Below, one piece after another: positions 1 to 64,000 of a DNA stretch of 64,000 bases. The stretch covers positions 1,742,364 to 1,806,363 of the forward strand of contig NZ_CP098747.1 in assembly GCF_023746535.1 (NCBI RefSeq), read 5' to 3'. This DNA is from Sneathiella marina (GTDB taxonomy: Bacteria > Pseudomonadota > Alphaproteobacteria > Sneathiellales > Sneathiellaceae). Made by a program: the position numbers and the translations under genes. Positions within the stretch are counted from its first letter, which is position 1. Each line of letters begins with the position of its first letter. Under the pieces are notes generated by a model. The model saw only the letters and a program-made list of their open reading frames with translations. It was not told the DNA's origin and did no database searches.

Positions 1-788
1 GTAAGATGGCGATAGCTTTTTGCCATATCCATCTGGCCAATCTGTCCGCGGGCGGCATGTATGCGGGCATCGAACGGCGCATCTGTCCCTTTCGCCGCGT
101 CCAGGGAGAGGCTGCCGGCGAGGGTTGCCGCATCCAGCAATTTTTCCGCTTCGAACAGGCCGGCAAGAGCAAGAGCTGTCGAAACCTGAGTGCCGTTGAG
201 AAGTGCCAATCCCTCTTTCGGTCCAAGTTCGATAGGGGATAAGCCAGCTTTTTCAAGCGCTTCTGTTGCAGCTGTCGGAGTACCATCCACACTAATGTCC
301 CCATATCCAAGGAGAGCCGCACTCATATGGGCGAGGGGGGCTAGGTCGCCGGACGCGCCTACAGATCCTTTTGCAGGAATGCAAGGATACATGTCCTTAT
401 TTAAGACGGCGAGCAGGGTATCAATAATTTCCCTTCTAACGCCGGAAAAGCCACGTGCAAGGCTTGTTGCTTTCATGGCCAGAATAAGCCTAACAATACG
501 GTCCGGCAGATTTGGGCCAACCCCAGTAGAGTGAGACAGCACAAGGTTTCGCTGCAGGTCTTTAAGGTTTTCTGTCGGGATAACTTCCTGAGCCAAGCGG
601 CCAAAGCCGGTGTTGATGCCATAAACCGTTTTATCTTCATCTATGATGCTTTGGATCGTTTCCGCACTCTTGGCAACTCCCGCCCAACAGCCGGGATCAA
701 GTTCCAGAAAGACCGGTCCTTCATAGATGATCCGTAAATGGTCCAGACTTAAATGGCCCGCCTTGATGCTTAACTTAGTTATTGACAT
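1..788 (-). CDS. hutH: Histidine ammonia-lyase HutH (N-terminal part, cut by window edge)
   Basis: First enzyme of histidine breakdown: it deaminates L-histidine to urocanate without an external cofactor. Reading the minus strand from the ATG at 788 gives about 262 codons that stay open to base 1, so the C-terminal half lies outside the window. The Ala-Ser-Gly triad that cyclises to the MIO electrophile is present in GSVGASGDLAPLA (around bases 330-360). An upstream YGINTGFG motif is also typical of the family. The start overlaps the end of hutI by 14 bp, which points to translational coupling in a hutI-hutH operon. Plus-strand open frames across this stretch are shadows of this gene. Confidence 0.95.
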   Translation of the reverse strand, partial: MSITKLSIKAGHLSLDHLRIIYEGPVFLELDPGCWAGVAKSAETIQSIIDEDKTVYGINTGFGRLAQEVIPTENLKDLQRNLVLSHSTGVGPNLPDRIVRLILAMKATSLARGFSGVRREIIDTLLAVLNKDMYPCIPAKGSVGASGDLAPLAHMSAALLGYGDISVDGTPTAATEALEKAGLSPIELGPKEGLALLNGTQVSTALALAGLFEAEKLLDAATLAGSLSLDAAKGTDAPFDARIHAARGQIGQMDMAKSYRHL

Positions 789-2016
789 GATCTTGTCCAA
801 AATATCTTAAAAACAATGGGTTAGTTCCGATTCCTTGTGTCAGTTCTGAAGGGTGCTCGATGTTCCAGATGGCAAGGTCGGCCTGCTTTCCAATTTCAAG
901 CGTACCAATTTCTGACTCCATGCCGAGAGCTGCTGCCGCATGCCGGGTAAAACCAGCCAGAGCCTCTTCCGGCGTTAATCGAAATAAAATGGCGGCCATA
1001 TTCATCATCAATAATGGCGAAGTAGTTGGAGAGGAACCGGGGTTGCAATCGGTGGCGAGGGCCATGGGAACGCCATATTGGCGTAGGAGGTCTATCGGAG
1101 GCTTTTGTGTTTCGCGTAGAAAGTAAAAGGCGCCGGGCAAAATGACGGCCACTGTACCGGCTTTTGCCATAGCCTTAACGCCCTGTTCATCCAGATATTC
1201 AAGATGATCGGCAGAAAGGGCTTTAAAATGCGCTGCCAGCTCAGCTCCTTTTAAATTGCTAAGCTGTTCAGCATGCAGCTTAACGGGTATTTCCAATCTT
1301 GACGCTACTTTGAACAGTTGGCGCACTTGATGTTCTGAAAAAGCTATTTTTTCACAAAAGGCATCTACAGCGTCGACAAGACCAAGCGTGTGGGCGGTTG
1401 GCAACATTTCATGGCAAACCTTGGCCATATATCCATCAGAATCGCCAGCAAACTCTGGCGGTAGGGCATGGGCGCCCAGAAAGGTTTTTTTGACACGGAC
1501 GGCATTGATTTCACCCAGTTGCTTGGCGACTTCAAGCATTTTAATCTCGTTCTCCGTATCCAGACCGTATCCAGATTTTATTTCAACCGTTGTCACACCA
1601 CAGGCCATCATTGCCTCAAGCCGGGGCTGGCTTGACGCGGCGAGTTCTGCCTCGCTTGCAGATCGGGTTTGCGCCACGGTCGACAGGATACCGCCACCTT
1701 TTTTGGCAATTTCCTCGTAAGAAGCGCCCTTCAAGGTCATTTCAAATTCCTGAGAACGATTTCCCGCGTAAACAAGATGTGTATGACAGTCAATTAGGCC
1801 TGGAGTGATCCAGCGGCCTTCCAAATCCGTTACAACGACATTCTTGGCAAGTGCAGTCGATTCTAAATCGTCAAGGTGGCCCATCCAGGAGATTTCCCCC
1901 GCCGTTACCCCTAAGGCAGTGGCGTCATTCATGCCGTATGGAGCTGAACTTGGTGCCATCGTTGCAATCTGAGCATTTGTGAAAAGCTGATCGATTTTAG
2001 CTCCTGCCATTTTCAT
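775..2016 (-). CDS. hutI: Imidazolonepropionase HutI
   Basis: Hydrolyses 4-imidazolone-5-propionate to N-formimidoyl-L-glutamate, the third step of histidine degradation, in the cytoplasm. The 413-residue protein has the usual family length and amidohydrolase fold. The metal-binding His-x-His sits at about residues 78-80 (DCHTHLVYAG). Further expected motifs are KSGYGL, FLGAHALP, LHAEQLS and ATDCNPG. It is the first gene of the leftward hut operon and overlaps hutH by 14 bp. The HutC-type palindrome lies about 20 bp upstream of its start, so repression by HutC with release by urocanate is likely. Confidence 0.97.
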   Translation of the reverse strand: MKMAGAKIDQLFTNAQIATMAPSSAPYGMNDATALGVTAGEISWMGHLDDLESTALAKNVVVTDLEGRWITPGLIDCHTHLVYAGNRSQEFEMTLKGASYEEIAKKGGGILSTVAQTRSASEAELAASSQPRLEAMMACGVTTVEIKSGYGLDTENEIKMLEVAKQLGEINAVRVKKTFLGAHALPPEFAGDSDGYMAKVCHEMLPTAHTLGLVDAVDAFCEKIAFSEHQVRQLFKVASRLEIPVKLHAEQLSNLKGAELAAHFKALSADHLEYLDEQGVKAMAKAGTVAVILPGAFYFLRETQKPPIDLLRQYGVPMALATDCNPGSSPTTSPLLMMNMAAILFRLTPEEALAGFTRHAAAALGMESEIGTLEIGKQADLAIWNIEHPSELTQGIGTNPLFLRYFGQDHVNN

Positions 2017-2035
2017 TTTGCCCTTGAATTAAAAA

Positions 2036-2047
2036 TTGTATATACAA
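2036..2047. promoter_or_regulatory. HutC-type operator between hutI and hutF
   Basis: The perfect 12-bp palindrome TTGTATATACAA fits the TGTA-N2-TACA core known for HutC repressors in Pseudomonas and enterobacteria. It sits in the 54-bp gap between the divergent hutI and hutF starts, so one bound dimer could control both transcripts. hutC itself is encoded downstream of hutF. The assignment rests on motif and position. Confidence 0.8.
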
Positions 2048-2070
2048 ATTATTATGATAGGAATGGGCAG

Positions 2071-3441
2071 ATGATCAAGCATTATTTTTCGAATATTCTG
2101 AGCGGCGATGGATGGCAGCAGGATTTACTGATGACGGTTGATCCATCCGGCAGGATTTCCGCTCTTGCCGAAGGGTCAGCTGCCGATGCGGATTATTCCC
2201 ATTCAGGCTATGCGGTTCCCGGAATGGCTAATGTCCATTCTCACGCTTTTCAGCGCGCCATGGCGGGGCTCGCGGAAGTCAGTGGGGAGCAAGCCGATAG
2301 TTTTTGGAGTTGGCGGAATGTCATGTACTCCTTCCTGGGTGAGATTAATCCGGATCAACTACAGGCAATTGCCAGCCAGCTCTATGTTGAAATGCTGAAA
2401 GCCGGTTTCACTTCCGTAGGAGAATTTCACTATCTGCATAATGACATAAATGGTCAGGCCTTCTCTGACCGGGCTGAAATGAGCAAAAGTATAGTTGCAG
2501 CGGCGCAGGAGACCAGTATCGGGCTCACATTATTGCCTGTATTATATCAGTATAGCGGTTTTGGGGCAGCTGAACCAAAGGCCCAGCAATATCGCTTTAC
2601 TCAAAGCCTGGATCAATTTGTCATGCTAATCGATGAGTTGCAAAAGCGCGCAGGTGTGGTTCCGGGGATGAATGTCGGTGTCGCTCCGCATTCTTTGCGG
2701 GCGGTAGACCCGGAGTCCTTGGCAGAGTTAATGAACAGTATACCCAAAAGCATGCCATGCCATATCCATATTGCGGAGCAAATGCGAGAAGTGACTGATT
2801 GCCAGAACTGGTCTGGCCAGCGGCCTGTCGAATGGCTTTCCAACAATGTCGAATTATCAAATAGATGGTGCCTCATTCACGCGACACATGTACTTGCAGA
2901 AGAGGTTGCGTCGGTTGCGCAATCAGGTGCAGTCGTCGGGCTATGTCCGATCACGGAGGCGAATCTGGGTGACGGCATTTTTCCAGCAGGCGACTTTATG
3001 AACAGAGGGGGGAAAATAGCCCTTGGCTCGGACAGCAATATCCTGGTTTCGCTCGCTGAAGAATGTCGATTGCTGGAATATGGACAACGATTAACTCTCC
3101 AATCGAGAAATATACTCGGCAGTATGAATACTTCGACGGGGGAACAGATATTTACACAAGCTGTCTCTGGTGGACATCAAGCGCTCGGCCGGCCGGGTAA
3201 CGCAGGACTGGAAATTGGCGGGCGGGGGAGTTTTGCAATTCTAGACCCGAAGCATCCGGCAATTATCGGTAAACCGACCCGTGCCATTATCGATAGTTGG
3301 TTGTTCGCAGGCGACAATTCTGTGGTAAAAGATGTGGCCATCGATGGCAAGTTGGTGGTAGTGGACGGTCATCACTCGGCGGAAGAGGCAATCCTGAATC
3401 GTTTTGGTACTGTCATGGCTGAGTTGGTGGCCAGTTTATAG
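2071..3441 (+). CDS. hutF: Formimidoylglutamate deiminase HutF
   Basis: Converts N-formimidoyl-L-glutamate to N-formyl-L-glutamate and ammonia, the branch used by organisms with the five-step histidine pathway instead of HutG formimidoylglutamase. The 456-residue amidohydrolase-superfamily protein carries the metal-binding NVHSHAFQRAM motif (His 56 and 58). It also has the SFWSWRNVMY segment typical of HutF, a later HIAEQ motif and GSDSNI with a metal-binding Asp. It is transcribed divergently from hutI with the HutC palindrome between them and is followed 32 bp later by hutC. The N-formylglutamate deformylase and hutU are not in the window. Confidence 0.95.
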   Translation: MIKHYFSNILSGDGWQQDLLMTVDPSGRISALAEGSAADADYSHSGYAVPGMANVHSHAFQRAMAGLAEVSGEQADSFWSWRNVMYSFLGEINPDQLQAIASQLYVEMLKAGFTSVGEFHYLHNDINGQAFSDRAEMSKSIVAAAQETSIGLTLLPVLYQYSGFGAAEPKAQQYRFTQSLDQFVMLIDELQKRAGVVPGMNVGVAPHSLRAVDPESLAELMNSIPKSMPCHIHIAEQMREVTDCQNWSGQRPVEWLSNNVELSNRWCLIHATHVLAEEVASVAQSGAVVGLCPITEANLGDGIFPAGDFMNRGGKIALGSDSNILVSLAEECRLLEYGQRLTLQSRNILGSMNTSTGEQIFTQAVSGGHQALGRPGNAGLEIGGRGSFAILDPKHPAIIGKPTRAIIDSWLFAGDNSVVKDVAIDGKLVVVDGHHSAEEAILNRFGTVMAELVASL

Positions 3442-3473
3442 AATTTCTGTGTAAATGGAGTAGTGACCTCAGT

Positions 3474-4214
3474 ATGAATATCGCAACGCAATTAGATGTC
3501 AAAAAATCTGAGCCTTTATATATTCAGATCAAGCGGCTGATTGTTGAGAAAATTCAGTCGGGAGCCTGGAAAGCCGGCGATAAAATACCGACAGAGCATG
3601 CATTGGTAAGGGATCTTGATGCATCGCGGATGACTGTTAATCGTGCACTTCGGGAGCTGACACAAGACGGTGTATTGGCGCGGCGGCAAGGCTCGGGCAC
3701 ATTTGTTGCGCCGGCAAAACTTGAAACCGGTTTGTTGGAAATAAAGAATATTGCCGACGAAATCATTTCCCGTGGCAACACACACAGCTCCGAGATACTG
3801 GCACTGGAAACCGTAATTGCGCCAGATGACATTTCAATTGTCATGAGCGGTGCTGCCGGGAATTCTTTTTTCCATTGTGTCCTGCTTCATCGTGAGAACA
3901 ATGAACCGGTTCAACTGGAGGATCGGTATGTAAATCCCGCGCAAGTACCGAATTTCCTGCAGCAGGATTTTGGATCTGAAACACCCAGTGGGTTTTTAAT
4001 CCGGACAGTTCCGTATAGTCGGGCTGATCACCGGATCAGCGCCGAAATCCCGACAGAAGAGCAAAAATCCTTGTTGAGTTTGCGCGAAGGCGAACCAGTC
4101 CTGACGCTAGAACGACATACCTATGCTGGCGACGATGTGATCACCACGGTCCGTCTCTATCATCCGGGAAGCCGGTTCGCATTTGGTGGCGCATTTACCC
4201 CGGATCGACGCTAG
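3474..4214 (+). CDS. hutC: Histidine utilisation repressor HutC (GntR family)
   Basis: DNA-binding repressor of the hut genes that responds to urocanate. The 246-residue protein has an N-terminal winged helix (about residues 10-75, PLYIQIKRLI to RRQGSGTFV), followed by a UTRA ligand-binding domain ending in TTVRLYHPGSR. Length and architecture match HutC. It lies in the hutF transcript, consistent with self-control from the upstream palindrome. Its TAG stop overlaps that of the convergent mttB-like gene within a shared CTAG. Confidence 0.93.
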   Translation: MNIATQLDVKKSEPLYIQIKRLIVEKIQSGAWKAGDKIPTEHALVRDLDASRMTVNRALRELTQDGVLARRQGSGTFVAPAKLETGLLEIKNIADEIISRGNTHSSEILALETVIAPDDISIVMSGAAGNSFFHCVLLHRENNEPVQLEDRYVNPAQVPNFLQQDFGSETPSGFLIRTVPYSRADHRISAEIPTEEQKSLLSLREGEPVLTLERHTYAGDDVITTVRLYHPGSRFAFGGAFTPDRR

Positions 4215-5749
4215 ACGTTCGAATCCGGGAATTCATTTTTCCGCTTCGTCATAAAGGCTTGCAGCGATTCATCGATTCCGGGGTCCAGGGCGGGTGCCTG
4301 ATAGTCGTTTAGCATTTGTTTCCAGATCTCGTTGGCGCGGGTTGCCGCATCCTTGCTTCCATCACTTTGCCATTGTTCGACGGAATTATTATCCGCGATG
4401 CGTGACCGGTAAAAAGCGTCCTCAAAATTGGCTTGTGTATGGGCACAGCCCAGGAAATGGCCGCCCGGGCCAACTTCACGAACGGCATCCATAGCCTGTC
4501 CATTTTCGCTGACATCAATACCCCGCGCCATGACTTCCATCATGGCGCATTGATCGATATCCATGACAAATTTTTCGTAAGACGAACATAATCCGCCTTC
4601 CAGCCAGCCGGCAGAATGCAACGCAAAATTCACACCTGACATAAGAGTCATAAGGAGTGTCTGCGCGCTTTCATAGGCTGCCTGAGCATCCGGCAATTTG
4701 GATGCAGTAAAGGATCCACCAGACCGGAAAGGTAAATTTAGTCGACGTGCGAGCTGGGCAGCACCGTTCAATACCAGGGAACTTTCAGGCGTTCCAAATG
4801 TTGGTGCACCGGACTGCATGGAGATAGAACTTACAAAAGTACCGAATAAAACAGGTGTACCGGGCTTGATTATTTGCGTGAGAGCCGTTCCGGCTAGAGC
4901 TTCAGCCAGCAACTGTGACAGGGTTCCGGCCGGGGAAACAGGGCTCATTGCGCCAGAGAGGATAAAAGGCGAGACAACGCAAGCCTGATTGTTGGCCGCG
5001 TAGGTTCTAAGGGCACCCAGCATTGTCGCATCGAAAGTCATTGGTGAATTTGCATTGATCAGGTTTAGCATGACACAATTATTCTGGACAAAATCCTCAC
5101 CGAAAACCAGAGATGCCATATCGACACTATCTTGCGCCCGTTCAGGGGCTGTAACCGATCCCATAAATGGCTTGTCAGAATATTTGATATGGCTATAGAC
5201 CATATCGAAGTGCCGTTTGTTAACAGGTAAATCCACAGGTTCGCAAACCGTACCGCCGGAATGATGCATAGCGGGCGCCATATAGGCGAGTTTTACGAAA
5301 TTTTCAAAATCTTCAATGGTGCCATACCGCCGACCTTTATCCATATCATGTACAAAGGGAGGACCATAAACTGGTACAAAAACAGTGTTGTTTCCGCCAA
5401 TTTGAACGTTTCGGGCCGGGTTCCTTGCATATTGGGTAAATTCTGAAGGGGCTGTCTTTAACAGCTCGCGGCATAAACCCTTTGGAAAATGGACACGTTC
5501 CCCTTGGACATCTGCACCGGCATCTCTCCAAAGTTGCAGAGATTCCGGATCATCTCGAAAATCGATTCCTATTTCTTCGAGAATGGTATCGGCGTTGGAT
5601 TCAATGATCTCCAGTGCTTCATCACTGGTTAAATTGGAGACCGGAATATTTCTTTTGATATAGGGAATCGTATTCCCAGATTTATTCTGACGCGCTTCCT
5701 TGCGCGCTTCGCGACCACGGCGTCCACCACGGGATCTCGGCTCACTCAT
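4211..5749 (-). CDS. MttB-superfamily (non-pyrrolysine) corrinoid methyltransferase, copy 1
   Basis: Predicted to move a methyl group from a quaternary amine to the cob(I)alamin of a partner corrinoid protein. Non-pyrrolysine members with known substrates include MtgB (glycine betaine), MtpB (proline betaine) and MtcB (carnitine). The substrate here cannot be read from sequence. The 512-residue protein spans the whole TIM-barrel family and has no in-frame UAG, so no pyrrolysine is used. The first 25 residues are arginine-rich (RSRGGRRGREARKEAR), outside the barrel. It is divergent from the DMGDH-like gene at 6032 and next to the corrinoid protein, methyl-THF transferase and RACo genes. A second copy lies at 49194. 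Confidence 0.9.
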   Translation of the reverse strand: MSEPRSRGGRRGREARKEARQNKSGNTIPYIKRNIPVSNLTSDEALEIIESNADTILEEIGIDFRDDPESLQLWRDAGADVQGERVHFPKGLCRELLKTAPSEFTQYARNPARNVQIGGNNTVFVPVYGPPFVHDMDKGRRYGTIEDFENFVKLAYMAPAMHHSGGTVCEPVDLPVNKRHFDMVYSHIKYSDKPFMGSVTAPERAQDSVDMASLVFGEDFVQNNCVMLNLINANSPMTFDATMLGALRTYAANNQACVVSPFILSGAMSPVSPAGTLSQLLAEALAGTALTQIIKPGTPVLFGTFVSSISMQSGAPTFGTPESSLVLNGAAQLARRLNLPFRSGGSFTASKLPDAQAAYESAQTLLMTLMSGVNFALHSAGWLEGGLCSSYEKFVMDIDQCAMMEVMARGIDVSENGQAMDAVREVGPGGHFLGCAHTQANFEDAFYRSRIADNNSVEQWQSDGSKDAATRANEIWKQMLNDYQAPALDPGIDESLQAFMTKRKNEFPDSNV

Positions 5750-6031
5750 AATTTATCTCCAGCTTTCATGAGGTAACAGATAACAAACTGTCTTTGATAT
5801 TATTAAAAACAATTCTTGGGCGGAGACTAGCGCAATGGCGTCTTTTTCCGCTGATTGTCTGGCGATTATAGAACAATTTTGACGGGAGGCGGATAGTGGG
5901 AATTGACATGGCGGGAAAGGAACAGCGAGCGTCGCAGCGTCGTTAGCAGGAAACGGCTGCAATCGTCACGGTATTTTCAGAATGAATGAAGCAGAGCAAC
6001 CGGCGTTGGTAAACGCTTAAGGGACAGAACA

Positions 6032-8470
6032 ATGAAATCACATGCACGGGTCGTTGTCATTGGCGGAGGCGTCGTCGGCGTCAGTACACTTTACCATCTG
6101 ACAAAAAAAGGATGGAGCGACGTTGTTCTTTTGGAGCGTACCGAGCTTACAGCGGGATCCACGTGGCATGCCGCAGGCTTGCTGCCGCTCTTTAATATGA
6201 GCTATGCGGTTGGTAAAATCCATAAATACAGTGTTGATTTGTACAAGCAACTGGAAGCCGAGACCGGTCAAAATGTTAGTTTTCATGTAACCGGTAATTT
6301 ACGCCTTGCGACGAATAAAGAACGCATGGACGAATATATGAAATATTGCGGAACTGCGAATACAATTGGCGTTCCTTATGAAATCATCACCCCGCAACAG
6401 GTCAAGGAGCTTTGGCCCTTAAGTGAAACGGACGGACTGGTTGGCGCCCTTTATCATCCGGACGACGGGCATATTGCGCCGGTTGACGTCACTAACGCTA
6501 TGGCAATCGGAGCGAGAAACGGCGGCGCCGAAATTTATCGGCAAACTGAAGTCCTGTCCATCGAACAACAACGAAATGGTGAATGGCTGATCAGAACCAG
6601 CAAGGGCGATATCACAGCGGAGCATGTTGTGAGCTGTACAGGCAATTATGCACGCCAGACGTTATCCATGGTTGGACTTGATATTCCGGTAATTCCGGTT
6701 GAACACCAATATATTGTCACCGATGAAGTTCCCGAACTGGTCGAACGGAAGAAACAAGGTCTTCCGGAAATGGCCGTTCTTCGGGAAAGCGATGCGTCCT
6801 ATTATCTTCGCGAAGAACGTCAGGGATATATTCTTGGCCCGTACGAAAAAGGGGCGCCTGCCTGTTTTGTTGACGGTGTGCCCGATACCTTTGGCCAGGA
6901 CCTGTTTCCAGGAGATCTGGAACGTTTAATGCCGCATGTCGAAGCCGCAATTGCGCGTGTCCCCACATTTGCCGACGCGGGGATCAAGGATATCGTCAAT
7001 GGCCCAATTGCGTATACGCCAGATGGAAGCCCGATGATTGGTCCCGCATGGGGACTGAAGAACTTCTGGATGAATGAAGGCCATAGTTTTGGCGTGACTG
7101 CGGCGGGTGGTTCCGGATGGCAATTGGCGGAATGGATAACCGAAGGCGAGCCGGGAATTGACATGATGGATGTTGATCCACGCCGTTTTGGTGCCTATGC
7201 AACGAAACCCTACACAAAGATTAAGAATGAAGAATGCTACGAGCATGTCTTTGTGATCCATTATCCGGATGAAGAACGCGGCGCTGGGCGTCCGTTGAAA
7301 ATGAGCCCATGCCACGACCGTATGGCCGCACGCGGTGCCGTCTTCGGTCAGCGTTATGGCTGGGAACGCCCAAACTGGTTTGCACCGGAAGGTGTAGAAC
7401 CCAAAGACGTCTGGAGTTTTCGGCGCACAAACTACTTCGAGCATGTCGGAAATGAAGTCAAAAATATGAGGGAAAACGCCGGCCTCATAGATATAACAAG
7501 CTTTTCCAAATTTCAGGTAAGCGGGCCAGGCGCAGAAGCCTATCTCGATCGACTTGTATGCCGGAAATTACCGAAAGGGATCGGTCGGATTAATCTTAGT
7601 CATGCGCTGAATAAAAATGGTGGGGTTCGTTCCGAATTTACAATCATGCGCGATGGGCCGGAGGAATTCTATCTGGTCAGCTCCGGCGCGGCAGAACGGT
7701 TTGATCATGACTATCTATTCAAAAACTTGCCGGATGACGGTTCGGTTCGGTTGGACAATGTAACGACGGCACATGGTGTCTTGGTCTTGGCCGGTCCGCG
7801 AGCACGGGACATATTATCAAAAATAACAGATGCTGATTTGTCCAATGACGGTTTTAAATGGTTGACTGGTCAGCATATTACAGTTGGTTTGGCGCCGTGC
7901 CGGGCGTTACGGGTCAATTTTGTCGGCGACCTGGGGTGGGAACTGCATCATCCGATCGAATATCAAAACCATATTTACGACGCAATCGTCGCAGCTGGAG
8001 AAGAGTTCGGGCTGTCAATGTGCGGAATGCGGGCAATGGATAGCCTGAGGATGGAGAAAAACTACCGGATGTGGGGGCAGGACCTGACCAGCGAATACAC
8101 GGTTTTCGAAGCTGGCCTGGAAAAATTTGTTCACATGGACAAAGGGGATTTCGTTGGCCGTGATGCCTTGATCGCGCAGAAGGAGGCCGGTGTTCCGCAA
8201 TCATTTGTCTGCCTTGACGTGTTGGGAATAAAAGATGCGGATCCGATGGGAAATGAGCCGTTATATGATCTTGACGGAAATATTGTTGGCCGGGCAACTG
8301 CCGGTGCATATGGGCACTGGGTTGGAAAGAGCTTGGCCCAAGGCTATATAAAAGCAGGGCTAGAGACAATTGGGACGGAGCTGGAAATCGAGATCCTCGG
8401 GGAAAGATACAAAACAGTGGTGATAGAAGAATCTGTTTTTGATCCTGAAAATACTCGCCTTAGATCCTGA
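6032..8470 (+). CDS. Dimethylglycine/sarcosine dehydrogenase-like FAD + GcvT protein, copy 1
   Basis: Predicted to oxidise an N-methyl group of a dimethyl- or monomethyl-amine and pass the C1 unit to THF as methylene-THF. The 812-residue protein has an N-terminal Rossmann motif (GGGVVG, residues 11-16). GSTWHAAG follows, whose His 46 matches the histidine that carries covalent FAD in mammalian DMGDH. The FAD oxidoreductase domain runs to about residue 390, then a short central domain, then GcvT aminomethyltransferase N- and C-domains (about 430-800). It starts the rightward corrinoid gene set. Because mttB copy 1 is divergent across 282 bp, the pair probably acts on successive methyls of one compound. 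The exact substrate is unknown. Confidence 0.88.
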   Translation: MKSHARVVVIGGGVVGVSTLYHLTKKGWSDVVLLERTELTAGSTWHAAGLLPLFNMSYAVGKIHKYSVDLYKQLEAETGQNVSFHVTGNLRLATNKERMDEYMKYCGTANTIGVPYEIITPQQVKELWPLSETDGLVGALYHPDDGHIAPVDVTNAMAIGARNGGAEIYRQTEVLSIEQQRNGEWLIRTSKGDITAEHVVSCTGNYARQTLSMVGLDIPVIPVEHQYIVTDEVPELVERKKQGLPEMAVLRESDASYYLREERQGYILGPYEKGAPACFVDGVPDTFGQDLFPGDLERLMPHVEAAIARVPTFADAGIKDIVNGPIAYTPDGSPMIGPAWGLKNFWMNEGHSFGVTAAGGSGWQLAEWITEGEPGIDMMDVDPRRFGAYATKPYTKIKNEECYEHVFVIHYPDEERGAGRPLKMSPCHDRMAARGAVFGQRYGWERPNWFAPEGVEPKDVWSFRRTNYFEHVGNEVKNMRENAGLIDITSFSKFQVSGPGAEAYLDRLVCRKLPKGIGRINLSHALNKNGGVRSEFTIMRDGPEEFYLVSSGAAERFDHDYLFKNLPDDGSVRLDNVTTAHGVLVLAGPRARDILSKITDADLSNDGFKWLTGQHITVGLAPCRALRVNFVGDLGWELHHPIEYQNHIYDAIVAAGEEFGLSMCGMRAMDSLRMEKNYRMWGQDLTSEYTVFEAGLEKFVHMDKGDFVGRDALIAQKEAGVPQSFVCLDVLGIKDADPMGNEPLYDLDGNIVGRATAGAYGHWVGKSLAQGYIKAGLETIGTELEIEILGERYKTVVIEESVFDPENTRLRS

Positions 8471-8612
8471 AATTGAACAGAAACCAGTGTTTTTGGAAGT
8501 GCGTGTCGCTGAAAAATTATTCGATGTCTGAGGCAGGATAGTTTTTTAGCACATGTTGCCTGAATATTTTGAAAAGAAACCGGTAATTTGACCAACTCTG
8601 TGGAGCCATAAA

Positions 8613-9299
8613 ATGGACGAAGAAGAAATTGATCTCTCTGCGTTAGATGATTCTGAGCTTGTTGAGCAGATGCATGATGATCTCTATGACGGTTTGGCCG
8701 ACGAGATTTGTGAAGGCGTCAATATTCTTCTGGGGCGGGGTTGGGAACCCTATAGAGTACTGACAGAAGCTCTGGTTGAAGGCATGCGGATTGTCGGTAT
8801 TGATTTTCGTGACGGAATCTTATTCGTGCCGGAAGTACTTTTGGCGGCAAATTCCATGAAGTCTGGAATGGCTATCCTGAAGCCCTTGCTCGCAGAAACA
8901 GGGGCGCCGAAGGCGGGAAAAATGGTTATCGGCACCGTGAAAGGTGATATTCACGATATTGGTAAGAATCTCGTCATCATGATGATGGAGGGAGCCGGAT
9001 TTGAAGTAATCGACTTGGGAATTAACAATCCGGTCGAAAACTATATTGCCGCTTTGGAAGAGCATGAGCCAGATATTATAGGGATGTCCGCGCTTCTCAC
9101 GACAACCATGCCCTATATGAAAGTTGTCATAGATACCATGAAAGAGAAGGGCATTCGCGATGACTTCATTGTTATGGTTGGCGGAGCTCCGCTCAATGAA
9201 GAATTTGCTGATAGCGTCGGTGCCGATGCGTATGGCCGGGATGCCGCGATGACCGTTGAAATTGCCCAGCGGATGGTCGCAGAGCGTCGGGCGGCCTGA
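8613..9299 (+). CDS. Cobalamin-binding corrinoid methyl-carrier protein (MtgC/MttC-like)
   Basis: Shuttles methyl groups between the MttB-type enzyme and the methyl-THF transferase on a bound corrinoid. The 228-residue protein has an N-terminal helical cap domain (about residues 10-95). The Rossmann-like B12 domain contains DIHDIG at 112-117, where His 114 should be the lower cobalt ligand, and a later GGAPL motif. Size and order match MtgC, MttC and MtbC. It is the only free-standing corrinoid carrier seen in the window, so it may serve both MttB copies. The next gene starts 27 bp downstream. Confidence 0.95.
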   Translation: MDEEEIDLSALDDSELVEQMHDDLYDGLADEICEGVNILLGRGWEPYRVLTEALVEGMRIVGIDFRDGILFVPEVLLAANSMKSGMAILKPLLAETGAPKAGKMVIGTVKGDIHDIGKNLVIMMMEGAGFEVIDLGINNPVENYIAALEEHEPDIIGMSALLTTTMPYMKVVIDTMKEKGIRDDFIVMVGGAPLNEEFADSVGADAYGRDAAMTVEIAQRMVAERRAA

Positions 9300-9326
9300 C
9301 AAAAAAAATCAGGGAAAGGCTGTGAT

Positions 9327-9926
9327 ATGGAGCATTCTCACCCAAAAACCCTCTTGATAGCCTGCGGTGCCTTGGCGGAAGAAACCTTGGCGGTTCTCGA
9401 TGAGAAGAAATGGCAACATATAGAGATTACATGCTTGCCAGCGAAACTCCATAATTCCCCGACTTTGATACCAGAGGCAATGCGGCAGAAAATTCGAGAG
9501 AACAAGACGGAATTCGATCAGATACTAGCTCTTTACGGTGACTGCGGAACAGGCGGTTTGCTGGATAATGTTTTACGCGAGGAAGGGGTGGAGCGGATAT
9601 CCGGGGCACATTGCTATGAATTTTTTGCAAGCTCTGAGGTGTTCAAACAGTATGCGGAGGCAGAACCTGGAACTTTCTATTTAACCGACTATCTTGCCCG
9701 GCATTTTGATCGATTGATAATCAGGGATCTTGGAATAGATCGGCATCCTGAATTGCTTCCCTTGTATTTCGGTAATTACAAGAAAGTCTTGTATTTATCG
9801 CAAACGGAGAATGTTGAATTGCAGGCGAAAGCAAAAGCGGCCGCCGAGAAACTTTCTTTAGAATACGAGTATCGGTTTACAGGGTTGAGCGGGCTAGAGA
9901 ACTTTCTTGAAGATAAGGTGGGATAA
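9327..9926 (+). CDS. DUF1638 protein in the corrinoid cluster
   Basis: Member of DUF1638 (PF07796), whose biochemical role is not established. The 199-residue soluble protein has conserved-looking Cys/His patches: CGAL (Cys 13), CLPAKLHN (Cys 36, His 42), YGDCGTGG (Cys 73) and GAHCYEFF (His 95, Cys 96). These could bind a metal or a corrinoid, but that is a guess. It lies between the corrinoid protein and the PF13769 gene with gaps under 30 bp, so it should be co-transcribed and work in methyl transfer or corrinoid handling. Confidence 0.8.
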   Translation: MEHSHPKTLLIACGALAEETLAVLDEKKWQHIEITCLPAKLHNSPTLIPEAMRQKIRENKTEFDQILALYGDCGTGGLLDNVLREEGVERISGAHCYEFFASSEVFKQYAEAEPGTFYLTDYLARHFDRLIIRDLGIDRHPELLPLYFGNYKKVLYLSQTENVELQAKAKAAAEKLSLEYEYRFTGLSGLENFLEDKVG

Positions 9927-9932
9927 CAAAGA

Positions 9933-10238
9933 GTGGCGCAACTGAGTATTTTATACTGGCGGGACATTCCGTCACAAGTCGTGGTGAAGCAAGGCCGGAA
10001 GAACGCCAAAGTATTGCTTTCCGAACGGTTTCAGGTTGCCATTGATATGGCGGCGATGCGTGATGGATCCCATGAAACGGATGCATATCTTGAGGGGTGG
10101 CGAAAAGGGACCGCTGAACCAGTAGACGGGGATATGCAAGAAGCCGCGGATACTGCCGCAAATGCGATTGAATCCAGTTATGATAAGGATGTAGTTAAGC
10201 GGCTGGTGGCCAATGGCGGACGGGAAACAGATGCCTAA
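9933..10238 (+). CDS. PF13769-type small protein ('virulence factor' family)
   Basis: A 101-residue soluble protein starting at a GTG 6 bp after the previous stop. It resembles the family labelled 'virulence factor' (PF13769), a name that says little about function. Visible features are an N-terminal ILYWRDIPSQV segment, a basic KQGRKNAKV patch and a helical acidic second half. It has no signal peptide and no cysteines. Its end overlaps the MetV-like gene by 8 bp (ATGCCTAA), which ties it tightly to the reductase. A role as accessory subunit of the MTHFR or methyltransferase complex is an inference. Confidence 0.7.
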   Translation: MAQLSILYWRDIPSQVVVKQGRKNAKVLLSERFQVAIDMAAMRDGSHETDAYLEGWRKGTAEPVDGDMQEAADTAANAIESSYDKDVVKRLVANGGRETDA

Positions 10239-10782
10239 AACAGCTTATCAGCCATCCCATACAAGTCCGGTTGTTCGCTCCCGCGCATTATTTACTATCA
10301 GGCTCTGGTCAGTTCGTCATTCCCGCGGATTGGAACGTATTTACAAATTGCTCGCGAAAATTTTCTTGAAACTGCATCCTTTTTGGTCGTGGGTAGGGTA
10401 CAAAAGGGCGGAAAAACCGGTTGTATTCGTTGAAAAAGCCGTGAAAGGACTGTTGTTTGACTGTCGTATGTGCGGACAATGCGCCCTTAGTGACACGGGT
10501 ATGTCCTGTCCGATGAATTGCCCTAAATCCTTGCGAAATGGCCCTTGCGGCGGCGTCAGGGCCAACGGAAATTGCGAAGTGGAACCGGATATGCCTTGCG
10601 TCTGGGTTGAGGCATGGAAAGGCAGTCGGAACATGAAAGAAGGCGATCAAATTCTAAAAGTCCAGGAGCCGGTCAATCATTCATACCGCGGAACGTCTTC
10701 GTGGCTGCGCGTTACTGCGGAAGATGCTGCACGGTTGAAAAAAGAAAAAGAAACTCTGACAGCCGCCAGGAATACACAATGA
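10231..10782 (+). CDS. MetV-like cysteine-rich MTHFR partner (MTHFR C-terminal domain protein)
   Basis: Resembles MetV, the zinc/Cys-rich subunit that pairs with MetF in acetogen methylenetetrahydrofolate reductases. The 183-residue protein has eight cysteines at about residues 78, 81, 84, 93, 97, 106, 115 and 123 (LLFDCRMCGQC, SCPMNCPK, GPCGG). The start at 10231 is preferred because it gives the same ATGCCTAA stop/start overlap as the RACo gene; an in-frame ATG at 10213 also exists. It overlaps metF by ATGA, so the two subunits are probably made in equal amounts. It may allow an electron partner other than NADH. Confidence 0.82.
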   Translation: MPKTAYQPSHTSPVVRSRALFTIRLWSVRHSRGLERIYKLLAKIFLKLHPFWSWVGYKRAEKPVVFVEKAVKGLLFDCRMCGQCALSDTGMSCPMNCPKSLRNGPCGGVRANGNCEVEPDMPCVWVEAWKGSRNMKEGDQILKVQEPVNHSYRGTSSWLRVTAEDAARLKKEKETLTAARNTQ

Positions 10783-11870
10783 CTCAAAATCCTTTAGCCG
10801 ATGAGGGAGAGCCGCTTCCAGCGCAGCCGGGTCATTCGTCACGTGGCCGGCTCGAAAGAGTGTTACGTGCCGGTGAATTTGCTGTGACTGCAGAGTTAAA
10901 TCCGCCCGATAGCGCAGATCCAAACGAAGTATTTGAGCGCGGTGCAATTTTTGATGGCTGGGTTGACGGGATTAACGCCACCGATGGCTCAGGCGCAAAC
11001 TGCCATATGTCATCGGTCAGCATATGCGCCTTGCTAACACGTGTCGGGTATTCTCCGATAATGCAGATATCCTGTCGTGATCATAACCGCATTGCAATCC
11101 AGGGAAATGTCCTGGGAGCTGCAGCGATGGGGGTAAATAACATACTTTGCTTAACCGGCGATGGGGTTCAGGCGGGCGATCAACCCGGCGCCAAGCCGGT
11201 ATTCGATCTTGACTGCATGTCTTTACTCAGGACCATAAAACAAATGCGGGATGACGGGCGGTTTCTTTCGGGTCGAAAAATTACGGCGCCGCCGCAGGTG
11301 TTTCTGGGTGCCGCCATAAATCCTTTTGCACCGCCATATGAATTTCGCGCCCTTCGCCTGGCCAAGAAAATTGAGGCGGGTGCACAATTCGTTCAATCAC
11401 AATATTGTTTCGATATCCCGATGCTTGAGAAATATATGGAACAGGTTCGTGACCAGGGGCTAGATGAAAAATGTTTTATCCTAATTGGCGTCGGTCCGTT
11501 GGCCTCGGCGAAGGCCGCTAAATGGATCCGGTCAAATGTTCCGGGAATCCATATACCTGATAGCATCGTCGAACGTCTCGAAGGCGCTGAAAACCAAAAG
11601 CTTGAAGGTAAGAAAATCTGCATCGAGATGCTCCAACAAGTGCATGAGATGAAAGGCGTTTCCGGGGCTCACGTGATGGCGTATCGGCAAGAGGAACTAG
11701 TTGCAGATATTGTTTATGAAGCAGGTGTCTTAAAGGGCCGTAAACCCTGGAAACGTGAAATGAACCCCGATTTCGAAGCCGTTTCAGATGCCGTGGAAAC
11801 GGTGAAGGAACAATTTGATATATCAATTGATCCGCAAGAAGCAGTTGCTGCCGCTTCTGAGGAAGTCTAA
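10779..11870 (+). CDS. metF: Methylenetetrahydrofolate reductase (MetF-like) of the corrinoid cluster
   Basis: Flavin-dependent interconversion of 5-methyl-THF and 5,10-methylene-THF. In this setting the oxidative direction, from methyl-THF made by the corrinoid system, is likely. The 363-residue protein shows the MTHFR barrel motifs: TAELNPP with the catalytic-type Glu, NATDGSG, ISCRDHNR and LCLTGDG. The ATG at 10779 overlaps the metV stop as ATGA, so the longer in-frame extension upstream is not used. Its C-terminal extension (about residues 320-363) is acidic and alanine-rich. A separate biosynthetic MetF may exist outside the window. Confidence 0.9.
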   Translation: MTQNPLADEGEPLPAQPGHSSRGRLERVLRAGEFAVTAELNPPDSADPNEVFERGAIFDGWVDGINATDGSGANCHMSSVSICALLTRVGYSPIMQISCRDHNRIAIQGNVLGAAAMGVNNILCLTGDGVQAGDQPGAKPVFDLDCMSLLRTIKQMRDDGRFLSGRKITAPPQVFLGAAINPFAPPYEFRALRLAKKIEAGAQFVQSQYCFDIPMLEKYMEQVRDQGLDEKCFILIGVGPLASAKAAKWIRSNVPGIHIPDSIVERLEGAENQKLEGKKICIEMLQQVHEMKGVSGAHVMAYRQEELVADIVYEAGVLKGRKPWKREMNPDFEAVSDAVETVKEQFDISIDPQEAVAAASEEV

Positions 11871-11961
11871 GTCGGTAATGGAAAAGATTTCGGGCAGCTT
11901 AAGCCTTTAATGGACAAAGTGTAACAACGGGCGTGGCCCCTTAATTTCAAGGCTATTTTGC

Positions 11962-12867
11962 ATGACTGATACAATCATTTCCTCAGCTACTAAAGAAGTT
12001 GTTATTGGCTTCGACCGTCCTTTTGTCATTATCGGTGAGCGGATAAATCCCACGGGGAGGAAACTTCTCGCTGCTGAAATGAAAATTGGGGATTACAGCC
12101 GGGTGGAATCTGATGCACTGGCCCAAGTTGCTGCGGGTGCCCAGATGTTGGATGTCAATGCCGGTATTCCGCTTGCCGATGAACCCCGTATCCTCGCCGA
12201 AGCAATCCAACTTGTTCAAAGCCTGACAGATGCTCCTTTATCTATCGACAGCTCGATTGTTGAAGCATTGGAATCCGGGTTGGCCGTGTACAAGGGAAAA
12301 GCCCTAGTCAATTCCGTTACCGGGGAGGAAGACCGGCTGGAAACGGTTCTACCACTGGTAAAGAAGCATGGTGCGGCGGTTGTTGCAATTTCAAACGACG
12401 AAACCGGCATATCCGAAGATCCCGACGTTCGTTTTGCGGTTGCCAAGAAAATTGTCGAGCGGGCACAGGACTATGGAATATCTCCAGCAGATGTTGTTGT
12501 CGATCCTCTAGTGATGCCTGTCGGAGCTATCAATGACGCGGGTCGTCAGGTATTGACGCTTATCAATCGCCTTCGCACGGAGCTTAAAGTTAACACCACA
12601 TGCGGTGCATCAAACTTCAGTTTCGGATTGCCCAATCGCCACGGAATGAACGCAGCATTTCTATCAATGGCAATCGGGGCCGGAATGACATCAGCTATTA
12701 CCAACCCATTACATGAACCGGAAATGGCAGCGATAAAAGGCGCGAATGTGGTGATGGGCCGCGATCCAAATTGTGTTAGCTGGATCAAGACTTTCCGGGA
12801 GCCTGCAGCTGAGGGAAGTGTGGAAATGGGCCGCAGAGGGAACCGTCGACGGAGACGCAATGCCTAA
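11962..12867 (+). CDS. Methyltetrahydrofolate:corrinoid methyltransferase (MtgA/AcsE-like)
   Basis: Transfers the methyl group between the methyl-corrinoid protein and tetrahydrofolate. The 301-residue protein has the dihydropteroate-synthase-like barrel of MtgA, AcsE and the MetH folate domain. Motifs are IIGERINPTGRK near residue 23, DVNAGIP, SIDSS, NSVTGE and the NTTCGASNFSFGLPNR segment. The last 14 residues are a run of arginines (GRRGNRRRRRNA) not expected in the family fold. It overlaps the RACo gene by ATGCCTAA. Because it accepts the methyl as methyl-THF, metF and metV next door make metabolic sense. Confidence 0.9.
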   Translation: MTDTIISSATKEVVIGFDRPFVIIGERINPTGRKLLAAEMKIGDYSRVESDALAQVAAGAQMLDVNAGIPLADEPRILAEAIQLVQSLTDAPLSIDSSIVEALESGLAVYKGKALVNSVTGEEDRLETVLPLVKKHGAAVVAISNDETGISEDPDVRFAVAKKIVERAQDYGISPADVVVDPLVMPVGAINDAGRQVLTLINRLRTELKVNTTCGASNFSFGLPNRHGMNAAFLSMAIGAGMTSAITNPLHEPEMAAIKGANVVMGRDPNCVSWIKTFREPAAEGSVEMGRRGNRRRRRNA

Positions 12868-14896
12868 TCATTTGTTTGAAAAGGAAAAGCTGCATCTCGT
12901 TGTTTTTACACCCTCTGGTAAACGGGGACGGTTTGCCGAAGGAACACCGGTTCTGGAGGCCGCTCGCATTCTCGGCGTTGATATTGATAGCGTCTGTGGT
13001 GGAAGAGGGATCTGCGGTAGGTGTCAGGTAAATCTCACTGTTGGCGAGTTTGCGAAACATGGAGTTGTTAGCCGGGAGACTTCTTTGTCTCCCTTCGCCG
13101 TTGGTGAAGAAAAATTCAAGGCGAGGAGAGGGCTTGCCGACGGGCGTCGGTTAAGTTGCCATGCGCAGTTAATGGGCGATGTCATTATCGATGTTCCCCC
13201 ATCTAGCCAGGTCCATCGCCAGGTCATCGTAAAGAAAGCGGATGATCGTAAAATTGAGATGGATCCAGCGATCCGATTGCATTTCGTACAAGTCCAAGAA
13301 CCGGATATGCACAATCCAACAGGCGATTTTGAACGATTGGAGTTAGCGCTCAATCAACAATGGGGACTGACCGAACTGGAATGTGACTTGCGAACGTTGC
13401 AAGCGCTCCAAAAAAACCTTCGCGAGGGGAATTGGAATGTAACAGTTTCGGTTCACCGTAATAAACGTATAACAAAAATATGGCCCGGCTTTCACAACAG
13501 GGCCTATGGATTGGCTGTGGATGTCGGATCAACGACCATCGCCATGCATCTGTGCGACCTTTCCAGCGGTGAGGTCGTCGCGTCATCGGGAATGATGAAT
13601 CCGCAAATTCGGTATGGCGAAGACTTGATGAGCCGTGTGTCGTACATCATGATGAATCCTGGTGGGGATAAATTATTAACGGAAGCAGTACGGCAAGGCA
13701 TAAATGAGCTCATAGGTGAAGTGACGGAACTGGCCGGTATCAATCCGACTGACATCTTGAACGCTGTTTTCGTAGGTAATCCGATTATGCATCATCTTTT
13801 GTTGGGTATCGATCCAACGGAACTTGGTGGTGCTCCGTTTGCCTTAACAACGAACAGCAGCATGACGATTTGGGCCAGTGAACTTGGGCTTACCTCCAAT
13901 CCCGATGGCAGGGTGTATTTTTTACCCTGTATTGCCGGCCATGTGGGTGCAGATACAGCTGCGGTTATACTTTCCGAAGCGCCTCATTTACAGCGACAGG
14001 TTACTCTTATCGTCGACGTTGGGACCAATGCGGAAATTGTCGTTGGGAATAGTGACCGTCTCTTGGCTGCGTCTTCGCCAACAGGACCTGCGTTTGAAGG
14101 TGCGCAGATATCCTGTGGCCAACGGGCGGCAGCCGGGGCCATAGAGCGGGTCCGGATTGACCCCGAAACGCTTGAACCTAGATTTAAGGTGATTGGCAGC
14201 GATTTGTGGTCGGATGAAGAGGGATTTGACGAGGAAACCGCCAAATCCGGGATAACCGGTATTTGTGGTTCCGGGATAATCGAAGTTGTCGCTGAAATGT
14301 ATTTAAGCGGAATATTGAGCGTTGACGGGGTTATAGACGGGTCGCTCGCAGCAAAAAGCCCGCGTATTGTCGCTGATGGCCGGACTTTTTCCTATGTCAT
14401 ACGTGATGGCGAAAGCGAGCTGAAAATCTATCAAACAGATGTTCGGGCTATTCAGCTTGCCAAAGCCGCTTTATATGCTGGTGCTAAATTGCTTATGGAC
14501 AAATTTGGCGTCGATTCTGTTGATCGGATTCTGTTGACCGGTGCATTCGGAAGCCATATTGATACGAAATATGCGATGGTTTTGGGAATGATTCCCGATT
14601 GTAATCTGAAGAATGTTCATGGCGTCGGAAATGCAGCCGGAGTTGGCGCGCGTATTGCGTTGCTTAATAACAAATCGCGAACAGAAATAGAAGAAGTGGT
14701 CAAAACGGTAGAGAAAATTGAAACGGCTGTGGAACCAAAATTCCAGGATTATTTTGTAGATGCAATGGCGATTCCTCACAAAACCGCTTCCTATCCAAAT
14801 TTATCGAAGACCGTAAAATTTCCGGACCCGAAAATTATTTCCGCAAACGAGCTTTCCGGCTCAGGCGGGCGTCGCAGACGTCGTCGCCTCAAGTAA
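12860..14896 (+). CDS. RACo-type reductive activator of corrinoid proteins (2Fe-2S + ASKHA)
   Basis: ATP-driven reductase that returns accidentally oxidised Co(II) corrinoid to the active Co(I) state. The 678-residue protein has an N-terminal plant-type 2Fe-2S domain with Cys 46, 52, 55 and 100 (CGGRGICGRC, then LSCHA). A linker follows, then the ASKHA ATPase with DVGSTTIAMH, VDVGTNAEIVV and GICGSGIIEVV. The ATG at 12860 is chosen for its 8-bp overlap with the methyltransferase gene. The C-terminus ends in an arginine run (GGRRRRRRLK). Its presence supports a working low-potential corrinoid cycle in an organism that otherwise looks aerobic. Confidence 0.93.
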   Translation: MPNHLFEKEKLHLVVFTPSGKRGRFAEGTPVLEAARILGVDIDSVCGGRGICGRCQVNLTVGEFAKHGVVSRETSLSPFAVGEEKFKARRGLADGRRLSCHAQLMGDVIIDVPPSSQVHRQVIVKKADDRKIEMDPAIRLHFVQVQEPDMHNPTGDFERLELALNQQWGLTELECDLRTLQALQKNLREGNWNVTVSVHRNKRITKIWPGFHNRAYGLAVDVGSTTIAMHLCDLSSGEVVASSGMMNPQIRYGEDLMSRVSYIMMNPGGDKLLTEAVRQGINELIGEVTELAGINPTDILNAVFVGNPIMHHLLLGIDPTELGGAPFALTTNSSMTIWASELGLTSNPDGRVYFLPCIAGHVGADTAAVILSEAPHLQRQVTLIVDVGTNAEIVVGNSDRLLAASSPTGPAFEGAQISCGQRAAAGAIERVRIDPETLEPRFKVIGSDLWSDEEGFDEETAKSGITGICGSGIIEVVAEMYLSGILSVDGVIDGSLAAKSPRIVADGRTFSYVIRDGESELKIYQTDVRAIQLAKAALYAGAKLLMDKFGVDSVDRILLTGAFGSHIDTKYAMVLGMIPDCNLKNVHGVGNAAGVGARIALLNNKSRTEIEEVVKTVEKIETAVEPKFQDYFVDAMAIPHKTASYPNLSKTVKFPDPKIISANELSGSGGRRRRRRLK

Positions 14897-14898
14897 AT

Positions 14899-15957
14899 CT
14901 AATGCCGGGTACGCCGTTCTTCACTTGGTGTCCGGCCAAAATGCTCTCGGTGACATTTGGAAAAATGCGATGCGGAAACGAAACCGCACGCAAGCGCCAC
15001 TTCGATTATTGGCAAACTGGTTTGGGTGAGGAGATATCTTGCCCGATCAAGCCGTAGTCCGAGATAATATCGGGTTGGAGAATGCTCCAGATATTTTTGA
15101 AATAGCCGTTCCAGCTGACGAGTTGATAAGCCGACTTCCGTAGCCAGATCACTACAACTCAACGGCTCTTCAAGGTTATCCTCCATGCAAGCGATTGCGC
15201 CCAGTAGCTTTGGATGCGAAATACCAAGGCGTGCTCGCAATTCCATGCGCTGTCGCTCTGAACTTTCACGAATTCGGTGATAGATTAATTGATCTGCGAT
15301 TGATACGGACAATTCGTGACTTGTGTGGCTGGACACAAGACTCAACATCATGTCCAATGACGCGGTGCCGCCTGCGCAGGTATAGCGGTTACGGTCAATT
15401 TCAAAAAGCTCGGATGTGATGTCCAGTTCAGGAAATTCTTCCCGGAATCCGGAAAGGTTTTCCCAGTGAATAGTACAGCGATGATCGTTTATCAGGCCGG
15501 CTTTAGCCAAAACATATGTTGCGGTACAAATTGCACCTAGTTCCGAGCCATGTGATGCCATCCGGCGAAGGGCAGCAATAAGTTGCGGACTTGTATGATT
15601 TCGAATATTTATACCGCTACACGTAAAAACGATGGGTAAAGCGGGCATTTCCGATATTTTACCTTGTACCGAGAATTCGATACCGGCGCTGCTTTTTGCT
15701 GGTTTTCCGTCTATGGAATAACAGTCCCAGCTATAAATCTTCTCATTTGAAAGCTGGTTGGCAAGCCGCAGGGTATCAACGGCCGAGATAAAGGCAATAG
15801 CTGAAAATTCCGGTACGAGGCAGAAGCCAAGTCTGTATTTCGCCGATGCGCCGGTAGAAGGTGTTTCCAAATGTATCGTATCCAAAAAAGTAAAATAGAA
15901 CCCGTCTTCTTCGAACGCTACTTTAGAACGGGGAAAAAACAAACAGAATCTTGCCAT
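14899..15957 (-). CDS. GlxA/GbdR-like AraC-family regulator
   Basis: Transcription factor with an N-terminal DJ-1/PfpI-like amidotransferase-fold sensor (about residues 40-210) and a C-terminal AraC double helix-turn-helix (about 250-350). Visible signatures are GAICTATYVLAKAGL, CTIHWENL and CAGGTASLDMML in the sensor, and LERLFQKYLEHSP plus ACGFVSASHFSK in the DNA-binding part. It resembles GbdR, which activates glycine betaine and dimethylglycine catabolism in Pseudomonas, and its place between the corrinoid genes and sarcosine oxidase fits that role. The roughly 40-residue N-terminal extension is longer than usual, so the true start may be internal. Confidence 0.85.
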   Translation of the reverse strand: MARFCLFFPRSKVAFEEDGFYFTFLDTIHLETPSTGASAKYRLGFCLVPEFSAIAFISAVDTLRLANQLSNEKIYSWDCYSIDGKPAKSSAGIEFSVQGKISEMPALPIVFTCSGINIRNHTSPQLIAALRRMASHGSELGAICTATYVLAKAGLINDHRCTIHWENLSGFREEFPELDITSELFEIDRNRYTCAGGTASLDMMLSLVSSHTSHELSVSIADQLIYHRIRESSERQRMELRARLGISHPKLLGAIACMEDNLEEPLSCSDLATEVGLSTRQLERLFQKYLEHSPTRYYLGLRLDRARYLLTQTSLPIIEVALACGFVSASHFSKCHREHFGRTPSEERRTRH

Positions 15958-15963
15958 GTGGTC

Positions 15964-15995
15964 AAAAAAAGAGCAGCTGGATCAAAGCCGCTCTT
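15964..15995 (-). terminator. Rho-independent terminator after fhs
   Basis: Read on the minus strand, arms 15986-15995 and 15969-15978 form a 10-bp stem with one mismatch and a 7-nt loop. A run of seven U (15964-15970, partly in the stem) follows. It lies just past the fhs stop and before the GbdR-like gene, which therefore probably has its own promoter. Confidence 0.8.
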
Positions 15996-16019
15996 CTCTG
16001 AATGGAAATGTGGGTCAGT

Positions 16020-17714
16020 TTAGAACAAACCGATAATTTCGCCTTCGTCATTTATATCAATTGAATTTGCGGCAGGAACGCGGGGTAGACCAGGCATGGT
16101 CATGATGTCACCGCAAACGGCTACGACAAATTCTGCTCCGCCTGCAACTCGGATCTCCCGGATAGGGACAACATGATTGCTAGGCGCTCCTTTCAGATTC
16201 GGATCAGTGGAGAAACTATATTGTGTTTTTGCGATGCAAACCGGATAATGGCCAAATCCACCCTCCTGCAATTCCTTAAACTGGTTGCGCACCTTTTGAT
16301 CCGCGATGATGCCCTGTGCGCCGTATAGCGTTTGCGCTACTGTACGAACTTTGTCCCACAACGGTAGCGCGTCATTATACAAAGGTGCATAGTTGCTACC
16401 ATTTTTATCTATGATGGCGGCAACGGATTGCGCCAGATCTTCTGCGCCAGCACCACCATTTCCCCAATGATCAGATTCGATGGCATCCACGCCAAGCTCT
16501 GCACAAACCTGCCGTACCTGGTTTACTTCATCTTCAGTATCTGCTGAAAATTTGTTTATGGCCACGATAACTGGCAAACCGAATTTTTTAAGGTTCTCAA
16601 CATGGCGCGAAAGGTTTTCTCCTCCTTCGGCTACAGCTTTGACATTTTCAGTTCCGAGATCACCCTTGGCAACGCCCCCATGCATTTTCAATGCACGAAT
16701 TGTTGCAACAACAACGGCGACTTCTGGTTTCAAGCCAGCTTTACGGCATTTTATGTCGAGGAACTTCTCAGCTCCAAGATCAGCTCCAAACCCGGCTTCC
16801 GTCACAACATAGTCGGCTAATTTCAAGGCAGTTTTTGTGGCGAGCACGGAATTGCACCCATGGGCGATATTCGCAAATGGCCCGCCGTGAATGAATGCTG
16901 GGTTGTTTTCCAGGGTTTGAACGAGGTTGGGTTGGAAAGCATCTTTCAACAAAACTGTCATTGCGCCATGCGCATCAATGTCTTTTGCATAGACGGGAGA
17001 TTTTTCTCGGGTATAGCCAACAATAATGTTTCCCAAACGGCGTTTGAGATCGTCGATGTCAGTGGCAAGGCAGAAAATCGCCATTACTTCCGACGCGACT
17101 GTGATGTCAAAATGGTCTTCTCGGGGGAAGCCATCGGATATACCGCCCAGGCTATTGACGATATTACGCAGAGCCCGGTCATTCATATCAACAACCCGAC
17201 GCCAAATTATCCGCCTCTCATCCAAGCCGAGTTGATTGCCCCAATAAATATGGTTATCGACCATGGCGGCAAGAAGATTATTAGCGACGCCAATCGCATG
17301 GAAATCACCTGTAAAATGGAGATTGATGTCCGTCATCGGAACAACCTGAGCATACCCGCCGCCTGCAGCGCCGCCTTTCATTCCAAAACAGGGACCAAGC
17401 GACGGCTCTCGCAGACATATCATAGTCTTTTTTCCAATGCGATTGAGCGCGTCACCGAGGCCAACAGTTGTTGTTGTCTTGCCTTCACCCGCCGGTGTCG
17501 GCGTCATAGCTGTGACAAGGATCAATTTGCCATCTGGCTTGTCGGCAAGCGTCTTGATGTAATCCAACGAGAGTTTGGCTTTATAATGCCCGTATGGCTC
17601 GAGTTTATCAGAATCAATACCGAGGCTGTTTTCCGCAACATCGACAATTCGTTTCATGGAGGCGGCTTGCGCAATTTCAATATCACTTTTCGGGTGAGCA
17701 TGTTGGTCGGTCAT
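16020..17714 (-). CDS. fhs: Formate-tetrahydrofolate ligase Fhs
   Basis: ATP-dependent formation of 10-formyl-THF from formate and THF, reversible to recover ATP when C1 units are oxidised. The ATG at 17714 gives 564 residues, the normal length; an upstream TTG extension lacks a ribosome site. Motifs include [18 protein letters not shown] (P-loop-like) near residue 70, [19 protein letters not shown] and FATDIDDLK-like elements. It sits between the corrinoid cluster and sarcosine oxidase, completing the folate C1 branch except for FolD, which is not in the window. A terminator follows it. Confidence 0.96.
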
Positions 17715-18065
17715 TGCTATGTATCTTTCTGTTAATGGTCCGGATTTATTTACCAGACCCTCCAAAATTAGTATGCAAGATAGGTTGTGCCATACGCCCT
17801 GCAGCCGTCACAGTGACGGCATCAGTATTAACTAGCTATTCATGAAGCGACATAATTTTCTTTCCAAGCGGTCAAGTAGGTTTGCCGCTCTGCAATTTTC
17901 TGTGAAGACATTTACAGGAAGATTGAGGGAAAAGAAGAATGTCGGTTATATCGCAGTAAATGACTATTTCGGACATTTTTGCTCAGTGCTAAGATGTCAG
18001 AGTCAGCTTCACTCAGCGTCGTTTATGCGGCGTCTTTAACTCGGGCGGAATAAGGGCAATTCTAC
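17715..18065. other. fhs-soxB divergent intergenic region
   Basis: A 351-bp gap between the divergent fhs and soxB starts. Apart from the palindrome at 17804-17820 no gene, riboswitch or repeat could be supported. A 65-codon plus-strand frame at 17842 has no family resemblance and a poor start context. The region should hold the promoters for both directions. Confidence 0.5.
17804..17820. promoter_or_regulatory. Perfect GCCGTCAC-A-GTGACGGC inverted repeat
   Basis: An exact 8-bp inverted repeat around a single A, 90 bp upstream of the fhs start and about 245 bp upstream of soxB. It has the shape of a dimeric regulator site. The GbdR-like protein nearby is a candidate binder, but AraC proteins often prefer direct repeats, so the partner is unknown. 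Confidence 0.45.
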
Positions 18066-19313
18066 GTGAAATATTCCATTTTTTCCATCGCACGAAATGC
18101 ATTATCACACCATAAGAACTGGCCGGAGCAGTGGCGAAGTCCAGAACCCAAAACTGACTATGATGTGATTATCATAGGCGGTGGGGGCCATGGGCTGGCC
18201 ACAGCATATTATCTTGCAAAAGAGCACGGAATTACAAATGTTGCTGTTCTGGAAAAAGGCTGGCTTGGTGGAGGGAATACAGCTCGCAACACGACAATTG
18301 TCCGCTCCAACTATTTATGGGACGAGAGCGCGGCGATTTATGAAAAATCCCTACAGCTTTGGGAAGGGCTATCCCAAGACATAAATTACAATGTAATGCT
18401 GAGTCAGCGCGGTGTTCTAAACCTGGCACATAACCTTGGCGATGTTCGAGAAGGTGTTCGCCGGGTTAATGCAAATCGGCTTAATGGTGTTGATGCAGAA
18501 TGGTTAGATGCAGACGGGGTCAAAGATTTTTGTCCGATCATCAATATTTCGAAAGATACCCGGCATCCGGTACTGGGCGCAACTTTACAACGTCGTGGCG
18601 GTGTCGCCCGACATGACAGTGTTGCCTGGGGATATGCGAGAGCTGCGGACGCGTGCGGCGTTGATATAATTCAGAATTGCGAGGTCACAGGTATAAAGCG
18701 AGAGGGTGACAAAGTCGTCGGTGTTGAAACAACTCGCGGATATATCGGGGCGAAGAAAGTTGCTGTTGTCGCAGCTGGTCATAGTTCCGTTGTTGCCAAT
18801 ATGGCAGGCTTGCGGCTTCCAGTTGAAAGCCACCCTTTGCAAGCCTTGGTTTCCGAGCCCATCAAGCCTGTCATAGACTGCGTTGTCATGTCCGGGGCAG
18901 TTCATGTCTATGTGAGTCAATCGGACAAAGGTGAATTGGTGATGGGGGCCGGTGTGGATAGTTTTAACTCCTATGGTCAGCGCGGCAGTTTTCACGTCAT
19001 AGAACATCAACTAGGGGCCTGCCTCGAACTCTTTCCGGTTTTCAGCCGGGTGCGCATGATGCGAACATGGGGCGGGATTGTCGATGTTTGTCCCGATGCC
19101 TCGCCTATTATCTCCAAGACATCTGTTGACGGCCTGTATTTCAATTGTGGATGGGGCACAGGCGGGTTTAAGGCAACACCGGGCTCCGGGTGGGCATTTG
19201 CACATACCGTTGCGAAAGATGAGCCACATCGGCTAAATGCGCCCTTCGCGCTCGGTCGGTTTGAAACGGGTGCACTTATTGATGAACATGGCGCAGCAGC
19301 TGTTGCACATTAA
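18066..19313 (+). CDS. soxB: Heterotetrameric sarcosine oxidase beta subunit SoxB
   Basis: Oxidises sarcosine at non-covalent FAD and hands electrons to covalent FMN for reaction with oxygen. The 415-residue protein begins at a GTG. It carries the Rossmann motif [15 protein letters not shown] (about residues 36-50) and [13 protein letters not shown], whose His 183 fits the covalent-FMN histidine of known tetrameric enzymes. [16 protein letters not shown] segment near the end is typical of the D-amino-acid-oxidase-like fold. It is first in the soxBDAG operon, with soxD 9 bp later. Together with the upstream demethylases it would finish demethylation of glycine betaine to glycine. Confidence 0.95.
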
Positions 19314-19322
19314 AGGGAAGAA

Positions 19323-19625
19323 TTGATGTTGAATATTGACTGCCCCTGGTGCGGCAAAAGACATGAAACTGAATTTCATTATGGCGGGGAAGCCCATATA
19401 GCGCGGCCAGAGAATCCAGAGGCGCTTTCTGACGAGGATTGGGCGGATTTCTTATTTATGCGGAAGAACACAAAAGGCTTGTTCCAGGAAAGATGGTGCC
19501 ATAGCAACGGATGCCGACGTTGGTTCAATGTCCTGCGCAACACGATTAGCCATGAAATTGTTGCCATTTATAAAATGGGCGAAACCCCTCCTGAAATCTC
19601 CTCAAAAGCAGGAAAAAGCTTATGA
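19323..19625 (+). CDS. soxD: Sarcosine oxidase delta subunit SoxD
   Basis: The small zinc-containing subunit of heterotetrameric sarcosine oxidase, 100 residues. It has the expected CPWCGKR cysteine pair near the N-terminus and the distal WCHSNGCRRWFNVLRNT motif, which together bind zinc. Its role is structural. It overlaps soxA by 4 bp (ATGA), so the two are translationally coupled. Confidence 0.95.
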   Translation: MMLNIDCPWCGKRHETEFHYGGEAHIARPENPEALSDEDWADFLFMRKNTKGLFQERWCHSNGCRRWFNVLRNTISHEIVAIYKMGETPPEISSKAGKSL

Positions 19626-22600
19626 GTTGGCGGAATAGAACAATTGAGGGTGGCCGCATCGACCGGCAGAAACCCCTTCAGTTTACTTTCAACGGTGACA
19701 GTTATTCCGGATTTGAGGGAGACACATTGGCATCGGCGCTACTCGCCAATGATGTCCATTTAGTGGGCCGAAGCTTTAAGTATCATCGACCAAGGGGAAT
19801 TGTTGCTGCGGGAGCTGAAGAACCCAATTCCATGGTGCAGCTGGGTGCTGGTGCCACGACTGAGCCGAATATAAGGGCGACACAAATTTCGTTATATGAC
19901 GGACTTGAGGCGAGCAGTGTCAATGTCTGGCCTTCCGTTAATTATGATGTGAGCGCGGTAAATGGTTTGTTTGCCAAAATTTTTACAGCCGGATTCTATA
20001 ATAAAACCTTCATGTGGCCGCGGTCATTCTGGATGAAATTATATGAACCCGTAATTCGTCGTGCAGCAGGCTGGGGAAAAGCTCCAACAGAGAAAGATCC
20101 TGATATCTATGATCACATGCACTGTCATGCCGATGTTTTAATTGTTGGAGCCGGACCAGCCGGCCTCAATGCTGCGCGACATGCCGGACGCTCTGGCGCC
20201 CGGGTTGTACTGGTTGATGAGCAAAATGAGGTTGGTGGTAGCCTTCTGGGCTTGAAGAGGACAATTGATGGTGAGGATGCCGTAAACTGGATACAGGCTG
20301 TTCGGGATGAACTGGAAGAAATGCCCGACGTGACCGTTCTTACCCGATCCACGGCTTTTGGTTATTACGATCAAAATTACTTATGTATCCTGGAACAGAA
20401 AACAGACCATCTTCCTGCACATGAGCGTATTGGAAAAATCCGTCAACGCGTCTGGCATATTCGCGCTACCGAAGTCATCCTTGCAACAGGATGCCATGAG
20501 CGCCCTCTGGTTTTTGCCGACAATGATCGACCGGGCATAATGCTTTCTGGGGCCGTACAGACTTATGCAAACCGGTATGGCGTGTTGCCCGGGAAAAATA
20601 TCGCGTTCTTTTGCAATAACGATAGCGCCTATGAGGCGGCGCTGGATCTCAAGGCTTCCGGCGCAAATATAGCCGTAATAATTGACTGCCGTACCGATGT
20701 TGATACGTCGCTTAGGAATATGGTTGAAGAAGCCGGAATCAAGATACTGGAAGGTCATGCAATTACTGCCACGAAAGGCGGTAAACGAGTTTCAAAAGTG
20801 GAAGTCAGACCTATCCAAAAGGGTGCAAGAGTTTATACATCCTCACCGACAGAAATTGAATGCGATCTGGTTGCTATGTCCGGTGGATGGAGCCCGGTGG
20901 TCCATCTGTTCAGCCAATCACAAGGTAAACTTGATTATCTGGAAGATAAAGCCTGCTTTGTTCCCGGTCAGGCCGTCCAGCGTCAGATGTTTGCAGGTGC
21001 CGTAACAGGTCAATTCTCTTTACAGGAAAGCCTTGAGGAAGGTCAGAATGCAGGGGTAGCAGCATCAGGTAATGCAGGATTCAAGTTAGCGGCGAGCCCA
21101 ACTGCCGTGGTAACAGGTGAGCCGGAAACTGGAACCATCGAGCCCTTTTGGATTGTCCCGAGTTATCGCCCTGTAGGTGAGGGCATGGTTAAACATTTTG
21201 TGGATTTGCAAAATGATTCTACTGCTGCAGATATCGAATTAGCAACGCGCGAAGGCTTTGAATCAATCGAACATATTAAACGATACACGTTGACTGGATT
21301 TGGAACCGACCAAGGGAAAACTTCTAATATTAACGCCTTGGCCATTCTCTCTGGTATTCTGGATAAGCCCATCCCCAAAGTCGGAACAACGACATTTCGC
21401 CCACCTTATACGCCTGTTTCTTATGGTGCTTTGGCAGGTCGTAATTTAGGGGCATGGTCGGACCCTGTCAGAGTTACCAGCATCCATGACTGGCATGTCG
21501 TGAATGGGGCAAAATTTGAAAATGTCGGTCAATGGAAACGCCCGTGGTATTATCCTGAGCCAGGAGAAGACATGCAGGCGTCATTGAACAGGGAGTGCCT
21601 AGCTGTACGAAATTCCGTTGGTGTCCTGGATGCATCGACATTGGGAAAAATAGATGTGCGTGGGCCCGATGCCGCGGAGTTCTTGAACCGTGTTTATACC
21701 AATGCCTGGCTGAAACTGGGAATAGGGAAAGTTCGATATGGCCTGATGTGCCATGAGGATGGCATGGTTTTCGATGATGGCACAACGGGACGACTGGCGG
21801 AAGACCGGTTCTTGATGACGACGACTTCTGGAAATGCAGCGATCGTGCTGGATTGGTTGGAAGAATATTTGCAGACAGAATGGCCGGAGCTGGACGTATA
21901 CTGCACCTCTGTTACAGAGCAATGGGCAACAGTGTCTATTGCGGGACCGAAAGCTCGGGACCTGTTAGCGAAACTCGCACCTGAGATGGATCTTTCCAAC
22001 GAAGCATTTCCCTATATGTCCTTTCAAGAAGGTGAGGTGGCTGGAATTAGCTCGCGGATTTTCCGCATCAGTTTTACTGGTGAGTTGTCCTATGAAATTA
22101 ATGTTCCGTGGTATTTTGGTAAAGCGGTGTGGGAGCAGGTGATGGCTGCCGGAGAGGAATTTGGCATCACGCCTTATGGCACGGAATCCATGCATATTCT
22201 TCGCGCTGAAAAAGGATTTATCATTGTAGGCCAGGAAACGGATGGAACGACCACACCTCAAGATTTGGGAATGGACTGGATTGTTTCCAAGAAGAAACCT
22301 GATTTTATAGGTAAAAGATCCTTTAGCCGACCTGATACAAGTCGGTCAGACAGAAAGCAATTGGTGGGGTTGCTGACTGAAAATCCGTCAGAAGTTCTGC
22401 CCGAAGGCGCACAACTGGTATCTGATCCCAGCGCGGCAGTTCCGATGCCAATGATTGGTCATGTTACCTCAAGTTATTATAGTGCTAACCTGGGGAGATC
22501 GATTGCTTTGGCGGTTGTTAAGGGTGGACAAGAACGCCATGGTGACAAGGTTTATGCCCCGCTTAAAAACGGAACTTTAGCGGCGGAAATTGTCGATCCG

Positions 22601-22639
22601 GTTTTCTATGACAAATTGGGGGAGAAACTGAATGGTTAG
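19622..22639 (+). CDS. soxA: Sarcosine oxidase alpha subunit SoxA
   Basis: Large NAD- and folate-binding subunit that converts the released C1 unit to 5,10-methylene-THF. The 1005-residue length is normal. Domains in order are a ferredoxin-like N-terminal domain (about 15-100, with GRSFKYHRPRG), a nucleotide-binding Rossmann domain beginning VLIVGAGPAG near residue 174, and a small middle domain (about 510-600). A C-terminal GcvT aminomethyltransferase region follows (about 620-990, with GPKARDLLAKL and FTGELSYEINV). It overlaps soxD by 4 bp and soxG by 8 bp. Confidence 0.96.
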   Translation: MSWRNRTIEGGRIDRQKPLQFTFNGDSYSGFEGDTLASALLANDVHLVGRSFKYHRPRGIVAAGAEEPNSMVQLGAGATTEPNIRATQISLYDGLEASSVNVWPSVNYDVSAVNGLFAKIFTAGFYNKTFMWPRSFWMKLYEPVIRRAAGWGKAPTEKDPDIYDHMHCHADVLIVGAGPAGLNAARHAGRSGARVVLVDEQNEVGGSLLGLKRTIDGEDAVNWIQAVRDELEEMPDVTVLTRSTAFGYYDQNYLCILEQKTDHLPAHERIGKIRQRVWHIRATEVILATGCHERPLVFADNDRPGIMLSGAVQTYANRYGVLPGKNIAFFCNNDSAYEAALDLKASGANIAVIIDCRTDVDTSLRNMVEEAGIKILEGHAITATKGGKRVSKVEVRPIQKGARVYTSSPTEIECDLVAMSGGWSPVVHLFSQSQGKLDYLEDKACFVPGQAVQRQMFAGAVTGQFSLQESLEEGQNAGVAASGNAGFKLAASPTAVVTGEPETGTIEPFWIVPSYRPVGEGMVKHFVDLQNDSTAADIELATREGFESIEHIKRYTLTGFGTDQGKTSNINALAILSGILDKPIPKVGTTTFRPPYTPVSYGALAGRNLGAWSDPVRVTSIHDWHVVNGAKFENVGQWKRPWYYPEPGEDMQASLNRECLAVRNSVGVLDASTLGKIDVRGPDAAEFLNRVYTNAWLKLGIGKVRYGLMCHEDGMVFDDGTTGRLAEDRFLMTTTSGNAAIVLDWLEEYLQTEWPELDVYCTSVTEQWATVSIAGPKARDLLAKLAPEMDLSNEAFPYMSFQEGEVAGISSRIFRISFTGELSYEINVPWYFGKAVWEQVMAAGEEFGITPYGTESMHILRAEKGFIIVGQETDGTTTPQDLGMDWIVSKKKPDFIGKRSFSRPDTSRSDRKQLVGLLTENPSEVLPEGAQLVSDPSAAVPMPMIGHVTSSYYSANLGRSIALAVVKGGQERHGDKVYAPLKNGTLAAEIVDPVFYDKLGEKLNG

Positions 22640-23195
22640 TCTTGAAAATCGGTTGTCGTCCGCAAGTAACATCATTGAGCAATTTCCGCCGGGCCTTCGG
22701 GAATTGCCCTTCCAAGGTCAGATTAATCTGCGTGGAGACCCGGAAAATAAGAACTTCATGACATCAACTAAGTCTGTTTTAGGTCTGGATTTACCTTTAT
22801 CCCCGAATACGGTCTCTGTTGGAATTGGGGTTAAAGCTCTTTGGCTGTCCCCTGATGAATGGCTCGTTGTCGCCGAAGATCAAAAGCAGAATGATCTTGT
22901 TTGGAAACTCGAAAAAGCACTGGCTGGAGAACATACCGCAATCAATGATGTGAGCGCCAACAGGACGATTTTTGAACTTGCCGGTAACCATGTTCATCAG
23001 GTCCTAATGAAAAGCTCAGAATTTGATTTCCATCCCCGTGTATTTAGTCCGGGAAACTGTGTACAGACGCTGATTGCCAAATCGCAAGCCATTGTTGAAC
23101 AAATCGAGCCAAACACATTTCATATTTATGTGCGATGCTCGTTTGGGCGATATGTCGGTGCTTGGCTGGCAGATTCCTGTAAAGAGTTTGTGTGA
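22632..23195 (+). CDS. soxG: Sarcosine oxidase gamma subunit SoxG
   Basis: The 187-residue gamma subunit, which closes the heterotetramer and has a GcvT-like fold without known catalytic residues of its own. Family features seen are FQGQINLRGDP near residue 30, GVKALWLSPDEWLVV and the NDVSANRTIFELAG segment. Its start lies 8 bp inside the end of soxA, the fourth and last member of the soxBDAG order typical of Alphaproteobacteria. A 133-bp A/T-rich gap follows with no clear terminator hairpin. Confidence 0.93.
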   Translation: MVSLENRLSSASNIIEQFPPGLRELPFQGQINLRGDPENKNFMTSTKSVLGLDLPLSPNTVSVGIGVKALWLSPDEWLVVAEDQKQNDLVWKLEKALAGEHTAINDVSANRTIFELAGNHVHQVLMKSSEFDFHPRVFSPGNCVQTLIAKSQAIVEQIEPNTFHIYVRCSFGRYVGAWLADSCKEFV

Positions 23196-23328
23196 TATTT
23201 TCTGCTTTATTTTGGATATTGGCCGTAAAATTTGTTGATTATTGTGTATTTTATTCTAATTTTGTGGTTTATGGTTCGAGCTATTTCAACAAGATGCCAT
23301 ATCGCGTAAGTTAAAACAGGAAATGTAA

Positions 23329-24135
23329 TTGGGTACCCCGAATTTTTTAAAAATGCCAATAACTGAAGATTGGTCTGAATTGGTTGATTTTACGGGGTCT
23401 TTGGCAGATGCCGCAGCGGCGTGCACGACGACCTATTTTCGTCATCCAATAGATATAATGACGAAAGAAGACAAGTCTCCAGTAACGATAGCTGATCAGG
23501 AAACGGAGCGTCTTCTACGGGAGATGATTTCAAAGAAATATCCAACCCATGGAATTCTGGGCGAGGAGCATGGCTCTGAAGGATTGGATCGGGATGATCT
23601 ATGGGTGCTTGATCCAATCGATGGAACAAAGAGTTTTATCGCTGGTTTACCGGTTTATGGAACTTTAATTGCTTACTTACATTTACAGCAAGTGCGCATA
23701 GGCGCCATTTCCATGCCGGCCATGCATGAATTCTGGATTGGCGTCCAGGGGCAAGGGTGCTTTTTCAACGGTGTAAAATGCAGTGTCAGTGCATGTGAAA
23801 ACCTTCATGACGCTATTTTGATGACCACCTCGCCGGATTATTTTACGGGAATGGACAAGGGGCGATTTGGTGAGATAAGCGAAAAAACACGCTTACAACG
23901 ATATGGTGGCGATTGCTATATATACGGAATGCTGGCATGCGGTTGGGCTGATATTGTTATTGAACAAGGGTTGCAAGCTTATGATTACATGGCTCTTGTT
24001 CCGGTTATTGAGGAAGCGGGCGGGATTATTACAGATTGGTCCGGTAACGGTTTGGGCCTGAATTCCGACGGAAATGTTCTCGCCGCAGCAACACCAGCAT
24101 TGCATCAACAGGCACTTGAAATTTTGGAGCGTTAG
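23329..24135 (+). CDS. Inositol-monophosphatase-family phosphatase (HisN-like)
   Basis: Mg-dependent phosphomonoesterase, 268 residues. The three family motifs are present: GEEHG with a metal-binding Glu, WVLDPIDGTKSFI and the late YDYMALVPVIEEAGG. The GTKSFIAGLPVYGTLIA pattern is closest to histidinol-phosphatases of the HisN type, but inositol phosphate or another sugar phosphate is possible. A TTG start at 23329 has an AGGA ribosome site; the ATG at 23353 has none. The glutamine-synthetase-like gene begins 40 bp later, probably in the same transcript. Confidence 0.82.
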   Translation: MGTPNFLKMPITEDWSELVDFTGSLADAAAACTTTYFRHPIDIMTKEDKSPVTIADQETERLLREMISKKYPTHGILGEEHGSEGLDRDDLWVLDPIDGTKSFIAGLPVYGTLIAYLHLQQVRIGAISMPAMHEFWIGVQGQGCFFNGVKCSVSACENLHDAILMTTSPDYFTGMDKGRFGEISEKTRLQRYGGDCYIYGMLACGWADIVIEQGLQAYDYMALVPVIEEAGGIITDWSGNGLGLNSDGNVLAAATPALHQQALEILER

Positions 24136-24175
24136 CTTAGGCTTCCGACTGTCTCTTTTTTCTATCGAGGATAAT

Positions 24176-25543
24176 ATGGACGCACGATATGTAAAAACAA
24201 TCACGGATGCGAGGAGTATTGTTGAAGATCGTGGCCTTGAATATGTAAAAGTTGGTGTTTTTGATATTGATGGCGTGCTTCGCGGAAAATATCTCAGCAA
24301 ATCAAAATTTTTTAGCATATTGGAAACGGGTTTCGGGTTTTGCGATGTAGTTCTTGGCTGGGATGTCAACGATCAGCTATATGACAAGGAAAGCTATACT
24401 GGCTGGGCAAATGGATATGCAGATGCAACAGTCGTTCCGGTAATTGAAAGCTGCCGTGAATTACCATTGGAAGACAATATGCTGTTCTTTCTTCTGGAAT
24501 TCGGGGATAGGGCTGCTCATGTCTGTCCGCGGCAAACGCTGAAGAGGGTTTTATCCAAAGCGTCAAACATGGGATATAGCGCGACGGCTGCTTGCGAATT
24601 TGAGTTCTTCCTTTTCGAAGAGACACCGCAGTCAGTTCGGGAGAAAAACTATAATGATCTCGATAATTTTACACCGGGTTTTTTCGGATACTCGATGCTC
24701 CGGGCGTCAGTGGAAAACGAATTTTACGAGCAGCTACTGGCTCTTTGCACGGAAATGGATTTTCCTATAGAGGGGTTGCACACGGAAACCGGCCCCGGTG
24801 TTCTGGAAGCGGCAATAGCCTATGACGAAGCCCTGCTCGCGGCAGATAAGGGCGCTCTATTTAAAACCTATACCAAAATACTGGCGCAAAAAAACGGATT
24901 GATGGCGACATTTATGGCGAAATGGTCACCGGATTATCCTGGACAAAGTGGCCATATTCATTTGTCTCTCGCTAACAAAGATGGATCATCTGTCTTTCAT
25001 GAAGAGGGCAAGGACCATAATATGAGTGATGCCATGCGTCATTTTGTTGGCGGTCAGCAAAAGCTGATGCCGGAACTTTTGGCAATGGTTTCACCCACAA
25101 TAAATAGCTATACGAGACTAATTCCGGGATTCTGGGCGCCGACTGAAGCCAGCTGGGGCGTTGATAACCGGACATGCGCCTTAAGGGCGATCCCCGGATC
25201 AAAACATGCGCAGCGGGTCGAATATCGGATTTCGGCAGCAGATATAAATCCACATATCGCAATTGCCGCAGCTCTAGGCTCGGGATTGTGGGGTATCGAG
25301 AATAAAGTAGAACCGACAGATCCTGTTGTTGGAAACGCTTATACACAAGAATTTCCGGAAGAGCTCGCATTACCGCAAACATTGTGGAATGCAGCTCAGT
25401 CCTTAAAAAAATCCAGTGCCGCCCGTGAATTGTTTGGTGACGCCTTTGTGGATCATTATGTCGTGACACGGGAATGGGAAGAACGGGAATTCCGTAAAGC
25501 CATTACGAATTGGGAAATGGAGCGATACTTCGAAATTATCTGA
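24176..25543 (+). CDS. Glutamine-synthetase-like gamma-glutamyl ligase
   Basis: ATP-dependent ligase that joins glutamate to ammonia or an amine. The 455-residue protein has the family's N-terminal beta-grasp (VFDIDGVLRGKYLSK), the CEFEFFLFEE metal site, TGPGVLEAAI, GQSGHIHLS and the late RVEYRISAADINPHIAIAA. It differs from housekeeping GlnA and looks like the group holding PuuA/SpuI (gamma-glutamylputrescine), gamma-glutamylmethylamide synthetase and ethanolamine ligases. The substrate is not readable. The setting beside methylamine and taurine genes makes methylamine or another small amine plausible. The ATG at 24176 is used, since an upstream extension would overlap the phosphatase gene. 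Confidence 0.8.
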   Translation: MDARYVKTITDARSIVEDRGLEYVKVGVFDIDGVLRGKYLSKSKFFSILETGFGFCDVVLGWDVNDQLYDKESYTGWANGYADATVVPVIESCRELPLEDNMLFFLLEFGDRAAHVCPRQTLKRVLSKASNMGYSATAACEFEFFLFEETPQSVREKNYNDLDNFTPGFFGYSMLRASVENEFYEQLLALCTEMDFPIEGLHTETGPGVLEAAIAYDEALLAADKGALFKTYTKILAQKNGLMATFMAKWSPDYPGQSGHIHLSLANKDGSSVFHEEGKDHNMSDAMRHFVGGQQKLMPELLAMVSPTINSYTRLIPGFWAPTEASWGVDNRTCALRAIPGSKHAQRVEYRISAADINPHIAIAAALGSGLWGIENKVEPTDPVVGNAYTQEFPEELALPQTLWNAAQSLKKSSAARELFGDAFVDHYVVTREWEEREFRKAITNWEMERYFEII

Positions 25544-25560
25544 TGGTTTTTGGGTGGATA

Positions 25561-26028
25561 TTACAAGGGCATCATTAGAAGAGGAAGCTCTCGCGTATCG
25601 TCGACTTCCGACCGGCACCAACCAGTATGTTTGGCCCCCATTCTTTTATAGAAGTCTACAGCATTTGGGTCTGCCTCAATCCTCATTTCAGTGTAGCCAA
25701 GCGAACTGGCCTTTTTCATGGCAGATTTGAAAAGTGCACGGCCATAACCTTTACCAATTGCAACCGGAGAAATGTACAGAAGTTGGAGCTCGGCATGAGT
25801 TCCTTCTTCTGAAAGAAAATAAAAACCTACATATGAACTGTCTTCTTTAACTGTACCGCTGTGCAACCTTCCAATCATTTCATCCGTAATTTTCAAGGCA
25901 GTTTCGCATGATTTGATAAATTCATCGGAATATCCCCAATATGCTTTTGATTCCAATGCAAGGATTGACAATTCGGCACCGTCGCCAGGTTTTGCCGGTA
26001 AGATATCAGGAGTAAGGGCGTTTTGCAT
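25561..26028 (-). CDS. GNAT-family N-acetyltransferase
   Basis: Predicted acetyl-CoA-dependent acetyltransferase of unknown substrate. From the ATG at 26028 it has 155 residues; a TTG at 26073 would add 15 residues but lacks a ribosome site. The acetyl-CoA loop is VAIGKGYGRALF, preceded by the beta-strand LQLLYISP and followed by IEADPNAVDFYKRMGAK, which is a typical end of the fold. It is convergent with the glutamine-synthetase-like gene and lies downstream of the terminated tpa gene. Confidence 0.85.
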   Translation of the reverse strand: MQNALTPDILPAKPGDGAELSILALESKAYWGYSDEFIKSCETALKITDEMIGRLHSGTVKEDSSYVGFYFLSEEGTHAELQLLYISPVAIGKGYGRALFKSAMKKASSLGYTEMRIEADPNAVDFYKRMGAKHTGWCRSEVDDTRELPLLMMPL

Positions 26029-26096
26029 GATCGTCCAGATGTCGTGGTTTAAAAGATCAAGTGTTCTTTTCAAATATGCAGGAAACTACCTGCTCT

Positions 26097-26130
26097 AAAA
26101 AAAAGGTCACAGGTAAGGATACCTGTGACC
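26097..26130 (-). terminator. Strong rho-independent terminator after tpa
   Basis: On the minus strand a perfect 10-bp stem (GGTCACAGGT with its complement, 26121-26130 and 26105-26114) encloses a 6-nt loop and is followed by eight U (26104-26097). It ends the tpa transcript 20 bp after its stop and insulates the GNAT gene. Confidence 0.92.
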
Positions 26131-26150
26131 TGGTTTGTCGGTTCAGAAAA

Positions 26151-27539
26151 TCACTGAGCAACAACGCGCGTCAATGCGCCATCAATTGCGTCAATGACTT
26201 CATCCATATCACTTTTCGTGCTGATAAGGGCCGGGCTTAGGCATAAAGTATTATTCATCCCGCGAAGTGACCGGTTTGTCATTCCGATGATTACAGCATT
26301 ATTTGCAAAACAATCAGCAACGACAGCTTGCGCAATACTCTCATCAACCGGCATTTTGCTTTCCCGGTCGGACACCAGTTCAGCGCCACAGAACAAGCCC
26401 TTGCCGCGAACATCACCAATAATCTGGTGCTTGGCTTTTAAACCATGTAGTTTTTCCATCAGATATTCACCTATGGTAACCGTGTTTTCCAAGAGGTTCT
26501 CATCTTCCAGAATACGCATGTTTTCAAGAGCTGCTGCAGGACCCGCTGCACATCCGCCAAAAGTAGATATGTCCCGGAAATAGCTCATTGGATCATCCGG
26601 GTCGGCTTTAAATTCGTTAAAGACCGCTTCAGTCGTTACAGTGCACGAGATTGCGGCATAGCCTGACGCAACGCCCTTTGCCATTGTGACCATGTCAGGT
26701 TTGACACCGTAATGCTGATATCCGAACCAGGTACCAGTGCGGCCCATGCCACAAACAACTTCATCAATAATCAGAAGAATATCATATTTGGCACAGATTT
26801 CCTGAACACGATCCCAATAGCCCTTTGGCGGTTCAATAACTCCACCACCCGCAGTAATGGGTTCTAGGATCAATCCACCAACTGTGTCTGCGCCTTCACG
26901 CAGGATTACTTCTTCAATCGCGTTGGCGGCTTTTATGCCATAGTCCTCAATATCTCCCCATTGTGAGCGATATTCCAGGCAATGAGGGACCTCTACGAAG
27001 CCGGGTGTGAATGGGCCATACTGATCACGCCGTTCTCCTTGACCACAGGACGACAGGGCGGTGATTGTCGTGCCATGATAATCGCGTTCGCGATAAAGGA
27101 TTTTCGATTTCTTGCCGCCATGCTTGTTATGGGAAATCTGGCGAACAATTTTGTAGGCTTTCTCATTGGCTTCGGAGCCCGAGTTTGAATAGTAAACGCG
27201 GCTCATTCCAGGCATCTTGGAAATCAACTGGTTGGCAAATGTCGCGCCGGGAATAGAACCTGCTGAGCCGGCAAAATAGTTCATTTTCACCAATTGGTCA
27301 CGGACAGCATCCGCAATGGTTTCCCGGCCATAGCCAACATTTACGGTCCAGACACCGCCCGAAACGGCATCCAAATGTTCGCGACCCGCCTGATTCCAGA
27401 CACGCAAGCCTTTACCTTCAATAATGATAAGGGGATCCTGCGTTTCATATTTCTTGTGCTGGCTCAAGTGGTGCCAAATGAATTCGCGGTCATTTTCGAC
27501 GATTTCGCTATAGTCGTTTACTGATTGAGTTAGATCCAT
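26151..27539 (-). CDS. tpa: Taurine:pyruvate aminotransferase Tpa
   Basis: PLP enzyme that moves the amino group of taurine to pyruvate, giving sulfoacetaldehyde and alanine. The 462-residue class III aminotransferase carries segments characteristic of Tpa: DAVSGGVWTVNVGYGRE, KMNYFAGSAGSIPGA, YYSNSGSEANEKA and YRERDYHGTT. The PLP lysine lies in TMAKGVASGYAAIS. It is divergent from a TauR-type regulator, the arrangement seen in taurine loci of other Alphaproteobacteria. No sulfoacetaldehyde acetyltransferase (Xsc) or TauABC transporter lies in the window. An AGGA ribosome site precedes the ATG. Confidence 0.88.
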   Translation of the reverse strand: MDLTQSVNDYSEIVENDREFIWHHLSQHKKYETQDPLIIIEGKGLRVWNQAGREHLDAVSGGVWTVNVGYGRETIADAVRDQLVKMNYFAGSAGSIPGATFANQLISKMPGMSRVYYSNSGSEANEKAYKIVRQISHNKHGGKKSKILYRERDYHGTTITALSSCGQGERRDQYGPFTPGFVEVPHCLEYRSQWGDIEDYGIKAANAIEEVILREGADTVGGLILEPITAGGGVIEPPKGYWDRVQEICAKYDILLIIDEVVCGMGRTGTWFGYQHYGVKPDMVTMAKGVASGYAAISCTVTTEAVFNEFKADPDDPMSYFRDISTFGGCAAGPAAALENMRILEDENLLENTVTIGEYLMEKLHGLKAKHQIIGDVRGKGLFCGAELVSDRESKMPVDESIAQAVVADCFANNAVIIGMTNRSLRGMNNTLCLSPALISTKSDMDEVIDAIDGALTRVVAQ

Positions 27540-27667
27540 TGCTATATCCTAATCCTGTGGCAGTTTCGTGTTGATCGCTACTGCTGTTGCATTGTCGGTT
27601 ATCGTGTCTTCTGGGCGTTGCATCAGAGACCGTATAGCCAATTAGTATGGAGTGGACGCATAATATT

Positions 27668-27686
27668 GTTGCACTGATAGTACAAC
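27668..27686. promoter_or_regulatory. Imperfect inverted repeat in the tpa-tauR gap
   Basis: GTTGCAC-TGATA-GTACAAC forms 7-bp arms with one mismatch around a 5-nt centre. It lies in the 267-bp gap between the divergent tpa and tauR-like genes. This is a candidate regulator site, though TauR is reported to use direct repeats, so the binder is uncertain. Confidence 0.35.
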
Positions 27687-27806
27687 CCAATGTCCGTAAT
27701 ATCTTCCTTTGTATAATCGTAATATTTTGGATGAAGTGATAGGTCCAGAATTTAAGAATTGATAAGGCCAATTTACTTTCCATCAGAATACTGCAAAAAT
27801 GGGCAA

Positions 27807-29315
27807 ATGGCTCTGAAACTAGGGATCGACTTTATGTTCTTTGAGATTGATAGAAATTCGCGCATGTCTTTTCAAAGCCAGCTCCGTACGAGTATGGTCG
27901 AAGCAATAATCAATGGTCAATTGACCTGTGGCACAAAATTACCGTCAACACGGAAGCTGGCAAAAAACCTTGGATTGTCACGCGTAACAGTTGTCATTGT
28001 TTACGAAAAACTTGCGGAAGATGGATACATTAACGCGACGGAGCGATCAGGGTACCGTGTTGCAGATATTGGACCCAGGGTAACGGAGCCTGCCGTTGTC
28101 GGAAAAAAATCGAGCTCGTTAAAAAATCCTGCAGGTGATCTGCAAAATATTGATTGGGAAGGTCGCCTGGATATGCGGGTATCTTCTCAGAGAAATATTG
28201 TGAAACCGGTGAAATGGCAGGATTACCCATTTCCGTTTGTGTACGGACAACCTGATACGTCACTGTTCCCATTGGGGGACTGGCGAGAATGTTCGCGGCA
28301 AGCGATGAGCCAGATGGATATGCTAGATTGGGCCAATGATGCTATCTCTCAGGATGATCCATATTTGGTGCAACAGATTAAATCCAAATTATTACCAACC
28401 CGGGGAATATTTGCCAATGACGATGAGATCTTGGTAACAATGGGTGCACAAAATGGCCTGTATCTCGCAGCTGCAGCCTTAATGAAAGCAGTAACACGCG
28501 TAGGTATTGAAGATCCAGGATACCCCGATGTCCGCAATATTTTCGAGTATCATCGGGCCGATCTTGTCCCATTGGAGGTGGACGAGGAGGGGGTAAGGGT
28601 TGATGATACTCTGGTTTCATGTGACGTGGTTTATGTGACGCCTAGCCATCAGTATCCGACAACGGTGACGTTATCGGAAAACCGCCGTCGAAATTTGCTG
28701 GAAGCGGCTTCGAAGCATGATTTTTTCATTATTGAAGACGATTTCGAAAGTGAAACCAACTATACAGATGTTCCAGTACGTGCGCTCAAATCACAGGATA
28801 GGGATGGCCGCGTAATCCATGTGGGAAGCTTGTCAAAATCGATGTTTCCTGGATTACGGCTGGGGTATGTTGTCGCACCTTCTCCGTTGATAAAACATAT
28901 GCGGGCGCTTCGACGTTTAATGTTGCGCCATGCACCGAGCAACAATCAAAGAACGACATCTTTCTTTATAGCCATGGGCTACCATCTCACTTACACGCGG
29001 CAATTAAACCAAGTGTATAGCGAAAGACGTTTTATCATGAATGAAGCGTTACAGCGCTTTATGCCTGGAATGTCAACTCAGCCTAAGTTCGGAGGAACGA
29101 GCTTCTGGGTTAAGGGCCCGGAACAGCTGGATGCGGAAGACCTTGCTCAGCAAGCACTATCTGCTGGCGTCGTCTTGGAGCCAGGGCAAGTGTATTTCAG
29201 CGACAGAGAAAAAGGAAAAAACTATTTTCGACTTGGTTTTTCCTCAATTGCGACGCAAAGAATTGAAGAAGGACTGCAAATAATTTCTGAGCTTTTAGCG
29301 TCTTCAAAAACTTAG
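27807..29315 (+). CDS. tauR: TauR-like MocR/GntR-aminotransferase transcription regulator
   Basis: Regulator with an N-terminal GntR winged helix (about residues 15-80: QLRTSMVEAII, GTKLPSTRKLA, SRVTVVIVYEKL) joined to a catalytically idle type I aminotransferase domain that binds PLP (Lys in HVGSLSKSMFPGLRLGYV). TauR of this family activates taurine genes in Rhodobacter, and divergence from tpa supports the same job here. The start is uncertain: ATGs at 27807 and 27834 are both plausible and a TTG at 27759 is less so. The gene is convergent with the DeoR gene. Confidence 0.82.
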   Translation: MALKLGIDFMFFEIDRNSRMSFQSQLRTSMVEAIINGQLTCGTKLPSTRKLAKNLGLSRVTVVIVYEKLAEDGYINATERSGYRVADIGPRVTEPAVVGKKSSSLKNPAGDLQNIDWEGRLDMRVSSQRNIVKPVKWQDYPFPFVYGQPDTSLFPLGDWRECSRQAMSQMDMLDWANDAISQDDPYLVQQIKSKLLPTRGIFANDDEILVTMGAQNGLYLAAAALMKAVTRVGIEDPGYPDVRNIFEYHRADLVPLEVDEEGVRVDDTLVSCDVVYVTPSHQYPTTVTLSENRRRNLLEAASKHDFFIIEDDFESETNYTDVPVRALKSQDRDGRVIHVGSLSKSMFPGLRLGYVVAPSPLIKHMRALRRLMLRHAPSNNQRTTSFFIAMGYHLTYTRQLNQVYSERRFIMNEALQRFMPGMSTQPKFGGTSFWVKGPEQLDAEDLAQQALSAGVVLEPGQVYFSDREKGKNYFRLGFSSIATQRIEEGLQIISELLASSKT

Positions 29316-29321
29316 ACGTCA

Positions 29322-30080
29322 TCAGGCAATATGTATATGATTACGACCGATTTGATCAACAATCTCCTGCGGAGGGAGCTGATCCGTTAGCAACATGTCC
29401 ACACGTGTGAAGTCACATACTTTAACAACGCCTGGCCGGTTAAACTTCGTGTGATCAGCAACCATAACAATGCTGGACGCTTGGGGTATGACTGCGCGTT
29501 TGAATTCCGCTTCGCTTAGATCAAAATCAAAACAGCCAAGTTCACCGTGAAGGGCTCCGATTGACAGGATGGCGCGTTCTGTTGAGAACTGTTTTGCAAA
29601 GCTTACGGCCGTTGGACCATATGCCGCACTGTCATCGGCACGTAATTCCCCGCCTGCCATATAAACAGTATTATTATTTCTGGCACAAAGATCGCGAGCT
29701 ACTTCTGTTGAATTGGTGACTATGGTCATGTTCCGGTGTGCGCTTAGTTCTTTCGCAATATAGCAAGAAGTACTGCCATTATCGATCAGCAATGTTTCGC
29801 CATCACCGATGATTGAAGCCGCCAGTTTCGCAATTTTCTGTTTTTCCTGCCGTTGTTCTTCCAATCGTCGCAAAAAGGGGGGTTCCAATGAAGAATGCGG
29901 AAGCATGACACCGCCATGTATTTTCTCAACCGATCCCGTTTGCGTCATTTGCTTTATGTCACGACGAATCGTTTCATCTGAAACGCCAAGTTTGGTAGCT
30001 AATTCAATAACTCCGCAGGATTTTTCAATCTGCAACAACCGCATTATATCCATTTGCCGTTTTGTTTGCTTCACTACCAT
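29322..30080 (-). CDS. DeoR-family transcriptional regulator
   Basis: Repressor with an N-terminal DeoR helix-turn-helix (KLGVSDETIRRDIKQM, about residues 23-45) and a C-terminal sugar-phosphate-isomerase-like effector domain (LLIDNGSTS, TIVTNS, MAGGELR, HTKFNRPG). The ATG at 30080 is directly preceded by GGGAG with no spacer, so the GTG two codons in may be the real start. It is divergent from the aldehyde dehydrogenase gene, which it probably controls, perhaps through the TGTGG-AAAA-CCACA repeat between them. The effector is likely a phosphorylated sugar or polyol by family precedent. Confidence 0.88.
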   Translation of the reverse strand: MVVKQTKRQMDIMRLLQIEKSCGVIELATKLGVSDETIRRDIKQMTQTGSVEKIHGGVMLPHSSLEPPFLRRLEEQRQEKQKIAKLAASIIGDGETLLIDNGSTSCYIAKELSAHRNMTIVTNSTEVARDLCARNNNTVYMAGGELRADDSAAYGPTAVSFAKQFSTERAILSIGALHGELGCFDFDLSEAEFKRAVIPQASSIVMVADHTKFNRPGVVKVCDFTRVDMLLTDQLPPQEIVDQIGRNHIHIA

Positions 30081-30141
30081 CTCCCAATTTAGCGAAATCA
30101 AAACCGTGCATATCATATTTTGCGGGAAAGCCGAAGGAAAA

Positions 30142-30155
30142 TGTGGAAAACCACA
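30142..30155. promoter_or_regulatory. Inverted repeat between deoR-type gene and aldehyde dehydrogenase
   Basis: TGTGG-AAAA-CCACA is a perfect 5-bp inverted repeat around four A, in the 192-bp divergent gap. It is short but well placed for a DeoR-family repressor to control both genes. Confidence 0.35.
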
Positions 30156-30272
30156 GTATCTCGAAATTTATTAGGCATTTTGTGGAAATAAATAATTTGA
30201 GGGGTGTTTTGGACTTAGTAAATCTGGCAGAGAATGATAAATATGAACTCTAATTTCGGATAGGTGAAAGTA

Positions 30273-31664
30273 ATGTCTCAAAGCCTGAAAACGTTTAGTC
30301 CAATAGACGGGAGTCTCTATGTTGAGCGCCCTTATACGTCGTCACAATCTATTCAGCAGATGCTCGCCGCAGCGAAAGAGGCGCAAGATACCTGGAAAAA
30401 TACTTCTGTTCGGGATCGGGCTATTATTCTGAGCAACTGTGTCGAAAATTTTGCGTCTAAAAAGGATGTGATCGTCGACGAGCTCGCGAGGCAAATGGGC
30501 CGGCCGGTAAAGTTTGGTGCCGGTGAAGTAAATGGCTTTGTCGAGCGGGCGAGCCATATGATTTCCATTGCGGAAGAATCCTTGGCATCAATCAAAATTC
30601 CACAAAAAGAAGGCTTTACACGATATATAAATCGGGAGCCATTAGGTGTGGTTTTCACGATAGCGCCGTGGAATTTTCCGTATATGACGGCTGTGAATTC
30701 AATTGTTCCGGCTTTGATGGCGGGTAATGCTGTTATTTTGAAGCATGCGACACAAACTCACTTATGTGGTGAGCGGATGGTGGAAAGTTTTGTTGAGGCG
30801 GGATTGCCCAAGGACTTATTCCAGGTCGTTGTTGCCTCTCATCAGTCAGCCGCAGAGATTATTCAATCAAATCAAGTTGAATATGTTTGCTTTACCGGCT
30901 CCGTTCCGGGCGGTACAGCTATTGAAAAAGCAGCGCTTGGTCGGTTTATTGGTGTTGGGCTGGAGCTAGGCGGAAAAGACCCGGCATATGTTCGTTCGGA
31001 CGCAGACTTAACTTCCGCTGCCGAGAACCTTGTTGATGGTGCGATGTTTAACTCCGGCCAGTCGTGCTGCGGGATTGAGCGTATTTATGTACATACTGAT
31101 GTGTATCGCGAGTTTGTTGATGCGTTCGTCGACACTGTAAATAGCTATGTCTTAGGATCACCTTTGGAGGCTGAAACGACATTGGGGCCGATGGTCAACA
31201 CAACGGCAGCAGATTTTGTAAGGCGACAGGTTTTGGACGCTGTTGGTGCTGGCGCAAGAGCTTTGATCGATCCATCTCATTTTCCTGCAGACAAACCCGG
31301 GACACCCTATCTCGCTCCGCAGGTCGTCGTTGATGTAACCCATGAAATGCGGCTTATGACAGAAGAAAGTTTTGGTCCGGTTGTGGGTATTATGGAGGTA
31401 TCTTCGGATGAGGAAGCTATTGCATTGATGAACGATAGTGAGTTCGGTTTAACGGCCTCTGTTTGGACAGAAGATGTCGATGCTGCAATACGTATCGGTG
31501 ATCAGGTGGAAACGGGGACATGGTTCATGAATCGTTGCGACTATCTTGACCCCGCCCTTGCCTGGACAGGCGTGAAAAACTCGGGAAGGGGCTGTACGTT
31601 ATCTAGCGTCGGTTATGAAAGTTTGACACGACCGAAATCTTATCATTTAAAAACAGCTGGTTAG
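30273..31664 (+). CDS. NAD(P)-dependent aldehyde dehydrogenase
   Basis: Oxidises an aldehyde to its acid. The 463-residue protein has the ALDH motifs in order: APWNFPYMTAVNSIVPAL, FTGSVPGG, the Glu of LELGGKDPAYV and the nucleophile Cys in NSGQSCCGIERIYV, with ESFGPVVGIM near the end. The ATG at 30273 is favoured by an AGGTGA ribosome site over a GTG three codons earlier. It is followed 9 bp later by an iron-type alcohol dehydrogenase, so the pair probably oxidises an alcohol to its acid or works on an aldehyde from amine deamination. Sulfoacetaldehyde from Tpa is one possible substrate. Confidence 0.87.
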   Translation: MSQSLKTFSPIDGSLYVERPYTSSQSIQQMLAAAKEAQDTWKNTSVRDRAIILSNCVENFASKKDVIVDELARQMGRPVKFGAGEVNGFVERASHMISIAEESLASIKIPQKEGFTRYINREPLGVVFTIAPWNFPYMTAVNSIVPALMAGNAVILKHATQTHLCGERMVESFVEAGLPKDLFQVVVASHQSAAEIIQSNQVEYVCFTGSVPGGTAIEKAALGRFIGVGLELGGKDPAYVRSDADLTSAAENLVDGAMFNSGQSCCGIERIYVHTDVYREFVDAFVDTVNSYVLGSPLEAETTLGPMVNTTAADFVRRQVLDAVGAGARALIDPSHFPADKPGTPYLAPQVVVDVTHEMRLMTEESFGPVVGIMEVSSDEEAIALMNDSEFGLTASVWTEDVDAAIRIGDQVETGTWFMNRCDYLDPALAWTGVKNSGRGCTLSSVGYESLTRPKSYHLKTAG

Positions 31665-31673
31665 GACACCTTT

Positions 31674-32855
31674 ATGACTTCAGATATTAATCTTTTGACC
31701 GGAAATTGGAATTATCCAACGGCGATGCGGTTTGGTGTTGGCCGGCTCAAAGAATTAGGAGAAACCTGTAAAGAATTTGGAATGAAAAATCCGCTCCTGG
31801 TCACGGATCCTGGGCTGGCGGCATTGCCGATGATTGAGGACGCCCGGGTTTCTTGCTCTGAAGCTGGAATAGGTTTCGGTATCTTTAGCGATATCAAGGC
31901 CAATCCTGTTGGCCGAAATGTTGACGACGGAGTGGCCGTGTTTCAGAATGGCAAACATGATGGTGTCATAGCATTTGGGGGCGGTTCGGGTATCGATGCA
32001 GCCAAAGCAATTGCCGTTATGTCATCGCAAGCAGAAGGTGTCTTTGAGTTTACTGCCAACGGGAATGACTGGGAAGATATAGATCCGAAGGAAATTCCGC
32101 CTATTCTGGCGGTCCCGACTACATCTGGAACAGGTTCCGAAGTTGGACGTGCCTCTATCATTACAGACGAAGAACATCATGTGAAGCGGATCGTTTTCAA
32201 CCCAAAAATGATGCCGGTTGCGGTTATTGCAGATCCTGCGTTGACAGTCGGCTTGCCGAAAATGATTACGGCTGCGACGGGTATGGATGCTTTGTCGCAT
32301 AATCTGGAGGCCTATTGTTCGCCGCATTTTCATCCCATGGCTGAGGGAATTGCGATCGAAGGCATTCGTTTGGTGAAAAACTTCTTGGCCCCGGCCTGTA
32401 CAGACGGCACTAGTCTTGAAGCTCGTAGTCAAATGATGATTGCATCGTCGATGGGAGCTACAGCGTTTCAACGTGGCCTCGGTGGTATGCATGCATTGGC
32501 GCATCCCCTCGGCGCCCTATATGATGCACATCATGGCATGTTGAATGCGATCTTGATGCCTTATGTATTGATCCGAAATCGATCTGCGATCGAGGATAGA
32601 ATGATCCGGCTTTCAGCATATTTGGGCCTGAAAGACCCTTCGTTCGACTCATTTCTGGATTGGATTTTGGCATTGCGTCAAGAAGTTGGTATTCCGAATG
32701 ATCTTTCAGCTCTCGATATTGATCTTGAAAAAAAGGAGCTGGTGGGTTCCATGGCAGTTGACGACCCGTCTTCAGGCGGCAACCCCATATCGCTGACAGC
32801 CAGCCAGTATACTTCGCTGTTTGAAAAGGCTGTCACCGGAGACTTGAGCCGGTAA
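31674..32855 (+). CDS. Iron-containing (group III) alcohol dehydrogenase
   Basis: NAD(P)-linked alcohol/aldehyde oxidoreductase. The 393-residue protein shows the group III signatures: GGGSGIDAAKA (nucleotide binding), AVPTTSGTGSEVGRASII, the metal-binding Asp and His residues in TGMDALSHNLEAY, and GMHALAHPLGALYDAHHG. It shares a transcript with the aldehyde dehydrogenase (9-bp gap) and is preceded by an AGGA site. The substrate is unknown; the family includes 4-hydroxybutyrate, propanediol and methanol-type enzymes. Confidence 0.88.
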   Translation: MTSDINLLTGNWNYPTAMRFGVGRLKELGETCKEFGMKNPLLVTDPGLAALPMIEDARVSCSEAGIGFGIFSDIKANPVGRNVDDGVAVFQNGKHDGVIAFGGGSGIDAAKAIAVMSSQAEGVFEFTANGNDWEDIDPKEIPPILAVPTTSGTGSEVGRASIITDEEHHVKRIVFNPKMMPVAVIADPALTVGLPKMITAATGMDALSHNLEAYCSPHFHPMAEGIAIEGIRLVKNFLAPACTDGTSLEARSQMMIASSMGATAFQRGLGGMHALAHPLGALYDAHHGMLNAILMPYVLIRNRSAIEDRMIRLSAYLGLKDPSFDSFLDWILALRQEVGIPNDLSALDIDLEKKELVGSMAVDDPSSGGNPISLTASQYTSLFEKAVTGDLSR

Positions 32856-32994
32856 TTTGGCCGGAGTCATTATTGTGGTTTTGGGCAGAAATATTCGTAA
32901 AATTTTGACTGAAAAATCGTAGCTATTTTTCCATTTTTGTGGAAAACTCTCTAAATAGACGTATATCATTTTAACTTATACATCTAAAGGTAGA

Positions 32995-34626
32995 TTGATT
33001 TTGGACGGTACTATAGTTCTTTTAAATTTGATGGGAGGCGTGGCCTTACTGCTGTGGGGCTTGAGAATGGTCAATACAGGCGTCATGCGCGCTTTTGGCC
33101 GGGAACTTGGTGCTTTTCTGAAATTTTGTTTGAAAAATCGATTCCAATCCTTTTTCGGCGGATTGAGCGTTACAATGCTCCTGCAAAGCAGCACGGCGAC
33201 GGCACTATTGACTGCTTCATTTGCAGGTAAAGGTCTTGTGCCAGCCGCCGCGGGTATCGCAATCATGTTAGGGGCTGATGTCGGCACGACATTGGTTGCC
33301 CAGGTGCTGAGTTTCGATTTATCCTTTCTGGCGCCGGTCTTGCTCTTCGTGGGTTTTGTCCGGCATGCAACAGCCTCTTCCACGCGGGCCAAGAATCTCG
33401 GCCGGATTATTCTAGGCCTGGGAATGATGCTGACGGCTCTGAAACTGCTAGCCTTCGCGTCAGAGCCGATCCGGACTTCTGAAATATCACAATTTGTTTT
33501 GAGTTCTCTGTCGGGTGAGCCGGTTCTTGTTGTCATACTTGCCGCCTTGATTACGATTATTGCCCATTCAAGTTTAGCTACTGTCCTGTTTTCATTATCT
33601 CTAGCTGCAACAGGAAATTTTCCGATGGATGTTGCGTTCGCCATGGTTCTGGGTGCGAATCTAGGGGGGGCAGTTCCGCCGATTATGGCAACCATGAAAG
33701 CAGATAAAGCGGCACGTCGACCGCCCCTTGGTAACTTGTTCTGTCGATTGATCATTGTTGTCGTCATGGTCCCTTTTGTAAATGTCGTGGGACCGGAATT
33801 AGCCTTGTTGGAAGCCTCTCCTGCGCGTCAACTTGTAAACTTCCATACAATGCTTAATCTCGCTTGCGTGGTCATATTCCTCCCGTTTGTTGGTCCATTA
33901 GGCCGACTGACGGAAAGGTTGCTACCTGACAACACCCGGGCAGATGAAAATATACCAACGCCCCTTTATTTGGACAAAGCTGCGCTTGATAGCCCGCAAC
34001 TGGCCATGGCAAATGCCGTCCGGGATACATTGCGTATGGGTGAGATACTTGAAAATATGTGTCGCAATACCAAAGATGCTATGGTGACCGGCAATCCGCA
34101 ATTATTCCCTAAAATTCGCGCAGGCGATCAATATGTCGATGACTTCGACAGAGCCATTAAAAATTATTTGACGAAGCTGGGGCGGGAATCTTTGGAGGAA
34201 GAAGATGAAGCCAGATGCCGCGAGATATTGAGCTTTACGACGAACCTGGACCATATCGGTAATATTGTTGTTATGAATATGACGGAAATGATCGAATCCA
34301 GTGTGAAAAACCAGGTTAATTTTGCCTTGGAAGATCAAGAGGATTTCGTCAAATTATTTGATATAATCTTGACCAACCTAGGATTGGCGCTAACTGTTTT
34401 AATGACAAGTGAACCAGCATCTGCAAAAAACCTAATCCAGAGAAAGCAGCTTTTTCGCGAGGCTGAACGTAAATCAGTGAATAACCATTTGCGACGATTG
34501 CGGAGCAATAGGACAATGGATCAGGAAGCAAGTGCGATGCACCTGAGTTTGATGAGCGATTTGCGACGTATAAATTCTCTCGCGGCGGCTGGTGCCTATC
34601 TGGTTGCCGGACTGAAGGAGCATTAA
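32995..34626 (+). CDS. Na+/phosphate symporter family protein with PhoU-like tail
   Basis: Inner-membrane transporter of the NptA/YjbB type. The 543-residue protein has two repeats of a Na/Pi domain (about residues 10-145 and 165-310), with QSSTATALLTAS in the first and AHSSLATVLFSLSLA in the second. A cytoplasmic helical PhoU-like domain (about 340-540) follows. A TTG start at 32995 has an AAAGG ribosome site. It may take up phosphate or, as for several relatives, export it. It is convergent with the phosphodiesterase gene and has no obvious link to the neighbouring dehydrogenases. Confidence 0.88.
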   Translation: MILDGTIVLLNLMGGVALLLWGLRMVNTGVMRAFGRELGAFLKFCLKNRFQSFFGGLSVTMLLQSSTATALLTASFAGKGLVPAAAGIAIMLGADVGTTLVAQVLSFDLSFLAPVLLFVGFVRHATASSTRAKNLGRIILGLGMMLTALKLLAFASEPIRTSEISQFVLSSLSGEPVLVVILAALITIIAHSSLATVLFSLSLAATGNFPMDVAFAMVLGANLGGAVPPIMATMKADKAARRPPLGNLFCRLIIVVVMVPFVNVVGPELALLEASPARQLVNFHTMLNLACVVIFLPFVGPLGRLTERLLPDNTRADENIPTPLYLDKAALDSPQLAMANAVRDTLRMGEILENMCRNTKDAMVTGNPQLFPKIRAGDQYVDDFDRAIKNYLTKLGRESLEEEDEARCREILSFTTNLDHIGNIVVMNMTEMIESSVKNQVNFALEDQEDFVKLFDIILTNLGLALTVLMTSEPASAKNLIQRKQLFREAERKSVNNHLRRLRSNRTMDQEASAMHLSLMSDLRRINSLAAAGAYLVAGLKEH

Positions 34627-34634
34627 TATACCTT

Positions 34635-35399
34635 CTAACCGGTTTTTATGTGCTGCAATCCGGCAAATAGGCGATCCGGAAAATCCGTGATCACAGAATC
34701 CACACCCCAATCCAAAAACCGGTTGGCCATTTCCGGATCATTAACAGTATAAACTAGGAATTTATAACCGGCTGCCTTGACGGCTGTGACGTTTTCTTTT
34801 GTGACAAAGTCTTTTTCGCAATGCAACGAGGCGCATCCGGCTTCCACCAAACGTCTTTCCCAATCAGGGGGAATGGCTTCAGTCAGGTATCCGAGTGGGA
34901 CATCTGGCATAAGAGATCCAAGTTTTTTCAGCGCTTCGATATTAAACGATGAAACGAGAAGCGGGACGTTTTCAGGAAGATACTCCTGCAATTCTGCTGC
35001 GACTCGCTCGGTTGTTGGAATCTGCCAACCCTTACAGGGTTTAAGTTCAAGATTGAGCCCGAGGCCTAATTTTTGAATTGTGAGAATTGCCTCTTTCAAT
35101 GTTGGTATTTTTTCACCAGTGAAATGCGGCGAAAATTGTATGCTGGCATCCAGTAGCTTTATTTCTTCCAGTGTTTTCAGAAGAACAGGACCATGGCCAT
35201 TCGTACAGCGATCAACATCTGTATCGTGATGAATTACGGCTATATTGTCTTTGGTAACGCAGACGTCAATTTCGATAAACTTTGAGCCCAAAGTAGCAGC
35301 CATTTCAATGGAAGACAAAGTGTTCTCAGGTGCATGTCCGCAGGCTCCGCGATGCCCCATTATTTGCGGTAACTGGTCCAGAACTGAATGCATCATCAA
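34635..35399 (-). CDS. ugpQ: Glycerophosphodiester phosphodiesterase (UgpQ-like)
   Basis: Hydrolyses glycerophosphodiesters to glycerol 3-phosphate and an alcohol such as choline. The 254-residue protein has no signal peptide, so it acts in the cytoplasm as UgpQ does. Visible active-site segments are [33 protein letters not shown] and LNLELKPC. The start overlaps the end of ung by ATGA. Choline freed by this enzyme could feed betaine metabolism, which is an inference from context only. Confidence 0.9.
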
Positions 35400-36118
35400 A
35401 GGTCTCCAACTGACCAGTCAATGGGCGTTTCGTTTATTGACTTCAAAAATTCATTTGCTTTGGAAAAATGACCATTCCCGATAAAGCCGCGATGGGCGGA
35501 TAACGGTGAAGGATGGACGCTTTCCAAAACATAATGTTTATTTCTATCAATAAATCGCCCTTTTTTTTGAGCGTAACTACCCCAGAGCAGAAACACGATA
35601 TTCTCGCGCTTTTCTGCAATGGATGCAATGGCCGCGTCCGTAAAATTTTCCCAGCCTTTCTTTTGGTGGGCACCGGCATTTCCCCGCTCGACCGTCAGTA
35701 CACTGTTTAAAAGCAAGACACCTTGTTTCGCCCAGCATTCCAGAAAACCGTTATTTGGTCTCGGTATATTTAGGTCGCGTTCAATTTCTTTGTAAATATT
35801 GACCAAACTCGGTGGAACGCGAACACCTGGCCGGACAGAGAAACTCAAACCGTGTGCCTGCCCGGGTCCGTGATAGGGATCTTGCCCCAGTATCACTAAC
35901 CGGACCTTCGCAAACTGGGTGCCATTAAACGCCGAGAATATTTGAGAACCGGGAGGATAAATGGTTTTGTTTAGACGCTTTTCAGAGATCAGGAACTGCT
36001 TCAGATCTTTCATATAGGGCTTGTTAAACTCTGGCCGAAGATGTTCAAGCCAGCTTTCATCCAGTTTAGGATCTGGAGACGTTGTCTTATTTACATCTGC
36101 TTCAGTCATCGACTTCAT
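35396..36118 (-). CDS. ung: Uracil-DNA glycosylase Ung (family 1)
   Basis: Removes uracil from DNA to start base-excision repair. The 240-residue protein has the water-activating [18 protein letters not shown] motif and the DNA-intercalating [11 protein letters not shown] loop of family 1. A second in-frame ATG three codons later is equally possible. The first ~25 residues before the core are variable and hydrophilic. It is the upstream gene of a two-gene leftward unit with ugpQ. Confidence 0.95.
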
Positions 36119-36397
36119 CCGCGTTGGAAAATCGCATCTATTTTCATTCTTCTAAGGGTCAGGTTGATGACATTAATCACAAAATTTAGTTTGAGGAACA
36201 AATTCCAGAAGATAGCAAATCATGGTCGGGTGCTAATCTTCAACAAACCATGTGAAGATAGCTCTCAAAAACGCAGCAATCAACTTTTCATTTCCCTCCG
36301 GATCTATGCAATTTAATACTTTCGTCGAGGGGTGAAAACCGACTAAGGTTGGTAATATAAGGCTATCTGAAGCGACTAATTCTGTGAGGTAAACTCA

Positions 36398-37135
36398 ATG
36401 AAAACTGACACCATTACCAGTGGCCTGGCCGAAGTAATGCCGCTTTCCATGAAGGCATTGGAAGTCGGCAATGCCGGAAAAAACATCGGCTTGGTAATTG
36501 TCGATGAAATCAACGGGTTCGCGACGGTAGGTGCCGGTGCCCTGGCTCCTGCGGTGCCAAATGAGCAGGTATCAACGATGGTATCGGAAACCAACAATCT
36601 TGCAGGGGCTTTCACAAAGAGAAATATGCCGATACTCGCCTTTTTGGATACGCATACTCCCGGTAAGCCCGAATTTCCTTATCCTCCTCATTGTGAAGAG
36701 GGCACAGGAGAGGAAGAGCTTGTGCCGGAACTTAAATGGCTGGAGCAGGATAGAAATTCAACTTTGATCAAAAAAGATTGTATTAATGGATTTGTGGGAT
36801 CCACTCGAACCGACGGCAGCAATGCATTTGTAGAATGGGTTTCGACGAATGAAATTACAGATCTGCTGGTCGTTGGTATTTGCACTGATATCTGTGTAAT
36901 GGATTTCGTTTTGACGACCCTGAGTGCCCGGAATCACGGTATGATGCCGGGGCTTGACGAGATTTACGTCTATGACAAAGGATGTTCAACCTTCGATCTG
37001 CCGCGTTCCATTGCGGAAGAAGCGGGCCTTGGAGCAAGAGCAGCACATCCGCAAAATATCACGCATTATATGGGGTTGTATTTTATGGCTGGCCGAGGTG
37101 CGCAGCTTGTCAATTCGGTCATTCTCCCCTTATGA
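36398..37135 (+). CDS. Nicotinamidase-type cysteine hydrolase (isochorismatase fold)
   Basis: Probable nicotinamidase, converting nicotinamide to nicotinate for NAD salvage. The 245-residue protein has the catalytic Asp in IVDEINGFA, the metal-site DTHTPGKPEFPYPPHC (Asp-x-His and a distal His) and the nucleophile Cys in VVGICTDICVMDF. The metal motif favours a nicotinamidase over other isochorismatase-fold hydrolases, and the size resembles the plant NIC group. Maleamate amidase (NicF) is an alternative because an alpha/beta hydrolase follows 55 bp later, but other nicotinate-degradation genes are absent. Confidence 0.8.
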   Translation: MKTDTITSGLAEVMPLSMKALEVGNAGKNIGLVIVDEINGFATVGAGALAPAVPNEQVSTMVSETNNLAGAFTKRNMPILAFLDTHTPGKPEFPYPPHCEEGTGEEELVPELKWLEQDRNSTLIKKDCINGFVGSTRTDGSNAFVEWVSTNEITDLLVVGICTDICVMDFVLTTLSARNHGMMPGLDEIYVYDKGCSTFDLPRSIAEEAGLGARAAHPQNITHYMGLYFMAGRGAQLVNSVILPL

Positions 37136-37190
37136 TATGACTGGTCCTGCCTGCCATCAATTCCCTGTATAATGTAAGAAGGACATTTTA

Positions 37191-37982
37191 ATGATTATTA
37201 CCGTAAATGGCGTTGACCTTGATACTCGACTAGAAGGCCCAGAAAATGCGCCGGTTGTTACTTTAGGCCATTCTTTATGTTGCGATCTGACTGCTTGGGA
37301 TGAATTAACAAATGAGCTCAAGCATGAGTACCGTGTTCTCCGTTATAGCCTGAGGGGTCATGGACAAAGCGCCGGCGTGGAGGGGCCCTATACATTTCGA
37401 ATGCTAGCAACAGATGTTGCGGCAATTCAAGATCATTATGACATTAAAACAAGCCACTTTGTGGGATTGTCGATTGGCGGAATGATCGGTCAGAAATTTG
37501 CGTTGATGTATCCTGAAAGAGTGAAAAGTCTCGTCATTTCCAGCTCACTTTGTGAGTTGCCGGAAGGCGCTGCGGCAATTTGGCCCGAACGAATTCGAGA
37601 GGTTCAGGAAAATGGCATTGAAGCTCAGGTAGAAAGCTCAATGGCGCGCTGGTTTGCCGAAGGCGCGCTTAATCATCGACCTGATCTTGATGCCAGGGTT
37701 CGCGCAATGATCAAAGGAACATCCGTTGACGGATATGTCGGGTGCAGCCAAGCCATCCAAGCAATTGATTTGGTCGATCTTATTCCAGCAATTGAGGCCA
37801 GCACGCTGGTGATCGTCGGCCGGCAGGACATGGGGACACCGATCGCATCTTCAGAACTCATACATCGTCAGATCGAAGATTCAAAAATGGTGATTTTAGA
37901 GAATGCTTCTCATCAGGCAGCGATGGAAAAACCGGATGAATTCAATGCTTTTGTTAGAGTTCATCTGGCCGAGAACGCCTAG
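37191..37982 (+). CDS. Alpha/beta hydrolase, 3-oxoadipate enol-lactonase-like
   Basis: Soluble hydrolase of 263 residues with the alpha/beta-hydrolase triad. The nucleophile Ser sits in VGLSIGGMIGQ near residue 95, an oxyanion region in GHSLCCDLTAWD, the acid around GRQDMGTP and the His in NASHQAAMEKP. Overall it resembles PcaD, but no beta-ketoadipate genes are nearby, so the substrate is open. Its TAG stop shares the CTAG tetranucleotide with the convergent fghA stop. Confidence 0.78.
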   Translation: MIITVNGVDLDTRLEGPENAPVVTLGHSLCCDLTAWDELTNELKHEYRVLRYSLRGHGQSAGVEGPYTFRMLATDVAAIQDHYDIKTSHFVGLSIGGMIGQKFALMYPERVKSLVISSSLCELPEGAAAIWPERIREVQENGIEAQVESSMARWFAEGALNHRPDLDARVRAMIKGTSVDGYVGCSQAIQAIDLVDLIPAIEASTLVIVGRQDMGTPIASSELIHRQIEDSKMVILENASHQAAMEKPDEFNAFVRVHLAENA

Positions 37983-38818
37983 TCATTATTGAGGATTGCA
38001 GCATGATGTTCGATGTGATCCTCAATAAAGCTTTGTATGAAATAGTAGCTATGGTCATACCCTTCATGAAAACGGAGATTTAGGGGCTGCCCTGCTGCAT
38101 TACAGGCTGTTTCGAATAGATGTGGGTGGAGTTGTTCTTCCAGGAAGCCATCTTCATTACCTTGATCAATCAAAATCATATTTTGGGTTGGGTGCTGTCG
38201 TACCAATTCTGTCGCATCATATTCGCGCCAAAGTGACTTATCTTCACCGAGATACCCTGTGAAGGCTTTTTGTCCCCACGGACATTGAATTGGTGCACAA
38301 ATCGGGGCGAATGCGGAAACGGACTGAAAAATATCGGGGTGTTTCAGCCCTATTGTCAGCGCACCATGGCCACCCATTGAATGACCGGAAATACCCGCTT
38401 TATCGGGCCGGGCATTAAAATTGTTGAGAATAAATCCACGGAGCTCATTGGATACATAACTCCCCATATTGTAATTCTTGGCCCAGGGAAGGCGAATTGC
38501 GTCCAGGTAAAATCCGGCGCCCGTCCCAAAGTCCCAGTCATCGTCTTCGCCGGATATATCAAGACCTCGTGGGCTGGTATCCGGCATTACCAGCATAAGG
38601 CCATGTTTTGCAGCAAATTGCTGCATGCCGGCTTTGATTGTGGCGGTTTCTTCTGTGCATGTTAGGCCTGCCAAAAAGAAAAGCAATGGCACGGAGCCTG
38701 TCTTCGCTTGAGGCGGTTGGAAAACAGCAAAGCGCATGTTGGTGCCAGTGGAATGAGAGGCATGCTGGTAAAATCCCTGCACACCGCCAAAGCATTTTTG
38801 TTCAGATATAATTTCCAT
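37979..38818 (-). CDS. fghA: S-formylglutathione hydrolase FghA
   Basis: Hydrolyses S-formylglutathione to formate and glutathione, the second step of glutathione-dependent formaldehyde oxidation. The 279-residue esterase-D-like protein has the nucleophile Ser in ISGHSMGGHGAL, the FFLAGLTCTEE oxyanion region and the catalytic His in GYDHSYYFIQ. It lies 6 bp downstream of adhC, so the two form one operon. The formate can enter the folate pool through Fhs at 16020. Confidence 0.96.
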   Translation of the reverse strand: MEIISEQKCFGGVQGFYQHASHSTGTNMRFAVFQPPQAKTGSVPLLFFLAGLTCTEETATIKAGMQQFAAKHGLMLVMPDTSPRGLDISGEDDDWDFGTGAGFYLDAIRLPWAKNYNMGSYVSNELRGFILNNFNARPDKAGISGHSMGGHGALTIGLKHPDIFQSVSAFAPICAPIQCPWGQKAFTGYLGEDKSLWREYDATELVRQHPTQNMILIDQGNEDGFLEEQLHPHLFETACNAAGQPLNLRFHEGYDHSYYFIQSFIEDHIEHHAAILNND

Positions 38819-38824
38819 CAGAGA

Positions 38825-39934
38825 TTAAAAGGTCACAACACCGCGAATGGATTTTCCCTCATGCATCAAGTCGAACCCTTTATTTATATCTTCAAGTGGC
38901 ATGACATGGGTAATCAGGTCATCAATATTGATTTTGCCATCCATATACCAATCGACGATGCGTGGAACATCTGTCCTGCCCTTGGCTCCACCGAATGCCG
39001 TACCTTTCCAGACCCTGCCTGTGACTAGCTGGAAGGGACGTGTCGATATTTCCTGTCCAGCTCCCGCAACACCAATAATGATGCTTTCTCCCCAGCCTTT
39101 GTGGCAGCACTCGAGCGCTTGGCGCATGACATTCACATTACCTATGCATTCAAAGGAGTAATCTGCGCCACCCCCCGTTAAATCCACCAAATATGGGACA
39201 ATATCCTCTTCAAGGTCCGATGGGTTGACGAAATGCGTCATGCCGAATTTCTCGCCTAGCTCTTTGCGGCTATTATTTAAATCAACACCAACAATCATAT
39301 TTGCGCCAGCGAGCCGGGCCCCCTGAATAACATTTAGGCCGATACCGCCAAGACCGAAGACAACAACATTGTCCCCGGGCTTAACTTGAGCTGTGTTTAT
39401 GACAGCTCCAATGCCAGTTGTTACGCCGCACCCGATATAGCAGACTTTTTCGAACGGAGCGTCTTGTCGGATTTTTGCAAGGGCGATTTCCGGGACGACG
39501 GTATAATTCGCAAATGTTGAACAGCCCATATAGTGAAATACTTTTTCACCGTTAATCTTAAATCTGCTGGATCCATCTGGCATCAGGCCTTGGCCTTGAG
39601 TAACGCGAATAGCTTGGCAGAGATTTGTCTTACCACTTGTGCAGTAATTGCATTGCCTGCACTCAGGGGTATAAAGGGGAATAACATGATCACCCTTTTT
39701 CAGGCTACTGACACCTGGACCAACATCCACAACAACACCAGCGCCTTCATGACCAAGTATGGCAGGAAAGATACCTTCAGGGTCATCTCCGGACAGGGTA
39801 AACGCATCCGTGTGGCAAAGGCCGCTTGCCTTGATCTCCACCAATACTTCACCCTCTCTTGGGCCATCCAGTGAGACCGTTTCGATAGTGAGGGGGGCAC
39901 CTGCTTTATGTGCTACAGCGGCTTTTACGTCCAT
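38825..39934 (-). CDS. adhC: S-(hydroxymethyl)glutathione dehydrogenase / class III alcohol dehydrogenase
   Basis: Oxidises the adduct of formaldehyde and glutathione to S-formylglutathione with NAD. The 369-residue zinc enzyme has the catalytic-zinc residues in GLCHTD and GHEGAG, the structural-zinc cluster [17 protein letters not shown], and the Rossmann motif [11 protein letters not shown]. The class III marks fit GSH-dependent formaldehyde dehydrogenase. A GGGAG site precedes the ATG. It would detoxify formaldehyde made by sarcosine oxidase or the DMGDH-like proteins when folate is limiting. Confidence 0.97.
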
Positions 39935-40045
39935 TGTTGTCTCCCGATATTTTTAGTTTGAACCGGGAGTTTGCAGGTTTATATATAGAGGCGCAAGCGG
40001 TTTCCAGACATTGTATGAAAATCGCAAAATGAAAGGGATTATACG

Positions 40046-41134
40046 GTGAAAGTAGACGGTAAAGCTTATAGAAGTATCTGGCTTGCCACCGACGGCTGGT
40101 CGGTAGAAATTATTGATCAGACGAAACTTCCCCACGAGTTTGTTGTTGTTACACTTACATCAGCCGAAGAAGCTGCCCATGCGATCTCAGCCATGCTGGT
40201 CCGCGGAGCTCCGCTAATTGGCGCGACGGCAGCTTACGGCATGTGTCTAGGGCTACGCGATGATCCATCAGATGCGCAATTGAAGGCGACAGCTGAATTG
40301 CTCATTAATACGCGACCGACGGCTGTGAATTTGCGCTGGGCGATACAGGGAATGCAGAAATTGCTGGGACCCCTGCCACCTTCCGAAAGGGTCGCGGCAG
40401 CCTACAAGAATGCGACGCGCATCTGCAATGAAGATGTCGCCATCAATAGCGCCATTGGAGATCACGGCCTAAAAATCATTGAAGATATTTGGTACGGCAA
40501 AAACCAAAAGGGGGTCGTAAATATTCTGACCCATTGTAATGCCGGTTGGTTGGCGACAGTTGACTGGGGAACTGCATTATCCCCGATCTACAAAGCCTAT
40601 AACAAAGGAATCCCTGTCCATGTCTGGGTTGATGAAACGCGGCCGCGAAATCAAGGGGCACATTTAACTGCCTGGGAACTCGGCAAGCATGGTGTTGAGC
40701 ATACGCTTATTGTTGACAATGCCGGTGGTCATTTAATGCAGCATGGGGAAGTTGACCTTTGTATTACAGGTACTGACCGGACAACAGCGTCCGGTGATGT
40801 ATGCAATAAAATTGGGACATATCTAAAAGCATTGGCTGCAAAAGATAACAACGTTCCGTTTTATGTCGCGCTTCCAGGCCCGACGATCGATTGGGAAATT
40901 GATGACGGCATTGCTGATATTCCAATTGAAGTGAGAAATAGCCATGAAATTGAATATGTTAGCGGATGTAACTCTGAAGGTAAAATTGAGGAGGTTAGAA
41001 TCCTGCCCAAGACCAGTTCATCGAAAAACTATGCGTTTGACGTAACTCCCGCACATTTGGTGACCGGGTTGATTACGGAGCGGGGGATATGCGCTGCCTC
41101 CAAGGCCGGATTGGCGGAATTATTCGCTCCTTAA
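40046..41134 (+). CDS. mtnA: S-methyl-5-thioribose-1-phosphate isomerase MtnA
   Basis: Isomerises 5-methylthioribose 1-phosphate to the ribulose form in methionine salvage; related enzymes act on 5-deoxyribose 1-phosphate. The 362-residue protein begins at a GTG. It has the eIF2B-like fold with [28 protein letters not shown] (catalytic Cys), [17 protein letters not shown] and [21 protein letters not shown] (catalytic Asp). No other salvage gene is nearby. It ends inside a TTAA shared with the convergent SDR gene. Confidence 0.93.
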
Positions 41135-42129
41135 CCTGTTCCGTATAACGCGATTTGTGTATCCAGATCATCTTCAATAAACGCGCGAACGATGTCGTCA
41201 ATGCTGTCATCTTTGGGAAACCCTAAATTCTCGGCCCTCTGCGAGAAGGTGCCTTTAGGCCATCCGTCAACAATTTTCTGAATATCGGGGTTATGTTCCC
41301 ACATTATTTTTCCTAATGTTCTGTTTCCTTTATGACGTTCGACAGCCTCTGCCATTTCTCCCGCAGAAACCGAAATGCCGGTAAGCAGGAGGGACCTTCC
41401 TTCGGAAAACTTTTCAACCGGCAGATTGTGAGCGTGTATAAAGGCTTCCACAATCTTTTTTGGGCTCATACAGGCCATAAAACTATCTTCCGTGACAGGG
41501 CAAATAGCATCCTTGCCGCTCAACGGTTCCCGGATAATCGAACTTGCCCATGTGGATGCCGCTTTGTTAGGGAGTCCCGTACGGACGGAAATTGTCGGTA
41601 ATCTGAGAGATCGTCCATCAATAAAACCTTTACGGCTATAGTCATGTACAAGCAGTTCACCCGCAACTTTGGCGACACCATAGGATGTTTGCGGTGATTG
41701 TTTTGTTGCATCGACAACTGTATTTGGAAGCTCTCCGCCATAAGTCGCAATGGAGCTTGTAAAAATAACTTTAGGTGGCTGAGGAAGCCGACGAGCTGCT
41801 TCAAGAATGTTCCGGGTGCCATCGAGATTAATCTTCATTCCCAAATCGAAATTTTCTTCAGCATCTGCGCTTACGATTGCCGCAAGATGGAAAATGCTCT
41901 CGACATCTTTGGTAATCAAATTGTCTACCTGTACAGGATCTGATATATCGCCGGAAACATATGTAATGCGATCATCGGCAATATTCGGATTGTCGACGAT
42001 ATCAAACAAAATAATTTCCGAAACAGTCCTTTTTACATCAGATGAGTCAATCAGAAATTCACCCTTTAAAATTGTACTGCATAGTCGTTGCCCAAGAAAA
42101 CCGAGGCCGCCTGTTATAACTATTTTCAC
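41131..42129 (-). CDS. NAD-dependent epimerase/dehydratase-type SDR (DenD-like)
   Basis: Extended short-chain dehydrogenase, 332 residues from a GTG at 42129 that has an ideal AGGAGG ribosome site. A longer frame from 42156 has no such site. It shows the Rossmann TGGLGFLG, an [12 protein letters not shown] segment, TSSIATYGG and the catalytic YGVAK. It is closest by feel to D-erythronate dehydrogenase DenD, which oxidises the 2-position of a four-carbon sugar acid, but the substrate is not proven. The FadR-type GntR regulator across the 514-bp gap is a likely controller. Confidence 0.8.
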
Positions 42130-42643
42130 TAATAACCTCCTAGATATCGAGAACAATTCTCATTCCGGATTCAGAATCAGATGTGGCTTACCACATAGTT
42201 TTGCCAAATTTTGATGACATGCCGCAATTTTCCATATTCTCCATCATATATTTGAATCCGACAATAGTGGCGATTTAAAATGCTTTTGTTAAACCATCGC
42301 AAGTATTGTTTTTCAGAAAGTGCTAATAAAGGTTCAAATTATAATATTATGCTATTCATAAATAATTTTTAAGTAAAGAAGGGGCGCTTTAAATAAATTC
42401 AATATTTATCAAATACCATTACATTATCTTTAGTAGTTGGGCCCTATAGAACTAATAATGTAAAATTACTCAGTTTTCTAACGCTTCTTGCAATCAATAA
42501 TAATCAACTAAAAGTAGTGATATTTGATTTGAGATATATATGTTGATTATTTGACTAATAAATTATAACTACTGTGCAGGGAATAGGCGCAAAGATAAAC
42601 AAATGATTTTCTATCTTTGCCAAATTTACGTAGGGTCAAACTT
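42130..42643. other. Long A/T-rich divergent intergenic region
   Basis: A 514-bp stretch, clearly richer in A and T than the flanking genes, between the SDR and GntR starts. No coding frame, tRNA or known riboswitch could be supported. The one clear structure is the inverted repeat at 42589-42620. The length and composition would suit a multi-site regulatory region or an unrecognised small RNA. Confidence 0.5.
42589..42620. promoter_or_regulatory. 9-bp inverted repeat just upstream of the GntR gene
   Basis: GCAAAGATA at 42589-42597 and TATCTTTGC at 42612-42620 are perfect complements with a 14-nt centre. The pair lies 24 bp before the GntR start. It could be a self-operator or, if transcribed, a leader hairpin near the ribosome site. 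Confidence 0.45.
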
Positions 42644-43414
42644 ATGATGGAAAGAGATAAATGGTATTATCCGGCAAATGGAATTCATGGGAAAGTTGTT
42701 CATGAAATTGGCCAGGAAATAGTCTCTGGGATTATTAAGCCTGGTGAAAAAATCCCGGATGAAGTCGAAATATTAAGAAGATTTCAGGGCAGTCGAACGG
42801 CGATAAGAGAAGCATTACGAGTATTAACAGCAAAAGGATTAATTGAGGCAAAACAGCGGGCTGGAACCCGGGTAAGGGCGCGTGAATATTGGAATTTGCT
42901 GGATCCTGATATTATCGCCTGGCAATCATATGACCCGTCGGACCGTAATGATTTTAGAAATCTTGTTGAAACCAGAGTTCTTGTGGAGCCACTGGTTACA
43001 CGTTTGGTTGCACAACGGGCAACCGAAGAGGAACTTGACCAATTAGAGGACATCTATTTGGCAATGACTGTCGCAGATGAAAAGGAATCTTTAGCGGATT
43101 TTTACCCTGCATGTGTGAACTTCCACATGACAATATACGAAATCTGCCATAATGATTTACTCTCTCGATTAAGCGGGATTTCGCAATCTTTATGCGATTA
43201 TCATTTCAAACTGAAGCAGCCGGGAAATATTTACGTGACGGGCATGTCAGGTTTCTATTTGGAAATCCTCAAGCTTTTACGTAGCCGGAACGCGGAAGGC
43301 GCTGAACAGGCAATGCAGTCCTTACTGGATATGAAAGTTACGGATCTGCGTGAACTGCATTCAGAGAAGCAAATGGCTACAAATAGTAACTTGGGCAAGC
43401 TCCCTCTTAATTAA
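42644..43414 (+). CDS. FadR-type GntR transcriptional regulator
   Basis: A 256-residue regulator with an N-terminal winged helix (about 15-80: GQEIVSGIIKPGEKIPDE, SRTAIREALRVLTAKGLI) and a C-terminal all-helical FCD ligand domain (about 100-240: RVLVEPLVTRLVA, NFHMTIYEICHN). The paired ATGs at 42644 and 42647 follow an AGGG site and are preferred to a TTG at 42617 that falls inside the inverted repeat. FCD regulators usually sense carboxylic or sugar acids, which fits control of the divergent DenD-like SDR. It is convergent with the unrecognised gene at 43421. Confidence 0.87.
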   Translation: MMERDKWYYPANGIHGKVVHEIGQEIVSGIIKPGEKIPDEVEILRRFQGSRTAIREALRVLTAKGLIEAKQRAGTRVRAREYWNLLDPDIIAWQSYDPSDRNDFRNLVETRVLVEPLVTRLVAQRATEEELDQLEDIYLAMTVADEKESLADFYPACVNFHMTIYEICHNDLLSRLSGISQSLCDYHFKLKQPGNIYVTGMSGFYLEILKLLRSRNAEGAEQAMQSLLDMKVTDLRELHSEKQMATNSNLGKLPLN

Positions 43415-43420
43415 TCTAGA

Positions 43421-44470
43421 CTATTTTCGGCGACGGATGCGCCATTCGAAACAATCGTCGCCGTAATCCAGTCGTTGGAGAGTTTCTAGAACCAGATATC
43501 TGTTATGGACAGATAGAGCGCCTTGCCAAAGCTGATTCCAACTGTCAAAAATAGAAGTTGGATGTGGGGCAGTACCCCGCATTAATCGCCAGCCCGTCTG
43601 AATGACATGAATGCCGTCTTTTTCACTGGTAATGGTTGCTTGGTCATCCTGTCCTTCAATGAGGCTGGCCATGAATTCTGCGAAGGCTTCCGGACTTTCG
43701 CCCGAGACTCCCAGCAAATCAGCCGTTTGACGATAATACTGCTTACCTATCAGCTGAGAGGTAATACCACCAAGATATGTTGCATCCGCAGGGCCGAACA
43801 AGGCTGCGAGTTCCAAAAGGGCATTCTTGGCATATTCCATAGCATAGTTGCGATTGGCTTTTTGCAATCGTTCTTCCGGCCAGTTTGTCGCGTCAAGCAC
43901 GGGCGCATTGTCGGCGTCAAAGGGCGGGGCCATTTCACCGGGAGAAAACTGCAGACGTTCCTCAGGCGCTAGATCATGAGAATGTTCTTTGAAGTATCCG
44001 GCCATTCCATATTGTCCATCCATATCTTGTGAAGTACACACAAACCCGAGGCGTGGATTTTTAAGAGATACGCCATTTTGACCATACCAACCCTTCAGGA
44101 AGCCATGACTGATCTCTAGCGGCATTCCGCATAAGGCGGCGCCCTCATACATCCAGCGGGGATGGCAGAAATGTACCCAGGCTTTCTGGTCACTCTCATA
44201 CATATATTCCACCGGGACACCACCGACACCGTTAGATAAGTAGTGATACTGCGCGCAAGCAACAGCATCGGGTAAATCGGTAAGCCCCAGTTTTTCAAAG
44301 CTAGATAGGAATTTTTCATGATGTTGACGACGGAATACATGAAAACACAAATCACCAGCAGCATATCTATCTTTTCTAAGGGTCACAGACAGTAAGAGAC
44401 CGGTAAAAAACGCATGGTAAATATCGGCAACTGCTTTGAATTTAATAGGTTTTTCGATTTTATTCGGCAT
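43421..44470 (-). CDS. Unrecognised protein divergent from paaA
   Basis: A 349-residue protein I do not recognise. The ATG at 44470 has a GGAG site 11 bp upstream, so the 23-residue extension to 44539 is not used. No signal peptide is seen and only one stretch (ADIYHAFFTGLLLSVTL) is moderately hydrophobic. There are several aromatic and Cys/His-rich segments (CHPRWMYEGAALCG, KQYYRQTADLLG) and a basic C-terminus (RIRRRK). It is divergent from paaABCDE across a 178-bp gap holding a TGATAC-N27-GTATCA repeat, so it may be co-regulated with phenylacetate degradation. Function unknown. Confidence 0.6.
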   Translation of the reverse strand: MPNKIEKPIKFKAVADIYHAFFTGLLLSVTLRKDRYAAGDLCFHVFRRQHHEKFLSSFEKLGLTDLPDAVACAQYHYLSNGVGGVPVEYMYESDQKAWVHFCHPRWMYEGAALCGMPLEISHGFLKGWYGQNGVSLKNPRLGFVCTSQDMDGQYGMAGYFKEHSHDLAPEERLQFSPGEMAPPFDADNAPVLDATNWPEERLQKANRNYAMEYAKNALLELAALFGPADATYLGGITSQLIGKQYYRQTADLLGVSGESPEAFAEFMASLIEGQDDQATITSEKDGIHVIQTGWRLMRGTAPHPTSIFDSWNQLWQGALSVHNRYLVLETLQRLDYGDDCFEWRIRRRK

Positions 44471-44569
44471 GAAAATCCACTCCGGCTTATTATTATTGTT
44501 TCTGGCCACTGGCTTGGCGTGAATTATACAGAGGTTCATGCAATAGGAAAGGAGTTGAAGAGATTTTTA

Positions 44570-44608
44570 TGATACAATAATGGTTGAAAAAAAATAAAAA
44601 ATGTATCA
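44570..44608. promoter_or_regulatory. TGATAC-N27-GTATCA repeat upstream of paaA (PaaX-like operator layout)
   Basis: TGATAC at 44570-44575 and GTATCA at 44603-44608 are complementary across exactly 27 bp; the match extends to TATGATACA/TGTATCATA. From memory, E. coli PaaX uses TGATTC-N27-GAATCA, so both hexamer shape and spacing agree. It ends 40 bp before the paaA start. No paaX or paaR gene is in the window. Confidence 0.55.
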
Positions 44609-44648
44609 TAATGAGAAAAGCCCGTAAAAATTTGATGTGGAGCGGACA

Positions 44649-45620
44649 ATGGATGTCGTGAATACCGATAACGAATGGACAGATGAGGAGCTGGAAATTG
44701 CTTTTCAAAATAAGGTTGATGCAGAGCAGCGCATTGAACCGAAAGATTGGATGCCAGATAGATATCGTCAAACATTGATCCGCCAAATGTCGCAGCACGC
44801 CCATTCAGAAATCGTCGGCATGCTACCTGAAGGTAATTGGCTGACCCGGGCTCCGTCTTTAAAGAGAAAGGCCGTTCTGATGGCGAAAATCCAGGACGAG
44901 GGTGGCCACGGACTATATTTGTATAGTGCAACGGAGACACTGGGAATTTCACGTGATGAAATGTACGAGCAACTGCATTCCGGCAAAGCCAAGTATTCCA
45001 GTATCTTTAATTACCCTACATTGACTTGGGCTGATGTTGGTGCCATTGGCTGGCTCGTTGACGGCGCTGCCATCACCAATCAGATTGCTTTATGCCGTTG
45101 TTCCTATGGTCCTTACGCGCGGGCTATGGTGAAAATCTGTAAGGAAGAGAGTTTTCATCAGCGTCAGGGCTACGAAATCATGATGACCATGGCGCAAGGA
45201 ACGGCAGAACAGAGAGAAATGGCACAGGATGCATTGAATAGGTGGTGGTGGCCTTCTTTGATGATGTTTGGACCAAACGATACGAATTCACCGCAATCTG
45301 CACAGTCCATGAAATGGAAAATAAAGCGACAATCCAACGACGAACTCCGACAAAAATTTGTTGATGCTACCGTTCCGCAAGCCAAGTTTCTGAACCTGCG
45401 TATTCCAGATGATGATCTTGTCTGGAATGAAGAGCGGAAGGCCCATGATTTCGGTGAAATCGACTGGGTGGAATTTAAGAATGTGGTGAAAGGCAACGGT
45501 TTATGTAATCGGGAAAGATTGAAAGCCCGCGTTGATGCGCATGATGGCGGCAAGTGGGTAAGGGATGCGGCCCTTGCCTATGCCAACAAACAGAAATTAC
45601 GCGCCGTTGATGCGGCGTGA
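44649..45620 (+). CDS. paaA: Phenylacetyl-CoA 1,2-epoxidase catalytic subunit PaaA
   Basis: Di-iron subunit that inserts one oxygen atom into the ring of phenylacetyl-CoA. The 323-residue protein has the ferritin-like iron sites with Glu/His in [14 protein letters not shown] and [14 protein letters not shown]. The ATG at 44649 has GGAG six bases upstream; a GTG four codons earlier is less likely. It heads the paaABCDE operon. The ligase PaaK and the downstream ring-opening and beta-oxidation genes are not in the window. Confidence 0.96.
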
Positions 45621-45636
45621 GCAGGGATAGAATATT

Positions 45637-45933
45637 ATGAATAGTATACCAGCAAATGAACTGCCGCTTTTTGAAGTATTTATCAGAAGCAAGAATGGCC
45701 TGGACCATAAACATGTGGGAAGCCTTCATGCGTCGGACGCCGAAATGGCGCTTACCAATGCACGGGATGTTTATACGCGCCGCAGTGAAGGCGTTAGCAT
45801 CTGGGTTGTAAAAACAACTGATATCACCGCTTCAAACCCTGAAGATAAAGGAAATTTCTATGAGCCTAGCGATGACAAGACATATCGTCATCCCACCTTT
45901 TACGAGATTCCTGAAGAAGTAGGGCATATGTAA
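45637..45933 (+). CDS. paaB: Phenylacetyl-CoA epoxidase subunit PaaB
   Basis: Small 98-residue subunit that bridges the PaaAC heterodimers in the epoxidase. Family segments are LFEVFIRSKNGLDHKHVGSL, HASDAEMALTNARDVYTRR and the SIWVVKT strand. It follows paaA by 16 bp and ends exactly where paaC begins, so the order and stoichiometry match known paa operons. Confidence 0.96.
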   Translation: MNSIPANELPLFEVFIRSKNGLDHKHVGSLHASDAEMALTNARDVYTRRSEGVSIWVVKTTDITASNPEDKGNFYEPSDDKTYRHPTFYEIPEEVGHM

Positions 45934-46692
45934 ATGACGGATAATAACGCGCTCTTTGAATATCTATTGAGACTAGGGGACAATAGTCTGATACTGGGTC
46001 AACGTCTGGCAGAATGGTGCGGGCATGCTCCCATCCTGGAGGAAGAACTTGCGCTAACTAATATTGGCCTGGATCTTGTTGGGCAATCGCGGCTATTGCT
46101 CACTTATGCCGCTGAAGTCGAAGGTGCCGGCAGAGATGAAGATATGCTCGCCTTTCATCGGGACACACAGGCATGGCGGAATTTGCTGCTTTTGGAGCAG
46201 CCCAACGGGGATTTTGCCAAAACCATAGCGCGCCAGTTCTTTTTCGATAATTTCCAGTATTTGCAGTTTGAAGGATTATGCCAGTCCAAGGATGACCGGC
46301 TTGCCGCGATTGCCGCGAAATCACTTAAAGAGATAACCTACCATCTCCGCCATAGTACCAATTGGGTCCTCCGGTTAGGTGATGGAACAACGGAAAGTCA
46401 CGAGAAAATGCAAATCGCCATTGATGAGCTATGGGGGTTTCTTCCCGAAATGTTCGATATGGATGAAATAGATACACAATTATTGGCCGAGGGAGTTGGC
46501 GTCGATTTGGCGGCCTTAAAACCCCGTTGGGACGAGGTCGTAAACGCCGTGCTCCTCGAAGCGACGCTGGAACGGCCGGAGGATACCTGGTCCGTCCGGG
46601 GAAGCCGGGAGGGCAAACATTCTGAACATCTTGGCTATTTGCTGGCTGAAATGCAGTTCTTGCAGCGTGCTTATCCGGATGCGAAATGGTAA
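45934..46692 (+). CDS. paaC: Phenylacetyl-CoA epoxidase structural subunit PaaC
   Basis: Inactive ferritin-like partner of PaaA, 252 residues. Family marks are RLGDNSLILGQRLAEWCGHAP at the N-terminus, NIGLDLVGQSRLLL and the QFFFDNFQYLQFEGL and HLRHSTNWVLRLGDGT segments. Its ATG directly follows the paaB stop, and its own end overlaps paaD by 7 bp. Confidence 0.95.
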   Translation: MTDNNALFEYLLRLGDNSLILGQRLAEWCGHAPILEEELALTNIGLDLVGQSRLLLTYAAEVEGAGRDEDMLAFHRDTQAWRNLLLLEQPNGDFAKTIARQFFFDNFQYLQFEGLCQSKDDRLAAIAAKSLKEITYHLRHSTNWVLRLGDGTTESHEKMQIAIDELWGFLPEMFDMDEIDTQLLAEGVGVDLAALKPRWDEVVNAVLLEATLERPEDTWSVRGSREGKHSEHLGYLLAEMQFLQRAYPDAKW

Positions 46693-47171
46693 CCATGTTG
46701 GCCATAGAAGACATAAAAGCCGTACTTGAACTCGTGAAAGACCCGGAGATCCCGGTTTTAAGCGTTGAGGATATGGGGATTATTCGGGATGTCCGATATC
46801 TCGATGGCCGATTGCAAATCGTTATTACACCAACATATTCCGGGTGCCCTGCAATGGATGTAATCGAAGAGGATATCTCGACGATGCTTAAACTACATGC
46901 CATTGATGATTTTGATATAAATACTGAGCTATCGCCAGCCTGGACGACCGACTGGATCACAGCTGATGGGCGGGAAAAACTCCGAGCGTTCGGAATAGCC
47001 CCCCCGACAGGCAAAAGCAAAGGCGCTCTTCTGGGACATGACGTCGTGGGCTGTCCGCAATGTAGTTCGACAAACACGGTGATGGTTAGCGAATTTGGAT
47101 CAACCGCATGTAAAGCCCATTATAAATGCCAGGAATGCCTGGAACCTTTCGACTATTTTAAATGTGTTTAG
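46686..47171 (+). CDS. paaD: PaaD, maturation factor of the phenylacetyl-CoA epoxidase
   Basis: A 161-residue MIP18/SufT-type protein thought to help insert or mature the metal centre of the epoxidase. The N-terminal domain has DPEIPVLSVEDMGI and PTYSGCPAMDVIEEDI. The C-terminal zinc-ribbon-like tail carries four or more cysteines (CPQCSS, CKAHYKCQECLEPFDYFKC). The start at 46686 lies inside the end of paaC; an in-frame ATG at 46695 is an alternative. Confidence 0.95.
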   Translation: MVTMLAIEDIKAVLELVKDPEIPVLSVEDMGIIRDVRYLDGRLQIVITPTYSGCPAMDVIEEDISTMLKLHAIDDFDINTELSPAWTTDWITADGREKLRAFGIAPPTGKSKGALLGHDVVGCPQCSSTNTVMVSEFGSTACKAHYKCQECLEPFDYFKCV

Positions 47172-47180
47172 GATACTGAT

Positions 47181-48254
47181 GTGACCATATTCCATCCATT
47201 GACGATAAAAAATGTAACGCAGGAAACTCGTGATGCTGTTTCCATTACCTTTGATGTACCAATGGAACTCAAAGAAGCTTACCAATTCACGCAAGGTCAA
47301 CATCTGACACTAAAAGAGAAATTGGGGGGTGAAGAATATCGCAGATCCTATTCAATTTGCAGTGCAGTCGGTGATGACGAATTACGGGTCGCCATCAAAC
47401 AGATTGACGGGGGTGTATTCTCCAGTCATGCGAATGAAAATTTTGCGCCAGGACAAATTCTTGAAGTGATGGAACCGCAAGGCCGGTTTTACTCTGAACT
47501 GAATGCAAAGAATGCAAATAGTTATTTGGCAATTGCGGTCGGTAGCGGTATTACCCCCATCATTTCCATTGTTAAAACGATTTTAAAAACGGAGAAAAAT
47601 AGCCAGGTTACTTTGATTTATGGAAATCGTTCCGTCACGAGCATCCTGTTTTTGGAAGAATTGGAAGATCTGAAAAATATCTACAAGGATCGTTTGAATC
47701 TAATGCATATCCTGAGCCGGGAGCATCAAGATGCGGAGCTTTTCAACGGGCGCGTTACCGGCGAGAAGTGCAAACAGATTTTTGGCACATTAGTTGATCT
47801 CACCAAGATAAATGATGTTTTTCTCTGCGGCCCTGAGCAAATGATCATGGAAGTAAAGGAAGTTTTGCAGAACAGTGGTGTAGACCCCAGCCATATACAT
47901 TTTGAGCTGTTTATTACGGATGCCGCAATAAAGGCAGCAGGAATTCCAAAAAAGAAAAAGAAGGGAGAGGGGCCCAAGAGGCAAGTGCGCATCATTTTGG
48001 ATGGCCGGCAATCAGATATTGATGTTCGTGAAGATGGAAGATCCATCCTCGATGTGGCGTTAAGCCAGGGAATGGATTTGCCATATGCCTGTAAAGGAGG
48101 GGTGTGTTCCACATGCCGGGCAAAGGTTGTCCGCGGTGAGGTGCAAATGGACCTGAATTATGCCCTGGAAGATAGTGAAGTTGCTGAAGGGTATGTTCTG
48201 ACCTGTCAATCTCACCCCTTAACCGAAGATGTGATTGTCGATTACGATGCCTAG
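47181..48254 (+). CDS. paaE: Phenylacetyl-CoA epoxidase reductase PaaE
   Basis: Feeds electrons from NADPH through FAD and a 2Fe-2S cluster to PaaA. The 357-residue protein has a ferredoxin-reductase FAD domain (RRSYSICSA near residue 55), an NAD(P) domain (AIAVGSGITPIISIVKTIL, FLCGPEQMI) and a C-terminal plant-type ferredoxin domain with CKGGVCSTC and a distal Cys in LTCQSHP. A lysine-rich linker (KKKKKGEGPKR) joins the last two. It begins at a GTG with an AGGA site and ends the paa operon. Confidence 0.96.
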   Translation: MTIFHPLTIKNVTQETRDAVSITFDVPMELKEAYQFTQGQHLTLKEKLGGEEYRRSYSICSAVGDDELRVAIKQIDGGVFSSHANENFAPGQILEVMEPQGRFYSELNAKNANSYLAIAVGSGITPIISIVKTILKTEKNSQVTLIYGNRSVTSILFLEELEDLKNIYKDRLNLMHILSREHQDAELFNGRVTGEKCKQIFGTLVDLTKINDVFLCGPEQMIMEVKEVLQNSGVDPSHIHFELFITDAAIKAAGIPKKKKKGEGPKRQVRIILDGRQSDIDVREDGRSILDVALSQGMDLPYACKGGVCSTCRAKVVRGEVQMDLNYALEDSEVAEGYVLTCQSHPLTEDVIVDYDA

Positions 48255-48275
48255 TCGTAAAGCCAAATCCTTAAC

Positions 48276-48617
48276 CTAGTAATTTTCAACACCGGCAACG
48301 GAGCATTCATTCGTGGTGTAATTGCTCTGCGGTGTACATATTTCGGAGAGATTGATGATCAGGTTACCTTTGCAATCGTTAAAGCTGACCCAGCCCTCAA
48401 CTCTTCGCAAGGTGCCACCTCCGCCCTCTCCTGTGCTGTAGATGTTTACCGTTGAGAATTTTTCGATTCTTTCCTTTTCAATTCCCAGCTCACTGATTTC
48501 CCGCTCGAATTCCCGGCTGCATGTATTGGCGTTTGCGTGTGTGGAAAACGATAATATAGTCACAAAAAAAGCTAGTATCGAATAATAGTACGAAGTGTTG
48601 TGGCTTCGCTTTTTCAT
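48276..48617 (-). CDS. Small secreted four-cysteine protein, paralog A
   Basis: A 113-residue protein with a Sec-type signal peptide (about residues 1-31, cleavage near THANA-N). The mature part has four cysteines (TCSREF, NDCKG, EICTP, NECSV), probably two disulfides. It is clearly homologous to the neighbour at 48733, sharing the RVEGWV.FNDCKGNL core and a C-terminal TT.EC.V.GV. I do not recognise the family. It likely acts in the periplasm or outside the cell. Confidence 0.65.
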   Translation of the reverse strand: MKKRSHNTSYYYSILAFFVTILSFSTHANANTCSREFEREISELGIEKERIEKFSTVNIYSTGEGGGGTLRRVEGWVSFNDCKGNLIINLSEICTPQSNYTTNECSVAGVENY

Positions 48618-48732
48618 CTTCCTGCACCTGTTCTAAAGGAAACACTTTTTAGACATAGAGCATTGATTGGATTGAAACCATTAAAAGATTTTGACGAATA
48701 CGTGATTAATAGAGAAATCCGGCAATAAGTAT

Positions 48733-49065
48733 CTAGAATTTCTTGACGCCAGGCACCGTACATTCAGTTGTTGTATAGCTATTGTCAAAGAGGCAACTTC
48801 TGTCAAATTTAACGACCAAATTACCTTTGCAATCGTTGAAATCAACCCAGCCTTCAACCCGGGAAACTCGGCTTCCGCTCGTCTCATAAATATCGATTGT
48901 ATAACTATTTTTGATACGTTCTTCAGGAATTTCCAGTTTATCCAACTCTATTTTGAATTCTGGTTCGCAGCTTTCTGCAATTGCATGCGATACGCTTCCC
49001 ATAACAAGGAGCAGAGACAAACAAAATGCGGATTTTTGAAAATTTGGGGCTTGAAGGCGGGGCAT
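48733..49065 (-). CDS. Small secreted four-cysteine protein, paralog B
   Basis: A 110-residue relative of the gene at 48276, from an ATG at 49065 that has an AGGAG site; a TTG at 49083 is ignored. The signal peptide covers about residues 1-30 (SVSHAIAES). The mature part keeps the four cysteines at matching places (ESCEPEF, NDCKG, RSCLF, TECTV) and an EL..L.IPEERI helix. The two genes are 115 bp apart in the same direction and look like an old tandem duplication. Function unknown. Confidence 0.65.
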   Translation of the reverse strand: MPRLQAPNFQKSAFCLSLLLVMGSVSHAIAESCEPEFKIELDKLEIPEERIKNSYTIDIYETSGSRVSRVEGWVDFNDCKGNLVVKFDRSCLFDNSYTTTECTVPGVKKF

Positions 49066-49193
49066 AATCACTCCTGCTGGCAAAACTGTATAGCTAATCT
49101 AGTGCATTTCCAGTCGAGAACAAGAAATATGCAAAATAAACGACCAGGAAGTTTTGATGTCGGGTATCGGCGTATCCGAAGAGGATTTTAGGT

Positions 49194-50741
49194 TCAGAAG
49201 TCCGTCTTAACTCCTCCTTCTGCAATGCGTCTGTCTACAAATGCATCGAGTTCCTCACGAATGGCTGGATCCAGTTTAGGCGCTTCATACTCCGCCAGGA
49301 CATCCTTGTATATCTGGTTGGCCCGAGTTAGCGCATCAGGAGAACCGGCCTCGGCCCAGCTTTCAAAATTCCGCCAATCCGATAATAAGGGCGAGTAGAA
49401 GGCGGATTCATATCGTTCCTGGGTATGTTGGGTACCGAAGAAATGCCCGCCATGTCCTGCTTCCCGCATGGCATCAAGCCCTAACGCCTCGACTGAAGTA
49501 TCAATTGGTGTCATTAATTCTGCCATCATCTGGATCATTTCCACATCCATGACCACTTTTTCGAACGAATTTGTGAGCCCGCCTTCAAGCCAGCCTGTTG
49601 CGTGTTTCACAAAATTTCCATGGCCCAGAACGACTCCCCAAAGCGCCATCTGGGACTCATAAGCTGCCTGCGCATCCGGAATGTTCGACGCATTTACGTT
49701 GGAGGTGCGATAGGGGATATTGTATCGCCTTATTAACTGGCCCGTCGCAATCGCGGCTTTTGTATATTCAGGCGTACCAAAGGCGGGCGCGCCGGATTTC
49801 ATATCAACATTTGAGGTGAACCCACCATAAATTACCGGCGCTCCGGGGCGGACAGTTTGTGCGATACTCATGCCGGCCAGGGCTTCTGCATTTTGCTGGG
49901 TGAGGGCACCCCCCAGTGTAACCGGCGCCATTGCGCCCGCCAATGTAAAGGGTGTTAAAATTACAACCTGACCATGGCGGGCCATTTCGATGATGCCCTG
50001 TAACATGGGTTGATCAAGCATAAGCGGTGAGTTGGAATTGATAACTGTAAACAGGCTCGGCTCGCGCAGCATCTGTTCATGACTGATGCCTCGGGCAATC
50101 CGGGCCATTTCAATGCCGTCCAGATTTCGGTCGCGACCTAAAGAATACACATTTGGCGGCTTATCCGTAAATGTCGCAAAATCCCGTCCACATTCCAAAT
50201 GGCGAATAGAGGCATGGATATCCACCGGTTCAACAGGATAACCGCCGGTCGTCGCAATGACGTTGAAACTTTGGGCGAGTTTTAGAAATTTTCGAAAATC
50301 CGTTTGGTTGCCAGTGCGTCTTCCGCCGTCCAGATCAGATGAATTTGGCATGCTGGCACCCATGGCAAAAACTACATTGTCACCGCCAATTTCCATATTC
50401 CAATCGGGGTTGGGTGCATGAATGGTAAATTCAGAGGGAGCATGGGACATGGCGTCCATGATGAATTCCCGATCGAAATACACGATATGCGTATCTTCAT
50501 CGACTTTTTGTCCAGCCGCGCGAAGAATATCTCGCGCCTCTTCGAGGCGCACCATAATTCCGATATTCTCCAGAACATCCAGCGAGGCGTTATGGATTGC
50601 CTCAACCTGATCTTCAGAAATTACTTCTACTGGTTTGAAGGTATTTACAAATTTTCTCTTTGGGAGTTGGGTGAAAGAGGCTTTAACACGTGAACCCCGT
50701 CTTGAGCGGCGACCTGCTGTGCGTTTCTTTTCCTCTGACAT
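49194..50741 (-). CDS. MttB-superfamily (non-pyrrolysine) corrinoid methyltransferase, copy 2
   Basis: Second quaternary-amine-type corrinoid methyltransferase, 515 residues, similar throughout to the copy at 4211 (AGAMAPVTLGGALTQQNAEALAG, SGAPAFGTPEYT, GWLEGGLTNSFEK, GHGGHFFGTQHTQ). No in-frame UAG is present. The first 20 residues are again basic (RRSRRGSR). It is the last gene of a leftward operon with a DMGDH-like and a DadA-like flavoprotein and has no corrinoid protein or activator beside it. It must therefore share those encoded at 8.6-14.9 kb or elsewhere. Its substrate probably differs from copy 1. Confidence 0.9.
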   Translation of the reverse strand: MSEEKKRTAGRRSRRGSRVKASFTQLPKRKFVNTFKPVEVISEDQVEAIHNASLDVLENIGIMVRLEEARDILRAAGQKVDEDTHIVYFDREFIMDAMSHAPSEFTIHAPNPDWNMEIGGDNVVFAMGASMPNSSDLDGGRRTGNQTDFRKFLKLAQSFNVIATTGGYPVEPVDIHASIRHLECGRDFATFTDKPPNVYSLGRDRNLDGIEMARIARGISHEQMLREPSLFTVINSNSPLMLDQPMLQGIIEMARHGQVVILTPFTLAGAMAPVTLGGALTQQNAEALAGMSIAQTVRPGAPVIYGGFTSNVDMKSGAPAFGTPEYTKAAIATGQLIRRYNIPYRTSNVNASNIPDAQAAYESQMALWGVVLGHGNFVKHATGWLEGGLTNSFEKVVMDVEMIQMMAELMTPIDTSVEALGLDAMREAGHGGHFFGTQHTQERYESAFYSPLLSDWRNFESWAEAGSPDALTRANQIYKDVLAEYEAPKLDPAIREELDAFVDRRIAEGGVKTDF

Positions 50742-50764
50742 AGCTTTCTCCCAAAAAAAATATT

Positions 50765-53182
50765 CTAGCCACGCATGCGTTCTGCAGTCGGGTCCAAAAG
50801 TGGTTCTGTGACCAATGTCGCGGGTCGCATTTCGCCAAGTATCTCAATTTCAAATTCTGCGCCATCTTCAATCAACTCTATCGGAACAAAACCCAGAGCA
50901 ACGGATTTCTGTACATAATGTGCATATCCACCCGAAGTGACAAAACCTACGACCTTTTGGTCCTTCCAGATGGGTTCGTCAGCCCAAACATCGGCGTCCA
51001 GCGCATCTACGACAAAAGTACAAAGGCGCCGTTTCGGGCCTTCTGCTTTTTCCTTCATTACGGCTGCTTTTCCAATAAAATCGGCAGGCTTGTTGTAGGA
51101 AACAAATCGATCCAGCCCGGTCTCCTCAGCGGTGTAATCAGGTTTATATTCGCGAAGCCAGGAGCCAAACGATTTTTCCAGTCTCAAGCTCATCATTGCC
51201 CGCATGCCGAAGGGGCGCAGATTAAATTCAGCTCCTGCAGTCGCGAGCGCCTCATAAAGTGCGATTTGATCGGTTGCCGGGACATATATCTCATAGCCAA
51301 GATCGCCGGTATAGGTCACACGCTGCACAATCGCATCTGACAAGCCGACTTCCATTTGTTTAACGGACATGAAGCTGAAAGCTTCATTTGAGACATCTTC
51401 TGTTGTGACTTTTGCCAATAAATCTCGCGCCTTGGGACCAGCAATTTGAAATCCGATGCGATCCAGACTGACATTCTCGATATGGACGCCCTCCGCCGGT
51501 TGATGGTCCCAGAACCAGCGAAGGTGATAGGCCTGCGCACCGTAGGATGCCGTAAGCTGGAATTCCTGATCGGCCAGCCGGGCAATAGTGAAATCGCCAA
51601 TGAGACGCCCTTTCGGGCTGAGCATTGGACTTAATGACAGGCGCCCAACCTTGGGAATGCGCCCGGCCATAATGATGTCCAGCCATTCGGCAGCACCGGA
51701 GCCGGTGATTTTATATTTCCCGAAATTATGGACTTCGGTGATACCGACCGCAGTTCTAACGGCATTACATTCCTGCGCAACGGCTTCAAAGGCGTTGGAT
51801 CGTCTGAAACTGGGAGTTTCGAGCAGTGGATCTCCCTCAAGTGCAAAATAATTAACGGCTTCCATGCCATACCCCTGACCAAAAACAGCATTTTGTTGTT
51901 TCCAGATGGAATAAGCCGGTGTTGTCTGATAGGGGCGGGCGGCCGGCAGTTCTTCGTTAGGGTAGCTGATTGTGAACCGTCGCTGGTAATTTTCCGTGAC
52001 TTTGGTGCGTGCATAGGCGCGCGAGGAATAATCACCGTATCGTGCCACGTCCATGGCAAAGACGTCCTGAGATGGCTCGCCTTCGATCATCCATTCTGCG
52101 ACAGTCAAGCCGACGCCGCCCCCCTGACTAAAACCAGCCATGACAGCGCAGGCCGACCAATAGTTTTTTATCCCGGGAACGGGGCCAACCAGCGGATTGC
52201 CGTCGGGCGCGAAGGTAAAGGGGCCATTGATAATATTCTTGATACCGGCCCGCTCCAGAACGGGGAAGCGATTGAAGGCAAATTCCATACTGTCACTAAT
52301 ACGATCCAACTTGTTTGGCAGGAGTTCGTGACCGAAATCCAAAGGTGTTCCATTTACAGCCCAGGGATCGCAAGCCTGCTCGTAAAAGCCAATGCAAATG
52401 CCGCGGCCTTCCTGACGAAGATAGCTTTCCCCTTCTGGGTCCATTACGTGCGGGTGTTCTTTGCCAAGCTCATAAATTTCCGGAATATCTTCTGTGATGA
52501 GATATTGATGCTCCATGGGGTGGAGAGGAAGGAAGATCCCGACCATCTCGCCAAGCTCGCGCGCCCATAACCCGCCAGCATTGACCACATGCTCGGCATG
52601 CAGGGTCCCGTCCTTGGTGACGACGTCCCAACTGCCGTCAGGCCGGTGATTAAGCTCGCGAACAGGGTTTCGAAGATAAATTTCTGCGCCGAGTTTGCGG
52701 GCACATTGAGCATATGCCTGTGTGGTGCCTGACGGGTCAAGATGACCGTCCAACGGATCATAGAGGCCGCCAATGACGCCCTCCACATTCGTGATCGGAG
52801 AAAGCTTCTTGATTTCCTCCGGTGTTACCAGATGTGTATCAAGCCCCATATACCGATGCTTTGCCCGTTCTGCTTTCAGGTAATCCATACGGTCTTCTGT
52901 ACCGGCAAGCGTCACGCCGCCAACATGATGCAAACCACATGATTGTCCGGAAAGTTCTTCCAGTTCTTTGTAAAGACGTATTGTATAACCTTGAAGGGCG
53001 GCAATATTGGTATCGGAATTAAGGGTATGAAAGCCGCCGGCAGCATGCCATGTGGAACCGGATGTTAATTCCGATCTTTCGATAAGCGCAATGTCCGTCC
53101 AACCAAGCTTTGCCAAATGATACAGAACCGAACATCCAACAACCCCACCGCCGATCACGGCTACTTTGACATGGGACTTCAT
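50765..53182 (-). CDS. Dimethylglycine/sarcosine dehydrogenase-like FAD + GcvT protein, copy 2
   Basis: An 805-residue relative of the gene at 6032 with the same order: Rossmann GGGVVG (residues 11-16), GSTWHAAG with His 46 matching the covalent-FAD histidine of DMGDH, the FAD domain, then GcvT N- and C-domains (GPKARDLLAKV, VTYTGDLGYEIYVP, LRLEKSFGSW). Even the N-terminus (MKSH..V.VIGGGVVG) is shared. It lies 23 bp upstream of mttB copy 2. The pair likely removes successive methyls from one compound, delivering methylene-THF. Confidence 0.88.
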   Translation of the reverse strand: MKSHVKVAVIGGGVVGCSVLYHLAKLGWTDIALIERSELTSGSTWHAAGGFHTLNSDTNIAALQGYTIRLYKELEELSGQSCGLHHVGGVTLAGTEDRMDYLKAERAKHRYMGLDTHLVTPEEIKKLSPITNVEGVIGGLYDPLDGHLDPSGTTQAYAQCARKLGAEIYLRNPVRELNHRPDGSWDVVTKDGTLHAEHVVNAGGLWARELGEMVGIFLPLHPMEHQYLITEDIPEIYELGKEHPHVMDPEGESYLRQEGRGICIGFYEQACDPWAVNGTPLDFGHELLPNKLDRISDSMEFAFNRFPVLERAGIKNIINGPFTFAPDGNPLVGPVPGIKNYWSACAVMAGFSQGGGVGLTVAEWMIEGEPSQDVFAMDVARYGDYSSRAYARTKVTENYQRRFTISYPNEELPAARPYQTTPAYSIWKQQNAVFGQGYGMEAVNYFALEGDPLLETPSFRRSNAFEAVAQECNAVRTAVGITEVHNFGKYKITGSGAAEWLDIIMAGRIPKVGRLSLSPMLSPKGRLIGDFTIARLADQEFQLTASYGAQAYHLRWFWDHQPAEGVHIENVSLDRIGFQIAGPKARDLLAKVTTEDVSNEAFSFMSVKQMEVGLSDAIVQRVTYTGDLGYEIYVPATDQIALYEALATAGAEFNLRPFGMRAMMSLRLEKSFGSWLREYKPDYTAEETGLDRFVSYNKPADFIGKAAVMKEKAEGPKRRLCTFVVDALDADVWADEPIWKDQKVVGFVTSGGYAHYVQKSVALGFVPIELIEDGAEFEIEILGEMRPATLVTEPLLDPTAERMRG

Positions 53183-53202
53183 ATTTTTCCCTTTCAGATT
53201 AT

Positions 53203-54507
53203 TTAGCCAAGGACAGTAAAGCTACTGTCCTGACTAACCTCCCGATTGCGAGAGAAGGTTGCCATGGATAAATCATATCCAACATTTTCAAGGTAAAAAT
53301 GGACCGGATCCTTATCATGATCCCGGCCATTTTCGCATTCGCTGATGAGTTTCTCCATCATACGTCCGGCCACAGGTGCATTTTTAAACTGGTTGCCACT
53401 TGTCCCGATGGCCAGGTAAAATCCGTCCAGGCTGGTCTTGTCGTAAATAGGGACCCAGTCCTTCGTAACATCATAAAGGGAGACAACGCCCTTGGCTTGT
53501 TGCGGGACACCCATTTCAGGAAAGCGTTGCGCAAGGCGCAGAACTTGCGCATTCCATTGTTCAGTGAAATTTTCGTCGAAATTATCCGGATCCACCCATT
53601 CCTGTACATCACAGTCCGGATCCTCAGAACCGATTAGAATATGATTGCCAAGTTCCGGACGGCAATAGATGCCGGCGTCGCTGTCGGAAAGGACAAGACC
53701 ATCTTTTTCGAAGTCAAAATTTGCCGGTGAGGGGACATGGGCTACTTCATGTCTTAACGCCCGGGTTGTCATTTTCATGTCCTCCAGGACATTTGCCATT
53801 TCATTTATCTTCGAAGAATGGGGACCGGCGACATTCACGACGATTGACGCGTCGATGTCACTGCCATCTTTCAGCGTAACCCCCGTTACCTTCCCGTTTT
53901 CCTGCCGGATTGCCGTGACTTCTGTATTGAACCGGAAGACGGCCCCATGTGCCTCAGCGGCGCGCTGTGCATTGTGAGCAGCCAGTTGAGGATCACTCAC
54001 ATAGCCACCGCGCGGGAAGAATACGCCACCGCTGACGGCATCGCCGGTGGGCTCACCGAATGTGGGATCCTCTGGCCGTTTTACAGGTTCGAACTGATGG
54101 GTATCCATGATGGGAAGCTTGTCACGCATTTGCTCGACGGTGAGGTCTTCATAGGGGCAGTTGATACGGTCCATAAGATCGCAGATTTTCGACATATGGC
54201 TGTTATGTGGCGTTTTAACGATCAATGCGCCGGTATTGTTATACTTTATCAGCCCTTTTTCATCTTCTACACCGATGTAACTGGCCCAGTCGGTCCAATA
54301 GAACCAGCCTTCATAAGCAAGCGCGCAGGTATCGATAGAAGAGTAGTAGGTTCGAATAATAGCGCAGGACGCGGCTGTTGATCCATAGCCGGACGTGGGT
54401 AGGCGATCTATTGACAGGACTTTCCGACCTGATTTCGCCAATTCAAACGCAATGCAGGCTCCGATAACACCGGCGCCAATAATTATGGCATCAAATTTTT
54501 CGCTCAT
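53203..54507 (-). CDS. FAD-dependent oxidoreductase (DadA/sarcosine-oxidase-like)
   Basis: A 434-residue D-amino-acid-oxidase-fold flavoprotein from the ATG at 54507, which has a GGGAG site; the longer frame to 54546 lacks one. It has the Rossmann IIIGAGVIGACIAFELA near the N-terminus, SASCAIIR-like and YYSSIDTCALAYEG segments, and VVNVAGPHSSKINEMA in the middle. It is the first gene of the operon with DMGDH-like copy 2 and mttB copy 2, so it probably oxidises a secondary amine or N-methyl amino acid in the same pathway. Substrate unknown. Confidence 0.82.
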   Translation of the reverse strand: MSEKFDAIIIGAGVIGACIAFELAKSGRKVLSIDRLPTSGYGSTAASCAIIRTYYSSIDTCALAYEGWFYWTDWASYIGVEDEKGLIKYNNTGALIVKTPHNSHMSKICDLMDRINCPYEDLTVEQMRDKLPIMDTHQFEPVKRPEDPTFGEPTGDAVSGGVFFPRGGYVSDPQLAAHNAQRAAEAHGAVFRFNTEVTAIRQENGKVTGVTLKDGSDIDASIVVNVAGPHSSKINEMANVLEDMKMTTRALRHEVAHVPSPANFDFEKDGLVLSDSDAGIYCRPELGNHILIGSEDPDCDVQEWVDPDNFDENFTEQWNAQVLRLAQRFPEMGVPQQAKGVVSLYDVTKDWVPIYDKTSLDGFYLAIGTSGNQFKNAPVAGRMMEKLISECENGRDHDKDPVHFYLENVGYDLSMATFSRNREVSQDSSFTVLG

Positions 54508-54832
54508 CACCCGTTGCTCCCTTAATTCCCGAGCTGAATACAGCAAAATATTTCACCGCTTCTGCAGCCGTTGCAAGTTTAAAAAAGCGCAAAAGCATTA
54601 TTGTTTGCGAATAATTAATTTTGTGTCGTTACCGTATAAAAGCGGGTCGTCGACGGGAAAATTTCTGAAGGAGAAAACGGAGCCGCAAGACGCCTGAACG
54701 GTTATTTTGGCATATTCCGCGGTGAGTCGTTTCTGAGATAAAGAAATCCACGAATATTCCCCATACACAACTATAGGTATTTGTTGTATCGTCCGCTTGA
54801 CTAAAATAAATACTATTTTATGGAAGTTTGTC
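54508..54832. other. Divergent intergenic region between FAD oxidase and glucosaminidase
   Basis: A 325-bp gap separating the leftward mttB copy-2 operon from the rightward glucosaminidase gene. It should hold both promoters. No convincing gene, hairpin or known regulatory motif was found. Confidence 0.4.
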
Positions 54833-55768
54833 ATGAGCGAGAAAATGAAAATGCGGATGTTAAGGGGCTGTTTTCTGGCGCTAGGTTTGACCGTTTCCGG
54901 TGTCGTCTTGAGTTTTTCGCCTGCTCATTCGGAGACGATCGATATTGGCAGTTTTGAGCAACTGGATCAGTATTTTGTTAGCAAAAAGTATGAAGTCAGA
55001 AAATGGATTGTCGGCAGTCAGAACGTTCCGGCGATCGTCATTTTGGATATCCCGGACAGCTGGCGAAAAACGGTTGCTCCATCATTGACAGTCGAGAATA
55101 AAAAGAAAGTCTTCTTCAGAGTTGCAATTCCGTTGGCCTTTGTCGGTAACAGTCTCATCCTGAAGGATCGAGAAAAGCTTGCCCGACTGAAATCTGCATA
55201 TAAAGCGGGCTCGCTTGATGCGCAGGAACGGGATTGGCTGCGGAAAAAAGCGGCAGACTACAAGATATCAAGTAATGAGATTGGGGAGGCTTTTTTTACC
55301 GAGCTCGGGAACCGAATGGATATTGTTCCAGCAAGTCTTATGGTTGCGCAGATGGCTGATGAAAGCGGATGGGGAACGTCCCGGTTCGCCGCCGAGGGTA
55401 ATGCCCTGTTCGGTCAATGGAGTTATACCGGAGGTATCAAGCCGAAGGACCAGCGAAAGGATAAGGGGAATTACAGTATCAAGGCCTTTAAAACGCCTCT
55501 CGCGTCCATCCAGGCATATATGCTGAACTTAAATTCCAATGCGGCTTATGGCGAATTTCGTAAGCAAAGAGCTTCTTTCCGCTTGAAAGGCATGATGCCC
55601 ACTGGTCCGGGTTTGGTTGGTACCCTGATCAATTATTCCGAACGGCGGGAAGCTTATGTAAGGGATCTGCGGAATATGATGGCACGTAATGATTTACCGC
55701 CGCTCGACAAAGCATCCCTTCGGGTTGGCGAAACAGTCTATATTCGGCTTGCCGAGGGTAATCGTTAA
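54833..55768 (+). CDS. Bax-like glucosaminidase-domain protein
   Basis: Predicted exported peptidoglycan N-acetylglucosaminidase. From the ATG at 54833 (GGAAG site) it has 311 residues: a signal peptide (about 1-34, ending PAHSE), a middle domain, then a glucosaminidase domain (about 165-285). The catalytic Glu lies in MVAQMADESGWGTSRFA, with NALFGQWSY and YMLNLNSNAAYGEFR after it. This is the layout of E. coli Bax. It ends in a TTAA shared with the convergent glycosyltransferase. Confidence 0.85.
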   Translation: MSEKMKMRMLRGCFLALGLTVSGVVLSFSPAHSETIDIGSFEQLDQYFVSKKYEVRKWIVGSQNVPAIVILDIPDSWRKTVAPSLTVENKKKVFFRVAIPLAFVGNSLILKDREKLARLKSAYKAGSLDAQERDWLRKKAADYKISSNEIGEAFFTELGNRMDIVPASLMVAQMADESGWGTSRFAAEGNALFGQWSYTGGIKPKDQRKDKGNYSIKAFKTPLASIQAYMLNLNSNAAYGEFRKQRASFRLKGMMPTGPGLVGTLINYSERREAYVRDLRNMMARNDLPPLDKASLRVGETVYIRLAEGNR

Positions 55769-57000
55769 TCCACGGCCTTGGAAATAAGGTTCGATACGGA
55801 TTCTGATTTGCGTTTATCGACTGATTTGAACCGGAGACGAACAAGTCTGTTCAGGTTTGTCAGGCCATCGAGAAGGCCCGGTATGATAACCTCGGACGGT
55901 TTCTTTTGCTGGGCAAGTTGCCGCAATGCCGTCAACATCGTTTCCGAAGACCGGATGCCATCATCGATAAGGACTCCGATCAAGCCTGTTTCCGCAGCCC
56001 GGGTGGACCGAATATACTGCTCAAGCCTCGGGACAGTCCGCGGAATAATCAAGGCTCGTTTGTCCATGGATAGAATTTCACAAAAGGTATTGTAACCGCC
56101 CATGGCAACCACGGCGGAGGCTTCTTCCATCAAACTTTCAAGGTGACTGTCAAATGTGACCGCACGAACCCGGTCAAGTTTAGCAATCCTGTCACGGAAA
56201 CTGGCGCGGGTTTCTGGGGGCATAAAGGGTCCCAGAACGAAAAGAGCGGAGAGCGGGGGCTCTTTCTCTTCTTCATAAGCCCGCAACACCCAATCGATTA
56301 ATACTTCCCCATCGCCGCCGCCGCCGACAGTGATCAAGACATATGGGTCATTCATCTCGCTCAGGATCGCAGGGTCCGTTCCCGATTGCACCGATCGTGG
56401 TAAATATCCCGTGTAGGTAATTTTACGTTTCACCCGGGCAGGAATTTCAATTTCAGCCAGTGGGTTGTAAATTTGCTCAACGCCAAAAATCCAGATGTCA
56501 TCGTATAAATTTTCAAGTGCAGGGAGAACGTTTTTTCGTTTCCATTCCGGAGCCAGGAGTGCCGGATCGTCGAGAACATCCCGTAAACCCAGAACAAGGT
56601 GGGTTCCCCGTTTTTTCAGAACGTCCAATGTGTCAGCGACTTCGCCCCGCAAACCATAGGGTTCTTTGTCGACGATGAATATATCGGGATCAAATGTCTC
56701 TGCGGTATGCCGGATGATTGAAGCGCGCATGGCCAGCGTCTGCTCTGTATCAATATGAAGGCTCAGGGACGTATATTCCCCGTTCCGAAGCTTGATAATT
56801 CCCGGTATTCGAACGAAGTCAACACGGGCTTTAAAATCAAAACTCCCGATTATCGGAGATCCGGAAAGAATCAGAACAGAAAGGTTCGGATTTTGCTCGA
56901 CAAGTGAATTGGCCATTGCCCGGCATCGCCTTAAATGCCCAAGCCCAAAGGAGTCGTGGCTATAGATCAATATGCGACGGGCACTCTTATTTTTCCCCAT
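55765..57000 (-). CDS. MurG-like (GT-B) glycosyltransferase family protein
   Basis: A 411-residue protein with an N-terminal LIYSHDSFGLGHLRRCRAMA segment and a C-terminal nucleotide-sugar-binding part (ITVGGGGDGEVLIDW, VVAMGGYNTFCEILSM, IIPRTVPRLEQYIR) as in GT28/MurG-type enzymes. The ATG at 57000 has AGGAG eight bases upstream; a frame from 57027 lacks support. The sugar and acceptor are unknown. Proteins of this look often occur near polysaccharide or pilus loci, and the flp-cpa locus begins 546 bp upstream of it. Confidence 0.78.
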   Translation of the reverse strand: MGKNKSARRILIYSHDSFGLGHLRRCRAMANSLVEQNPNLSVLILSGSPIIGSFDFKARVDFVRIPGIIKLRNGEYTSLSLHIDTEQTLAMRASIIRHTAETFDPDIFIVDKEPYGLRGEVADTLDVLKKRGTHLVLGLRDVLDDPALLAPEWKRKNVLPALENLYDDIWIFGVEQIYNPLAEIEIPARVKRKITYTGYLPRSVQSGTDPAILSEMNDPYVLITVGGGGDGEVLIDWVLRAYEEEKEPPLSALFVLGPFMPPETRASFRDRIAKLDRVRAVTFDSHLESLMEEASAVVAMGGYNTFCEILSMDKRALIIPRTVPRLEQYIRSTRAAETGLIGVLIDDGIRSSETMLTALRQLAQQKKPSEVIIPGLLDGLTNLNRLVRLRFKSVDKRKSESVSNLISKAVD

Positions 57001-57546
57001 CTTTTCAACTCCTGTCCAAATGTACATACCTGGATACGCAAAACACCTTGCCTAGGGCTATATACATTCCCTGAGAAGGTATTGCACGCGGAAATCGATT
57101 GAATAGCGGTAATCATGTTGACTGGTAAGAAGGGCGCTGATCAATTTAGGGTTAGTAGGCTTTAGAACTGTTCAATCATAGAGTGAAAAATATACCTAAG
57201 AAATCAAGGCATCTAATTTAATTCTCTGAAATGGTGTGTAATATTACAAACCATTACAATGCTGATACTGATAAATTCACAAAACCTTTCTATAATGTAT
57301 TTCTAATGGATGATTTAAATCATTAAAAACAATATATTAAAGGACTATACATGTAAATTTTTCTTCTATTGAAATTTCTCCGTAAGCAGATTTATTCTGG
57401 CTGTCAGGAAATGTAAAGTCGACAAAAACGCGTATTAAGAGTGAAATGTTATTTCATTTGAAAATACCACAAATTTTATTCCCGCTTTAGGGGTGTGACC
57501 GGATGTATGTAGTTTTCAATTCAATATTTAATATTTAGGAGGCGAA
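57001..57546. other. Long A/T-rich upstream region of the pilus locus
   Basis: A 546-bp non-coding stretch between the divergent glycosyltransferase and flp. It contains two perfect palindromes: TGTAATATTACA at 57237-57248 and ATGATTTAAATCAT at 57310-57323. It ends in an AGGAGG ribosome site before flp. No classical CtrA site (TTAA-N7-TTAA) was found by eye. It is probably the regulatory region for pilin expression. Confidence 0.5.
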
Positions 57547-57744
57547 ATGCGAAATAAATTAGAAGACTTTTGGCAGAATGAAAGTGGAGTGACGTCAGTG
57601 GAATATGCCTTGTTGGCAGCCGCTGCGGCCGCCGTCATCGGTGTGGCAGGATCGAATTTTTATACGAGCGTGCAAACGGCATTCCAAGGTATTAGTTTGA
57701 CAGACGGTGCCAATGCCGGACCTGACCCCAGCGGTAGTGGCTAA
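57547..57744 (+). CDS. flp: Flp/Fap-type pilin
   Basis: Major pilin of a Tad/Cpa type IVb pilus, 65 residues. The short basic leader ends at Gly 14 and is followed by VTSVEYALLAAAAAAVIG, with Glu at +5 of the mature pilin and a 20-residue hydrophobic stretch. The C-terminus is small and Gly/Ser-rich. A strong AGGAGG site precedes it. The prepilin peptidase CpaA is next. Confidence 0.95.
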   Translation: MRNKLEDFWQNESGVTSVEYALLAAAAAAVIGVAGSNFYTSVQTAFQGISLTDGANAGPDPSGSG

Positions 57745-57804
57745 AAGGTGCCACATTACTCGTGGTGCAAGGGGTAGAGCTGAAAATTCTGCGGGATTTT
57801 GGTA

Positions 57805-58302
57805 ATGGTAAAGTTATATCCGTTGTTGGTAATTTTACTTTTGTTGGCTGCTGCGTATTCCGATCTCAAAGAGCGAAAAATCAGAAACTGGAAGTCAGTT
57901 GCCCTTTTGATTTGCTTTTTGAGCTATGCGGCGTTCTTCCCGACGCACGTCAATTTCATTGAGCATATTCTGTGGGCAGTGCCTGTATTTTTGGTCTTTC
58001 TGGCTGGGTTCCTTTTTGGCAAAATTGGGGGAGGAGACGTGAAACTTGCAACGGTTTCCATGATCTGGGCGGGCCCGGAAAACGGTCTCCTCTTCTTGAC
58101 GGTTATGGCCTTTTCTGGGGGTGCCCTTGGCTTATTCTCGATACTGCCTTTGTTTAAATATTTTTGGGCGGATCTTCAGGTCAGGATAGGGCGAAATCAG
58201 TGCCTGACCGCCCATGAAGCCATGGAATCTGTGCCCTATGGTGTCGCGATTGCACTCGGCGGATCTATAGCCGTGGCGAATGGGTATCTGGCCGCACCAT
58301 GA
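57805..58302 (+). CDS. cpaA: Prepilin peptidase CpaA/TadV
   Basis: Membrane aspartic protease that cleaves the pilin leader. The 165-residue short A24 protein has the two catalytic Asp sites, YSDLKERKIRN near the N-terminus and KIGGGDVKL in the middle, and four to five hydrophobic segments. A TTG two codons upstream is an alternative start. It lies 60 bp after flp and 10 bp before cpaB. Confidence 0.93.
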   Translation: MVKLYPLLVILLLLAAAYSDLKERKIRNWKSVALLICFLSYAAFFPTHVNFIEHILWAVPVFLVFLAGFLFGKIGGGDVKLATVSMIWAGPENGLLFLTVMAFSGGALGLFSILPLFKYFWADLQVRIGRNQCLTAHEAMESVPYGVAIALGGSIAVANGYLAAP

Positions 58303-58312
58303 GGGGAGATAG

Positions 58313-59203
58313 ATGAAAAGCTTCGTTCTTATTGTTTTTTGCTCAATATTCCTGGGCTCCTCAGCCTATTTGCTAAATCACTATTTGCTCCTGGAACCGG
58401 CAGCTTTTGACGAAAAACCGGTACCACTGGCCAGAAAAAGCGAGGTTCTTTGCCTGATGAAGGATGGACATGCGGGAGATATTTTGACGAAGGACAGGGT
58501 AACCTGGTGCCGGTCACCGGCCACTGCAGACGGCAATCGGTTCTTATCCAAAGATGCGACTTCGATCGCGGATTTGAGTAATGTCGTCTTAAGGAAATTT
58601 GCCGCAAAAGGAGCGTTTTTAACAAGAGGCATGTTTCTCCATCCCCATGAGAAGGGGTATCTAAGTATGTTGCTGGGAAAAAATACGCGCGCAAAATCAG
58701 TTCCTGTCAGCAACATTGAAGATTATGAGATGGTATTACATCACGGGGACCATGTGGACTTGTTGTTCACCTATAAAAATCGAGCTTCGGATAAGAGGGC
58801 GGGCGAGGTGACCGTTAAAACGCTTCTCAAAAATGTAAAGGTTCTCGGTATTAAGGGAGATTATGGTCAAGGCCCTCAAGGGGTGTTTTCCGGCCCCGAA
58901 CAAAGGAGGGGCCAGTTGACATTGGCCCTGTCGTCCCGGCAAGCAGAGCTTGTAACTGTTGCCGAACAAATTGGAACGCTCAGTATTCTTCTTCGGTCAC
59001 CCGCGGGATATATCCATGACGCGTTGAATTATGAGACGGATGAGGGCGTTAAGGAAACCGACCTTGTTGGTGATAGTTCGTTTTTAAACATCGAGGATCC
59101 CGTTACCGCACCCTCGAAAATTCGGTTTGTAAGGGGCAGTAACGTAACATTTATTGAGAGACCCGCGGTTTCTGATGACATTCTGCAGGTTGGCTTGAAA
59201 TGA
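58313..59203 (+). CDS. cpaB: Pilus assembly protein CpaB/RcpC
   Basis: Periplasmic assembly factor of the Tad pilus, 296 residues, anchored by an N-terminal hydrophobic segment (about 4-25). A SAF-type domain (about 45-125: GDILTKDRVTW, FLTRGMFLHPHEKG) and the RcpC domain with HHGDHVDLLFTY and LTLALSSRQAELVTVAEQ follow. It overlaps cpaC by ATGA. The C-terminal 50 residues are variable. Confidence 0.9.
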   Translation: MKSFVLIVFCSIFLGSSAYLLNHYLLLEPAAFDEKPVPLARKSEVLCLMKDGHAGDILTKDRVTWCRSPATADGNRFLSKDATSIADLSNVVLRKFAAKGAFLTRGMFLHPHEKGYLSMLLGKNTRAKSVPVSNIEDYEMVLHHGDHVDLLFTYKNRASDKRAGEVTVKTLLKNVKVLGIKGDYGQGPQGVFSGPEQRRGQLTLALSSRQAELVTVAEQIGTLSILLRSPAGYIHDALNYETDEGVKETDLVGDSSFLNIEDPVTAPSKIRFVRGSNVTFIERPAVSDDILQVGLK

Positions 59204-60627
59204 ACGCCGGTCTTCTGATATCGGCCGGTTACTGGCCTATGTGGATATGGGTCTTTGTCGGTATATTGTTTCCAGTTGGAGATGCAATGAGCCAGTCCGC
59301 TACGTCGTCCCAGAAGGGCCAGCTGGAATCCGTAAAACTGAACATCAACCAAGGTCGATTGTTCCCACTGGCAAAAGCACCAATAGATATTTTCGTGACA
59401 AATCCGGATATAGCCGATGTCCAGATTGCGGCGTTTGATAAATTGTTTGTCTTCGGCAAAAAAACCGGACGAACCCATGTTCTGGCAATAGATGCCAAAG
59501 GAAATGTCATTTTCGACCGTTTTATAACTGTTTCACAGGATTTGGTTGAGATCTCAGGTTCGCTGGAGCGTGAATTTCCGGGCCTCGCCCTTAAGGTGAG
59601 TGCGACGCCGGGTCGAATTGTTCTATCTGGTACCGCACAATCCGCCCTACAGGCGGAACACATCATCTCCGTTGTAAGCGGCTTCCTTGGCAAGGATGAG
59701 AAAATTGTCAATCGAATGGAAATGGCCTCCCAATCGCAGGTTAATATACGGGTTCGTATCGTCGAGATGAACCGGCAGGCTTCCAGGAATCTCGGTATCA
59801 ATTGGGATATTCTACTTAATCCGGGATCCCTGGCGATCGGATTGATCACCGGTCGCTTTCCCGCCGCAATCGGGAACTGGATTATTCCGGATTTTGGGAA
59901 TCAGCAAAGCGTCAATAGCGGCATGTTTAGATATGACGGAAACCAGGGTTCCGCGTCGGCAGTTATCGATGCCCTGGCTGAAGAGGATCTGCTGACGATA
60001 CTTGCCGAACCAAACCTGACCTCCCGATCGGGGGAGACCGCAAGTTTTTTTGCCGGAGGAGAATTTCCCATTCCGATATCCACCAGCGATGATCAGGTAA
60101 CATTTGAATTCAAGAAATTCGGGGTCATTCTGGATATTACACCGACTGTGCTTACCGGCGGAAAAATCAGTATTCATATTCGGCCTGAGGTGAGTGAGAT
60201 TTCCGATGCTGGGGCAATTGTCGTCAATAATTTCAGTATTCCCGGAATTTCGGTTCGGCGGACGGAAGCAACCATTGAACTTGCCAGCGGACAGAGTTTT
60301 GCGGTTGCTGGAATGCTGCAAAACCAAACACGTAATTATATCAATGAAGTTCCCTGGTTGAGCGAGCTTGCAGTTCTAGGACCCTTGTTCAGATCGAGCA
60401 AATACAAAAATTTTGAAACGGAGCTGGTGATAATTGCTACCGCTCAAATAGTTGAACCGACGCGGGGCCATAATTACGCGACGCCCATTGATGGATATCG
60501 GCCGGCGGATACCAACGAAAAGATGCTGACCGGGCAATTGACAAAGCCTTCCAGGTCACCGGAACTTTGGCAAAAATTGGGGGTAGACGGAATAACCTTA
60601 AAGGGTCCTGCGGGATATATTTACTGA
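59200..60627 (+). CDS. cpaC: Pilus outer-membrane secretin CpaC/RcpA
   Basis: Forms the outer-membrane channel for the Tad pilus. The 475-residue protein has a signal-like hydrophobic N-terminus (about 10-30), an N-terminal secretin domain (KAPIDIFVTNPDIADVQI, VFGKKTGRTHVLA), a BON-like segment (GRIVLSGTAQSALQAEHI) and the secretin core. The core includes LAEPNLTSRSGETASFFAGGEFPIP and VPWLSELAVLGPLF. It overlaps cpaB by 4 bp and is followed 20 bp later by cpaD. Confidence 0.94.
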   Translation: MNAGLLISAGYWPMWIWVFVGILFPVGDAMSQSATSSQKGQLESVKLNINQGRLFPLAKAPIDIFVTNPDIADVQIAAFDKLFVFGKKTGRTHVLAIDAKGNVIFDRFITVSQDLVEISGSLEREFPGLALKVSATPGRIVLSGTAQSALQAEHIISVVSGFLGKDEKIVNRMEMASQSQVNIRVRIVEMNRQASRNLGINWDILLNPGSLAIGLITGRFPAAIGNWIIPDFGNQQSVNSGMFRYDGNQGSASAVIDALAEEDLLTILAEPNLTSRSGETASFFAGGEFPIPISTSDDQVTFEFKKFGVILDITPTVLTGGKISIHIRPEVSEISDAGAIVVNNFSIPGISVRRTEATIELASGQSFAVAGMLQNQTRNYINEVPWLSELAVLGPLFRSSKYKNFETELVIIATAQIVEPTRGHNYATPIDGYRPADTNEKMLTGQLTKPSRSPELWQKLGVDGITLKGPAGYIY

Positions 60628-60647
60628 CGTCAGGGAGAGGGGTTGCT

Positions 60648-61301
60648 TTGGCCGGACTAATGCGAAGGAAATATAGTGTTTTCATGGGAATTTTGTTCCT
60701 ATCCGGGTGCGGGGACACGAGCCCTGCTGCGAATTATCCCCGCCCATGGACCGAAAACCAGATTATCAGCAGAAGCCATTTGGAAGAATTCCTTCTGGAA
60801 GCCACGGGCCAGAATTTGGTTTCCAAATCGGGGAAAAGCCTCGATGAGTTTTTACGTGATGTAAAATTGCTGGCGCCTGGACAGGTGGTTTTTAGGGTAA
60901 AAAAATACGATACGGAAGCTGACAGAATTTGGACTGCGATTTCTGCTTCCGGCCTCCAGGAGGTTAGTAAAATTGAAGTTTTGCAGGCCGCCTCCAGCAA
61001 GGGGGAAATGCCTGATCTAACCCTTGAGCTAACCTATTTTGCTTATAAATTGGCGGATTGTGGCGCGGTCATAAATCCTCGCAAAATTGACTCTGTGAGC
61101 CTTATGTCTCCGGGCTTTGGGTGTTCCGTCGAAAGAAATCGCATGCTCAGTCTCTCCTATCCACCGGATTGGCAACAAGGACGACAGTCTACACCATCAC
61201 TTGCCATCCAGGATGGACAGGCTGTTCAATCTCTTTACGAAAAGGCGCCGCGCGTTTTTCCGTCCGCAAACGAAAGATACAGCAGCAAGAGGATAAAATA
61301 A
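60648..61301 (+). CDS. cpaD: Pilus biogenesis lipoprotein CpaD-like
   Basis: A 217-residue protein with a lipobox (FLSGC, Cys 21 from the TTG at 60648) in the position of CpaD, the outer-membrane lipoprotein that supports the CpaC secretin. The TTG at 60648 is preferred because GAGAGGGG lies five bases upstream; the ATG at 60660 is the alternative. Similarity to known CpaD is weak beyond layout, with a LADCGAVINP segment and a Cys pair in the C-terminal half. Its stop overlaps the cpaE start by one base (TAATG). Confidence 0.78.
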   Translation: MAGLMRRKYSVFMGILFLSGCGDTSPAANYPRPWTENQIISRSHLEEFLLEATGQNLVSKSGKSLDEFLRDVKLLAPGQVVFRVKKYDTEADRIWTAISASGLQEVSKIEVLQAASSKGEMPDLTLELTYFAYKLADCGAVINPRKIDSVSLMSPGFGCSVERNRMLSLSYPPDWQQGRQSTPSLAIQDGQAVQSLYEKAPRVFPSANERYSSKRIK

Positions 61302-62518
61302 TGCTATCCGGCAGTGTGTCAGGAGGAAAGGAGAAAATGGCGGAAGATCTTGAATTTGATGTTGCGGCGGTAGTTTGCAATAGCGTGACGAAGGATCTAT
61401 TGCTTGAATTGCTCAGAGGCAATGGACAGCTCAGATGTGATGTATGGCAAGGGCGGCTTGGTGATGCTATTGAGAAATTTCAGAACAGCAAAAGCCCGCC
61501 CACCCTTATTGTCGATATATCAAACGAGCTTTCCCCCATATCTGAACTGGAGAGGCTAGCTAAAACCTGCACTCCGGATGTAAATGTTGTTGTGATTGGC
61601 GAACAGGATAGCATCTCGTTGTACCGGGATATTATGGCATTGGGTGTTTCTGACTATCTTGTTAAGCCCTTATCCAGGGATCTGTTTTTCAACGCCCTTC
61701 AAAAGGAGCCGGCCCGTTATCCAGCAGAACATGCCGAAGCCCGCTCCGGAAAAACCATTGCGATTTTCGGCGTTCGTGGCGGGGTTGGCGCCACAACGAT
61801 AGTTGCCAATATTGGCTGGGTTTTCTCCAGTATTTTTGACCAAAAAGTGATTTTAGCCGACTATAATCTTTGCAACGGGTCGCTTTCGCTGGATATGGGT
61901 CTGACTTCCTCATCAGCATTTTACGAGCTTCTAATGGATCCGTCCCGTATCGATGAAGTCTTTGTCAAAAGAGCAACGTCGACGTCGGGGAAAAAGCTTG
62001 ATGTTCTGTGCACAGACGGGGGCTTTGATCGATCTTCCATTGTCTCCGCAGAATCCCAGACGCGGCTTCTGGAGATACTCCGAAGTCAGTATGAGTTTAT
62101 CGTTCAGGACCTTCAACGATCTCCGTTTGAGGGGGCAATCGGCATGCTGGACGCAGCTGATGTTCGGATACTTGTTATAAATAAGACGCTGGCCGCCCTT
62201 AGAGATTGTGGGCGTATATTGAGCAAACTTACCCCAGGACAGAGTAATCAGAATCTGGTCGTTCTAAATAATACCACGCGATCAACTCGAAACGAAGTGC
62301 CGGTTGAGAAAATCCGATCCTTTATCAAGCAGCCAGTTGATCTGATTATACCCTATGAAAAATACGTTATGGCAACAGCACATCTGCAAGGAGAGATTGC
62401 TGCGAAGAATAGGGGTCCCGTGCAAGATGCCTATAAGGAGCTTGCGGGAAAGATAGTTGGATCTTCTGCAGTTCCACCAAAAACCAAAAATTGGCTGACA
62501 GCCGTAACCGGGTGGTAA
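61301..62518 (+). CDS. cpaE: Pilus assembly protein CpaE (atypical MinD/ParA-like ATPase)
   Basis: Localisation factor of the Tad pilus. The 405-residue protein has an N-terminal receiver-like domain (about 20-140: PTLIVDIS, VVIGEQDSISLYRDIMALGVSDYLVKPL) and a C-terminal MinD-like domain. The P-loop reads GVRGGVGATT: both lysines of the deviant Walker A motif are replaced (Arg and Ala), so ATP use is doubtful. The start at 61301 is coupled to cpaD as TAATG; an ATG at 61337 with a strong GGAG-rich site is also possible. cpaF starts 2 bp later. Confidence 0.9.
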   Translation: MLSGSVSGGKEKMAEDLEFDVAAVVCNSVTKDLLLELLRGNGQLRCDVWQGRLGDAIEKFQNSKSPPTLIVDISNELSPISELERLAKTCTPDVNVVVIGEQDSISLYRDIMALGVSDYLVKPLSRDLFFNALQKEPARYPAEHAEARSGKTIAIFGVRGGVGATTIVANIGWVFSSIFDQKVILADYNLCNGSLSLDMGLTSSSAFYELLMDPSRIDEVFVKRATSTSGKKLDVLCTDGGFDRSSIVSAESQTRLLEILRSQYEFIVQDLQRSPFEGAIGMLDAADVRILVINKTLAALRDCGRILSKLTPGQSNQNLVVLNNTTRSTRNEVPVEKIRSFIKQPVDLIIPYEKYVMATAHLQGEIAAKNRGPVQDAYKELAGKIVGSSAVPPKTKNWLTAVTGW

Positions 62519-62520
62519 TC

Positions 62521-63894
62521 ATGTTTGGAAAGAGAGCAGATTATTCCGGCCAAAGGGGGTTGAAAGAAGAACCAGTTGAATGGACTGGCAAATCTACCGT
62601 TCAACAAATAAAGAATAAAAAGGCACTTGATGGACCGCTATTAGATACGTTTGATAGAGTACGCCGTCGTTTCTTCGATCGTGTTGACCCAAATGTCGCC
62701 ATGACGCTGGCCCCGGATCTATTGTCCCAACGTATTCGGGATGCCGTTGTCAAAATAGTTGATGAGGAAAATCTATCGTTGAACGGTACCGAGCAAGCGC
62801 TAATCGCTCGCGAACTATTTGATGATATAGCTGGAATAGGGCCAATCGAAGGATTGCTGTCAGATCCGCATATTAGCGATATTTTGGTCAATGGGCCAAA
62901 TGCGATTTATGTTGAACGCAATGGCAAGTTAGAGCGAACGGATCTGAAATTTCGGGATGATGCACATGTATTGGAAACCGCGCGGCGGATAGCGGCATCT
63001 GTGGGACGGCGAATAGATGAGTCAAACCCGATGGTTGACGCCCGGCTGGTTGATGGCAGCCGCGTAAATGTCATTGCGCCTCCCTTATCGGTATATGGCA
63101 CCATCATCTCCATTCGCAAATTTTCAAAAGAAATAATGAATCTTGACGAGATGTGCGCTCGAAGGTCTTTTTCGCCGCAAATACATGCCCTTCTGAAACT
63201 CTCCGTTAGATGCCGGCTGAATATTTTGATCGCCGGAGGAACCGGAACAGGAAAGACCACACTTCTTAACGCCCTTTCCGGATTGATCGATGAGCATGAA
63301 CGCATCGTCACAATTGAAGATTCTGCCGAGATGTGCTTGCAGCGATCTCATGTGGTGAGTTTGGAAACCCGTCAAAAAAATACGGAAGGGCAGGGAGAGG
63401 TGTCGCAACGGGACTTATTGAGAAATTCCCTGCGTATGCGGCCAGATAGAATTATTGTCGGAGAGGTCAGGGGCGCGGAAGTGCACGACATGCTTCAGGC
63501 CATGAATACTGGTCATGACGGCTCGATGTCGACAATTCATGCAAATACATCGCGGGATGCGTTGTTGCGCCTTGAAAATTTGATTCTATCAAGCCAGGCG
63601 AATTATCACAGCAAGGGGTCCAGACGGCAAATTGCCAGCGCAATCGACATGGTTATCCATGTCGACAGGCAGCAGGACGGGCGCCGGTTTATCAGAAATA
63701 TTACGGAAATTGTTGGCCTGGAGGGGGATGTCATTACCAGCCAGGATATATTTACCTACGATAAAACAAGGGATCTGTCAGACGATTTCTCGCAGAATTC
63801 ACGGTATATTTGCAGCGGGATCCGGCCTGTGTTTCACGGAAAAATAGATAAATACAAACAATATAATAATCTGTCCGAAGTATTTTCCTCATGA
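62521..63894 (+). CDS. cpaF: Pilus assembly ATPase CpaF/TadA
   Basis: Cytoplasmic secretion ATPase that powers pilus assembly. The 457-residue protein has the N-terminal domain (about 60-190: GPIEGLLSDPHISDILVNGP), Walker A IAGGTGTGKTTLLNALSG, the Asp box VTIEDSAEM, Walker B RPDRIIVGEVRGAE and the His box GHDGSMSTIHAN. The ATG at 62521 is used. It overlaps tadB by ATGA. Confidence 0.97.
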   Translation: MFGKRADYSGQRGLKEEPVEWTGKSTVQQIKNKKALDGPLLDTFDRVRRRFFDRVDPNVAMTLAPDLLSQRIRDAVVKIVDEENLSLNGTEQALIARELFDDIAGIGPIEGLLSDPHISDILVNGPNAIYVERNGKLERTDLKFRDDAHVLETARRIAASVGRRIDESNPMVDARLVDGSRVNVIAPPLSVYGTIISIRKFSKEIMNLDEMCARRSFSPQIHALLKLSVRCRLNILIAGGTGTGKTTLLNALSGLIDEHERIVTIEDSAEMCLQRSHVVSLETRQKNTEGQGEVSQRDLLRNSLRMRPDRIIVGEVRGAEVHDMLQAMNTGHDGSMSTIHANTSRDALLRLENLILSSQANYHSKGSRRQIASAIDMVIHVDRQQDGRRFIRNITEIVGLEGDVITSQDIFTYDKTRDLSDDFSQNSRYICSGIRPVFHGKIDKYKQYNNLSEVFSS

Positions 63895-64000
63895 GCTTGC
63901 CAGATTATACGGATTTATCGGCTTTCAACCTACAGCTAGGCATTTGCGCCGGTTTCCTCTTCTCCGGCTGCTATATTGGATTTACCCTTTATCGGGCCTG
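63891..64000 (+). CDS. tadB: Pilus assembly membrane protein TadB (N-terminal fragment, cut by window edge)
   Basis: The first 36 codons of the next gene, overlapping cpaF by ATGA. The fragment (MSLPDYTDLSAF, then LGICAGFLFSGCYIGF) shows the N-terminal hydrophobic segment expected of TadB, the inner-membrane platform protein that follows cpaF in Tad loci. Identity rests mainly on gene order. Confidence 0.7.
   Translation, partial: MSLPDYTDLSAFNLQLGICAGFLFSGCYIGFTLYRA

Follow-up and report, generated by a model that had tools for sequence, protein, structure and literature searches.

The locus and its genes

The window (the whole stretch of DNA analysed, 64,000 nucleotides of Sneathiella marina, contig NZ_CP098747.1, positions 1,742,364 to 1,806,363) belongs to a genome of 4.07 Mb in a single contig, which is 99.8% complete. 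It contains a cluster of genes for corrinoid-dependent methyl transfer, adjoined by genes for C1 and sarcosine oxidation, and a second MttB gene farther along:

4211..5749, minus strand: MttB1, quaternary-amine:corrinoid methyltransferase of the MttB/MtgB type (PF06253, 793 bits)
5675..5749, minus strand: Arg-rich N-terminus of MttB1, residues 1–25, net charge +6
6032..8470, plus strand: DAO-GcvT fusion (PF01266, PF16350, PF01571, PF08669), dimethylglycine-dehydrogenase-like, presumably also in its substrate
8613..9299, plus strand: MtgC, corrinoid protein (PF02607 and PF02310, B12-binding cap and domain)
8613..8687, plus strand: acidic N-terminus of MtgC, residues 1–25, net charge -11
9327..9926, plus strand: DUF1638 protein (PF07796)
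9933..10239, plus strand: small PF13769 protein (domain match)
10213..10782, plus strand: MetV, cysteine-rich partner of MetF (PF12225)
10779..11870, plus strand: MetF2, methylene-THF reductase (PF02219)
11962..12867, plus strand: MtgD (MtgA-type), methyl-THF:corrinoid methyltransferase (PF00809)
12811..12864, plus strand: Arg-rich C-terminal tail of MtgD, residues 284–301, predicted to be disordered (pLDDT <50)
12860..14896, plus strand: RACo/RamA-like reductive activator of corrinoid proteins (Fer2 and three RACo domains)
14849..14893, plus strand: Arg-rich C-terminal tail of RACo, last 15 residues
14899..15957, minus strand: GbdR-like regulator of the AraC family (NCBIfam GbdR 387 bits, below the cut-off of 480)
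16020..17765, minus strand: formate-THF ligase (Fhs), C1 oxidation (PF01268)
18066..23195, plus strand: sarcosine oxidase genes soxB, soxD, soxA and soxG, all four present
49194..50741, minus strand: MttB2, 41% identical to MttB1
50667..50741, minus strand: Arg-rich N-terminus of MttB2
50765..53182, minus strand: second DAO-GcvT fusion, adjoining MttB2
53203..54546, minus strand: DAO-family amine oxidoreductase, adjoining the MttB2 cluster

The genes which the earlier note had read from this DNA as a methyl-transfer module (MttB-type methyltransferase, corrinoid carrier, MtgA-like methyl-THF transferase, RACo, MetV and MetF) were all recovered as open frames with the domains listed. Its claim of oxygen-using enzymes in the same window was borne out by the four Sox proteins and, as regards PaaA/PaaC and PaaE, by two PaaA_PaaC proteins and a PaaE-like reductase. 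The DAO-GcvT fusion, the DUF1638 protein and the small PF13769 protein also lie inside the cluster and had not been listed there; the last occupies the equivalent position in S. meliloti and Azoarcus. A literature search on the function of DUF1638 did not lead further.

Comparison of MttB1 with PDB entries gave 4YYC (E 4e-241), MtgB 2QNE (E 6e-131) and 9YCE, entitled "glycine betaine methyltransferase" (E 1.6e-130); with MttB of S. meliloti, encoded in the same gene order, it shares 70% identity. The model for pyrrolysine-containing trimethylamine (TMA) MttB, TIGR02369, scored 284 bits, below its cut-off of 525, and neither a pyrrolysine (in-frame amber) codon nor another internal stop was present in any of the three MttB copies of the genome. 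MtgC, with a mean pLDDT of 88 for its predicted fold, carries at residues 111–117 the sequence GDIHDIG, invariant in 38 aligned rows; its DxHxxG motif is presumably the one that provides the cobalt ligand. MtgD scored 367 bits with NCBIfam PRK07535, above the cut-off of 259, and its closest public relatives are from Sneathiella genomes and MAGs (91–97% identity). The domain set of RACo is complete (2Fe-2S, linker, middle and ASKHA domain), with a match to PDB RACo 3ZYY at E 1.8e-93 and a score of 414 bits with NCBIfam AcsV, below the cut-off of 800. MetF2 probably starts at 10779, judging from the ATGA overlap with MetV, and 12860, which overlaps the MtgD stop, is the probable start of RACo.

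Elsewhere, the genome encodes MetH in full, with five domains including the one for activation, and a metF lies next to it. An MtgE-like stand-alone PF02574 protein of 342 aa (C1:484478-485503) is located far from the cluster and shows 51–61% identity to its best relatives across the class; one additional stand-alone PF02574 protein is present. A role of MtgC, MtgD and MtgE in methionine synthesis is possibly unnecessary in this organism, MetH being present. The three MttB proteins are 37–49% identical to one another, and each adjoins a DAO-GcvT fusion (window 6032–8470, window 50765–53182 and L216:13653-16118). The simplest reading would be that MttB removes the first methyl group of the betaine and the oxidase the next, handing it to THF. 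A literature search on substrates of MttB2 and MttB3 found nothing relevant.

Gene order and co-occurrence in relatives

Relatives of the MtgD locus, 80 in number, were the basis of the adjacency and tail counts. MtgD and RACo were neighbours in 69 of the 70 loci where both occur; the same was true of MetF and MtgD (53/53) and of MtgC and DUF1638 (59/60). The arrangement of the genes is therefore not due to chance; their order is conserved across the 80 related loci and in S. meliloti. MttB1 and its DAO-GcvT oxidase were adjacent in 14 of the 24 loci holding both; thus, this pairing is common, not fixed.

A sample of 241 alphaproteobacterial genomes, for which a completeness of at least 90% had been requested, served for the co-occurrence survey that the earlier note had suggested. 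MtgC, counted as present at an identity of at least 72%, was found in 49 of the 241 genomes, which overlap in part with the 80 related loci, so that the two sets of counts are not independent. All 49 possess a matching RACo and a PF06253 (MttB) protein. Beyond these, RACo occurred in one further genome (G147) and PF06253 in four (G006, G062, G147 and G209), the matches in G006, G062 and G209 being partial only. MtgE was found in 41 genomes, 40 of them with MtgC. MetH, called as PF02607 within a long frame, was present in at least 22 of the 49 MtgC genomes among the matches listed (down to E about 6e-18); the lack of MetH, a trait of most aerobic members of the MtgBCD system which S. marina does not share, is thus not a defining one. 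Among the same matches listed, 27 of the 49 genomes had MtgE only, 9 had MetH only, 13 had both and 0 had neither. In one Rhodobacterales-type family of 199 genomes around G018, MtgC and Bmt were both present in 186 genomes, both missing in 10 and discordant in 3 (Fisher 3e-14). The pattern of the survey agrees with a corrinoid hub common to betaine demethylation and methionine synthesis.

Arginine-rich ends

In the source genome the C-termini of MtgD (GRRGNRRRRRNA), RACo (GGRRRRRRLK) and MtgE (GRRTSRRRRK) are rich in arginine, and all three MttB proteins start with Arg-rich, basic N-termini. A C-terminal tail was scored at 5 or more Arg in the last 20 residues; the thresholds were set after the tails had been seen. 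Among the 80 loci, MtgD passed in 73/79 and RACo in 65/67 cases, compared with 52/536 other ORFs, a background which includes many spurious antisense frames. The remaining proteins of the cluster gave 0/70 (DUF1638), 0/26 (DAO-GcvT), 0/13 (Fhs), 1/60 (MtgC), 1/53 (MetV), 2/56 (MetF) and 9/39 (GbdR). The Arg/Lys cluster was still there in the sequences that missed the threshold (MtgD 6, RACo 2), followed in MtgD by a Gly/Ala stretch. Stretches from the class sample showed the tail in RACo (48/50), MtgD (38/40) and MtgE (35/41 rows). The two RACo misses were a cluster followed by an extension (L107) and a frame broken in draft sequence (L140); those of MtgE comprised two with 4 Arg and a shorter or displaced cluster (L157, L192), two with none (L188, L191), one at a contig end (L189) and a gene broken in two, of which one piece failed (L193). 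Bmt from the G018 family (30 best matches and 20 chosen) had the tail in 49 of the 50 sequences fetched, and it was missing in three of five Paracoccus hits (P. denitrificans, P. ferrooxidans and P. pantotrophus). Arg-rich ends were also present in S. meliloti, Paracoccus methylovorus, Azoarcus, SAR324 and a Trueperaceae MAG.

For the genome itself, the sample consisted of 412 ORFs, taken from the window, from 18 stretches of 20 kb at even spacing and from two further selected stretches. RRRR within the last 20 residues occurred in 3 of the 412, and two of these were MtgD and RACo. Divergent RACo proteins (about 30% identical), whose adjoining corrinoid protein is about 50% identical, had no tail (0/7), and no PF06253 match was obtained in five of the genomes carrying them (G107, G192, G066, G189 and G156). 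Related RACo proteins of the aerobic Halomicrococcus and Gemmatirosa and of the anaerobic Acetoanaerobium are also without a tail; hence it is not needed for aerobic life generally.

At the N-terminus, the criterion for MttB was 6 or more Arg/Lys in a 20-residue window ahead of the conserved core. MttB paralogues outside the cluster passed in 38/40 cases. N-terminal Arg richness was frequent in the 80 loci in general (background 145/536, MetV 24/53, MetF 17/56, MtgD 13/79), so that the MttB signal is weaker and distinct by degree (mean 6.8 versus 3.5). At a stricter threshold, 9 of the 412 ORFs of the source genome passed, MttB1 and MttB2 among them; MttB3 fell below.

The net charge of MtgC is -25, of which -11 falls on the first 25 residues, and this end was -8 or lower in all 38 aligned MtgC sequences, which had been selected out of 60 for a sensible start. 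Only 2 of the 412 sampled ORFs of the source genome were as acidic at the N-terminus. The partner proteins are acidic overall as well (net charge of MtgD -4, RACo -9, MttB1 -15), and their tails are therefore local positive patches. Acidic N-termini, at net -4 to -8, were likewise seen in seven divergent corrinoid proteins, those with untailed RACo; the acidity is thus not special to the tailed system, and the notion of the acidic MtgC end as its unique feature was weakened.

Arg-rich tails were not mentioned in the literature matches listed (a scope with subscription journals and bioRxiv outside it), nor did a term look-up reveal them in the main text of PMC12478193 or in the available part of PMC12366255. 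Papers containing both "corrinoid" and "arginine-rich" included none on this subject, as judged by title. The module itself is known; the Arg-rich ends are the part for which we could not find a description.

Proposed pathway and alternatives

The cluster as a whole is likely to belong to the aerobic MtgBCD system. In it, MttB1 would demethylate a quaternary amine, by its sequence relatives most likely glycine betaine, and load the methyl group onto the cob(I)alamin of MtgC. From there MtgD would pass it to THF, MetV/MetF2 would oxidise methyl-THF to methylene-THF, and Fhs and related enzymes would convert the C1 unit into formate. The DAO-GcvT oxidase and SoxBDAG would process the dimethylated product further. 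RACo, aided by DUF1638, would re-reduce the cob(II)alamin formed when the cofactor is oxidised. For methionine, MtgD may run in reverse to feed MtgE, or the complete MetH may by-pass MtgD. The domain content, the conserved gene order, the co-occurrence, the tails and the genetics of relatives were counted for this explanation, as were the GbdR-like regulator and the sarcosine oxidase adjoining the cluster; the complete MetH, and the Bmt of Phaeobacter inhibens, which is reported to use betaine directly in vitro without a corrinoid (PMC12366255, FEBS J 2025), were counted against the explanation as a whole.

In Ruegeria pomeroyi DSS-3, mutants in mtgC and mtgD are methionine auxotrophs, and they fail to use glycine betaine for growth also when methionine is supplied (PMC12478193, PNAS September 2025). 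MtgB-type proteins, RamA, DUF1638 and MetF2 rise on N-osmolytes in that organism, MetF2 being the most induced protein, and oxidation of methyl-THF to methylene-THF was proposed by the authors (PMC12478193). By analogy, MetF2 of S. marina would run in the oxidative direction; a need for MtgC and MtgD would likewise be carried over from such relatives, not from this organism. Single MttB mutants are not reported in the available text of PMC12478193. The earlier note had suggested an oxygen-tolerant quaternary-amine route ending in methylene-THF. Its content is supported by close relatives through the R. pomeroyi mutants; as a proposal it is not new, since the aerobic corrinoid route has been published for R. 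pomeroyi, and in view of the genetics there it equals the published model minus the methionine half (PMC12478193). Use of the module by anaerobes only was ruled out, the relatives being aerobes with published aerobic phenotypes.

Should the cluster be mainly a split methionine synthase, with the MttB proteins as side inputs, one would expect its homologues to be needed for methionine, as they are in P. inhibens (PMC5764234), and the tailed MtgE-like protein of the source genome would fit as well. We consider this improbable: MetH is encoded in full, activation domain included, and has a metF of its own, MtgE is far away while MttB, MetVF, DAO-GcvT and SoxBDAG adjoin, and the 9 of 49 MtgC genomes with MetH and without MtgE yet retain MttB and RACo. 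A pure methionine synthase was set low because of the complete MetH. Rather unlikely, if clearly a possibility, is the same chemistry with another substrate, so that MttB1 (or MttB2, MttB3) would act on proline betaine, carnitine, choline or another betaine. Three MttB paralogues, each with its own DAO-GcvT oxidase, the location of the Paracoccus methylovorus module near carnitine genes, and Eubacterium MttB members with such substrates (named in PMC12478193) would agree with it; MttB1, however, matches MtgB far better than it matches TMA MttB (E 6e-131 versus 9e-42), and the similarity to the S. meliloti protein and the nearby GbdR-like regulator also speak for glycine betaine.

Proposed docking on MtgC

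In the published MttB-MttC complex the catalytic MttB subunit has little direct contact with MttC, which is held by a loop of the dimer partner and by the cofactor (PMC9842639); this leaves room for an added tether. We propose, from the sequences, an electrostatic docking in place of the linkers of MetH: MttB, MtgD, RACo and MtgE would dock on MtgC via short disordered Arg-rich ends which meet its acidic N-terminus. Partners would thereby be more concentrated in the vicinity of MtgC, the tails being a non-covalent replacement for the covalent linkers of MetH. In its general form, which we put forward tentatively and at somewhat less than even chances, this would be a code shared in Proteobacteria (and some SAR324 and Trueperaceae MAGs), where a disordered Arg-rich end on MttB paralogues, MtgD, RACo and MtgE docks on acidic MtgC; one MtgC could be served in turn by several donors, acceptors and the reactivase, and new MttB substrates could be plugged in by carrying the tag.

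Arg-rich tails bind nucleic acids in many proteins. It is quite conceivable, although we lean against it, that the ends serve binding of RNA, DNA or membranes, or stability, instead of docking, and the acidic N-termini of corrinoid proteins in the untailed system would suit this explanation. On the other hand, C-terminal tails are confined to proteins that must meet MtgC, as is evident from the counts for DUF1638, DAO-GcvT, Fhs, MetF and MetV, and remotely located MtgE genes encode them as well. An origin as a mere by-product of GC-rich DNA might be suspected, since most sampled genomes are GC-rich and 52/536 background ORFs passed the C-terminal threshold. This appears highly improbable: the tails persist, with mixed Arg codons, in a genome with fetched stretches at 34% GC, the divergent RACo in GC-rich stretches are untailed, and RRRR near the C-terminus is as rare in the source genome as stated above.

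Docking by Arg-rich ends offers a testable answer to the question how a methionine synthase split into single proteins, which also receives methyl groups from several betaines, can hold its components together around a common B12 carrier. If true, the tag marks and predicts new partners and explains the addition of MttB paralogues. Also, His-tagging or removal of the ends may then break in vitro assays, a warning which bears on the dispute whether Bmt/MtgE acts alone (PMC12366255) or with MtgC (PMC12478193).

Comparison with known systems

RACo/RamA-like activators in aerobes were already published in 2018 (PMC5764234). In P. inhibens, homologues of MtgC, MtgD, RACo and DUF1638 are required for methionine, and the fitness of Phaeobacter mutants links DUF1638 to the reactivation of corrinoids (PMC5764234). 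This split methionine synthase resembles the Sneathiella module in its pterin, corrinoid, RamA-like and DUF1638 proteins; its tested role is in methionine synthesis, and P. inhibens has no MetH (PMC5764234). MetH also combines pterin, B12 and homocysteine modules, but as one chain with its own activation domain, and it exists in S. marina beside the split module.

The same three reactions are known from MtgABC of Desulfitobacterium hafniense (cited in PMC12478193; PDB 2QNE), which is an anaerobe, in contrast to the aerobic type described here. NCBIfam models for MtgC match the Sneathiella protein only from residue 14–15 and below their cut-off. Solved MtgA-like chains have a C-terminal leftover of at most about 9 residues, compared with 21 in Sneathiella MtgD, and beyond the aligned part 8 residues remain in RACo 3ZYY, compared with 36 in Sneathiella RACo.

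A close counterpart is MtgBCD(E) of R. pomeroyi, also aerobic, with MtgB, MtgC, MtgD, a RamA-like activator, DUF1638 and MetF2, and with MtgE elsewhere in the genome; the genes of the system are often colocated in other marine bacteria (PMC12478193). The Sneathiella cluster differs by the addition of MetV, DAO-GcvT, the GbdR-like regulator, Fhs and SoxBDAG, and by the complete MetH in the genome, as in a minority of the genomes of that paper (28/239 metH genomes, PMC12478193). Thus, the module is of a published kind, to which Sneathiella adds a genus and a fuller cluster.

Further loci in the genome

Outside the module, two additional loci for MttB (quaternary-amine:corrinoid methyltransferase) and one for the classical methionine route were listed; L206 and L216 are separately fetched stretches.

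Window 49194-54546: MttB2, its own DAO-GcvT fusion and an additional DAO oxidoreductase
L216:12098-16118 (G000:C1, the present contig, about 1297097-1301117, elsewhere in the genome): MttB3 and a third DAO-GcvT fusion
L206:400-5070 (preceding the window by about 25 kb): a canonical metF with a complete metH

The MttB2 locus is likely a second betaine-demethylation island, with a substrate differing from that of the first. Since canonical metF and complete metH are present, this genome contains the classical system as well as the split one. At window 37979-39934, an esterase-family gene and a zinc alcohol dehydrogenase gene were assigned by Pfam only; they resemble the genes for S-formylglutathione hydrolase and glutathione-dependent formaldehyde dehydrogenase, a pair which would be consistent with C1 oxidation.

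Occurrence of module proteins in other taxa

The small PF13769 protein encoded between DUF1638 and MetV (window 9933-10239), for which "Virulence_fact" is a mere family label, was also found in S. meliloti and Azoarcus. MtgD proteins 80-82% identical to that of S. marina occur in two records that bear the names Mycobacterium sp. KBS0706 and Flavobacteriaceae (L027, L049); these are probably wrongly labelled or derived from a mixed MAG.

Relatives without arginine-rich tails

Corrinoid protein and RACo are grouped with DUF1638 and an MtrH-like protein in the haloarchaeon Halomicrococcus (L269), and lie near a stand-alone MtgE-like protein in Gemmatirosa (L271), an aerobic member of the Gemmatimonadota; Arg tails were absent from all proteins of these two clusters. 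In some alphaproteobacteria (L147-L153), a divergent RACo adjoins a divergent corrinoid protein, again without Arg tails at these loci, and five of the genomes with divergent RACo lacked MttB. The Bmt proteins of Paracoccus denitrificans, P. ferrooxidans and P. pantotrophus (L095, L266, L267) are likewise tail-less and possibly function without MtgC.
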